DNA of 33,151 nt from an uncultured Alphaproteobacteria bacterium (GTDB lineage Bacteria > Pseudomonadota > Alphaproteobacteria > Rhodobacterales > Rhodobacteraceae), in contig CACFXF010000020.1 in the NCBI GenBank assembly GCA_902570265.1, positions 1 through 33,151 of the forward strand, written 5' to 3'. This document shows, piece by piece, positions 1 to 33,151 of the stretch. The notes beneath the pieces are model-generated. The model searched no databases. It was not told the origin of the DNA and saw only the letters and a list, made by a program, of their open reading frames with translations. Both the position numbers and the translations under genes were made by a program. The number at the start of each line of letters is the position of its first letter. Positions within the stretch are counted from its first letter, which is position 1.

Positions 1-432
1 ATAAAACCTTTATGCCCTTTAAATGGACCTAGTCCCTATGAGCTTTACAAAATAGGTGATAGGGGATTAACTGATACTGAATATCCATCCATTTCTTTAC
101 TATCAATTGAATCCCTAAATGAGTTATCAACCAAAATTGGCACTAATTTAGACCCTAGAAGATTTAGAGGTAATTTATGGTTGAGTGGTGGAAAACCATT
201 TGAAGAATTTGATTGGTTGGGTCAGGAAATAATTTTAGGTAGCTCAAAATTAAAAGTTATTGAGCCAATTGAGAGGTGTAATGCCACAAAAGTCAACCCA
301 CTCAGTGGCAAAAAAGATATAGATACCTTAAAAGCTCTAAATACTTATTATGGACACCAGGATTTTGGTGTTTATTGCGAAATTTTGACAGACGGAACAG
401 TTGAAAAAGGTAATCAGCTGATATTTTGCTAG
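1..432 (+). CDS. MOSC domain protein, C-terminal part (gene starts before the window)
   Basis: The frame is open from base 1 to the TAG at 430-432, so the TTG at 181 is internal and the true start lies upstream. The visible 143 residues contain a DPRRFRGNLW stretch and then an ERCNATKVNP segment with the conserved cysteine of MOSC (molybdenum cofactor sulfurase C-terminal) beta-barrels. In this family the cysteine is thought to carry sulfur or take part in Mo-cofactor chemistry. The layout matches the YcbX/mARC-like MOSC type. No substrate can be read from this fragment. It converges on the glutamine synthetase gene with 12 bases between stops. Confidence 0.8.
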   Translation: MKPLCPLNGPSPYELYKIGDRGLTDTEYPSISLLSIESLNELSTKIGTNLDPRRFRGNLWLSGGKPFEEFDWLGQEIILGSSKLKVIEPIERCNATKVNPLSGKKDIDTLKALNTYYGHQDFGVYCEILTDGTVEKGNQLIFC

Positions 433-444
433 CATTAAATTTTT

Positions 445-1752
445 TCAAATATCCATAGTGTTCTCAATTTCCCATGAAGATAAATGATTATTAAATTTAT
501 CCCATTCTTCGTTTTTTAACTTAATAAAAGCTTTTGAAAATTCTGAACCTAACTTATTCTTTAATTCTGAATTCTTTGAAAATTCCCTAATTGCATCAAT
601 CAGATTTAAAGGTAATTTCTCAACTTTATTCTCTGTTATTTTATCAGTATAGATATCATTGTCGTATCTTTTTCCAGGATTTAATTTTTTTTCAATGCCA
701 ATAATTCCTGCCGCAATTATAACTGCTTGAAGTAGATATGGATTAGTAGCTCCATCAGGTAATCTCAACTCAAATCTTCCTGGACCTGGAATTCGCACCA
801 TATGAGTTCTATTATTACCGCTCCAAGTGATTGTGTTTGGGGCCCAAGTTGCGCCAGATTGAGTAATTGGAGCATTAATTCTTTTATAAGAGTTTACAGT
901 AGGATTAGTAATTGCAACCAATGATTTTGCATTTTTCATCAGTCCCCCAAGAAAATTAATTCCATTATCAGATAAGCCAAGATCAGCTTTTTTATTCTCA
1001 AATATATTCTTCTTTCCCACCAAGTCCCAAACCGAGATGTGAGCATGACACCCGTTTCCTGTAAGATTAGAAAAAGGTTTAGGCATAAAGGTTGCTCTCA
1101 ATCCGTGTTTTTCTGCTATTGATTTAACCATAAATTTAAAAAATGAATGTTTATCTGCAGTTGCAAGGGCATCGTCATATTCAAAATTCATTTCGAATTG
1201 GCCATTAGCGTCTTCATGGTCATTTTGATATGGTCCCCATCCTAATTTAAGCATTGAATCACAAATTTCTTTTATTACATCGTATTTTCTCATAACCGCT
1301 TGCTGATCATAACAAGGTTTTTCAGCATTATCATATTCATCCGAAATTGCTGATCCGTCTCTCTTGATAAGAAAAAATTCTGCTTCTATTCCAGTTTTGA
1401 CTCTAAATTTCTTCGTTTTTGCTTCACTTATTAACTTTCTCAACACATTTCTAGGAGCTTGTGAAACCTCGTTGTCTTCCATTATTAAGTCTGATGCTAA
1501 CCAAGCTACGTCAGGTTGCCACGGGAGTTGAATTACACTTTTGGGATCAGGCACAGCCAGCATATCTGGATGGGCAGGTGTCATATCTAACCAAGTTGCA
1601 AAACCAGCAAAACCCGCACCTTCTTTTTCCATTTCGGAGATAACTTGAGCAGGTACTAATTTTGCTCTTTGTGCACCAAAAATGTCAGTGAATGAAATCA
1701 TAAAATATTTTATTTTATTTTTTTTAGCATACTCTTTTAATGATTTTCCCAT
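445..1752 (-). CDS. glnT: Type III glutamine synthetase family (GlnT / gamma-glutamylmethylamide synthetase-like)
   Basis: At 435 residues, this protein reads throughout like the proteobacterial type III glutamate-ammonia ligase family. It has the YFMISFTDIFGAQRAKLVPA N-terminus, the GIEAEFFL metal-binding segment near residue 120, NDHEDANGQFEMNFE near 178, the TGNGCHAHISVWD segment near 235, and an ATP-site region ending in PGPGRFELRLPDGATNPYL. The family uses ATP to join glutamate to ammonia. The same family includes gamma-glutamylmethylamide synthetase (GmaS), which accepts methylamine in the N-methylglutamate pathway. Sequence alone does not separate the two. No mgs/mgd genes lie nearby, but the quaternary-amine genes downstream make a methylamine role conceivable. 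It is a single-gene unit, divergent from selD across about 106 bases. Confidence 0.85.
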   Translation of the reverse strand: MGKSLKEYAKKNKIKYFMISFTDIFGAQRAKLVPAQVISEMEKEGAGFAGFATWLDMTPAHPDMLAVPDPKSVIQLPWQPDVAWLASDLIMEDNEVSQAPRNVLRKLISEAKTKKFRVKTGIEAEFFLIKRDGSAISDEYDNAEKPCYDQQAVMRKYDVIKEICDSMLKLGWGPYQNDHEDANGQFEMNFEYDDALATADKHSFFKFMVKSIAEKHGLRATFMPKPFSNLTGNGCHAHISVWDLVGKKNIFENKKADLGLSDNGINFLGGLMKNAKSLVAITNPTVNSYKRINAPITQSGATWAPNTITWSGNNRTHMVRIPGPGRFELRLPDGATNPYLLQAVIIAAGIIGIEKKLNPGKRYDNDIYTDKITENKVEKLPLNLIDAIREFSKNSELKNKLGSEFSKAFIKLKNEEWDKFNNHLSSWEIENTMDI

Positions 1753-1858
1753 TTTCTATTCTCCATACCCTATTGAACTTTTACTTTATATGAATAACTC
1801 TTAATATCTTAGAATCAAATAACCTACATTAATAATCCATAAAGAACTAAGGTTTTCA

Positions 1859-2860
1859 ATGGCTGAAAAAAAATTAGTATTAATTGGTGGTGGGCATTCA
1901 CACATTTTACTACTGAAAAAATTAGGGATGAAGCCTATAAAAGGATTAAATATTACCTTAATTACACCTGAACCCGAATTAGTTTATACTGGCATGTTGC
2001 CTGCCGCAATTTTAGGTTCTTATAGTTTTGATCAAATCAATATTGATTTAATTAAATTATCAAATTTTGCAAAATGTAGGATTATATTCGAAGCTGTAAA
2101 TAAAATTAATTTAAATAAGAAAGAAATCTATCTGGATGACAGAATACCATTTGGATTCGATATTTTATCTATAGACATTGGTATTAATTACCAACTACCC
2201 AATATTTCTGGTGCAGAAAAATTTTCAATACCAGTTAAGCCTTTTAGTAATTTTATCCATAATTGGAGAAAATTTGTTTCAAATTTAACTATAAAAAAAA
2301 ATATCATTGAATTGTCTATTGTAGGGGCTGGAGCAGCTGGATGTGAGTTAGCATTATGTATAAATCATAAGATTAAATCACTAGGACGAGAACCAAAAAT
2401 ATATTTAATAGATAAAAAAGAAATTGCTGGAAATTTACCAGCAAAGGCAAAAAATAAAATATTAGAACTTCTAAAAGAAAACAAAATTATCCTTAGAAAT
2501 AATATAAATATTTCTTCCATAGCCAAGGGCAAAATTCATATTGAAGATAGCGAAATTATTTCAAGTGATTTGATCTTAAGCGCAGCTGGAGGTAAACCTC
2601 ATAATTGGTTGTCAGAAACAGATTTAAATCTTAAAAATGGCTTTGTTAGTATCAACCAAAGTTTGCAAAGTATTTCACATGACTTTGTTTTTGCTTCTGG
2701 AGATTGTGCTTCAATTATTAATTTTCCAACTCAAAAAGCAGGTGTATTTGCCGTAAGAGCTGCACCATTTCTTTATCAAAATATTCAAAATTATGTTATC
2801 AAAAAAACCATTAAAAAAGTACAATCCTCAGAAAAAATTTTTACAAGCATTAACTATTAG
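1859..2860 (+). CDS. selD: FAD/NAD(P)-dependent oxidoreductase domain of a SelD fusion (N-terminal part, frame-interrupted)
   Basis: This 333-residue frame is a pyridine nucleotide-disulfide/NDH-2-like oxidoreductase. It has LVLIGGGHSHILLLKKL at the N-terminus (FAD dinucleotide fold), SIVGAGAAGCELAL near residue 160 (second nucleotide fold) and DFVFASGDCA near 277. The domain occurs fused in front of selenide-water dikinase in many marine bacteria and cyanobacteria, where it probably supplies reduced selenium. After GVFAVRAAPFLYQNIQNYVIKK the frame runs into an unrelated tail. The expected continuation (PLKKYNPQKKFLQAL) is in the +1 frame. The switch falls at an A7 run (2801-2807). With six A's the two frames would join into a 713-residue protein. 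Family membership is secure. Whether the break is real is not known. Confidence 0.82.
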   Translation: MAEKKLVLIGGGHSHILLLKKLGMKPIKGLNITLITPEPELVYTGMLPAAILGSYSFDQINIDLIKLSNFAKCRIIFEAVNKINLNKKEIYLDDRIPFGFDILSIDIGINYQLPNISGAEKFSIPVKPFSNFIHNWRKFVSNLTIKKNIIELSIVGAGAAGCELALCINHKIKSLGREPKIYLIDKKEIAGNLPAKAKNKILELLKENKIILRNNINISSIAKGKIHIEDSEIISSDLILSAAGGKPHNWLSETDLNLKNGFVSINQSLQSISHDFVFASGDCASIINFPTQKAGVFAVRAAPFLYQNIQNYVIKKTIKKVQSSEKIFTSINY

Positions 2861-4001
2861 CAATAAAAAAGCTTTAATGTTTTGGGGAGATGTTACCCTG
2901 CTGGGTTATATTCCTTGGTTAATTAAAGATTTTGTTGATAGATCATTTATAAAGAAATTTATTGTTAAACATTCTATGAACTCCTCGCTTGTAGAAAAAC
3001 ATATCGAACAAGAACAGGAACTATGTGGAGCATGTGGAGCAAAAGTTGGGAATAAAGTTCTAGAAAGTGCTTTAGAAAAATTGCCCAAAAACGTAAATAA
3101 TATGCTGAATAAAATTGGTGACGATGCAGCAATTGTTTATTTAAATCAAGGAAATCACGTATTCACAACTGATCATTTGAGAAAATTTTGTTCAGACCCA
3201 TGGATTATGTCAAGAATTACTGCAGTGCACGCCCTTGGAGACATATGGGCAATGGGATCAATCCCGTTATTAGTACTAAGCCACATCACGATTCCTGAAT
3301 TATCATTAAATGATCAAAAAAACCATCTTGATGACATTATAGATTCTGCAGATCAGGTTTTTAAAAAAGAAGGTGCTAGTATAATAGGAGGTCATACATC
3401 AAAAGGTAAAGAACTAACAATTGGTTTTACAATCTTAGGACATACTAATAAAAACCCAATTACCTTAAATGGAGCTCAGGATGGCGATTATATCATTCTT
3501 ACTAAACCTTTAGGCACAGGTATTATTTTAGCTGGAGAAATGCAGGGTTTAGCAAAAGGTTTATGGATTAAGAATGCACATGACTGGATGATGAAATCTC
3601 AAGGTTTAATTTCGAAATTTTTAACCAACAAAGTTAATTCAATGACAGATGTAACTGGATTTGGTTTATATGGTCATTTGAAAAATATATGTAAGTCTTC
3701 AAATGTCTCAGCAGTTTTGAGCATAGACGAAATTCCAATTCTTGAAGGTGCTTTGGATTTATCTTTAAAGGGAGTGAGATCAACAATATTTGAAGATAAC
3801 CTTCGTCAAGCTAATACTGACCAGATAAACTCAGATAATAAAAAATGGCCATTATTATTTGATCCTCAGACTTCTGGAGGATTATTAGCTTCAGTTCCGA
3901 AAAAACATATAGAAGAAGTTCAAAGTAAACTTAAAATCTTAGGTCTATCTAATTCTGTAATAGGAAAATTTGTTAAGGGTGGTACTACAATATCTTATTA
4001 G
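2793..4001 (+). CDS. selD: Selenide, water dikinase SelD (C-terminal part of a frame-interrupted fusion)
   Basis: SelD makes selenophosphate from selenide and ATP, the donor for selenocysteine and 2-selenouridine. This frame has ELCGACGAKVG, in which C81 and K84 match the catalytic Cys and Lys (spacing CxxK). It also has the IGDDAAIVYL and TTDHLRKFCSDPWIMSRI ATP/Mg segments, GGHTSKGKELTIGFTILG, MTDVTGFGLYGHL and FDPQTSGGLLA, all typical of SelD. The catalytic position is Cys, not selenocysteine. The first ~75 residues are the linker normally joining the FAD domain to SelD. An ATG at 2793 could allow separate translation, but no ribosome-binding site stands out, so the native product is probably the fusion. 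Its end overlaps the convergent selU gene by 17 bases. Confidence 0.87.
   Translation: MLSKKPLKKYNPQKKFLQALTISNKKALMFWGDVTLLGYIPWLIKDFVDRSFIKKFIVKHSMNSSLVEKHIEQEQELCGACGAKVGNKVLESALEKLPKNVNNMLNKIGDDAAIVYLNQGNHVFTTDHLRKFCSDPWIMSRITAVHALGDIWAMGSIPLLVLSHITIPELSLNDQKNHLDDIIDSADQVFKKEGASIIGGHTSKGKELTIGFTILGHTNKNPITLNGAQDGDYIILTKPLGTGIILAGEMQGLAKGLWIKNAHDWMMKSQGLISKFLTNKVNSMTDVTGFGLYGHLKNICKSSNVSAVLSIDEIPILEGALDLSLKGVRSTIFEDNLRQANTDQINSDNKKWPLLFDPQTSGGLLASVPKKHIEEVQSKLKILGLSNSVIGKFVKGGTTISY
2801..2807 (+). other. Frame break in selD at an A7 tract
   Basis: Seven A's separate the oxidoreductase frame (codons ATC AAA AAA ACC) from the SelD frame (AAA CCA TTA AAA). Removing one A gives VIKKPLKKYNPQKKF, the linker expected in SelD fusions. 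Possible causes are a sequencing or assembly error, a true +1 mutation, or slippage of RNA polymerase or ribosome on the tract. Confidence 0.75.
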
Positions 4002-4788
4002 CATTTTCTAAAATTAAATTAGCTATTTCAGCGACATTTTTTTTTATATTAGGATCTAGGTGTATTTCTTGGATCTTGGATGTTTCTCTATAGTTTGTTG
4101 AATTTTTATATTTAGGGTCATAATGTATTTCGATTAAACCTTTAGCGAGTGTGAAAAAATCTCTTTTTTCTATTAAATTTCTCCAACTATTAATAATTTC
4201 ACTTCTATGGAATTCTTTTAATAAATCGATTTTATTCAATAGCTTATTGGTATCGTTATATAATTCAGGATATTGAGTTGATAAAAATTTAGCTCGTAAA
4301 TCATTCTCAGAAGTAAGCTCAAAATGTGGTGAATATTTCATTTTTTTCCATAATGCAGGTGGAATTTTTAAATAACCTATTTTACTAGACTCAGACTCTA
4401 TAAAAATTGGGAGTTGTTTATTAAAATATTTTAATAAATGGTGTATTCTACCTTCGAATTTCTTTTGAGAAGGTTGTCCGTTAGGTTGTGATCCAAAAAT
4501 TGAACCTTTATGATTTGCCAATTTTTCTAAATCAATCACTTGAGCACCTAATTTGCTTAATTGATCAAGCATTAATGTTTTTCCTGTTCCAGTATATCCA
4601 GAAATTATAAAAATATTTTGAAATAATTCATCTTCATATAGATTTTTTACTACATTTTTTCTGTAGGATTTATATCCACCTTCTAAAATATTTATATCCC
4701 ATCCTATTTCATGTAAAACAATTCCTAGTGACTTTGATCTTTGACCCCCTCTCCAACAATAAATTAAAGCTTTCCAATTATTTTTTTT
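3985..4788 (-). CDS. mnmH: tRNA 2-selenouridine synthase SelU/MnmH, C-terminal part (frame-interrupted)
   Basis: SelU replaces sulfur by selenium at the wobble 2-thiouridine of certain tRNAs, using selenophosphate. This part carries the rhodanese active-site segment IYCWRGGQRSKS with the catalytic Cys, then GYTGTGKT (P-loop), IDLEKLANHKGS and FGSQPNGQPSQKKFE, all SelU hallmarks. The same frame is open upstream to 4908, but the residues encoded there are a shadow of the N-terminal part. The real continuation starts at the A9 tract (4789-4781 on this strand). If eight A's were present, the whole gene would read as a single 351-residue protein, the normal family length. It converges on and overlaps selD, the gene that supplies its selenophosphate. 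Confidence 0.82.
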   Translation of the reverse strand, partial: KKNNWKALIYCWRGGQRSKSLGIVLHEIGWDINILEGGYKSYRKNVVKNLYEDELFQNIFIISGYTGTGKTLMLDQLSKLGAQVIDLEKLANHKGSIFGSQPNGQPSQKKFEGRIHHLLKYFNKQLPIFIESESSKIGYLKIPPALWKKMKYSPHFELTSENDLRAKFLSTQYPELYNDTNKLLNKIDLLKEFHRSEIINSWRNLIEKRDFFTLAKGLIEIHYDPKYKNSTNYRETSKIQEIHLDPNIKKNVAEIANLILENANKIL

Positions 4789-5041
4789 TATTTGAAAGCA
4801 GTCCATCCAAGTGCTTAGATATATTTTCTGATATATATTTTGCTCCAATTTTTTTAGCTTCGAATTGGCTTTGTTGTGTATACATTTTTCCAACAACTTC
4901 TCTTTCAAAATCAGACAATACTGGAAGATTTACTGAGTTAGGAATATGATCTTCATTATATTCTGTAGGTGATCTTACATCAATTATTGTGTCAAAATTG
5001 ACTTTACTGATGTTTTCAAATTTACAATTTTTTAATTCCAT
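4778..5041 (-). CDS. mnmH: tRNA 2-selenouridine synthase SelU/MnmH, N-terminal rhodanese part (frame-interrupted)
   Basis: This short frame encodes the first half of the SelU rhodanese domain: FDTIIDVRSPTEYNEDHIPN, then SVNLPVLSDFEREVVGKMYT and QQSQFEAKKIGAKYIS, a recognisable SelU start. It stops within the A9 tract (AAT AAA AAA AAA TAA), just before the catalytic-Cys segment, which continues in another frame. I chose the ATG at 5041. A TTG two codons upstream (5047) is also possible. No good ribosome-binding site is seen. As the DNA stands, this piece lacks the catalytic cysteine and P-loop and would not be active by itself. About 75 bases separate it from the divergent short-chain dehydrogenase gene. 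Confidence 0.8.
   Translation of the reverse strand: MELKNCKFENISKVNFDTIIDVRSPTEYNEDHIPNSVNLPVLSDFEREVVGKMYTQQSQFEAKKIGAKYISENISKHLDGLLSNKKK
4781..4789 (-). other. Frame break in selU at an A9 tract
   Basis: On the coding strand nine A's lie between LLSN and NNWKALIYCW. Eight A's would restore one reading frame (LLSNKKNNWKALIYCW). This is the second selenium gene in a row with one A too many in a homopolymer. Confidence 0.75.
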
Positions 5042-5115
5042 TTTCAAAAAAAATACTGAATCAGTGAAATTTATTATGATTTACACTATGATATATAAAA
5101 ATTAAAACTGATAAT

Positions 5116-5883
5116 ATGAATATATTAAACCAAAAGATTGTTTTTATCTCTGGTTCTAGATCAGGGATCGGTAGATCTACAGCCATACTCATGGCAAAAA
5201 AAGGTGCTCGTCTTTTACTACATTGTAGGAAAAAGGGCGATACTCTTGATCTAATAGAGGAAATAAAACAATATGGGGGGCAAGCAAAAGAGATATCTGG
5301 TGATCTATCAAAACTTTCAAACATTACTAAATTAGCTAAATCAATTACTGAGGTTTGGGGAGGAGTAGATATTATGATTAATAATGCTGCAACTATTTCA
5401 CCAATGTCGATGTTAGGAAATTTGGACATAATTGAATTAGAAAAATCAATGAATGTAAATTTAACCGCTCAATTAGCATTAGTTTCTGAGTTATGGACAA
5501 TACTATCCAACTCTAAGGCCAGGATTATAAATATACTGTCGGGAGCTTCAAAAAATCCAAGGAAAGGTTGGTCCATTTATTGTACTAGTAAAGCTGCATT
5601 TCATATGCTTACGAAACAGATTAATTTAGAAGGAAAGGAAGAAGGTATTAAATGTTTTGGTTTTTCTCCTGGTCTTGTCAGAACAAATATGCAGATAGAA
5701 ATTAGAAAATCTAAAATCAATGAAATTTCATTTTTACCTGAGAATAATTTGATTGATCCTATTGAACCTGCAAAATGTATTTTATCAATTGCCTCTGGTG
5801 AATTTGATAATTTTGATGGAGATTTTATGGATATAAGAGATAAAATATTTAATAAAATTATATCTCATAACCTTTTTAACTAA
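5116..5883 (+). CDS. Short-chain dehydrogenase/reductase (SDR)
   Basis: This 255-residue protein is a classical SDR with an NAD(P)-binding GSRSGIGRS motif at residues 12-20, NNAA near 92, a catalytic Ser in ILSGASKNP and the YCTSK (YxxxK) pair near residue 155. An Arg/Lys-rich segment after the second strand (LLHCRKKGD) suggests NADP(H) preference. After the catalytic motif it has the usual PGLVRTNM element. The substrate cannot be read from the sequence. The next gene, an NADP-dependent reductase, follows on the same strand after 16 bases, so the two are probably co-transcribed and may act on related carbonyl compounds. Confidence 0.85.
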   Translation: MNILNQKIVFISGSRSGIGRSTAILMAKKGARLLLHCRKKGDTLDLIEEIKQYGGQAKEISGDLSKLSNITKLAKSITEVWGGVDIMINNAATISPMSMLGNLDIIELEKSMNVNLTAQLALVSELWTILSNSKARIINILSGASKNPRKGWSIYCTSKAAFHMLTKQINLEGKEEGIKCFGFSPGLVRTNMQIEIRKSKINEISFLPENNLIDPIEPAKCILSIASGEFDNFDGDFMDIRDKIFNKIISHNLFN

Positions 5884-5899
5884 ATAGTGGAAAAAAGTA

Positions 5900-6922
5900 A
5901 TGCAAATTGAAAAAGTAATATTAGCTAAAAGACCTATTGGTGAACCTACATTTGATAATTTTAATCTTGAAATTTTTAATTTCTCTGAGATTAAAACTGG
6001 AGAAATTTTTGTAAAAGTAAAATGGCTTTCATTAGATCCCTATATGCGAGGTAGAATGGATAGTGCTAAGTCTTATGCTTCACCTGTAGAAATTGGTGAA
6101 GCCATGGAAGGTGAATGTATAGGAGAAATAATAGATACCAAGAATGAAAAATTTGAAGTTGGTGAATTAGTTATAGGAAAATTTGGTTGGGTTTCACATG
6201 CCGTTTCAAATGGTTATGGATTAAGAAAGTTAGAGAGAACAAATATTCCAGAACAATATTTTTTAGGTGTTTTGGGAATGCCGGGTCATACTGCATGGAC
6301 TGGGTTGAATAAAATAGCAAATGCAAAAAAAGAGGAAACCTTGGTAATCTCTGCAGCTTCTGGTGCGGTGGGAAGTTTGGCAGGACAGCTTGCCAAAAAA
6401 AAGGGGTTGAAAGTTCTTGGTATTGCTGGAAGTGATGAGAAATGTTCGTATGTAACTAATGAATTAGGATTTGATGCTTGTATTAACCACAATAAAATTA
6501 AAGATAATATGGAATTTAGAAATTTAATTAAATCATATTGTCCTTATGGGGTTGATATTTATTTTGAAAATGTGGCTGGAAAAACACTAGAAGCGATAAT
6601 TCCGAATATGAATGATTTTGGTCGGATTGCTGTTTGTGGTATGATTTCTTGGTATTCTGGAAAAGGCATTAATGAAGCAATGGCTCTTCCAAAATTATGG
6701 CGAACAATTTTAGTTAAAAGATTAAAAGTTAATGGATTTATTATTTTTGATCACAAAGAAACATATCCCCAATTTATAGAAGAAGTAACACCTTTTATTC
6801 AAAAGCAGCAAATAATTTATAAGGAAGACATAAGGATTGGCTTGTCTAATGCTCCATCAGCGTTCATTGATTTATTAAATGGCCGTAATTTTGGGAAAAT
6901 GTTAGTAAAAGTAGGAGACTGA
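5900..6922 (+). CDS. NADP-dependent oxidoreductase, MDR superfamily (alkenal/one or curcumin reductase-like)
   Basis: This 340-residue zinc-free medium-chain reductase has WLSLDPYMRGRMDSAKSY near residue 45, GEAMEGECIGEI near 70, the LGMPGHTAWTGL segment and the nucleotide-binding SAASGAVGSLAGQLAKKKG near 150. It also has YFENVAGKTLEAIIPNMN and a GRNFGKMLVKV C-terminus. These are typical of the leukotriene B4 12-hydroxydehydrogenase/CurA/YncB group, which reduces the C=C bond of alpha,beta-unsaturated ketones and aldehydes with NADPH. It is probably cytosolic. It likely forms an operon with the SDR upstream and ends 3 bases before the end of the convergent luciferase-like gene. Confidence 0.86.
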   Translation: MQIEKVILAKRPIGEPTFDNFNLEIFNFSEIKTGEIFVKVKWLSLDPYMRGRMDSAKSYASPVEIGEAMEGECIGEIIDTKNEKFEVGELVIGKFGWVSHAVSNGYGLRKLERTNIPEQYFLGVLGMPGHTAWTGLNKIANAKKEETLVISAASGAVGSLAGQLAKKKGLKVLGIAGSDEKCSYVTNELGFDACINHNKIKDNMEFRNLIKSYCPYGVDIYFENVAGKTLEAIIPNMNDFGRIAVCGMISWYSGKGINEAMALPKLWRTILVKRLKVNGFIIFDHKETYPQFIEEVTPFIQKQQIIYKEDIRIGLSNAPSAFIDLLNGRNFGKMLVKVGD

Positions 6923-6925
6923 TTT

Positions 6926-7963
6926 TTAAGCAAACTCTGGCATTACTTCTTCGATAAATAATTTTAAGGATTTTTTTTGTTCTTTATGTCCTAAACCCAT
7001 GCTTGCATAATAAATGAATTCATCGACACCTAAATTTTGATATAATTTAAGCTTTTCAATAATTTCTTCAGGTGTGCCAAATAAAAGGTTTTTTGTAAGC
7101 ATATTTGGGTCATACTGTTCTCTACCCTCTAATTCATTTAATGGAATTTGTTTTGTAAATCCATTTTCAACATCACCAAGATTTTTGAATAAATTTTCGA
7201 ATTGTCCTAATACAGTTCTAATTGAATTCAGAGCTTTCCGCTTGTCTGAATCATTAGTATATACTGCTGCATGCCGCATCATTGCAAATATAGGTTTAAA
7301 ACTTGATTTATGGTTTGCAATGGCATCATCTAATTGTTTTTTATAGAGTTCTGCTTCTGAAAATGGTCTAGTTAGTGGCCATGACATAACATTACATTTA
7401 TTTTTTATGGCATAATCATAAGTAATTGGTGAACGTGCTGCCACCCAAACTGGTGGATGAGGTTTTTGTACTGGTTTAGGGCAAGAAGTTGAAGAAGGAA
7501 ATTCCCAGAACTCCCCTTTATGCTCTACATCTCCAGACCATAATTGTTTTAATAATGGTAGCATTTCTTGCATATAACGCCAGCCATCTTGTTGTTTGAC
7601 ATTTGGTTTCATTCTATCAAATTCTCTCTGATAAGCGCCTGATCCAATTCCAAACTCTAAACGACCGCCACTAATCAAATCTGTAAAAGCTGCTTCTCCA
7701 GCAAGATTTATAGGGTGCCAATATGCAGCGTTTACTACTGCGGTACCAAGTCTAATTTTTTCTGTATGACTAGCCCACCAAGTTAATATTTGAAAAGGAT
7801 TTGGGGCTATAGTCATTTCTATAGCGTGGTGTTCAGCTGCCCAAACAATGTTGAACCCACCTTGATCGGCCATTTTAACCATTTCAAGGGTATGGTTCTT
7901 AACATTTTCCATATCAACGCTATTATCCATGCGTTCTAAATTTACAGCTAATTGGAATTTCAT
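6926..7963 (-). CDS. LLM-class flavin-dependent monooxygenase (luciferase-like)
   Basis: At 345 residues this is a bacterial-luciferase-like TIM barrel: MKFQLAVNLERMD at the start, WAAEHHAIEMTIAPNP near residue 41 (paired His typical of LuxA-like proteins), LGTAVVNAAYWHPINLAGE, SGGRLEFGIGSGAYQREFDRM near 105 and a HPPVWVAARSP segment. Such enzymes oxidise a small substrate with FMNH2 and O2 and depend on a separate flavin reductase. A flavin-reductase domain is encoded in the same operon (8667-10760), so the two probably form a two-component monooxygenase. The sequence is closer to the LuxA/alkanal type than to RutA. A G-rich Shine-Dalgarno site precedes the ATG. This is the last gene of the five-gene minus-strand operon. 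Confidence 0.88.
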   Translation of the reverse strand: MKFQLAVNLERMDNSVDMENVKNHTLEMVKMADQGGFNIVWAAEHHAIEMTIAPNPFQILTWWASHTEKIRLGTAVVNAAYWHPINLAGEAAFTDLISGGRLEFGIGSGAYQREFDRMKPNVKQQDGWRYMQEMLPLLKQLWSGDVEHKGEFWEFPSSTSCPKPVQKPHPPVWVAARSPITYDYAIKNKCNVMSWPLTRPFSEAELYKKQLDDAIANHKSSFKPIFAMMRHAAVYTNDSDKRKALNSIRTVLGQFENLFKNLGDVENGFTKQIPLNELEGREQYDPNMLTKNLLFGTPEEIIEKLKLYQNLGVDEFIYYASMGLGHKEQKKSLKLFIEEVMPEFA

Positions 7964-8039
7964 TAAATATTTCCCCCAAAAAATTTGAAATTCTATTTCA
8001 TGGTATAATATTAAACTAATTGTGCAATCGGTTTTTTTA

Positions 8040-8642
8040 TTATACTCCTGCTGGATTATCCTCTGTTCTTCCTAAAGAATTTAAATCAGAATAGCGATCT
8101 CCAATTCTATGATGAGGTCTTCCACTGGTTGCTGCTCCAAGTGCTGCGATTAATTCATTTCCAGCTGGAGCATCATTTATTGAAAATTGCACCGTTAAGT
8201 AATGTGATCGTCTTCCTGTATCATTTTTATCCATTAAGGGAATATAAACTGGAGTATTTGCAGGTCCTCTGACGTTTGTGAAGCCAAGATAAGATTTAGC
8301 TTTAGCTGCTTCTCTAAGATAGTTTCCGAATTTTAATGTATGTATTAAAGCCGAAGCATGTTCGATTTCAGAATCTATTCCAGCGACTGCCGCTTTGCCA
8401 TATGCTTCTATTTTGTCTCCAGATCCAATAATTGCCACTAATTTTTTAGTAAGTAATTTTCCAATTATTGGTGAAATTCTAGTTATTTCAGGTGCTAAAT
8501 CTTCAGTAAAGTTTTGACCATACCAAGGATTTTTTAAAACAGCAGCAACTCCAATCAACTTAAGATCGTTTGACGCTTTTTTTCCACCTTCAACATTAAT
8601 TGTTTCTTCATAAGTGACTATTTTTCTAATATCTTCAATCAT
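8040..8642 (-). CDS. Amino acid synthesis family protein (PF06684, former DUF1185)
   Basis: This 200-residue protein matches the PF06684 family in length and in the segments IRKIVTYEETINVEGGK, AVLKNPWYGQNFTEDL, KLVAIIGSGDKIEAYGKAAV, GIDSEIEHASALIHTLKFGN and a SGRPHHRIGDRYSD C-terminus. Published structures show a variant of the Bacillus chorismate mutase fold, the same broad fold group as RidA. The biochemical function is not established. Family members often sit beside luciferase-like monooxygenases and flavin reductases, as here. The operon context suggests a hydrolase or isomerase acting on the product of the oxygenation. That is inference. Confidence 0.85.
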   Translation of the reverse strand: MIEDIRKIVTYEETINVEGGKKASNDLKLIGVAAVLKNPWYGQNFTEDLAPEITRISPIIGKLLTKKLVAIIGSGDKIEAYGKAAVAGIDSEIEHASALIHTLKFGNYLREAAKAKSYLGFTNVRGPANTPVYIPLMDKNDTGRRSHYLTVQFSINDAPAGNELIAALGAATSGRPHHRIGDRYSDLNSLGRTEDNPAGV

Positions 8643-8666
8643 TTATTCCCCCACATAAAAATAATA

Positions 8667-10760
8667 TTAATAAACTTTTTTCACTTTACCTTTTTTTTCG
8701 TTTCCTTGATAAATACCAAATTGTCCATGATGGTACTCATCATGGTATCTCTTCATCATAGTTTTTTCAGCATTATTAATAATTTTCTCATACGGAATTT
8801 CATTGATATCAAATGTCACAGTAGTATTATTTCCATTTCCAGAAAATTTTCCATGATAAAAAATCATATGAGAATTTATTTCCTTATCTTCATAAACCGA
8901 ATATAAAAAATCAAGTTTAAATTTTAAGTTCAGACTATTTAAGTAATCTTCCAACCCTTTTAAATTTTTTTGACTATTTAAAGACTTTGGTAGGGTAAGA
9001 TTTCTGTCTTTATCAACAATAAAAAGTATTCTATTTTTATTTTCTAAAATAGCTCCAAAATGAGTATTTCTGTCATTATTAACCATATCTATCAGTGACT
9101 TTTCAAAACCTATTGAAAAATAATCACCATCAAAATAACCTAACGGTTTACCATTCCTTAATCCAAAATCTTTAATACTTCCAATAATAATTGCGTGATC
9201 CCCAGCTTCCTGAAAATTTGTCTTTTCACATGAGAAATATGATAAAGCTGAGTCAATTATTGGTAATTCTTTAAAACCTTTTTTCCATTTAGTAATTTTA
9301 AATTTCTCAGAGCTCTGTGATGAAAATAATCCTGCAGTAGATCTCTGGCTTTCGCTTAATACATTCACTGCAAAATATTTGCTATCTCTAAAAGTTGAAT
9401 AACTTTGTGCATTTTTTGATATGCAAACTAATAGTAATGGTGGGTCTAGGGATACCGAAGTGAAAGAATTGGCCGTGAAACCTCTTGGTGTACCATTTTC
9501 TTGTCTAGTTGTAACCAAAGTTACTCCAGTTGCAAAAGAACCAAAAGCTTTACGCAACTTTGAACTTTTGGATTTCTTAAATATCTCTGACTTATGTTCT
9601 AATATATTGTCTTTATTATTTTCACCTAAAGAAGGGGCAGGTTTAAAATCAGGTTGAGGGAATTCACTGAAATTTAGAGGATTACCAGCTACTCTCCATG
9701 GCTTAATTTTGTCGTTAAAAGGGATTTCAACTTTTCTTATCATAGAACGTTTTTTTACATGAGAATCTTTAAATATTTTCTCAGCAGTATTTAAAGGACC
9801 GAAGGGAACATATCCGCCAAGTAAACTTCCCAATTCTTTATTAGTTTTGGTTTTTGTCCAACTTTCTATAATTGAATTAAGCAATTTAGCATTATGTTGT
9901 CTAGATTCTATTGTTTTATATTTCTGATTCTCTGTTAATTCTTTGTTCCCAATAATATTAGTTAAAACTTTCCAGAAAGAATTATCAACGATACCTAATG
10001 CAATATGTCCATCTTTACTTTTATATATCCCGAATGGAACTAGTAAGGGGTGTACGTTTCCTTCAGGCTTAGGTATGGTTTTATCAAAGTCATATTGATA
10101 AATTATTCTTTCACAAAGACTTAAAACCGCATCATACATAGACAGATCAATAAATTGTCCCTTAGATGTTTTTTCAGCTATACGTAAGGCAGAGATAATC
10201 CCAAATGACATCATTAGCCCAGAAAAAATGTCTCCAACACCTGGACCAACTTTTGTTGGAGTATTTTTATCTGGGCCAGTAATGCCAATAATTCCACCCA
10301 TAGCTTGGGCAACAACATCATAGGAAGGCCAATAAGTGTAAGGACTTTTTCCAAATTGGGGATTTCCAAAACCACTTATTGCGGCATAAATAAGTCTGCT
10401 GTTTATTTCCTTTAGTTTATTAAAACCAAGTCCCAATTTATCCATCACACCTGGTCTGAAATTTTCAACTAAAACATCAGCTTTTTCTACAAGATGAAGA
10501 AATTTTGTTTTCCCATTTTCAGATTTTAAATCTATGACAATGCTTTTTTTATTTCTATTGAGGCTTACAAAATATCCTGACCATTTTTTTTCATAATCTT
10601 CAATTTTAAAAGGACCAGTTTTCCTACTTGTATCGCCTGTAGGACTTTCAATTTTGATGACTTCAGCTCCATGGTCTGCAAGCATCATTGTACAATATGG
10701 ACCAGAAAGCATTCTACTTAAATCTAACACTTTTAAACCTGAAAGAATACCTTTTTTCAT
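8667..10760 (-). CDS. CaiB/BaiF-type CoA-transferase fused to a flavin reductase domain and an extra C-terminal domain
   Basis: This is a single 697-residue frame. Residues 1-385 form a class III CoA-transferase: GLKVLDLSRMLSGPYCTMML, ADHGAEVIKIESPTGD, LVENFRPGVMDKLGL and the catalytic Asp in WPSYDVVAQAMGG near residue 152, ending in PAPSLGENN, where free-standing enzymes stop. From about residue 398 it continues as a flavin-reductase split barrel (LRKAFGSFATGVTLVTTR, GFTANSFTSVSLDPPLLLVC, DGDYFSIGFEK). A third region, 560-697, ends in a His-rich KRYHDEYHHGQFGIY segment I do not recognise. The reductase probably feeds FMNH2 to the downstream luciferase-like enzyme, while the transferase may load the substrate or product onto CoA. 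It starts 4 bases after the hydrolase stop. I see no frame anomaly at the junction, near position 9570. Confidence 0.85.
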   Translation of the reverse strand: MKKGILSGLKVLDLSRMLSGPYCTMMLADHGAEVIKIESPTGDTSRKTGPFKIEDYEKKWSGYFVSLNRNKKSIVIDLKSENGKTKFLHLVEKADVLVENFRPGVMDKLGLGFNKLKEINSRLIYAAISGFGNPQFGKSPYTYWPSYDVVAQAMGGIIGITGPDKNTPTKVGPGVGDIFSGLMMSFGIISALRIAEKTSKGQFIDLSMYDAVLSLCERIIYQYDFDKTIPKPEGNVHPLLVPFGIYKSKDGHIALGIVDNSFWKVLTNIIGNKELTENQKYKTIESRQHNAKLLNSIIESWTKTKTNKELGSLLGGYVPFGPLNTAEKIFKDSHVKKRSMIRKVEIPFNDKIKPWRVAGNPLNFSEFPQPDFKPAPSLGENNKDNILEHKSEIFKKSKSSKLRKAFGSFATGVTLVTTRQENGTPRGFTANSFTSVSLDPPLLLVCISKNAQSYSTFRDSKYFAVNVLSESQRSTAGLFSSQSSEKFKITKWKKGFKELPIIDSALSYFSCEKTNFQEAGDHAIIIGSIKDFGLRNGKPLGYFDGDYFSIGFEKSLIDMVNNDRNTHFGAILENKNRILFIVDKDRNLTLPKSLNSQKNLKGLEDYLNSLNLKFKLDFLYSVYEDKEINSHMIFYHGKFSGNGNNTTVTFDINEIPYEKIINNAEKTMMKRYHDEYHHGQFGIYQGNEKKGKVKKVY

Positions 10761-10764
10761 ATTA

Positions 10765-11577
10765 TTATTTTTTTATATCTAAGAATTGGTTTAAAAAATT
10801 TTCTAAAATTTTTCCAAATTGTTTTGGATCTTCAACTAGTCCCATATGCTTTAGATTTTTCATAATTACTAATTTACTATTCAGGCTTTCTTTACAAATT
10901 CTTTTACTCATATCTGGATTGTTACCAAAATCTTGATCTCCTGTAACTACTAAAGTTGGGCATGAAATTTTTTTTACAGGATTTATAATTTCATTGATAT
11001 CATAAGCTAAAATTTTATATATCTTCGAGTAAAAAGAAGGATTATTATTTAATATCCATTTTTTTATAAGCTTTATCTTTTTTGGTTTTGATAAAATATA
11101 TTCATCAGAGAACCATCTTTTTATTGCATCATTTACAGTAGATTGCGGTCCTTTGTTTTCAGCTTGTTTAACTCTTTTATCAATAGAATTTTGTTGTATT
11201 AGTGTTCTTTTATGAGGTGAATTTAAAATAATAAGGCCCTCCAAATTTTTTTCAAACAAGTGTGCAAATTTACGTACTATCATTCCACCAAGAGAAAAGC
11301 CTACTAGAATAGCTTTTTTATATCCAAGCTTTCTAATCAGAACTTTTATCTGATTTGCAAACATTTCTAGTGATGGGGTAGAAGGAGGATTTATACTTTT
11401 CCCATGTCCGTATAAGTCAAATTTAAGAATATCAAATTTTTTGTAAACATTACTTGGTAACCATTGCCACATTTGACAATTCAGACCAAAACCATGAACA
11501 AATATTACTAGTGTCCTATTTAAATTTCCATTAAATTCAAAATAAGTTCCTTTTGCTTTATATTTTTTTTCTAACAA
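10765..11577 (-). CDS. Alpha/beta hydrolase
   Basis: The protein has 270 residues with a classical alpha/beta-hydrolase plan: VIFVHGFGLNCQMW (HG oxyanion motif, near residue 26), LYGHGKS, the nucleophile elbow LVGFSLGGM (GxSxG) near 95, the acid in VVTGDQDFGNNPDM near 212 and the catalytic His in NLKHMGLVEDP near 244. It resembles the pimeloyl-ester/3-oxoadipate enol-lactonase/RutD type. It sits between RidA (13 bases upstream) and the CoA-transferase/flavin-reductase fusion (4 bases downstream), so translation is probably coupled. The likely task is hydrolysis of an ester, lactone or carbamate formed by the monooxygenase. No signal peptide is seen, so it should be cytosolic. Confidence 0.85.
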   Translation of the reverse strand: MLEKKYKAKGTYFEFNGNLNRTLVIFVHGFGLNCQMWQWLPSNVYKKFDILKFDLYGHGKSINPPSTPSLEMFANQIKVLIRKLGYKKAILVGFSLGGMIVRKFAHLFEKNLEGLIILNSPHKRTLIQQNSIDKRVKQAENKGPQSTVNDAIKRWFSDEYILSKPKKIKLIKKWILNNNPSFYSKIYKILAYDINEIINPVKKISCPTLVVTGDQDFGNNPDMSKRICKESLNSKLVIMKNLKHMGLVEDPKQFGKILENFLNQFLDIKK

Positions 11578-11590
11578 TGGTATAAACTTC

Positions 11591-11978
11591 TCATTCAGGC
11601 TTGTAAGCTATTACTTCAATTTCAACTTTTACATCTACTAGAAGTTCATTAACGAGTGCTGATCTGGCTGGAGGATCACTTTTGAAATAACGGCTATAAA
11701 CTTCGTTAAACCCAGGAAAATCATTTTTATTGCTTAACCATACCATTGATTTGACAACATCATTAAGTGTGCAATCAGCTAAACTTAGTGTTTTCTCAAT
11801 GTCTTGGATGACAGCAATTGTTTGTTCTTCAATTGTCCCATATGTCATAACTTTACCATCTTTCATAGGAACTTGTCCCGTACAAAAGATATAATCTCCA
11901 GCTTTCACTGCCCTCGAAAGTGAAAGTTTTCTACCATTTATAAAGATTGGATCTCCAAGTACTATTTTTTTTTGTCAT
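11591..11978 (-). CDS. RidA (YjgF/YER057c/UK114) family protein, start region frame-interrupted
   Basis: The in-frame part (11908 downward, from a GTG) encodes 105 residues: KAGDYIFCTGQVPMKDGKV, TLNDVVKSMVWLSN, and PPARSALVNELLVDVKVEIE with the conserved Arg and Glu of RidA deaminases. The frame stays open upstream through KKIVLGDPIFINGRKLSLSRAV, the normal RidA N-terminus, but has no start codon there. An ATG at 11978 (MTKK...) lies in another frame, separated by an A9 tract (11973-11965). Eight A's would give a complete 128-residue protein, the usual length. RidA proteins hydrolyse reactive enamine/imine intermediates or related amides. This is the first gene of the operon, divergent from the aldehyde dehydrogenase gene. 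Confidence 0.83.
11965..11973 (-). other. Frame break after the start codon of the RidA gene at an A9 tract
   Basis: On the coding strand the sequence is ATG AC followed by nine A's and TAGTACTTGG. With eight A's it reads MTKKIVLGDP and joins the RidA frame. As written, the RidA frame meets a TGA just upstream of the tract. Confidence 0.7.
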
Positions 11979-12092
11979 TTTTTTATCCGACAATATTTAA
12001 TTTATTTAACTCAAATCCATTTCTGAATTATAGTCAGTTTATTGATAAATCTAAATAAGAATCAATTTAAATTTTATATTAGAGGTTTTATA

Positions 12093-13574
12093 ATGACTGA
12101 AATAAAAAAATATAAAATGCTTATCAATGGTAATTGGACGTCAGGTTCCGAAAATCAATTTTTTGAGAGTTTAAATCCTTATACTGGAGAAATCTGGTCA
12201 AGCATACCATCTGCAAGTGTAAGTGATGTTAATTCTGCAGTTGAGGCTGCACATCATGCATTTTCTGAAGGGCCTTGGTCAAAAATGACGCCTACTATGC
12301 GAGGTAATTGTTTAAGGAAATTAGCTGAGCTTTTAAGCGAAAAGTCCGAACCACTAGGAAAAACAGAAACCATTGATACAGGTAAAATGCTTAAAGAAAC
12401 ACGTTGGCAAGCTAAATATATTTCTGAATTCTTTCAATTTTATGCAGGTTGTGCAGATAAAATAAGTGGTGAAACTTTACCAATTGATAAACCTGATTTA
12501 TTGGTTTTAACCGAAAGGGAACCTCTTGGGGTAATAGCAGCGATTGTTCCATGGAATTCACAATTGTTCCTAGTTGCAGTCAAACTTGGCCCAGCTCTTG
12601 CTGCTGGAAATACAGTAGTTTTAAAAGCTTCAGAGCATGCATCTGCAGCTATGTTAGAGTTTGGTCAATTAATTGAAATGGCTGGTTTTCCTCCAGGTGT
12701 TGTAAATATTATTACAGGGCATGGTGATCCTTGCGGAAAAGAATTAACTTCTCATCCACTCATAGCGCGTGTTTCATTCACTGGTGGTCCAAAATCAGCC
12801 CAAAATATAATTAATAATAGTGCTAACAATTTTGCTGAAGTATCATTAGAATTAGGTGGAAAATCTCCTTTCATTGTCTTTGATGATGCAAATATAGAAA
12901 GTGCGGTAAATGGATCTATAGCAGGAATATTTGGAGCATCTGGCCAGAGTTGTGTTGCAGGTTCTAGACTTTATCTTCATGAAAAAATTGCAGATGAATT
13001 TCTGCATAAGATGATGAATGTGGTTAATTCAATAAAACTTGGTGATCCATTAGAAGAAGATACTCAAATGGGCCCTCTATGTACTATAAATCAAATTGAA
13101 AATATTGAAAGAGAAATTGCTTTTGCAAGATCTGAGGGTGCTGAAATTTTATGTGGTGGGAAAAGACCGTCAAATCTTCAAGGCTTTTTCTTTAATCCAA
13201 CAATTATTTCGTGTCCAAAACAAACATTAAAAATTGTAGATACAGAGCTTTTTGGGCCGGTTCTCAGTGTTCTAACCTTTAAAGATGAGCAAGAAGTAAT
13301 TAAACTTGCAAATGACACAAAACATGGTTTAGCAGCCGGCATTTTTACTGAAAATAGTGCTCGTTCTCTTAGGGTTGCAAGATCCGTAAGAGCCGGAATA
13401 GTTTGGGTAAATACCTATAGAGTAGTATCGCCAATAGCTGAGTTTGGAGGATTTAAAGGCTCTGGTTATGGTAGGGAAAGTGGATTTCAAGCAATGTATG
13501 ATTACACGCGTCCAAAAACTATTTGGCTTAATACTTCTAATGAATCCATGAATAACCCATTTGTAATGAGATAA
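12093..13574 (+). CDS. Aldehyde dehydrogenase (betaine-aldehyde / trimethylaminobutyraldehyde dehydrogenase-like)
   Basis: This 493-residue NAD(P)-dependent aldehyde dehydrogenase has the ALDH core: IVPWNSQLFLVAVKLGPALA (cofactor cleft), SFTGGPKSAQ, the general-base Glu in VSLELGGKSPF and the catalytic Cys in GASGQSCVAGSRLY near residue 285, ending with PIAEFGGFKGSGYGRE. The ATG at 12093, with AGAGG about 8 bases upstream, is preferred over a TTG at 12042 that adds 17 unusual residues. It heads the plus-strand catabolic run. With CaiD, carnitine dehydrogenase and BKACE genes behind it, oxidation of 4-trimethylaminobutyraldehyde to gamma-butyrobetaine is a natural guess, though ALDH specificity cannot be read from sequence. 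Confidence 0.88.
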   Translation: MTEIKKYKMLINGNWTSGSENQFFESLNPYTGEIWSSIPSASVSDVNSAVEAAHHAFSEGPWSKMTPTMRGNCLRKLAELLSEKSEPLGKTETIDTGKMLKETRWQAKYISEFFQFYAGCADKISGETLPIDKPDLLVLTEREPLGVIAAIVPWNSQLFLVAVKLGPALAAGNTVVLKASEHASAAMLEFGQLIEMAGFPPGVVNIITGHGDPCGKELTSHPLIARVSFTGGPKSAQNIINNSANNFAEVSLELGGKSPFIVFDDANIESAVNGSIAGIFGASGQSCVAGSRLYLHEKIADEFLHKMMNVVNSIKLGDPLEEDTQMGPLCTINQIENIEREIAFARSEGAEILCGGKRPSNLQGFFFNPTIISCPKQTLKIVDTELFGPVLSVLTFKDEQEVIKLANDTKHGLAAGIFTENSARSLRVARSVRAGIVWVNTYRVVSPIAEFGGFKGSGYGRESGFQAMYDYTRPKTIWLNTSNESMNNPFVMR

Positions 13575-13602
13575 ATTAAACAAAATTGAGTAGGAGAGTA
13601 TT

Positions 13603-14406
13603 GTGTCTAGTGGTGTGGAAGTCAAAAAAGTTGGTAGAATTTTAGAAGTTTGTTTAAACAAACCAAAGGTAAATGCAATAAATATAGAAATGAGTCAGGA
13701 ATTAGGTAAAGCATTTGCAGAATTGAGAGATAACAAAGATCTTTGGGTTGGAATATTAACTGCAAAAGGTGAAAAAATTTTTTCAGCCGGGTGGGACTTG
13801 AAAGCAGTAAATTCTGGTGAAATGTCATTAGAAAACTGGTGGGAAAATGAAGATTATGGGGATGGAGGTTTTGCAGGATTAACTGAAAACTGGAATTTGA
13901 ATAAACCTGTCATTGGAGCTCTTAATGGATTAGTCATTGGTGGAGGATTTGAATTAGCATTGGGGTGTGACCTATTAATTGCTTCTGAGCATGTTGAGTT
14001 TGGATTACCTGAAATGCCACTAGGAATAGTACCTGATGCTGGAGCTTTACAAAGACTTCCAAGATGTATCCCCTACAATGTTGCGATGGAAATGTTTCTT
14101 TTAGGTAGGAGAATGTCTGCAGTTGAAGCAAAAAATTATGGATTGGTAAATAAAATTGTAAAACATGAAAATTTGCTTGATCAAGCTTACGAATGGGCAA
14201 AACAAATTGCTACTTCAGCTCCTTTGGCAATGCAAAGTGTGAAAGAAGTTCTGAGGTCAATAGAATGTGTGCCTTTAGAACAAGCATTCTCTAAAATGCG
14301 AAATGATGATTTAAAAATATATAAGAAGATGCTTAGTTCCGATGATGCTAAAGAAGGTATTGCGGCATTTGTTGAAAGAAGAGAACCAAATTTTAAAGGT
14401 GAATAA
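13603..14406 (+). CDS. caiD: Enoyl-CoA hydratase family, carnitinyl-CoA dehydratase-like
   Basis: At 267 residues, this crotonase-fold protein closely follows CaiD. It has KIFSAGWDLKA near residue 60, GGFAGLTENWNLNKPVIGAL, GLVIGGGFELALGCDLLIA near 108 (oxyanion-hole glycines), EMPLGIVPDAGALQRLP near 140 with the conserved acidic residue, GRRMSAVEA and a VERREPNFKG C-terminus. CaiD interconverts crotonobetainyl-CoA and L-carnitinyl-CoA. The GTG start at 13603 follows a strong AGGAGAG site. The gene ends overlapping the start of the carnitine dehydrogenase gene, so the two are translationally coupled. Another hydratase of the same family is possible, but the CaiD-specific segments and the neighbours favour this call. 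Confidence 0.85.
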   Translation: MSSGVEVKKVGRILEVCLNKPKVNAINIEMSQELGKAFAELRDNKDLWVGILTAKGEKIFSAGWDLKAVNSGEMSLENWWENEDYGDGGFAGLTENWNLNKPVIGALNGLVIGGGFELALGCDLLIASEHVEFGLPEMPLGIVPDAGALQRLPRCIPYNVAMEMFLLGRRMSAVEAKNYGLVNKIVKHENLLDQAYEWAKQIATSAPLAMQSVKEVLRSIECVPLEQAFSKMRNDDLKIYKKMLSSDDAKEGIAAFVERREPNFKGE

Positions 14407-15344
14407 TGGATCTTATTGATAAAAATGCTGTAAAGACTGTGGGGAGTATTGGAGCTGGACCAATTGGGGCTGGATGGGTTGCCTATTTTCTATCACAAGG
14501 TTTATCAGTAAATGCTTATCTTCATAATGAATCAGAAGAAAATAATTTTTATGCTATGCTAAGAACAGCATGGGTTTCACTTAAGAAACTTTACAATATA
14601 AAAGAACTAGAAGAAACCAATCTTGAGATTTTTTTTGATTTATCTGAATGCATTAAAAAAGTTGATTTCATTCAAGAAAGTGCACCTGAGATCCTTTCTT
14701 TAAAACAAAGTTTATATAAAGAATTAGGTGAAATTGTTCCAAAAAATGTAATTATTTGTTCTTCAACATCTGGCATGAAAATGACAGATATTCAGACTTT
14801 ATGTAAAACACCTGAGAGAACAGTAGTAGCTCATCCATTTAATCCACCATATTTATTACCATTGGTGGAGATTGTAGGAGGAAGAAAAACTAAGGAGGAA
14901 GCTGTTAATTGGGTTTATGATTTTTTTATTAAAATAGGTAAATCTCCATTAGTTTTAAAAAAAGAAATTCCTGGTTTTGTTGCTACAAGACTTCAGGAAG
15001 CTTTATGGCGTGAAGCTTTACATATGGTTGAAAATAATGAAGCAACACCTGAGCAAATTGATATTGCCTTAATGAACGGTCCAGCCCCAAGGATGGCGAT
15101 ACAGGGTCAATGCTTAGCTTTTCATGTAGCCTGTGGAGAAGGAGGTATGGCCACGAATTTAGATCAATTTGGACCAGCATTGGAATTACCCTGGACTAGA
15201 CTAAAGGCTCCTGAACTGACAAAAAAACTAAGAGATAAAATGGTAGATGGTTGTGAAAAAATTGTAAAAGACCAAAAATTTCAAGATCTTGCTTCAGAAA
15301 GAGATAAAAAAATTGTTGAAATTATTAAAATTCAAAGAAAATAA
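14406..15344 (+). CDS. L-carnitine dehydrogenase (3-hydroxyacyl-CoA dehydrogenase family)
   Basis: This 312-residue protein oxidises a beta-hydroxy acid with NAD. It has a Rossmann GSIGAGPIGAGWVAYFLSQG at residues 13-32, EIVPKNVIICSSTSGMKM, and the 3-hydroxyacyl-CoA dehydrogenase signature HPFNPPYLLPLVEIVGG near 140. It also has IPGFVATRLQEALWREALH, and GGMATNLDQFGPALELPWTR near 245, a segment typical of L-carnitine dehydrogenases. The product would be 3-dehydrocarnitine. Unlike some pseudomonad enzymes it has no fused thioesterase domain. Its ATG overlaps the hydratase stop, and a BKACE gene, the known next step, follows after 33 bases. The family call is firm and carnitine as substrate is likely. 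Confidence 0.86.
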   Translation: MDLIDKNAVKTVGSIGAGPIGAGWVAYFLSQGLSVNAYLHNESEENNFYAMLRTAWVSLKKLYNIKELEETNLEIFFDLSECIKKVDFIQESAPEILSLKQSLYKELGEIVPKNVIICSSTSGMKMTDIQTLCKTPERTVVAHPFNPPYLLPLVEIVGGRKTKEEAVNWVYDFFIKIGKSPLVLKKEIPGFVATRLQEALWREALHMVENNEATPEQIDIALMNGPAPRMAIQGQCLAFHVACGEGGMATNLDQFGPALELPWTRLKAPELTKKLRDKMVDGCEKIVKDQKFQDLASERDKKIVEIIKIQRK

Positions 15345-15377
15345 GTACCAAATAGATTTTAACTCGGAGGGGAAAAT

Positions 15378-16262
15378 ATGAACTTTGAAGTTGTTCTTAC
15401 CTGTGCTGTTACAGGAGCAGGAGATACGGTAGGTAAAAGTGATAAGGTGCCCGTTTCAGCTAAAGAAATAGCTGATGATGCAATAGAATCTGCAAAAGCA
15501 GGTGCTACTTCTGTACATATACATGTGAGAGATCCTGAAAGTGGTAAAGGTTCAAGAGACCCAAAATTATTTAAAGAGGTGGTAGAAAGGATAAGAAATT
15601 CCTCACAAGATGTAGTCATTAATTTAACTGCAGGTATGGGAGGAGATTGGGTGGTTAATGATGGTGATTTAAATAAACCTGGATTAGGTACAGATATGAT
15701 TAGTGCGGAAGAAAGGTTAGCTCATGTAAAGGAATGTTTGCCAGAAATTTGTTCATTAGATTGTGGAACTATGAATTTTGGTAATGGTAATGAGATATAT
15801 ATTTCAACACCACCTTTTTTAAGAGAGATGGCAGCTCTGACAAAAAAATGGGAAGTGAAACCTGAATTAGAAGTTTTTGATCTTGGTCATATAAGGTTTG
15901 CAAAGGAAATGGTAAAAGAGGGTTTAATAGATAATCCGCCATTATTTCAAATTTGTCTTGGTATCCCATGGGGGGCAGAACAAACTGTAGATACCATGAA
16001 AGTTATGAAAGATCATTTGCCATTAAATTGTTATTGGGCAAGTTTTGGAATTTCTCGTATGCAAATGCCAATGGTAGCAGCTTCTGTTGCCATGGGTGGT
16101 AATGTTAGGGTAGGTCTAGAAGATAATTTATATTTAAAAAAAGGTGTGTTAGCTACAAATGCAGATTTAGTATCAAGAGCAAAAGAAATCATTGAACTAA
16201 TGGGAGCACGTATACTAAGCCCAAATGAGGCAAGAACCAAATATAATCTTAAAAAAAAATAA
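15378..16262 (+). CDS. Beta-keto acid cleavage enzyme (BKACE), dehydrocarnitine-cleaving type
   Basis: BKACE enzymes split a beta-keto acid with acetyl-CoA into acetoacetate and a new CoA ester. For 3-dehydrocarnitine this gives betainyl-CoA. The 294-residue protein has [17 protein letters not shown] at the start, [17 protein letters not shown] near residue 47 (zinc-binding His pair and catalytic-site region), [36 protein letters not shown] near 190 and [12 protein letters not shown] near 235 with the conserved Glu. The [17 protein letters not shown] combination is that of the group found beside carnitine dehydrogenases. A GGAGGGG ribosome-binding site lies about 8 bases before the ATG. The carnitine dehydrogenase gene directly upstream supports the substrate. 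Confidence 0.88.
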
Positions 16263-16290
16263 ACCTAAGCTATTTATAAAGGAAGTAAAA

Positions 16291-17451
16291 TTGGATCAAA
16301 TTACAAGTCAAGAAAGTTCTCTTATTTTAAATACTGCTAGAAAGTTTTTGGAAGAAGAAATTTATCCATACGAAGAAACAGTAGACAAAATTGGCGAAGT
16401 ACCAATCGAATTAGGTAAACAAATAGAGGAAAAAGCAAAAGAAGCCGGACTTTTTGCAGCAAATCTTCCTGTAGAAGTAGGTGGGGGTGGTCTTGATTAT
16501 AGATCTATGAGTATTCTTGAAAGAGAGTATGGTAAAACAACACATGCTTTGCATTCGTGGATAGCAAGACCGACAGAAATTCTCTTGGCATGTAATGATG
16601 AGCAAAAAGAGGAATATTTGTATCCATGCGTTAAAGGAGATAAAAGAGAACTATTTGCCTTAACAGAACCTGAAGCTGGTTCTGATGTCATGGGAATGAA
16701 ATCTAATGCTGTGAAAAAAGGTAATGATTGGATTTTAAATGGATCAAAGCATTTTATTTCTGGGCCTAGTTTGCCTGATTTTGCAATAGTTTTTGCTGCA
16801 ACAGGTGAAGATAAAACATCTAGAGGGACAAGAAAAAGAATAACAGCTTTTTTAGTAAACCGTGGTCTAAAGGGATTTGATATTAGAGAGGGAACTAAAT
16901 GTGTTAGTTACAGGGGATACAAGACATTTGCTTTGAATTTTAATGATGTAAAACTTTCATCCAAAATGATTTTAGGTGAGGAAGGAAAAGGCTTAGAATT
17001 ATCTGGAAAATGGCTAGGTATGGGAAGAATATGGGTTGGTGCCTCTTGCTGTGGAAAAGCAGAAAGAATGATGCAACTTTCAAGTGAATGGGCAGCTCAA
17101 AGAAAACAATTTGGGCAACCAATAGGAAAATTTCAGGCGGTGAGTTTCAAGCTTGCAGATATGGCTCTTGGATTAAGAGCAGCAGATTTGTTGGTAAAAG
17201 ATGCAGTAGAAAAAGCGGAGAGAAGTATCATGAAGGATGAAGATGCAGCAATGGTGAAACTTTTCTGTTCTGAAATGGTTAATAAAGTTGCTGATGACAC
17301 TGTGCAAATTTATGGAGGGATGGGGCTAATGGAAGAAATGCCCATTCAGCGCTTGTGGAGAGATAGTCGATTAGAGAGGATATGGGACGGAACATCTGAA
17401 ATTCAAAGGCATATAATTTCTAGATCAATTCTCAGACCCCTTGGGGCATGA
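16291..17451 (+). CDS. Acyl-CoA dehydrogenase (candidate gamma-butyrobetainyl-CoA dehydrogenase)
   Basis: This 386-residue flavoenzyme has the ACAD plan: EKAKEAGLFAANLPVEVGGG near residue 50, FALTEPEAGSDVMGMKSNAV near 125 (FAD/substrate signature), WAAQRKQFGQPIGKFQAV near 270, QIYGGMGLMEEMPIQRLWRD near 340 and RIWDGTSEIQRHIISR near 365. In the last, the position of the usual catalytic Glu (YEGT) is Asp. I prefer the TTG at 16291, with AAGGAAG 5 bases upstream. An ATG at 16225 would overlap the BKACE gene by 38 bases and add 22 non-family residues. In this setting it probably oxidises gamma-butyrobetainyl-CoA to crotonobetainyl-CoA, feeding the CaiD-like hydratase. Its stop overlaps the next start (ATGA). 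Confidence 0.85.
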   Translation: MDQITSQESSLILNTARKFLEEEIYPYEETVDKIGEVPIELGKQIEEKAKEAGLFAANLPVEVGGGGLDYRSMSILEREYGKTTHALHSWIARPTEILLACNDEQKEEYLYPCVKGDKRELFALTEPEAGSDVMGMKSNAVKKGNDWILNGSKHFISGPSLPDFAIVFAATGEDKTSRGTRKRITAFLVNRGLKGFDIREGTKCVSYRGYKTFALNFNDVKLSSKMILGEEGKGLELSGKWLGMGRIWVGASCCGKAERMMQLSSEWAAQRKQFGQPIGKFQAVSFKLADMALGLRAADLLVKDAVEKAERSIMKDEDAAMVKLFCSEMVNKVADDTVQIYGGMGLMEEMPIQRLWRDSRLERIWDGTSEIQRHIISRSILRPLGA

Positions 17452-19541
17452 AAGAAATAAGATATAAAAATATTGATCGACTGATAAATCCTTCCCAAAT
17501 TGCATTCATAGGAGGGGGTGATGCTGAAGTTGCCATAAATGAAGCTAAGCGTAGGGGTTTTAGAGGTTCAATTTGGCCTGTGAATCCAAAAAGAGATTGT
17601 ATTGCTGGATATAAATGTTTTAGGTCAGTTCTTGATCTTCCAAAGGGCCCAGATGCTGTATTTTTAGCTATCCCTTCTACTCAAATTATAAGAACTGTTA
17701 ATGAACTAAACCATATAAATGCTGGAGGTATAGTTTGTTATTCTGCAGGTTTTAAAGAAACTGGAAAGAAGGGTATTTCCCTTGAAAGGCAATTAGTTAA
17801 ATCTTTAAAAAACATGGTTTTGGTAGGACCAAATTGTTATGGAATAATTAATTATTTAGGAAACAGTGCTCTCTGGCCATTTGCGCATGGTGGATTTTGT
17901 CCAGGTTTTGGAGCAGCAATTATTACACAAAGTGGAATGCTGTCATCAGACATAACTATGAACCAACGTTCTTTACCACTTACACACATGATTTCTCTCG
18001 GTAATCAAGCATCTTTAAAAAATACTGATTTTATAAATTATTTGATCAATAAAAAAGAAGTTAGGGCATTTGGTCTTCATATTGAAGGTATTGAAAATAT
18101 TTCAGATTTTGAAGCAGCTGCAAAAAAGGCACTAGAAGCACAAAAACCTTTAGTAGTTTTAAAAACAGGAAAATCTAGTATTGGTGCCACCTTAACAAAA
18201 AGTCATACTGGATCAGTTGCTGGTTCTCAAAAGATTTATAATTCATTTTTTAAAAAACTAGGCATCATTACTGTTGATACGCCTTCTGAAATGATAGAAA
18301 CTTTAAAGTTTATATGCATTTCTGGTATTCCAAAAGGTAGAGAATGCGCCGCATTTACTTGTTCGGGTGGTGGTGCAACAATGGTTGCTGATATTGGTGA
18401 AACGCTAAATTTAAAATTTTCAAAAATTCCCAAGAGAAATATTAAAGCTATATCTTCATTTTTGCCGAATATTGCAACTATTTCAAATCCTTTAGATTAT
18501 ACAACTCCAATTTGGGGACAGCCAAAAATTACAAAACCATTATTTCATGAAGTGATAAAATCTCTTAAGCCTGATTTTTCTATTTTAATTCAGGATTATC
18601 CCTTAAAGGGTTTAGATGAAACAAAGATTTATTATTTAAACGATGCAATTGGTTTTTCAGAAGTAATTAATGAACAAAAGATACCAGGAGCAATAATATC
18701 AACTATTTCTGAAAATATAGATAGAGAAACAAGGGAACAATTAATAGCTCGTGGAGTGGCGCCTTTGCAGGGAATCGGGGATGGTTTAGCAGCAATAAAG
18801 AATGTTATTGAATGGTTTAAAAATAAGAAAAATATAAATAAAAAATCAATATTTAATTCAAAAAAAACTATAGAAATTCGTAATAGTAATTATTTAAACG
18901 AATTTGAGGCAAAAAAAATCTTAACTTCAAAAAAATTACCAATTCCTATTTCAATTAATTCTTCCATTGTAGATATTATAAAAAAATCTAAGGAAATAGG
19001 TTTTCCGATTGTATTAAAAGCGTTGCACAAAGACTTAATACATAAGACTGAGCATGGTGCAGTTAAAATTGATATAAAAAATGAAATTCAATTAAAAGTA
19101 GAACTAGATAATATGAAATCTAATCTAGACAATAATTTTCCAAATCTTAATATCAATAATTTTCTTATAGAAAGAATGGAACCTGAACCTATTTGTGAAT
19201 TAGTTATTGGAATTAAAAGAGATAAAGTTTTTGGAATAATTGTTACAATTGGTGCTGGTGGTATTTTTGTTGATTTATTTAAAGATTTTAAAATTATGGT
19301 AGCTCCTGTAACTCAAAAAGAAATTATTGACCAATTGATGTCACTTAAAATTAGTCAAATGTTAACTGGATATAGAGGATCTAAAGTAGTAAAAATAAAT
19401 AATATTGTTCAATTTATAAATACTTTATTATTATTAATGGATGATACAAAACTAAAGATTGCAGAAATTGAAATTAATCCATTATTTGTTTATGAAAACC
19501 AAGTTAAAGCTATTGATGCAGTTATTGCCGTTGGTAATTGA
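17448..19541 (+). CDS. Acyl-CoA synthetase, NDP-forming (fused alpha and beta parts)
   Basis: This 697-residue enzyme joins an acid to CoA with ATP hydrolysed to ADP and phosphate. An N-terminal CoA-binding Rossmann domain (IAFIGGGDAEVAINEAKRRG, IWPVNPKRD) is followed by the ligase domain with VGPNCYGIINY, ITQSGMLSSDI and the phospho-His segment TLTKSHTGSVAGSQ near residue 250. The C-terminal ATP-grasp part starts near 480 (NYLNEFEAKKILTSKKLPIP, FPIVLKALHKDLIHKTEHG, IVTIGAGGIFVDLFKD, IAEIEINPLFV). Its length and domain order are normal for the single-chain type. The ATGA overlap with the acyl-CoA dehydrogenase gene indicates coupling. It probably activates gamma-butyrobetaine, crotonobetaine or carnitine. 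The substrate is inferred from neighbours only. Confidence 0.86.
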   Translation: MKEIRYKNIDRLINPSQIAFIGGGDAEVAINEAKRRGFRGSIWPVNPKRDCIAGYKCFRSVLDLPKGPDAVFLAIPSTQIIRTVNELNHINAGGIVCYSAGFKETGKKGISLERQLVKSLKNMVLVGPNCYGIINYLGNSALWPFAHGGFCPGFGAAIITQSGMLSSDITMNQRSLPLTHMISLGNQASLKNTDFINYLINKKEVRAFGLHIEGIENISDFEAAAKKALEAQKPLVVLKTGKSSIGATLTKSHTGSVAGSQKIYNSFFKKLGIITVDTPSEMIETLKFICISGIPKGRECAAFTCSGGGATMVADIGETLNLKFSKIPKRNIKAISSFLPNIATISNPLDYTTPIWGQPKITKPLFHEVIKSLKPDFSILIQDYPLKGLDETKIYYLNDAIGFSEVINEQKIPGAIISTISENIDRETREQLIARGVAPLQGIGDGLAAIKNVIEWFKNKKNINKKSIFNSKKTIEIRNSNYLNEFEAKKILTSKKLPIPISINSSIVDIIKKSKEIGFPIVLKALHKDLIHKTEHGAVKIDIKNEIQLKVELDNMKSNLDNNFPNLNINNFLIERMEPEPICELVIGIKRDKVFGIIVTIGAGGIFVDLFKDFKIMVAPVTQKEIIDQLMSLKISQMLTGYRGSKVVKINNIVQFINTLLLLMDDTKLKIAEIEINPLFVYENQVKAIDAVIAVGN

Positions 19542-19635
19542 AAATAGATTGCAAAATAAATTGATTAAATTTTTTGTTGGTACTACCTTGGTTATATCCT
19601 AAACTACGTTTGAAGGTTTTTATTTTTGGAATTAA

Positions 19636-20787
19636 ATGAGACCATTTGAAGGAATTAGAATTCTTGACTTGACCCACGTTTTTGCTGGTCCTTTTTGTAC
19701 ATTTCAATTGGCAGTTATGGGAGCTGAAGTCATTAAAATAGAGTCCCCTGATGCTCCTGACATGATGAGAGATGAAGGTAATTTTGATGATCTTAATGAA
19801 TTAGGTTTGAGCAATTTTTATATATGCCAAAATAGTGAAAAGAAATCATTATCCTTGGATTTAAAAGTAGAAAAGGATAAAAATTTTTTTTTAAAACTAT
19901 TAGAAACAGCCGATGTTTTAGTACAAAACTACTCAGGTAATTCTATAGCTGATTTGGGTCTTTCCTATAAAAAGTTAAAAAAAATTAATCCTCGATTGAT
20001 ATATTGTTCAATGACAGGTTTTGGCAGAACTGGACCAAAATCAGAACATCCAGCCTATGACTCAGTAATACAAGCGTATTCAGGATTAATGGAATTAAAT
20101 GGATTGAAGTCTACAGGACCTCTACGTGTTGGACCTGCCGTTGTAGATTATGGAACAGGAATACATGCAGCTTTTGCTATATCTTCGGCGCTTTATAGAA
20201 GGCAAATAACTGGTAAAGGCCTTGAAATTGATGTGTCAATGCTTGATGCAGCACTAATGCTCATGACCTCCACAGTTTCAGAAACAATTGCAACAGGGTT
20301 ATCTAAGCCTAACTATGGTAATGATCATCCCGATTATGCTGGTTATGGTGCCTTCAAAGCAAATGACAGAGATTTTGTAATTGGTGCTTTCACAAAAAAA
20401 CAAATGCAAAATTTGTTCAGGGCACTCGATTTAGAAGATACAGCAAATGAAATATCATATATGAGTAAAAAAGAGTTAAAAACAAATAAGAAAAAGTTTA
20501 AGAAAATGATATCTCAGGTTGTCATTAATAACACGGCTGATTATTGGGAGGAAGTTTTAAATAGATATCATGTTCCGGCTTCAAAAATTCAAACTCTCAC
20601 AGAAGCACTTAATAGCGAACAAATTAAGTCAAGGTCAGTACTTCAAAATTCTTTGTTGAGTAATAATTTTCATTCAAAAAAACTTCCTACAGCAGCTTTT
20701 GGTTATTCAAGTGGTTCTCCAAAAATTACAAAACCTGCTCCAAAAATTGGCAAAAATAATAAAGAAATAAGAAAATTAATTAGCTGA
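19636..20787 (+). CDS. CaiB/BaiF-family CoA-transferase
   Basis: The 383-residue class III CoA-transferase has IRILDLTHVFAGPFCTFQL, AVMGAEVIKIESPDAPDMM, VLVQNYSGNSIADLGL, and the catalytic Asp in HPAYDSVIQAYSGLMELNG near residue 145. GPLRVGPAVVDYGTG and a PAPKIGKNNKEI C-terminus complete the fold. Members move CoA between carboxylic acids. CaiB does so between carnitine, gamma-butyrobetaine and crotonobetaine. The 94-base gap upstream is larger than elsewhere in the run, so it may have its own promoter. The ribosome-binding site is weak. Given the neighbours, a carnitine/gamma-butyrobetaine CoA-transferase is plausible, possibly taking CoA from betainyl-CoA or acetoacetyl-CoA. Confidence 0.85.
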   Translation: MRPFEGIRILDLTHVFAGPFCTFQLAVMGAEVIKIESPDAPDMMRDEGNFDDLNELGLSNFYICQNSEKKSLSLDLKVEKDKNFFLKLLETADVLVQNYSGNSIADLGLSYKKLKKINPRLIYCSMTGFGRTGPKSEHPAYDSVIQAYSGLMELNGLKSTGPLRVGPAVVDYGTGIHAAFAISSALYRRQITGKGLEIDVSMLDAALMLMTSTVSETIATGLSKPNYGNDHPDYAGYGAFKANDRDFVIGAFTKKQMQNLFRALDLEDTANEISYMSKKELKTNKKKFKKMISQVVINNTADYWEEVLNRYHVPASKIQTLTEALNSEQIKSRSVLQNSLLSNNFHSKKLPTAAFGYSSGSPKITKPAPKIGKNNKEIRKLIS

Positions 20788-20873
20788 TTTGATATAACTT
20801 TAATTAAATTTTGAATTAAACTACTGTTTTTAAATAATTTTTTATTTGAATTCAAAAAAAAAACTTTTTACTG

Positions 20874-20903
20874 TTGTCATTTTAGGTCCCAGCGATTTAC
20901 AAT
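20874..20903 (+). promoter_or_regulatory. Candidate sigma-70-type promoter for the ABC importer
   Basis: TTGTCA at 20874-20879 and TACAAT at 20898-20903 are separated by 18 bases. This fits a housekeeping promoter with transcription starting near 20910, about 55 bases before the binding-protein start. In DNA this AT-rich such matches can arise by chance. Confidence 0.4.
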
Positions 20904-20922
20904 GCAGTAGTGAAATAAACTT

Positions 20923-20939
20923 TTGCTATATGATAGCAA
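20923..20939 (+). promoter_or_regulatory. Perfect inverted repeat in the leader of the ABC importer operon
   Basis: TTGCTAT and ATAGCAA flank a 3-base spacer (ATG), 13 bases upstream of the GGAGG ribosome-binding site. It lies just downstream of the candidate promoter, where it could be a repressor operator or a small leader hairpin. No regulator gene is present in the window. Confidence 0.4.
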
Positions 20940-20964
20940 TATTAATCTATTTGGAGGATGATTA

Positions 20965-22614
20965 ATGAGTCTAAGAAAAAAAGGCCCAAAAATAATGGGT
21001 GATTTTGAATTTTCAGATTTGAATCTGCACCAACAGCAAGAAATTGTTAGAGCTGTTAGTAAAGGAGCTACAAGAAGAGATATTATGACTTGGATGATGG
21101 CAGCGGGTGCTACTGCTACGACTGGTGGAGCCATTTTCTCAAGTGCTTCAGAAGTTTGGGCGAGCACACCTAAGAGAGGTGGTAGACTTGTATGTGCTGG
21201 AGATCAGCATGGACCAGCTGATACACTAGATCCAATCTTATGTACTGCTTCAGTTGATTACTGGAGGGGTCGTATGTTTTATGGAAAACTTGTTCGTCTG
21301 AAGGCAGATTTAAGTTGGGAACCTGAATTAGCAGAAGAAGTTCTTGTAAATTCTTCTGCAACGAAATGGACTTTCAAAATTAGAAAGGGTGTTGAATTTC
21401 ATAATGGACATACGCTTAATGCTGACGATGTTATATACACTTTATCAAGACATCTTGGTCCTGACACTAAATCTATTGGTAAATCACAAATGGATATGGT
21501 TAAAGACCTTAAAAAGATAAATGAGCATGAGGTTGAAGTAAACTTGGAAACACCAAATGCTGACCTAGTAAACTCTTTAGGTACTTTCCATTTTAATGTG
21601 ATTCAAGATGGCACTACAGATTTTTCAACTGCTAATGGAACAGGTCCATACAGATGTAAAGAATTCAAACCAGGAGTTAGAACTGTAGGTACTCCTTATG
21701 AAAATTGTTGGCATGGTCCAGGCTATGTTGATGAAATGGAGCATTTTGGAATTGGAGACCCAGTTGCAAGATTGAACGCTTTCATGGCTGGTGATGTTGA
21801 TATGATGGTTAACCTTCCAGGTAAAGCAGTTAAAGAAGTTGAAGCTGCAGCGGGTAAAGAAGTTTGGTCTGTTGAATCAGGACGTTATACTTCTATTGTT
21901 GCCCATCAGGGTGTTTCACCCTCCAACAACAGAGACCTTGTGAGAGCTATGCAACTTTGTATGGATAGAACTCGTGTTGTTAAAGGAGAATTAAAAGGCT
22001 TAGGTAGTGTTGGTAATGATCAGCCTATTAATAAAGCATATTTTGATTATAGCCCTGATATACCACAAAGGCCAATGGATCTGGATAAAGCAAAATATCA
22101 TTTCCAAAAGTCTGGTATTGGTTCAACAACAATCCCAATTATTGCTGCAGAAGTTTCACAGGCTGCTACATTTCAGTGTTTAGCTCTTCAGAGAGAAGCT
22201 AAAAAAATTGGTATGAATATTGATGTTCAAAAAGTTACTACTGATGGATATTGGGGTGCTGTTTGGATGCAGGGTTCACCATTTAATGTTACAACTTGGA
22301 ATATGAGACCAACAGCTAATATTATGATGACCTTAGCCTATAAAAGTGATTCTAATTGGAATGAAACTTTTTGGAAAAGTGAAAAGTTTGATAAAACGCT
22401 TGTTGAAGTTCGAGGAGTTACAGATGCTGCTAAGAGGAAGCAAATGTATCATGATTTACAAATGGATATCCATGAAAATGGTGGATCTATTACTCCTGCT
22501 CACCTTAACTACACAGATGCTCGTGCGTCACATGTTAAGGGTATAACAATGGTTCCATTAAACAACTGGGGTGGTGCTGAAGCTCCTCCATATATTTATA
22601 GAGACGACGCTTAA
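20965..22614 (+). CDS. ABC transporter substrate-binding protein, family 5 (peptide/nickel type), Tat-like signal
   Basis: This 549-residue solute-binding protein (SBP_bac_5 class) begins with a cytosolic stretch. It continues with ATRRDIMTWMMAAGATATTG, a twin-arginine-like signal followed by a hydrophobic core and an SEVWAS cleavage-like end near residue 70, so it probably crosses the membrane folded. The mature part shows PKRGGRLVCAGDQHGPADTLDP, WTFKIRKGVEFHNGHTLNAD near 145 and YRCKEFKPGV. The ATG at 20965 has a strong GGAGG 7 bases upstream. It precedes permease and ATPase genes of the same importer. The class binds peptides, opines, nickel or other small polar compounds. A link to a carnitine-related substrate is only contextual. 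Confidence 0.88.
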   Translation: MSLRKKGPKIMGDFEFSDLNLHQQQEIVRAVSKGATRRDIMTWMMAAGATATTGGAIFSSASEVWASTPKRGGRLVCAGDQHGPADTLDPILCTASVDYWRGRMFYGKLVRLKADLSWEPELAEEVLVNSSATKWTFKIRKGVEFHNGHTLNADDVIYTLSRHLGPDTKSIGKSQMDMVKDLKKINEHEVEVNLETPNADLVNSLGTFHFNVIQDGTTDFSTANGTGPYRCKEFKPGVRTVGTPYENCWHGPGYVDEMEHFGIGDPVARLNAFMAGDVDMMVNLPGKAVKEVEAAAGKEVWSVESGRYTSIVAHQGVSPSNNRDLVRAMQLCMDRTRVVKGELKGLGSVGNDQPINKAYFDYSPDIPQRPMDLDKAKYHFQKSGIGSTTIPIIAAEVSQAATFQCLALQREAKKIGMNIDVQKVTTDGYWGAVWMQGSPFNVTTWNMRPTANIMMTLAYKSDSNWNETFWKSEKFDKTLVEVRGVTDAAKRKQMYHDLQMDIHENGGSITPAHLNYTDARASHVKGITMVPLNNWGGAEAPPYIYRDDA

Positions 22615-22629
22615 ATAAAAGTTGAATTT

Positions 22630-22662
22630 GAGGGAGTAAAACTTTGCTCCCTCTTTTTTTTT
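22630..22662 (+). terminator. Rho-independent terminator after the binding-protein gene
   Basis: GAGGGAG (22630-22636) pairs with CTCCCTC (22647-22653) around a 10-base loop and is followed by nine T's. It lies 16 bases after the binding-protein stop and 49 bases before the first permease start. This suggests partial termination that lets the binding protein be made in excess over the membrane components. Confidence 0.85.
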
Positions 22663-22710
22663 ATTTCATACATTACTATACTTTTACATAAAACTAATGA
22701 ATATTAAATA

Positions 22711-23664
22711 ATGTATAGAATTATACTAACCAAAATTGGTGCAGGCCTTCTTACTACCCTAGGGGTATCTATAGTAATATTTCTTGGTACAAACGCTCTT
22801 CCAGGAGATGCTGCACAAATAAGATTAGGACAAGCAGCTACAGAGGACTCTCTTAAAGCTTTAAGAGAAGAGTTAGGTCTTAACTTGCCACTTTACCAAC
22901 AATATTTTAGGTGGTTATTTAATTTTGTTCAGGGTGAATTTGGCACATCATTAGCAAGTGGAAATGTTACAATCGCACAGCTAATTTCCGATAGATATGA
23001 GAATACATTAATTGTAAGTTCATTGACTGCAATGATTGGTGTTCCTATTTCTGTGGGATTAGGAATTATTGCAGCAATGTTTCCAGGTTCAATTTATGAT
23101 AGATTTTTAACCTTAGGATCTGTTACCTTAGTTGCAGCTCCAGAATTTTTTACTGCTACTTTGATGGTTTTGTTTGTTGTTTTTTTTCTTGGGATTGGAA
23201 ATGCTGTAGTTGTTGGTTCAATTGATGATAAAAATTTAGCGGAATTAATAACTCATTTTATCTTACCTATTGCAACGTTATGTTTGGTTATTGCGGCACA
23301 GCTAATAAGAATGACCAGGGCTGCGGTTTTAAATGTAATGAACTCTCCTTATATCGAGATGGCAATTTTAAAAGGGATACCAAGAAGAAGAGTAGTAATG
23401 AGGCATGCTTTACTTAATGCTATTGGCCCTATTGTAAATGTCATTGCAATTAATCTTGCATATGTAGTTACAGGAGTAATAGTTATAGAAGTTTACTTTG
23501 GCTATGCTGGATTAGCTACTTTGATTGTTCAAGGAGTTCAAACAAGAGATTATATTTTAATTCAGACATTAGGTATGATATTTTGTGCAACTTACGTAAT
23601 TCTAATGATGATTGCAGACTTATCATCTATTTTATCAAATCCAAGATTGAGACATCCAAAATGA
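22711..23664 (+). CDS. ABC transporter permease (DppB/OppB type)
   Basis: This 317-residue inner-membrane protein is the first permease of the importer. It starts with a hydrophobic segment (GLLTTLGVSIVIFLGTNALP), followed by the DppB-type GQAATEDSLKALREELGLNLPL segment and FGTSL. It has about six membrane spans and the cytosolic EAA-type loop EMAILKGIPRRRVVMRHALLNAIGP near residue 220, which docks on the ATPase. The length is normal for DppB. The ATG at 22711 has only a weak ribosome-binding site after a 96-base gap containing the terminator. Its stop overlaps the next permease start (ATGA), so the two are coupled. Confidence 0.9.
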   Translation: MYRIILTKIGAGLLTTLGVSIVIFLGTNALPGDAAQIRLGQAATEDSLKALREELGLNLPLYQQYFRWLFNFVQGEFGTSLASGNVTIAQLISDRYENTLIVSSLTAMIGVPISVGLGIIAAMFPGSIYDRFLTLGSVTLVAAPEFFTATLMVLFVVFFLGIGNAVVVGSIDDKNLAELITHFILPIATLCLVIAAQLIRMTRAAVLNVMNSPYIEMAILKGIPRRRVVMRHALLNAIGPIVNVIAINLAYVVTGVIVIEVYFGYAGLATLIVQGVQTRDYILIQTLGMIFCATYVILMMIADLSSILSNPRLRHPK

Positions 23665-24590
23665 TTAGTGATAAAAATAATGAAGACAAACATTTTGTAG
23701 CTCCTTACAGTAAAGAAGTAAGTTTTGATGAACTGCAAGATGCTCCACCAAGTGGTAAATTTAGATTATCGATTACAGGAAAATTAGGAGTAATAGTAGT
23801 AGCTTTTTGGTTATTTGTTGCTGTTTTTGGGCAATTTTTAGCTCCATACGAAGAGAATGATTTACCTTTCCCAGATGATTATTCTGAATTTCAAAAACCT
23901 AGAGCAGGTGCGTGGTTAGGAACCGATGTTGATGATAGAGATATTCTTTCTCGAATTATGTACGGAGCAGGAAGAACAATTGGTATTTCACTAGCAGGTG
24001 TTTTGATAGCTTATGTAATTGGGGTTACCTTAGGAATTGGATCTTCTATAGCAGGATCCAGAATTGATCAAATACTAACTCAATTTTTTAATATTATGTT
24101 GGCTATACCTACAATTATGTTTGGTTTAGTTGTGGTTGCAGCAGTTGGGTCGTCCATACCTGTTTTAATAATAACAGCAGGTGCTATATTTTCACCAGTT
24201 GTATTTAGGCTTTCTAGGGCTTTAGGTATGGAAATAATGGTTATGGATTTTGTTGAAGCTGCAAAAGTCAGAGGTGAGGGTTATAGATGGATAATTTTTA
24301 AGGAAATATGGCCTAATGCAGCAATGCCTTTAATTTCAGATTTTGGATTGAGATTTATTTATGTCATTCTTTTTGTTTCAAGCTTGAGTTTTTTAGGACT
24401 TGGCGTTCAACCACCACTAGCTGACTGGGGCTCGATGGTAAGAGAAAATTTAGGTGCACTACAGTATGGTGAATCAGTAATACCAATTTTGGCTCCAGCA
24501 ATAGCTATAGCTTCCCTTACTGTTGCTATAAATCTCATTGTTGATGATGTTTCTGCCCATGCAGGTGGAAAACTATCAGGGAGACTTTGA
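23661..24590 (+). CDS. ABC transporter permease (DppC/OppC type)
   Basis: This 309-residue second permease has a polar N-terminal stretch, a first membrane span (LGVIVVAFWLFVAVFGQFLAP), the DppC-typical WLGTDVDDRDILSRIMYGA near residue 90 and further spans. Its EAA loop, FVEAAKVRGEGYRWIIFKEI, is near 200, followed by FLGLGVQPPLADWGSMVREN. The ATG at 23661 overlaps the preceding stop, which fits coupled translation better than a TTG 78 bases upstream inside the first permease gene. Its stop overlaps the TTG start of the ATPase gene. Confidence 0.9.
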   Translation: MISDKNNEDKHFVAPYSKEVSFDELQDAPPSGKFRLSITGKLGVIVVAFWLFVAVFGQFLAPYEENDLPFPDDYSEFQKPRAGAWLGTDVDDRDILSRIMYGAGRTIGISLAGVLIAYVIGVTLGIGSSIAGSRIDQILTQFFNIMLAIPTIMFGLVVVAAVGSSIPVLIITAGAIFSPVVFRLSRALGMEIMVMDFVEAAKVRGEGYRWIIFKEIWPNAAMPLISDFGLRFIYVILFVSSLSFLGLGVQPPLADWGSMVRENLGALQYGESVIPILAPAIAIASLTVAINLIVDDVSAHAGGKLSGRL

Positions 24591-26266
24591 AATTGAATAA
24601 AAAGGTAGTTTTTGAAGCTAAAAATCTTTGTATTAATGCAGTAAGAGATGATGGTAGTGAATTACCTATTGTAAAAGATATTAATTTTCAAGTTAGAGAA
24701 GGTGAGGTAGTTGCTCTCATCGGTGAGTCTGGATCTGGAAAAACAACAATAGCACTTTCCTCATTGGGTTATTGCAAACCAGGCTTAAAAATAAGTAATG
24801 GACAAACAACATTGTTTAATCAAGATTTGACAACAATGAACATAGAAGAATTAAGGCAAATAAGAGGTGAAAAAGTTGCTTACCTTGCTCAAAGTGCGAT
24901 AGCAACCTTCAACCCAGCTTTAAAAATTAATGAACAAGTAACAGAATCTGCGGTAATTCATGGATCAAAAACCCAAATTGAAGCTAATGAATTTGCTAAA
25001 GGACTGTATCACTCACTAGATTTGCCAAATCCAGAACATATTGGAGAAAGATATCCTCATCAAGTATCGGGTGGACAGTTACAGCGTCTTATGGCTGCAA
25101 TGGCATTGTGCGGTGAACCCTCATTATTAGTTTTAGACGAGCCTACAACTGCATTAGACGTTACCACTCAAATTGAAGTATTAAAAGCTTTTAAAAAAGT
25201 TATAAGAGAACGTGGTGCAGCTGCAATTTATGTGACTCATGATTTAGCAGTCGTAGCACAAATTGCAGATAGAATAGTAGTTTTATACAGCGGTGATATA
25301 CAAGAAAAAGGTTCTGCAAATGAGGTCATTTCTAAGCCAAGGCATCCCTATACAAAAAGACTAATGCAAGCAGTTCGACCTTTGCCGGCTGCGGGTAAAA
25401 AAACTAAGGCAAATAAAACTGACAAAGTTATACAAATTAAAGGTGTTTCTGCAGGTTATGGTGGAGATGTAATGTCAAAACCAAAAGAGGTAATTTTGAA
25501 AGATATAAATCTAGAACTATCTAGAGGTGAAGTTCTTGGAGTTATAGGTGAATCTGGATCTGGAAAATCTACTCTCGCAAGAGTAATTGCTGGTTTATTA
25601 CCTTCTTTTAAGGGAGAAATTTTGTTAGATGGTGAAAAATTAAAGCCAAGGCTTGAAGATAGGCCAAGATCTGAACTAAGAAAAATTCAGTTTGTTTATC
25701 AAATGGCTGATACTGCTATAAATCCTAAACAAACCATTGGTAATATTCTAGGAAGACCTCTTGAATTTTATCTTAATATATATGGAAATAAGCAGAAAGA
25801 AAGAGTTCTTGAATTATTGGACATGGTTGAACTTCCAAAAGAATTTTACACTAGGTATCCTCATGAATTATCTGGAGGTCAGAAACAAAGAATAAATTTA
25901 GCAAGAGCTTTAGCAGCAGAACCAGAGGTTTTATTATGTGATGAGGTTACATCGGCATTAGATAGTATTGTTGGTGCAAATGTAATCGATTTACTTAGAG
26001 GATTAAGAAAAAATTTGGGCGTTTCTTTTGTTTTTATAAGTCATGACTTGTCGACAGTTTCAGCCTTTGCTGATAGCATTGCAGTAATGTATAAAGGAAT
26101 TATAGCAGAAACAGGTTCAGTTCATAAAGTTCTTTCTCCTCCATCACATCCATACACAGATCTTCTTATATCGTCAGTTCCAGAATTAAGGGTTGGTTGG
26201 TTAGAGGATGCAGATAAAAATATACAAAAAGCTAAAACTTTGTTAGAAAAAGAGTATATAATTTAA
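24587..26266 (+). CDS. ABC transporter ATP-binding protein with two fused ATPase domains
   Basis: The 559-residue protein contains two complete nucleotide-binding domains. The first has Walker A GESGSGKTT near residue 47, signature VSGGQLQR and Walker B LLVLDEPTTALD. The second has GESGSGKST near 325, LSGGQKQR and VLLCDEVTSALD. Both have the RHPYT/SHPYT-type tail of oligopeptide importers (DppD plus DppF in one chain, as in YejF and GsiA). It energises import by the two permeases above. It starts at a TTG overlapping the previous stop. In the second Walker B the usual Pro after DE is Val (DEVTSALD), a common variant. It is the last gene of the importer run. Confidence 0.9.
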   Translation: MKLNKKVVFEAKNLCINAVRDDGSELPIVKDINFQVREGEVVALIGESGSGKTTIALSSLGYCKPGLKISNGQTTLFNQDLTTMNIEELRQIRGEKVAYLAQSAIATFNPALKINEQVTESAVIHGSKTQIEANEFAKGLYHSLDLPNPEHIGERYPHQVSGGQLQRLMAAMALCGEPSLLVLDEPTTALDVTTQIEVLKAFKKVIRERGAAAIYVTHDLAVVAQIADRIVVLYSGDIQEKGSANEVISKPRHPYTKRLMQAVRPLPAAGKKTKANKTDKVIQIKGVSAGYGGDVMSKPKEVILKDINLELSRGEVLGVIGESGSGKSTLARVIAGLLPSFKGEILLDGEKLKPRLEDRPRSELRKIQFVYQMADTAINPKQTIGNILGRPLEFYLNIYGNKQKERVLELLDMVELPKEFYTRYPHELSGGQKQRINLARALAAEPEVLLCDEVTSALDSIVGANVIDLLRGLRKNLGVSFVFISHDLSTVSAFADSIAVMYKGIIAETGSVHKVLSPPSHPYTDLLISSVPELRVGWLEDADKNIQKAKTLLEKEYII

Positions 26267-26315
26267 TTTTAAGATAAATGAAAATTATCGATATTTTCAT
26301 TTTTTTGAGGTAAGA

Positions 26316-27257
26316 ATCAAACATTTCTCAGATAGTAGCCAGTATCAAAGCGTTTTTTTATTAATCACTGGTGGATTTTTACTAGCCTTTCAAGATTCTC
26401 TAGTAAAATTTGCAGCCGATTGGACTTCTTTTTGGCAGTTCCAAACTATACGATCGCTTTTCAATTTAATACTTTTAATAATTATATCATCATTTTTTGG
26501 TTATAAATTTTCAATACTGATCCCAAAGAATATTCCTACAGTTGCATTTCGAACATTATTTTTGGTCTTATGCATGTTTTTCTTTTTTTGTGCGGCTCCT
26601 AAACTAACAATAGCCGAAATGGCAACTGGTTTATATACTTACCCAATTTTTGTTGTGATTTTTGCATTTTTACTTCTTAAAGAAAGAATAAATAAGTTGA
26701 AGTTATCAGCACTTTTTTTTGGGATTGTGGGTGCTTTGTTTGTCTTAAAACCTTGGAGTACTGATTTTTCAGTTTTTCAAATTTTTCCAGTCTTGGCAGG
26801 TTTTTTTTATGCCTGTAATTTATTAATTTTAAGAAAATTTTGTTCAAATGAAAGTCCACTAGCTATGACAGCTACAGTTGCTCTATTTTTTATATTTTCT
26901 GGAGTGTTTGGGATAATTTGTACTGATTATTTTATTATTGGTCAAAGTATAAAAGAAAAAATGCCGTATATAGCTATAGGATGGCCAGAACTTACCACCT
27001 TTGCTTTTTTCATTATTGTTATTGCCTCTTTTTTTAATTTAACTGGCAATTTATGTTTAGTTAGAGCTTATCAATCTTCAGAAAGTTCATTCCTTGCTCC
27101 GCTTGATTTTTTATATTTAATTTTCGCAATATTTTGGGGAAAAATTATCTTCGATACTTTACCTGATTCATTAGGATTTTTTGGGATTTTTCTTATATTT
27201 ATTTCTGGAATTTTGGTCACAATTCAAGCTAATAGATTAAAAAATGAGGTGGTTTGA
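26316..27257 (+). CDS. DMT-superfamily (EamA) transporter with no standard start codon
   Basis: The open frame from 26262 to 27257 encodes a normal EamA transporter of about ten membrane spans: SVFLLITGGFLLAFQDSLVK (first span), WTSFWQFQTIRSLFN, AEMATGLYTYPIFVVIFAFL at the end of the first repeat, and SFLAPLDFLYLIFAIFWGKI in the second. There is no ATG, GTG or TTG before the first spans. The first TTG (26562) would remove about 80 residues. The position reported (26316) is an ATC lying 5 bases after a GAGG site, giving IKHFSDSSQ and 313 residues. Alternatively an ATG at 26278 would join this frame if the T7 run at 26300-26306 had one more T. The substrate is unknown; the family exports amino acids or metabolites. 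Confidence 0.72.
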   Translation: MKHFSDSSQYQSVFLLITGGFLLAFQDSLVKFAADWTSFWQFQTIRSLFNLILLIIISSFFGYKFSILIPKNIPTVAFRTLFLVLCMFFFFCAAPKLTIAEMATGLYTYPIFVVIFAFLLLKERINKLKLSALFFGIVGALFVLKPWSTDFSVFQIFPVLAGFFYACNLLILRKFCSNESPLAMTATVALFFIFSGVFGIICTDYFIIGQSIKEKMPYIAIGWPELTTFAFFIIVIASFFNLTGNLCLVRAYQSSESSFLAPLDFLYLIFAIFWGKIIFDTLPDSLGFFGIFLIFISGILVTIQANRLKNEVV

Positions 27258-27276
27258 TATCAAAAAATAACTATTA

Positions 27277-28398
27277 TTAATTGAATTCAGACCTAAGTTT
27301 CTTACCATTTTCATCTATTGATGGTACTTTGATTGATAATTTACTAGAAGTTTTTATAGGCAATGCAGCAACGGAAACATACTCATTATTAATAATGGCA
27401 TTTTCATTTTTTAGTAGCTTATGATCAGATAAATCTGAAGTGTTATTAAGAAAAGCATTTGCAATACCAGCAGAATCTAATTTTTTTTGAAGCTCTTTTT
27501 TGGTATATTTTAAAAAACAGCTATTAATTATTTCATCTAATTCATTTCTATTTTTATACCTATTTGGATTATCTTGGAATTTTGGATTTTTGAACAAAGT
27601 TTGGTTCTTAAGTATTTTTTTGCTAAATACTTCGAATTCTCTATTATTTTGGATTGATATTAATATTTCATCATTATTTTTACATTTAAAAGTTCCGTAA
27701 GGTGCAATAAAAGAATGTTTCATTCCATTCCTTTTTGGTGTGCCGCCCATGTATCTATGAGCTAACAAAGGCATATTCATCCAATCAGCCATAACATCGA
27801 ACATTGATATTGAAATTGAAAAACCTTTCTTTGTTTTACTTCTTTGAATTATCCCTCTTAAAATAGCAGAGTAAGCAGTAAGGCCAGTGGATAAATCAGT
27901 AATTGATATACCAACTTTTGATGGATATTCCTCTGTCCCAGTAACTGAACATAAACCACTTTCTGCTTGAATTAAAAAATCATATGCTTTTTTTGAATGT
28001 GCTAATTTAGAATTACCATACCCAGTAATTTCACAAAAAATTAGTTTTGGATTTAAGGATTTAACTTGTTTATAATCCAGTTCTAGTTTCTCTAATGAAC
28101 CAGGAGTTAAGTTTGATAAAAATACATCAGCCTTTTTTAGCATATTTTTAAATATCTTTTTATCAGTTTTATTTTTTAGGTTTAAAGAAATTGATTCTTT
28201 ACCCCTATTTAGCCATGCAAAGATTGCACTTTTTCCACTTATGCTATTATCGTAAGAACGAGCAAAATCACCTTCGGGTCTTTCAACTTTTATTACTCTA
28301 GCACCAGCTGAAGCCAATAGAAGACCACAGTATGGTGCAGCTACTGCTTGCTCAAGTGATATTATTAATAAATCTGAAAGCTCATCATTTAAGGACAT
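27277..28398 (-). CDS. CaiB/BaiF-family CoA-transferase
   Basis: This 373-residue class III CoA-transferase has LLIISLEQAVAAPYCGLLLA and SAGARVIKVERPEGDFARSY at the start. VFLSNLTPGSLEKLEL and EITGYGN follow, then the catalytic Asp in KKAYDFLIQAESGLCSVTG near residue 145, and KVGISITDLSTG. It resembles the group annotated as succinyl-CoA or citramalate CoA-transferases, but the acid pair cannot be told. It is the third CaiB-type protein in this window. It follows the M20/M24/EutA-like operon on the same strand after a 288-base gap containing a terminator-like hairpin, so it is probably transcribed separately. It converges on the DMT transporter gene. Confidence 0.85.
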   Translation of the reverse strand: MSLNDELSDLLIISLEQAVAAPYCGLLLASAGARVIKVERPEGDFARSYDNSISGKSAIFAWLNRGKESISLNLKNKTDKKIFKNMLKKADVFLSNLTPGSLEKLELDYKQVKSLNPKLIFCEITGYGNSKLAHSKKAYDFLIQAESGLCSVTGTEEYPSKVGISITDLSTGLTAYSAILRGIIQRSKTKKGFSISISMFDVMADWMNMPLLAHRYMGGTPKRNGMKHSFIAPYGTFKCKNNDEILISIQNNREFEVFSKKILKNQTLFKNPKFQDNPNRYKNRNELDEIINSCFLKYTKKELQKKLDSAGIANAFLNNTSDLSDHKLLKNENAIINNEYVSVAALPIKTSSKLSIKVPSIDENGKKLRSEFN

Positions 28399-28453
28399 GT
28401 ATTGATATTTACCATATAAAAAAAATAGTTGTAATAAAATTTAAAAAGGAAAT

Positions 28454-28498
28454 AAAAAAAATGTCCAAATAAGAAAGGGAGGGACTATTTGGACATTT
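28454..28498 (-). terminator. Strong hairpin with T tract, likely terminator of the M20/M24/EutA-like operon
   Basis: Thirteen-base perfect arms (28459-28471 and 28486-28498; core AATGTCCAAATA / TATTTGGACATT) enclose a 14-base loop, which is a run of A and G on the plus strand. On the minus strand the hairpin runs directly into a row of T's (28460-28454). It lies about 190 bases after the stop of the EutA-like gene. The rest of the 28399-28686 gap is AT-rich with no convincing gene. Confidence 0.65.
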
Positions 28499-28686
28499 AG
28501 TTATGTATAGGAGAAGAATTATCTTCGTTCTTAATTTAAAAATATTTTTTCTTATTTGTAAAAATAAAATGAAATACAAATATCCTAAAATTCAAAACTG
28601 ATTAAATTTTGAACATAAATTTTTAATTTGACTAATTTATATTGTAAAAATCTAATAAAATTTTGGTTAAATGGATAAGTAGAAAA

Positions 28687-29481
28687 CTAACTATTTTTTT
28701 TTAGTGAAAGACCATTTTCTTGAAAAATTTTCCCAAAGCCTGCTAACTTATCCTTAATACCTGCACGTCTTAAACAACTCCAAAATTGAGCTTGATTTGA
28801 GGTTATTACTGGCTTACCGGTTATTTTTTCAATTTCATTAGCAACTTCTAAAGAACGAATTCCTCCGCAAGAAAGAAATATAGCTTCAGCATTTGGACTG
28901 TCTAGTTGCAATGCAAATTTTTTCCAATAGTTTGGTGTTACTCGACCAAATTCTATTCCAGTTTTTAAATTAAGGCCTTGAATATCAAGTACTTCAAAAC
29001 CTTTATTGATTAGAAATTCAGATTCAGCAGAATTGATTTCATCGAGGTAAGGTGTTCCAACAACCAATTTTTTGATTTTAAGCTCTCGTAATGCATCTAC
29101 CACTCCTGAAACTAAACACATCGGTTCAGCCCATGGTGCACCCTTTTTAATCTCTTCATAAATTCTTTTTTCTCCAATGACAATTGATCCACTTGTACAG
29201 CTGTAACTTATAACATTTGGTTTAGTATCTGGCTGGATACGTGATGCAGCTTCGGCCATATGGTCAATATGTCGTGATAAAGTTTCATTTGTAGTAAAGT
29301 CTTCAGTTTTTAATCTAGTGATATGAACACCAACTCCTTCAGGAGCCATCTTAAAAAAGTCACTTTCTGATGCAAGATCAGTTGACATTAAAATAAATCC
29401 AAGTCTCGCACGATAGTGCTTACCCTCATCCATCTCAGGTAAATAATTTTTTGACATCACAAAATTTTTACTGTTAGACAT
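28687..29481 (-). CDS. Maleate isomerase / Asp-Glu racemase superfamily protein (EutA-like)
   Basis: The 264-residue protein belongs to the maleate cis-trans isomerase/arylmalonate decarboxylase group. It has HYRARLGFILMSTDLASESD, APEGVGVHITRL near residue 50, the first catalytic Cys in ISYSCTSGSIVIGE near 97, LVVGTPYLDEIN near 145, and the second Cys in AIFLSCGGIRSLEVANEIEK near 213, then PVITSNQAQFWSCLRRAGI. Two facing cysteines are the mark of this racemase fold. EutA of ectoine-degradation operons belongs to it, and its partner there is an M24-fold hydrolase, as here. The real reaction is not known. The ATG overlaps the stop of the upstream M24-fold gene by one base. Confidence 0.84.
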   Translation of the reverse strand: MSNSKNFVMSKNYLPEMDEGKHYRARLGFILMSTDLASESDFFKMAPEGVGVHITRLKTEDFTTNETLSRHIDHMAEAASRIQPDTKPNVISYSCTSGSIVIGEKRIYEEIKKGAPWAEPMCLVSGVVDALRELKIKKLVVGTPYLDEINSAESEFLINKGFEVLDIQGLNLKTGIEFGRVTPNYWKKFALQLDSPNAEAIFLSCGGIRSLEVANEIEKITGKPVITSNQAQFWSCLRRAGIKDKLAGFGKIFQENGLSLKKNS

Positions 29482-30629
29482 TATATAATCACTTCTGTTA
29501 ATTTTTTTGGGTGATGTGTTATAATTTCATACCCATCTTTTGTTATAATAATACTATCTCCAACTTGTGCTCGAAAATTATCAGTAGTTACCGATCCATC
29601 GATTGCCAATACCATTCCTGGTTTCAGTATAGTTTTATCTCCTGTAACAAGTTGGGGTTTTTCAAGAAAACTAAATCCAGTAGCCCTACCACATCTAAAT
29701 GGATAATCATAACCATTATCTCTAATTATTTTCGCATACTCTTTATGAACGCTTTCAGCTGTCACTCCTGGAGTGATGGCATTAAGAGCTGCCTCTTGAC
29801 TAGTGAGGGCTACATTATAGATCTTTTCCTGTAATGGGTCTATTATTTCTCCTAACCAAAATGTACGATCAAACCCAAGTTTAAACCGGTGAAAATTTGT
29901 CATACCACAAAAGCATAAAAAAACAGGTTCTCCGTGTCGTATAATTTTGGTTGAAGCTCTATGATGAGTTTTAGTAATTGTATTTCCAGAAGCCATAATC
30001 TGTAAGAAATGTGTATTAGGCGACATATCTTTGTCTTGATAGTATTTTGTAAGTAATTCAGCTGCTTTTTTTGTTCCAGCTTCTGCAATAGCCAAGGCAA
30101 CTTCATACTCTGCAACACCATCTCTTATTGTTTCCCTGCCTGCTGACATCATAGCATCAGCAACTTGTCCTGCGTGTCTAGCTAATTGAATTTCATAATT
30201 AGACTTTATCATTCTAATTTCTGATAAAATAGGAGTGAGATTTTGTAGAATTTGATTTTCTTTAATTTTTTCAATATAGGTTTTAACTATTTGAGGTATG
30301 GAATTTAGTTCAATTCCTACAGTTTTGTTATGCAAAAAAATAGGAACCTCAACTCGCCATTCATCACCTAAGCCATCATTCCAGGCAACTATTCTGTCTA
30401 CTTGAGCTACGCTTTTAGCCATATTTTCATCTATGGAAGGTGTTATAAGTAAAGTACCTTTCTTTTGTGAAACGAGAAGTATAGTAGGTCTTCCAAATTC
30501 CATATGTAAATAGTCATAGTAACCACTAAAATAATAAACATTATCTTCATCAGTAATTATTGCCACATCCAAATTTTCTTCTGACATTTTTTTTAGTAGT
30601 TTGTTTATTCTTAGGGAAAATATATTCAT
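29481..30629 (-). CDS. M24 (pita-bread fold) protein lacking metal ligands, creatinase/ectoine hydrolase-like
   Basis: This 382-residue protein has the two-domain creatinase/aminopeptidase P layout: an N-terminal domain with LDVAIITDEDNVYYFSGYYD, and a C-terminal pita-bread domain from about residue 145 (MIKSNYEIQLARHAGQVADA). The usual metal-binding residues are mostly altered. LIDxG is FLCFCG, the second Asp site reads FKLGFDRTF with Gly at the aligned position, the His motif reads CGRATGF, the MVxxxEPG Glu is Asp (MVLAIDGS) and RxED reads RAQVGD. Loss of metal is known in creatinase and ectoine hydrolase (DoeA/EutD), which cleave C-N bonds of small nitrogenous compounds, and the GEPVFL...H...RT..LG pattern is close to the latter. 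It sits 2 bases after the M20 gene. Confidence 0.8.
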   Translation of the reverse strand: MNIFSLRINKLLKKMSEENLDVAIITDEDNVYYFSGYYDYLHMEFGRPTILLVSQKKGTLLITPSIDENMAKSVAQVDRIVAWNDGLGDEWRVEVPIFLHNKTVGIELNSIPQIVKTYIEKIKENQILQNLTPILSEIRMIKSNYEIQLARHAGQVADAMMSAGRETIRDGVAEYEVALAIAEAGTKKAAELLTKYYQDKDMSPNTHFLQIMASGNTITKTHHRASTKIIRHGEPVFLCFCGMTNFHRFKLGFDRTFWLGEIIDPLQEKIYNVALTSQEAALNAITPGVTAESVHKEYAKIIRDNGYDYPFRCGRATGFSFLEKPQLVTGDKTILKPGMVLAIDGSVTTDNFRAQVGDSIIITKDGYEIITHHPKKLTEVII

Positions 30630-30631
30630 GG

Positions 30632-31780
30632 TTATAAATTCTTTTTTTGTGGCAAACGATCTTCAACTAACGACACCCAAAACTTACTTCCAATTTCTAA
30701 TAAGTCATCATTAAAGTCATAATCACTAGAATGAAGTGGTTTGCAATAAGGTTCTTTTTCACCATTTCCTAGAAGAAACAAACAACCTGGAAAACGATTA
30801 CTTAAATATGCAAAATCTTCAGAAAAACTCATAGGATTTATATTTGGAATAACCTTAAGTCCAACCCTTTCTGCTAATTTTATAATTGCCTCTGTTGGTT
30901 TTTTTGCATTGAGTGTTTCAATGAACTCAGTTTTAAAATTAACAGTTATTGATACGTCATTAGCTAATGCTACACCATTTGAAATCTGCCTAATAAACTT
31001 CTCAATATAGATTCTGTCTTCTTTACTTCTTGCTCTAGCGTCTCCTTTTAAAATAACCTTACCTGCTAATACGTTACGAGTTCCATTAGAAATAAATTCA
31101 GTCACAGATATTACAATTCCAGAATTAGAAGATATTTTTCTTGAGACAATTTTCTGCAAATTTTGTATTAGTTCAGAAGCGATTAATATTGCATCCTTCC
31201 CCATTTGTGGCATTGAGGCATGACAACTTTGACCTTTAATTTCTATTTCAAATAAACTTTCTGATGAACATATTAAGCCTTCCCTTGTTGATAGTTGTCC
31301 TAAAGGTTCACCTGGAAGATTATGTATAGCATATATTTCCTCTATAGGTAGATTTGAAAGAATACCTTCATTTAGCATAGCCTTTGCACCTAATCCATTT
31401 TCTTCATTTGGCTGAAAAATGAAAACTACTGTACCATCAAAACTCTGTTTAGATGCTAATATATCTGCAGCTCCAACTAACATCGCTGTGTGTCCATCGT
31501 GTCCACAAGCATGCATTACTCCTGAATTTTTAGATTGATAGTTAAAATTTGTAGTTTCGGTAATTGGGAGTGCATCAATATCTGCACGAATAGCTATCAT
31601 TTTTTTACTATTTCCTGATTTTAAGATTCCCAAAATTCCTAAACCTTCATGAACTTCTATATTTAGTTTATATAAAATTTTACAGATTTTTGATTTAGTA
31701 CGTTTTTCCATAAATCCTAACTCTGGAAATTTATGGAGATCCTTCCTAAACCTAATCAATCCTTTTTTGTCGAAAATCAA
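30632..31780 (-). CDS. M20 family metallo-amidohydrolase
   Basis: This 382-residue zinc-dependent amidohydrolase has FRKDLHKFPELGFMEKRT at the start, the metal-binding MHACGHDGHTAMLVGAAD near residue 90, the catalytic Glu in VFIFQPNEENGLGAKAM near 125, the dimerisation domain around 175-285 and the last ligand His in KPLHSSDYDFND near 350. It resembles hippurate hydrolase/indole-3-acetyl-amino-acid hydrolase types that remove acyl groups from amino acids. It starts at a TTG (31780) with GGAG 6 bases upstream, and heads a tightly packed three-gene operon. If the M24-fold protein opens a ring or amide to an N-acyl product, this enzyme could remove the acyl group, as EutE/DoeB does for ectoine with a different fold. 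Confidence 0.86.
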   Translation of the reverse strand: MIFDKKGLIRFRKDLHKFPELGFMEKRTKSKICKILYKLNIEVHEGLGILGILKSGNSKKMIAIRADIDALPITETTNFNYQSKNSGVMHACGHDGHTAMLVGAADILASKQSFDGTVVFIFQPNEENGLGAKAMLNEGILSNLPIEEIYAIHNLPGEPLGQLSTREGLICSSESLFEIEIKGQSCHASMPQMGKDAILIASELIQNLQKIVSRKISSNSGIVISVTEFISNGTRNVLAGKVILKGDARARSKEDRIYIEKFIRQISNGVALANDVSITVNFKTEFIETLNAKKPTEAIIKLAERVGLKVIPNINPMSFSEDFAYLSNRFPGCLFLLGNGEKEPYCKPLHSSDYDFNDDLLEIGSKFWVSLVEDRLPQKKNL

Positions 31781-31814
31781 AATAACTCCAGAGCTTACTG
31801 AATAAATTTAAAGT

Positions 31815-31877
31815 ATGAAAGATGCGACAATTCAACTTATTCTATATTTGATTTTACTACTCATATCTATATTTTAA
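31815..31877 (+). CDS. Possible 20-residue hydrophobic peptide
   Basis: A 20-codon frame, MKDATIQLILYLILLLISIF, would be a single short membrane helix. No ribosome-binding site is visible before it. Another small membrane ORF starts 13 bases downstream on the same strand. It may be chance in AT-rich DNA, where hydrophobic codons are common. Confidence 0.25.
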   Translation: MKDATIQLILYLILLLISIF

Positions 31878-31890
31878 AAGGATAATAATC

Positions 31891-32049
31891 ATGTATATAT
31901 TTTTTTGGATAATTTTCTCAACTATGGGTATTATTGCATTATATCTACTAATAAATACAAATGTAAAAATAAACAAAATTGTTTCTAATAAGGAATTCTT
32001 TCCTAAAGACCCTCAAGTGAAGTATTTTATAAATAAAAACAAAAAATAA
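31891..32049 (+). CDS. Small single-span membrane protein, unknown
   Basis: A 52-residue frame begins at an ATG preceded by AAAGGA about 10 bases upstream. The first 21 residues (from MYIFFWIIFSTMGIIALYLL) form one membrane span. The rest is a basic, Lys/Asn-rich tail with an FFPKDPQVKYF segment, which by the positive-inside rule should lie in the cytosol. The layout is that of a small regulatory or structural membrane protein. I recognise no family. It is bounded by the divergent M20 gene and the tRNA fragment. Confidence 0.5.
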   Translation: MYIFFWIIFSTMGIIALYLLINTNVKINKIVSNKEFFPKDPQVKYFINKNKK

Positions 32050-32104
32050 TTTTTATTTATACCTATTAACTAAAATATTTAGGTTCTACGTGTCTAACTT
32101 AACT

Positions 32105-32132
32105 AAATACAATTTAAATTTAAATTGTATTT
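32105..32132. repeat. 28-base perfect palindrome
   Basis: The 28 bases read identically on both strands with no spacer (half-site AAATACAATTTAAA). It lies 23 bases beyond the CCA end of the truncated tRNA. It could be a protein-binding site or, for minus-strand transcripts, a hairpin, but no T tract follows. Confidence 0.75.
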
Positions 32133-32154
32133 TGAAGATTCTTTACTGAAAATT

Positions 32155-32206
32155 TGGTAGCGAAGGAGGGACTTGAACCCCCGACACAAGGATTATGATT
32201 CCTTGT
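32155..32206 (-). other. Truncated tRNA: 3' half with CAU anticodon, attachment-site-like
   Basis: On the minus strand the sequence gives an anticodon stem AAGGA, loop ATCATAA (anticodon CAT), stem TCCTT, variable loop GTGTC, T stem GGGGG, T loop TTCAAGT, stem CCCTC, acceptor strand CTTCGCT, discriminator A and encoded CCA. All standard tRNA spacings (positions 27-76) are kept. Upstream on the same strand (above 32206) no D arm or 5' acceptor strand follows, so only the 3' half exists. CAU would be tRNA-Met or the lysidine-modified tRNA-Ile2. A lone 3' half is the usual scar at the distal end of an element integrated by a tyrosine recombinase, with the element on the 5' side, that is toward the right end of this window. 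Confidence 0.75.
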
Positions 32207-32258
32207 ATTAGAAAAATAAATCACATAAAAACAATAGGTTAGTAGTGATTCTAAGGTA

Positions 32259-32469
32259 GGTGTATAACTAAGTGTATAACTTTTATTTCTTTACACTTTT
32301 TTTATTTTTTGTCTAAAGGTTTGTTTTTTTTCAATAATCCTTGCATCCCATATGAATATTAAATGATGTAAATATCACAATCTGTTACACTCCAAATTAT
32401 AGAATCAGAGGTGTTTTTTTATAGAAAAATTTAATCAACTTTTAGTCAGTTTTTAAGTTGGTGTATAAC
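32259..32469 (+). repeat. Three GTGTATAAC repeats near the tRNA scar
   Basis: GTGTATAAC occurs at 32260-32268, 32272-32280 and 32461-32469. On the minus strand it reads GTTATACAC, one base from the DnaA-box core TTATNCACA. The first two are 12 bases apart, about one helical turn. Short direct repeats beside an attachment site can be integrase or excisionase arm sites. I see no gene in the whole stretch 32207-32600. Confidence 0.5.
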
Positions 32470-32600
32470 TTTATGTATCTTTAAAATTTCGTAATCAATA
32501 GCGAGTTGAGAGATTAAAACTTCTTGATAAGGGACATTAACTTGATCGGAATGATATGGAAATTAATTCGTAGTTAAATCTTCAAATTGTGTTTACCATT

Positions 32601-32864
32601 TTATTCAGACATTTCGGACATGGTATAGATTTTATAAACACATCCATTGTCGCTGTCCCATTTGATTTCTTCATCAGTACTTAGAAAAGCGCCCATACCA
32701 TCCATATCAGTAATATGACCCAACCATACAAAACCATTATTTCCTGTATCAGCGAGTGTCCATTCAGAACAAAATTTGCTAGCGCCACGTTCCATATTAT
32801 ATTGAACTCTCGCTCTTAAAGTTTCTACTCCAGAAGCAATAGTTCCGTGAATACACATATTCAT
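32601..32864 (-). CDS. Small conserved-looking protein of unknown function (87 residues)
   Basis: The protein begins MNMCIHGTIASGVETLRARV, with a good AAGGAAG site before the ATG, and continues FCSEWTLADTGNNGFVWLGH, ITDMDGMGAFLSTDEEIKWD and a VYKIYTMSEMSE C-terminus. It is acidic and lacks a signal peptide or membrane span. The pattern of short strands and a helix suggests a small alpha/beta-barrel (ABM/ferredoxin-like) fold, but I recognise no named family. It follows another small gene of similar style on the same strand after 70 bases. Both lie on the right of the tRNA scar, so they may be cargo of the integrated element. Confidence 0.6.
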   Translation of the reverse strand: MNMCIHGTIASGVETLRARVQYNMERGASKFCSEWTLADTGNNGFVWLGHITDMDGMGAFLSTDEEIKWDSDNGCVYKIYTMSEMSE

Positions 32865-32934
32865 TAGTTCTTCCTTTCTTTGATATTTTCAGAATTAAAA
32901 AATTAAGTTATCTTTATTTTTTGTTGATTAATAA

Positions 32935-33151
32935 TCACCTAATTGAATGATATATGTCGCCTCCTAAACTAATCGCTTTTCCATAAGTACCAAGAATCTC
33001 TGCAAATTTTTCAAAATATTGATTTTTTGAAGCGTTTTCAACATGTCGTTCAATACTTTTCATCGATGTAAATTTTTCATTAATTGTAAAGACGATATTT
33101 CCAGTAAACCCCTTTGTTGGGTCTGTTGGGTCTACAAATTCTTGTGCCTTT
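32935..33151 (-). CDS. Small unknown protein, C-terminal part (gene continues past the window)
   Basis: The minus-strand frame is open from the window end to the TGA at 32937-32935 and gives 71 residues. These include EFVDPTDPTKGFTGNIVFTI, SMKSIERHVENASKN, FEKFAEILGTYGKAISLGG and DIYHSIR at the end. The arrangement (a strand, an amphipathic helix with H/E residues, a second helix, a closing strand) resembles antibiotic-biosynthesis-monooxygenase/stress-responsive dimeric barrels. That is a fold guess. It probably forms an operon with the 87-residue gene downstream. Confidence 0.6.
   Translation of the reverse strand, partial: KAQEFVDPTDPTKGFTGNIVFTINEKFTSMKSIERHVENASKNQYFEKFAEILGTYGKAISLGGDIYHSIR

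Follow-up and report, generated by a model that had tools for sequence, protein, structure and literature searches.

The gene cluster described here lies in a 33,151-nucleotide stretch of DNA from an uncultured member of the Rhodobacteraceae (hereafter the window) and is, in all likelihood, homologous to the two-component ring-opening cassette of the Tgn type. By sequence, its closest comparison is this cassette and not the Rut pathway. Its products might open an N-methylated aromatic N-heterocycle in a flavin-dependent reaction, oxidize the product to a dicarboxylate and shorten it by a CoA-linked, carnitine-like route, a reading that we consider to have about an even chance of being correct. 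RidA and a CoA-transferase supplement the cassette in some loci of a single oxygenase clade.

Gene content and relation to the Tgn and Rut systems

Profile matches identified five coding regions on the minus strand at 6926–11974, namely a 345-residue luciferase-like flavin-dependent monooxygenase (LLM; 6926–7963; PF00296, 181.3 bits), which we propose as the ring-opening oxygenase, a 200-residue PF06684 protein that is TgnF-like by similarity and context (8040–8642; 211.6 bits, passing the gathering score of 27), a 697-residue fusion of a class III CoA-transferase and a flavin reductase in one frame (8667–10760; PF02515, 383.9 bits; PF01613, 132.6 bits), a 270-residue PcaD-like alpha/beta hydrolase (10765–11577; PF00561) and an open frame for a RidA family protein (11591–11974; PF01042, 86.3 bits). 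The intergenic gaps of 76, 24, 4 and 13 bases are compatible with a single operon. The five families of the preliminary description, including its CoA-transferase and PF06684 protein, are thus all present with fitting spacing, but the RidA frame is broken at its start, where no ATG, GTG or TTG is found at the expected position. The A-tract has nine A residues in the window compared with eight in the nearest relative, and this one extra A, which is either an assembly error or a genuine frameshift, places the ATG at 11978 out of frame. The sole NCBIfam match of RidA at E 1e-20 was TIGR00004, under its cut-off.

The fusion protein consists of a CoA-transferase half (approximately residues 6–382) and a flavin reductase with a C-terminal domain (approximately residues 399–697). 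Among PDB entries, residues 6–383 matched the succinate-hydroxymethylglutarate CoA-transferase 9br6 and residues 400–694 matched 3rh7; the best matches of the CoA-transferase are dicarboxylate transferases, and eight of 12 genomes from this genus have the same fusion. The hydrolase reached 132.3 of 255.85 bits with the 3-oxoadipate enol-lactonase model.

Ending the unit at 11978, as had been suggested, proved too narrow, since in other genomes the operon is accompanied by the divergent aldehyde dehydrogenase (ALDH; 12042–13574, plus strand; PF00171), the counterpart of the ALDH of Tgn-type clusters, and often also by genes beyond it. In the window, these plus-strand genes encode a crotonobetainyl-CoA-hydratase-like (CaiD-like) enoyl-CoA hydratase (13603–14406; NF002936, 287.9 bits, cut-off 500) and a carnitine-dehydrogenase-like (CDH-like) 3-hydroxyacyl dehydrogenase (14406–15344; NF005471, 276.2 bits, cut-off 414), both under the equivalog cut-offs of the enzymes after which they are named, as well as a BKACE-like protein (15378–16262; PF05853, 320.9 bits, cut-off 24.8), an acyl-CoA dehydrogenase (16225–17451; PF00441, PF02770 and PF02771), an ADP-forming acyl-CoA ligase-like protein (17448–19541; PF13549 and PF13607, under the ligase equivalog cut-offs) and a second class III CoA-transferase (19636–20787; NF008511, 254.1 bits, cut-off 522). 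An ABC transporter on the same strand (20965–26266), probably an uptake system, comprises a family-5 binding protein (PF00496) and two permease-like frames and one ATPase-like frame named from their sequence alone.

The Tgn cassette of trigonelline degradation (TgnA–F) was reportedly described in Acinetobacter baylyi ADP1 by Perchat et al. in 2018. We found Tgn-type loci, comprising GntR, PF06684, hydrolase, flavin reductase, LLM and ALDH genes, in Acinetobacter junii, Ensifer, Leisingera, Pantoea and S. meliloti, where the cluster of strain ABS7 is located on pSymA. According to PMC4207669, wild-type S. meliloti grew on trigonelline, whereas a strain lacking pSymA did not; PMC8269262 assigns the opening of the trigonelline ring to TgnA/TgnB. 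The window has the genes for the LLM, flavin reductase, ALDH, alpha/beta hydrolase and PF06684 protein side by side and a transporter as well, an arrangement also present in A. junii and S. meliloti. Compared with the A. junii proteins, those of the window have 59% (PF06684), 53% (ALDH), 38% (LLM), 34% (flavin reductase) and 22% (hydrolase) identity, and the hydrolase has 21–23% identity with four further Tgn-type hydrolases. The window differs from the Tgn cassette in its separate oxygenase clade and distant hydrolase, and also in the added RidA and CoA-transferase and the adjacent carnitine-like CoA genes. Neither GntR nor succinate-semialdehyde dehydrogenase (SSADH) had a match within the window.

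Near-identical gene content and divergent layout were found in Parasedimentitalea marina pW43B (NZ_CP033221), which also has the CoA-transferase/flavin reductase fusion, and in Aminobacter sp. SR38 pSR3 (NZ_CP062115), where, unlike in the window, the flavin reductase is free. Both clusters differ from the window by a GlxA-family regulator, another ABC transporter and the position of the LLM, which comes after the ALDH on the other strand.

The cluster had previously been described as a Rut-like operon, a description that we reject in any closer sense. A search of the assembly (81% complete) at E 0.001 gave no match to RutA (TIGR03612, cut-off 498.3 bits), in agreement with the earlier view that the monooxygenase is not RutA-like. 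RutF (TIGR03615) and RutD (TIGR03611) scored 83.7 and 57.7 bits against cut-offs of 254.75 and 238.5 respectively, and the best RutB score (TIGR03614), 70.9 bits against 377.95, came from elsewhere in the genome; of the three absences stated earlier (RutB, RutE and RutG), this check bears on that of RutB. A Rut-type pathway opening a pyrimidine or an amide is consequently very improbable: it has in its favour four broad superfamilies, to which the likeness is limited, and the Tgn cassette fits better gene for gene.

The oxygenase clade and its neighbourhood in other genomes

The predicted model of the oxygenase (pLDDT 91) has bacterial luciferases (8cbb and 1luc, and also 3fgc) as its best PDB folds in Foldseek, and this luciferase-type barrel, with a flavin reductase domain encoded two genes away, corresponds to a two-component system of the bacterial luciferase kind. 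The protein has 67% identity with its P. marina relative, 48–49% with the LLMs of two clusters with ProX-type transporters and 38–40% with those of Tgn-type clusters. In a quick tree it falls outside the Tgn-type clade, the two being separate clades with a support of 100, where the Tgn clade is defined by gene content rather than by ADP1 TgnB.

We surveyed the neighbourhood of this oxygenase in a family sample of 295 genomes with 31 window-clade places (29 fetched, 20 with 6 kb on both sides) and in a named set of 46 window-clade loci with 6 kb on both sides, which shares some of the same or near-identical genomes with the family sample. The association tests ignore relatedness, and clade totals are given because subtypes A and B were sorted by nearby RidA or CaiD. 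The co-occurrence of the families on which the preliminary description depended was borne out: 8/20 family-sample and 17/46 named loci have the full set of PF06684, flavin reductase, hydrolase and RidA no farther than 8 kb from the oxygenase, and 5/20 and 13/46 have a CoA-transferase in addition. Near the LLM of the family sample we found ALDH and hydrolase in all 20 loci, PF06684 in 18 and flavin reductase in 13; in the named set, ALDH was near the LLM in 34 of the 46, PF06684 in only 26 and flavin reductase in only 25, and many gammaproteobacterial and acidimicrobial loci have an oxygenase with few or no partners. All four Tgn partners were near the LLM in 26/27 Tgn-clade loci, 12/20 family-sample window-clade loci and 23/46 named window-clade loci. 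Twenty hand-picked 18.5-kb control regions from the same family were devoid of RidA and of LLM, flavin reductase and PF06684 genes, as well as of any hydrolase of this type; they yielded one match each to CoA-transferase, ALDH and GntR. The association of these genes is beyond chance.

In the window clade, RidA and the CoA-transferase fusion accompany the block of crotonobetainyl-CoA-hydratase-, carnitine-dehydrogenase- and BKACE-like genes: among 66 window-clade loci, CaiD is nearby in 20 of the 21 with the CoA-transferase/flavin reductase fusion versus 11 of the 45 without it. One locus (L125) has CaiD and BKACE with both the CoA-transferase and the flavin reductase missing beside the LLM. 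CaiD is missing from 12/20 family-sample and 23/46 named loci and RidA from 10/20 and 23/46, which suggests that the CoA branch is dispensable for the core. Elsewhere, four loci (L024, L069, L128 and L131) encode fusions of flavin reductase and hydrolase, indicating that these two steps are tied together. Among the loci surveyed, the CoA-linked variant occurs mostly in the Rhodobacteraceae, with further examples from a SAR116 single cell (L078) and from Hyphomicrobiales metagenome-assembled genomes such as L083; an Oceanospirillaceae locus (L065) adjoins in the tree a Planktomarina genome from the same sample series and, as it may be misbinned, was left out of the taxonomic spread.

RidA had been considered as a marker of one clean oxygenase clade, which we dropped because it requires 11 changes on the quick LLM tree, eight of them forced by starred branches. 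Part of this scatter may be false absence, as the tree takes in loci shortened by contig ends. The family sample has ten RidA loci, one of which (L149) rests on a 31% match.

Possible substrates and the CoA-linked branch

The separate route that opens a heterocycle and then uses CoA, as first suggested, is retained as our best reading, in which we infer both the substrate and the CoA steps. It is an evenly balanced question whether the substrate is an N-heteroaromatic betaine of the trigonelline or homarine kind. The flavin-reductase half of the fusion would supply reduced FMN, with which, together with O2, the LLM would split the N-methylated aromatic ring to give an N-formyl-N-methyl enamine that terminates in an aldehyde, the PF06684 protein assisting at this stage. 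ALDH would then oxidize the aldehyde to a dicarboxylate, the alpha/beta hydrolase might strip the formyl group or open a lactone, and RidA could hydrolyse the reactive enamine or imine. CoA would be loaded by the CoA-transferase half, as a transferase of the succinyl-CoA:dicarboxylate kind, or by the CoA ligase, and the CaiD-like, CDH-like and BKACE enzymes would treat the product as their relatives treat crotonobetaine and carnitine, yielding an N-methylglycyl-type thioester and acetoacetate. That the CoA branch acts on the ring-opening product is tentative, at slightly below even chances; such enzymes would fit this product, since cleavage of an N-methylpyridinium yields the 4-aminobutenoate skeleton that crotonobetaine also has.

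The same CaiD-, CDH- and BKACE-like genes in the linked plus-strand operon resemble the carnitine/crotonobetaine/BKACE route, and they might instead form an ordinary carnitine-type route, the LLM directly attacking an acyclic or alicyclic quaternary amine of the carnitine, gamma-butyrobetaine, stachydrine or pipecolate betaine kind. GlxA-type regulators in 7/20 and 22/46 loci, MttB-family methyltransferase and pipecolate-oxidase-like genes beside a Tabrizicola cluster (L116) and a glycine-betaine-monooxygenase-like gene adjoining the LLM in L047 all point in this direction, as does the grouping in SAR11 of CDH, BKACE and ALDH with a gamma-butyrobetaine dioxygenase, according to PMC12421898. 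However, the core of LLM, flavin reductase, ALDH, PF06684 and hydrolase is common to Tgn-type clusters, which are known to act on an aromatic substrate, the lack of CaiD in 12 of the 20 family-sample loci does not favour a carnitine-type route, and the window enzymes are well under the carnitine equivalog cut-offs and flanked by a ring-opening cassette. We therefore regard a quaternary amine of this kind as unlikely. Trigonelline itself, degraded by other later steps, would make the cluster an alternative to Tgn, and the two LLM types are indeed distributed as if mutually replacing, in that the window-clade type occurs in 29 and the Tgn type in 48 of the 295 family genomes and both in just one (G078) against approximately 4.7 expected (Fisher p 0.06, a weak value with relatedness ignored). 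The one genome with both argues against this alternative, as do another (G071) with two window-clade clusters of different make-up and 40 alignment columns at which 37 RidA-linked and 33 Tgn-type oxygenases each have a fixed (>90%) but distinct residue, and we consider an alternative trigonelline pathway of this kind improbable.

The PF06684 protein and homarine

The PF06684 protein of the window has 59–65% identity with those of five Tgn-type clusters and 47–50% with its counterparts in the two clusters that have ProX-type transporters. It is therefore better conserved than the LLM with respect to the Tgn-type clusters, but not with respect to the ProX-type ones (47–50% versus 48–49%), and is not the best-conserved protein throughout, which makes the widest form of our proposal, given below, slightly less probable. 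A general tie of PF06684 to luciferase-like enzymes was likewise discarded, as 16 of 20 hand-picked stretches around 85 class-wide places held members with 31–41% identity to the seed proteins and no LLM; three of the four stretches with 63–72% identical members did hold one. PMC7913881 describes TgnF as a homologue of a PF06684 protein and PF06684 as a helper of SSADH. Near the oxygenase and ALDH, PF06684 is far commoner (18/20 window-clade and 26/27 Tgn-clade family-sample loci, and 26/46 named loci) than SSADH (1/20, 5/27 and 2/46 respectively), so the reported helper role merits re-testing.

RidA acts on 2-enamino acids. Were the substrate an abundant marine N-methylpyridinium betaine, homarine would be the obvious candidate, since its 2-carboxylate would give such a compound on ring opening. 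According to PMC8269262, homarine accounted for as much as 3% of the particulate carbon in a data set from the Pacific, no degradation pathway for it was known to that 2021 paper, TgnA/TgnB are considered unlikely to open it for steric reasons, and Ruegeria pomeroyi grows more poorly on it than on trigonelline. We count this steric argument and the weaker growth, as given there, against our best explanation, and likewise the low identity of the hydrolase, the scarcity of partners in the named set, the make-up of L125 and the scores of the hydratase and dehydrogenase under their cut-offs.

The cluster may share its substrate class with the homarine catabolic genes that Ferrer-Gonzalez et al. 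(Nat Microbiol, 2026) are said to have reported, with an N-methylglutamate dehydrogenase involved. None of the 29 stretches fetched for the window clade from the family sample had a match to a sarcosine-oxidase-like alpha subunit, which we take to be a relative of that enzyme. The window's own genome has two sarcosine-oxidase-like operons, both on other contigs; such operons are common in this bacterial group, so we do not take them as evidence for homarine. Part of the system may already have been described in either Perchat 2018 or Ferrer-Gonzalez 2026.

In its widest form our proposal is speculative and rather doubtful: the cluster would be a new route for an abundant marine N-methylpyridinium betaine, such as homarine, in which ring opening is joined through the CoA-transferase/flavin reductase fusion to carnitine-like shortening, with PF06684 acting at the ring-opening/aldehyde step shared by all subtypes and not as an SSADH helper. 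The CoA-linked variant names candidate genes for marine sinks of the homarine type, and the cluster offers a test of PF06684 protein function.

Cassette genes and the Rut comparison

The five families named in the preliminary description are all present on the minus strand (6926-11974) and are transcribed in the order RidA, alpha/beta hydrolase, CoA-transferase III/flavin reductase (a single fusion), PF06684 and luciferase-like monooxygenase (LLM), with intergenic gaps of 13, 4, 24 and 76 bases. The divergent plus strand encodes an ALDH, an enoyl-CoA hydratase (crotonobetainyl-CoA-hydratase type, CaiD), a carnitine-dehydrogenase-like protein, a PF05853-type protein (BKACE), an acyl-CoA dehydrogenase, a CoA-ligase-like protein, a second CoA-transferase and an ABC transporter. 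The preliminary description is weakest at the start of RidA: the ATG used previously is out of frame owing to an A-tract of nine A in the window, compared with eight in its closest relative. In each of nine relatives whose RidA frames were compared, an ATG precedes the conserved region.

RutB had been described as absent and the monooxygenase as not RutA-like, and both statements held: the best RutB-model score was 70.9 bits (cut-off 377.95), and the RutA model had no match in the 81%-complete assembly at E 0.001. As the RutD (57.7 bits; cut-off 238.5) and RutF (83.7 bits; cut-off 254.75) scores were also far under their cut-offs, identity with the Rut pathway was dropped.

Elsewhere in the window, SDR and curcumin-reductase-like MDR genes (5116-6922, plus strand) converge with the oxygenase gene, MDR matches being confined, among the loci read, to the window's genus and genome G315. 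Genes for a CoA-transferase, an EutA-like protein (180.4 of 318 bits), an M24 creatinase-like protein and an M20-family peptidase (27277-31780, minus strand) look like a variant ectoine-utilisation block. On another contig of this genome (L228, 9575-12587), a sarcosine-oxidase-alpha-like gene lies in two frames of 197 and 808 aa, perhaps through another assembly frameshift.

Distribution and linkage of the partners

A scan of named genomes returned at least 591 stretches and at least 565 relatives, from which the best 80 loci were kept (oxygenases 64-85% identical). By record title these belong to Rhodobacteraceae, SAR116, other Alpha- and Gammaproteobacteria, Acidimicrobiales and single Chloroflexi and Nitrospinota MAGs, and the oxygenase is therefore widespread. 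The full cassette was found mainly in Alphaproteobacteria; several gammaproteobacterial and acidimicrobial loci showed few or no partners beside the oxygenase, at some of them because contigs end.

Among 295 genomes of the family, the window oxygenase found 31 places at ≥60% identity in 29 genomes (the window clade), two at 46-48% and the remainder at ≤43%, with clear gaps between, and a trigonelline-cassette-type (Tgn) oxygenase found 48 places at ≥65%. We fetched 29 of the 31, both intermediates, 29 of the 48 and 20 hand-placed control regions. Genes were called by BLAST to query proteins (E 1e-8, 40% of the query, within 8 kb of the oxygenase) and counted only at loci with at least 6 kb on either side, i.e. 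20 window-clade, 27 Tgn-clade and 46 of the best 80 named loci. Respectively, ALDH was found at 20, 27 and 34 of these, the hydrolase at 20, 27 and 35, and flavin reductase at 13, 26 and 25, counts from which some reductases may escape through the BLAST limits or by being encoded elsewhere. RidA (10, 0 and 23) and CaiD (8, 0 and 23) were found near no Tgn-clade oxygenase. BKACE was called at 8 window-clade and 21 named loci, the CoA-transferase/flavin-reductase fusion at 6 and 15, a hydrolase/flavin-reductase fusion at 2 window-clade loci and GntR at 23 Tgn-clade loci. In the controls, ALDH, GntR and CoA-transferase were each matched once, and there was no match to LLM, PF06684, flavin reductase, hydrolase, RidA, CaiD, carnitine dehydrogenase or BKACE. 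In Tabrizicola (L116, 11061-17651), genes for a GlxA-like regulator, an MttB-family methyltransferase, a pipecolate-oxidase-like protein and an ALDH adjoin the ring-opening cassette.

Across 66 window-clade loci, CaiD was associated with RidA (both 26, RidA only 7, CaiD only 5, neither 28; Fisher p 3e-7) and with the CoA-transferase fusion (both 20, fusion only 1, CaiD only 11, neither 34; p 6e-8), in tests that ignore relatedness and on family and named sets that share genomes. Contrary to a strict linkage rule, CaiD and BKACE are present at locus L125, but its oxygenase has neither a CoA-transferase nor a flavin reductase as neighbour, and its close kin L051, L052 and L109 look the same. A quick tree of 144 oxygenases resolved the Tgn clade (33 rows; support 100), the window clade (107 rows; 100) and a third clade (three rows; 99) whose clusters are linked to betaine transporters; RidA presence changed 11 times on it.

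Oxygenase, PF06684 and the trigonelline cassette

The oxygenase model (mean pLDDT 91, 20-row alignment) best matched bacterial luciferases (20-23% identity, ten best), and RutA was not named in the 50 matches listed. Glu44-His45-His46 and Arg177 are conserved in at least 97% of 93 type-sorted rows of the 144, the double His being presumably the counterpart of the luciferase catalytic pair. Forty columns, including Trp195, Tyr207, Tyr319 and Ser321, are fixed but differ between 37 RidA-linked and 33 Tgn-type rows.

A plasmid-record search found PF06684, hydrolase, flavin reductase, LLM and ALDH clustered in Ensifer, Sinorhizobium meliloti pSymA, Leisingera, Pantoea and Acinetobacter junii, the last with an additional transporter and succinate-semialdehyde-dehydrogenase-like gene. 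This A. junii gene content presumably matches that of the tgn cassette in Acinetobacter baylyi ADP1. Window and A. junii proteins are 59% (PF06684), 53% (ALDH), 38% (oxygenase), 34% (flavin reductase) and 22% (hydrolase) identical.

According to a marine metabolomics study, TgnA/TgnB open the trigonelline ring, action on homarine being judged unlikely (PMC8269262). Wild-type S. meliloti grows on trigonelline, whereas a strain without pSymA does not (PMC4207669). The first PF06684 structures were tied tentatively to amino-acid metabolism (PMC2954203), and a PF06684 protein of 7-hydroxycoumarin degradation is described as a homologue of TgnF, which reportedly stimulates TgnE-dependent succinate semialdehyde oxidation (PMC7913881).

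PF06684 is 59-65% identical to its Tgn-type counterparts, higher than the oxygenase (38-40%); with two clusters carrying ProX-type transporters it is not better kept (47-50%; oxygenase 48-49%). It lies near the oxygenase at 18 of the 20 window-clade, 26 of the 27 Tgn-clade and 26 of the 46 named loci, and a succinate-semialdehyde-dehydrogenase match at 1, 5 and 2 of these respectively, although that enzyme may be encoded elsewhere. A role for PF06684 at a shared early step is no less compatible with this pattern than the helper role described in the literature. Distant members (36-39% to the queries) occur as tandem pairs at loci L204, L205 and L208, with ABC ATPase-like genes on the same stretch at L204 and L208.

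A putative CoA-linked route

From this gene set and its homologies we infer each reaction of a route in which the oxygenase and flavin reductase would open the ring, the ALDH would oxidize the product, the hydrolase would deformylate it or open a lactone, RidA would hydrolyse an enamine and CoA would then be transferred. For the CoA-transferase half, the nearest families are the succinyl-CoA:mesaconate (393.2 of 700 bits) and succinate-hydroxymethylglutarate-type transferases, as would be expected if the substrate were a dicarboxylate. Cleavage of an N-methylpyridinium would leave a 4-aminobutenoate chain, the crotonobetaine skeleton, which would explain the carnitine-like enzymes next door. 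Among the papers listed in literature searches, none describes this CoA-linked variant in its title or abstract, although it may already be published. The window also encodes a type III glutamine synthetase (445-1752, minus strand; 653 bits, cut-off 469.6), presumably kin of gamma-glutamylmethylamide synthetase, which could be relevant if methylamine is a product.
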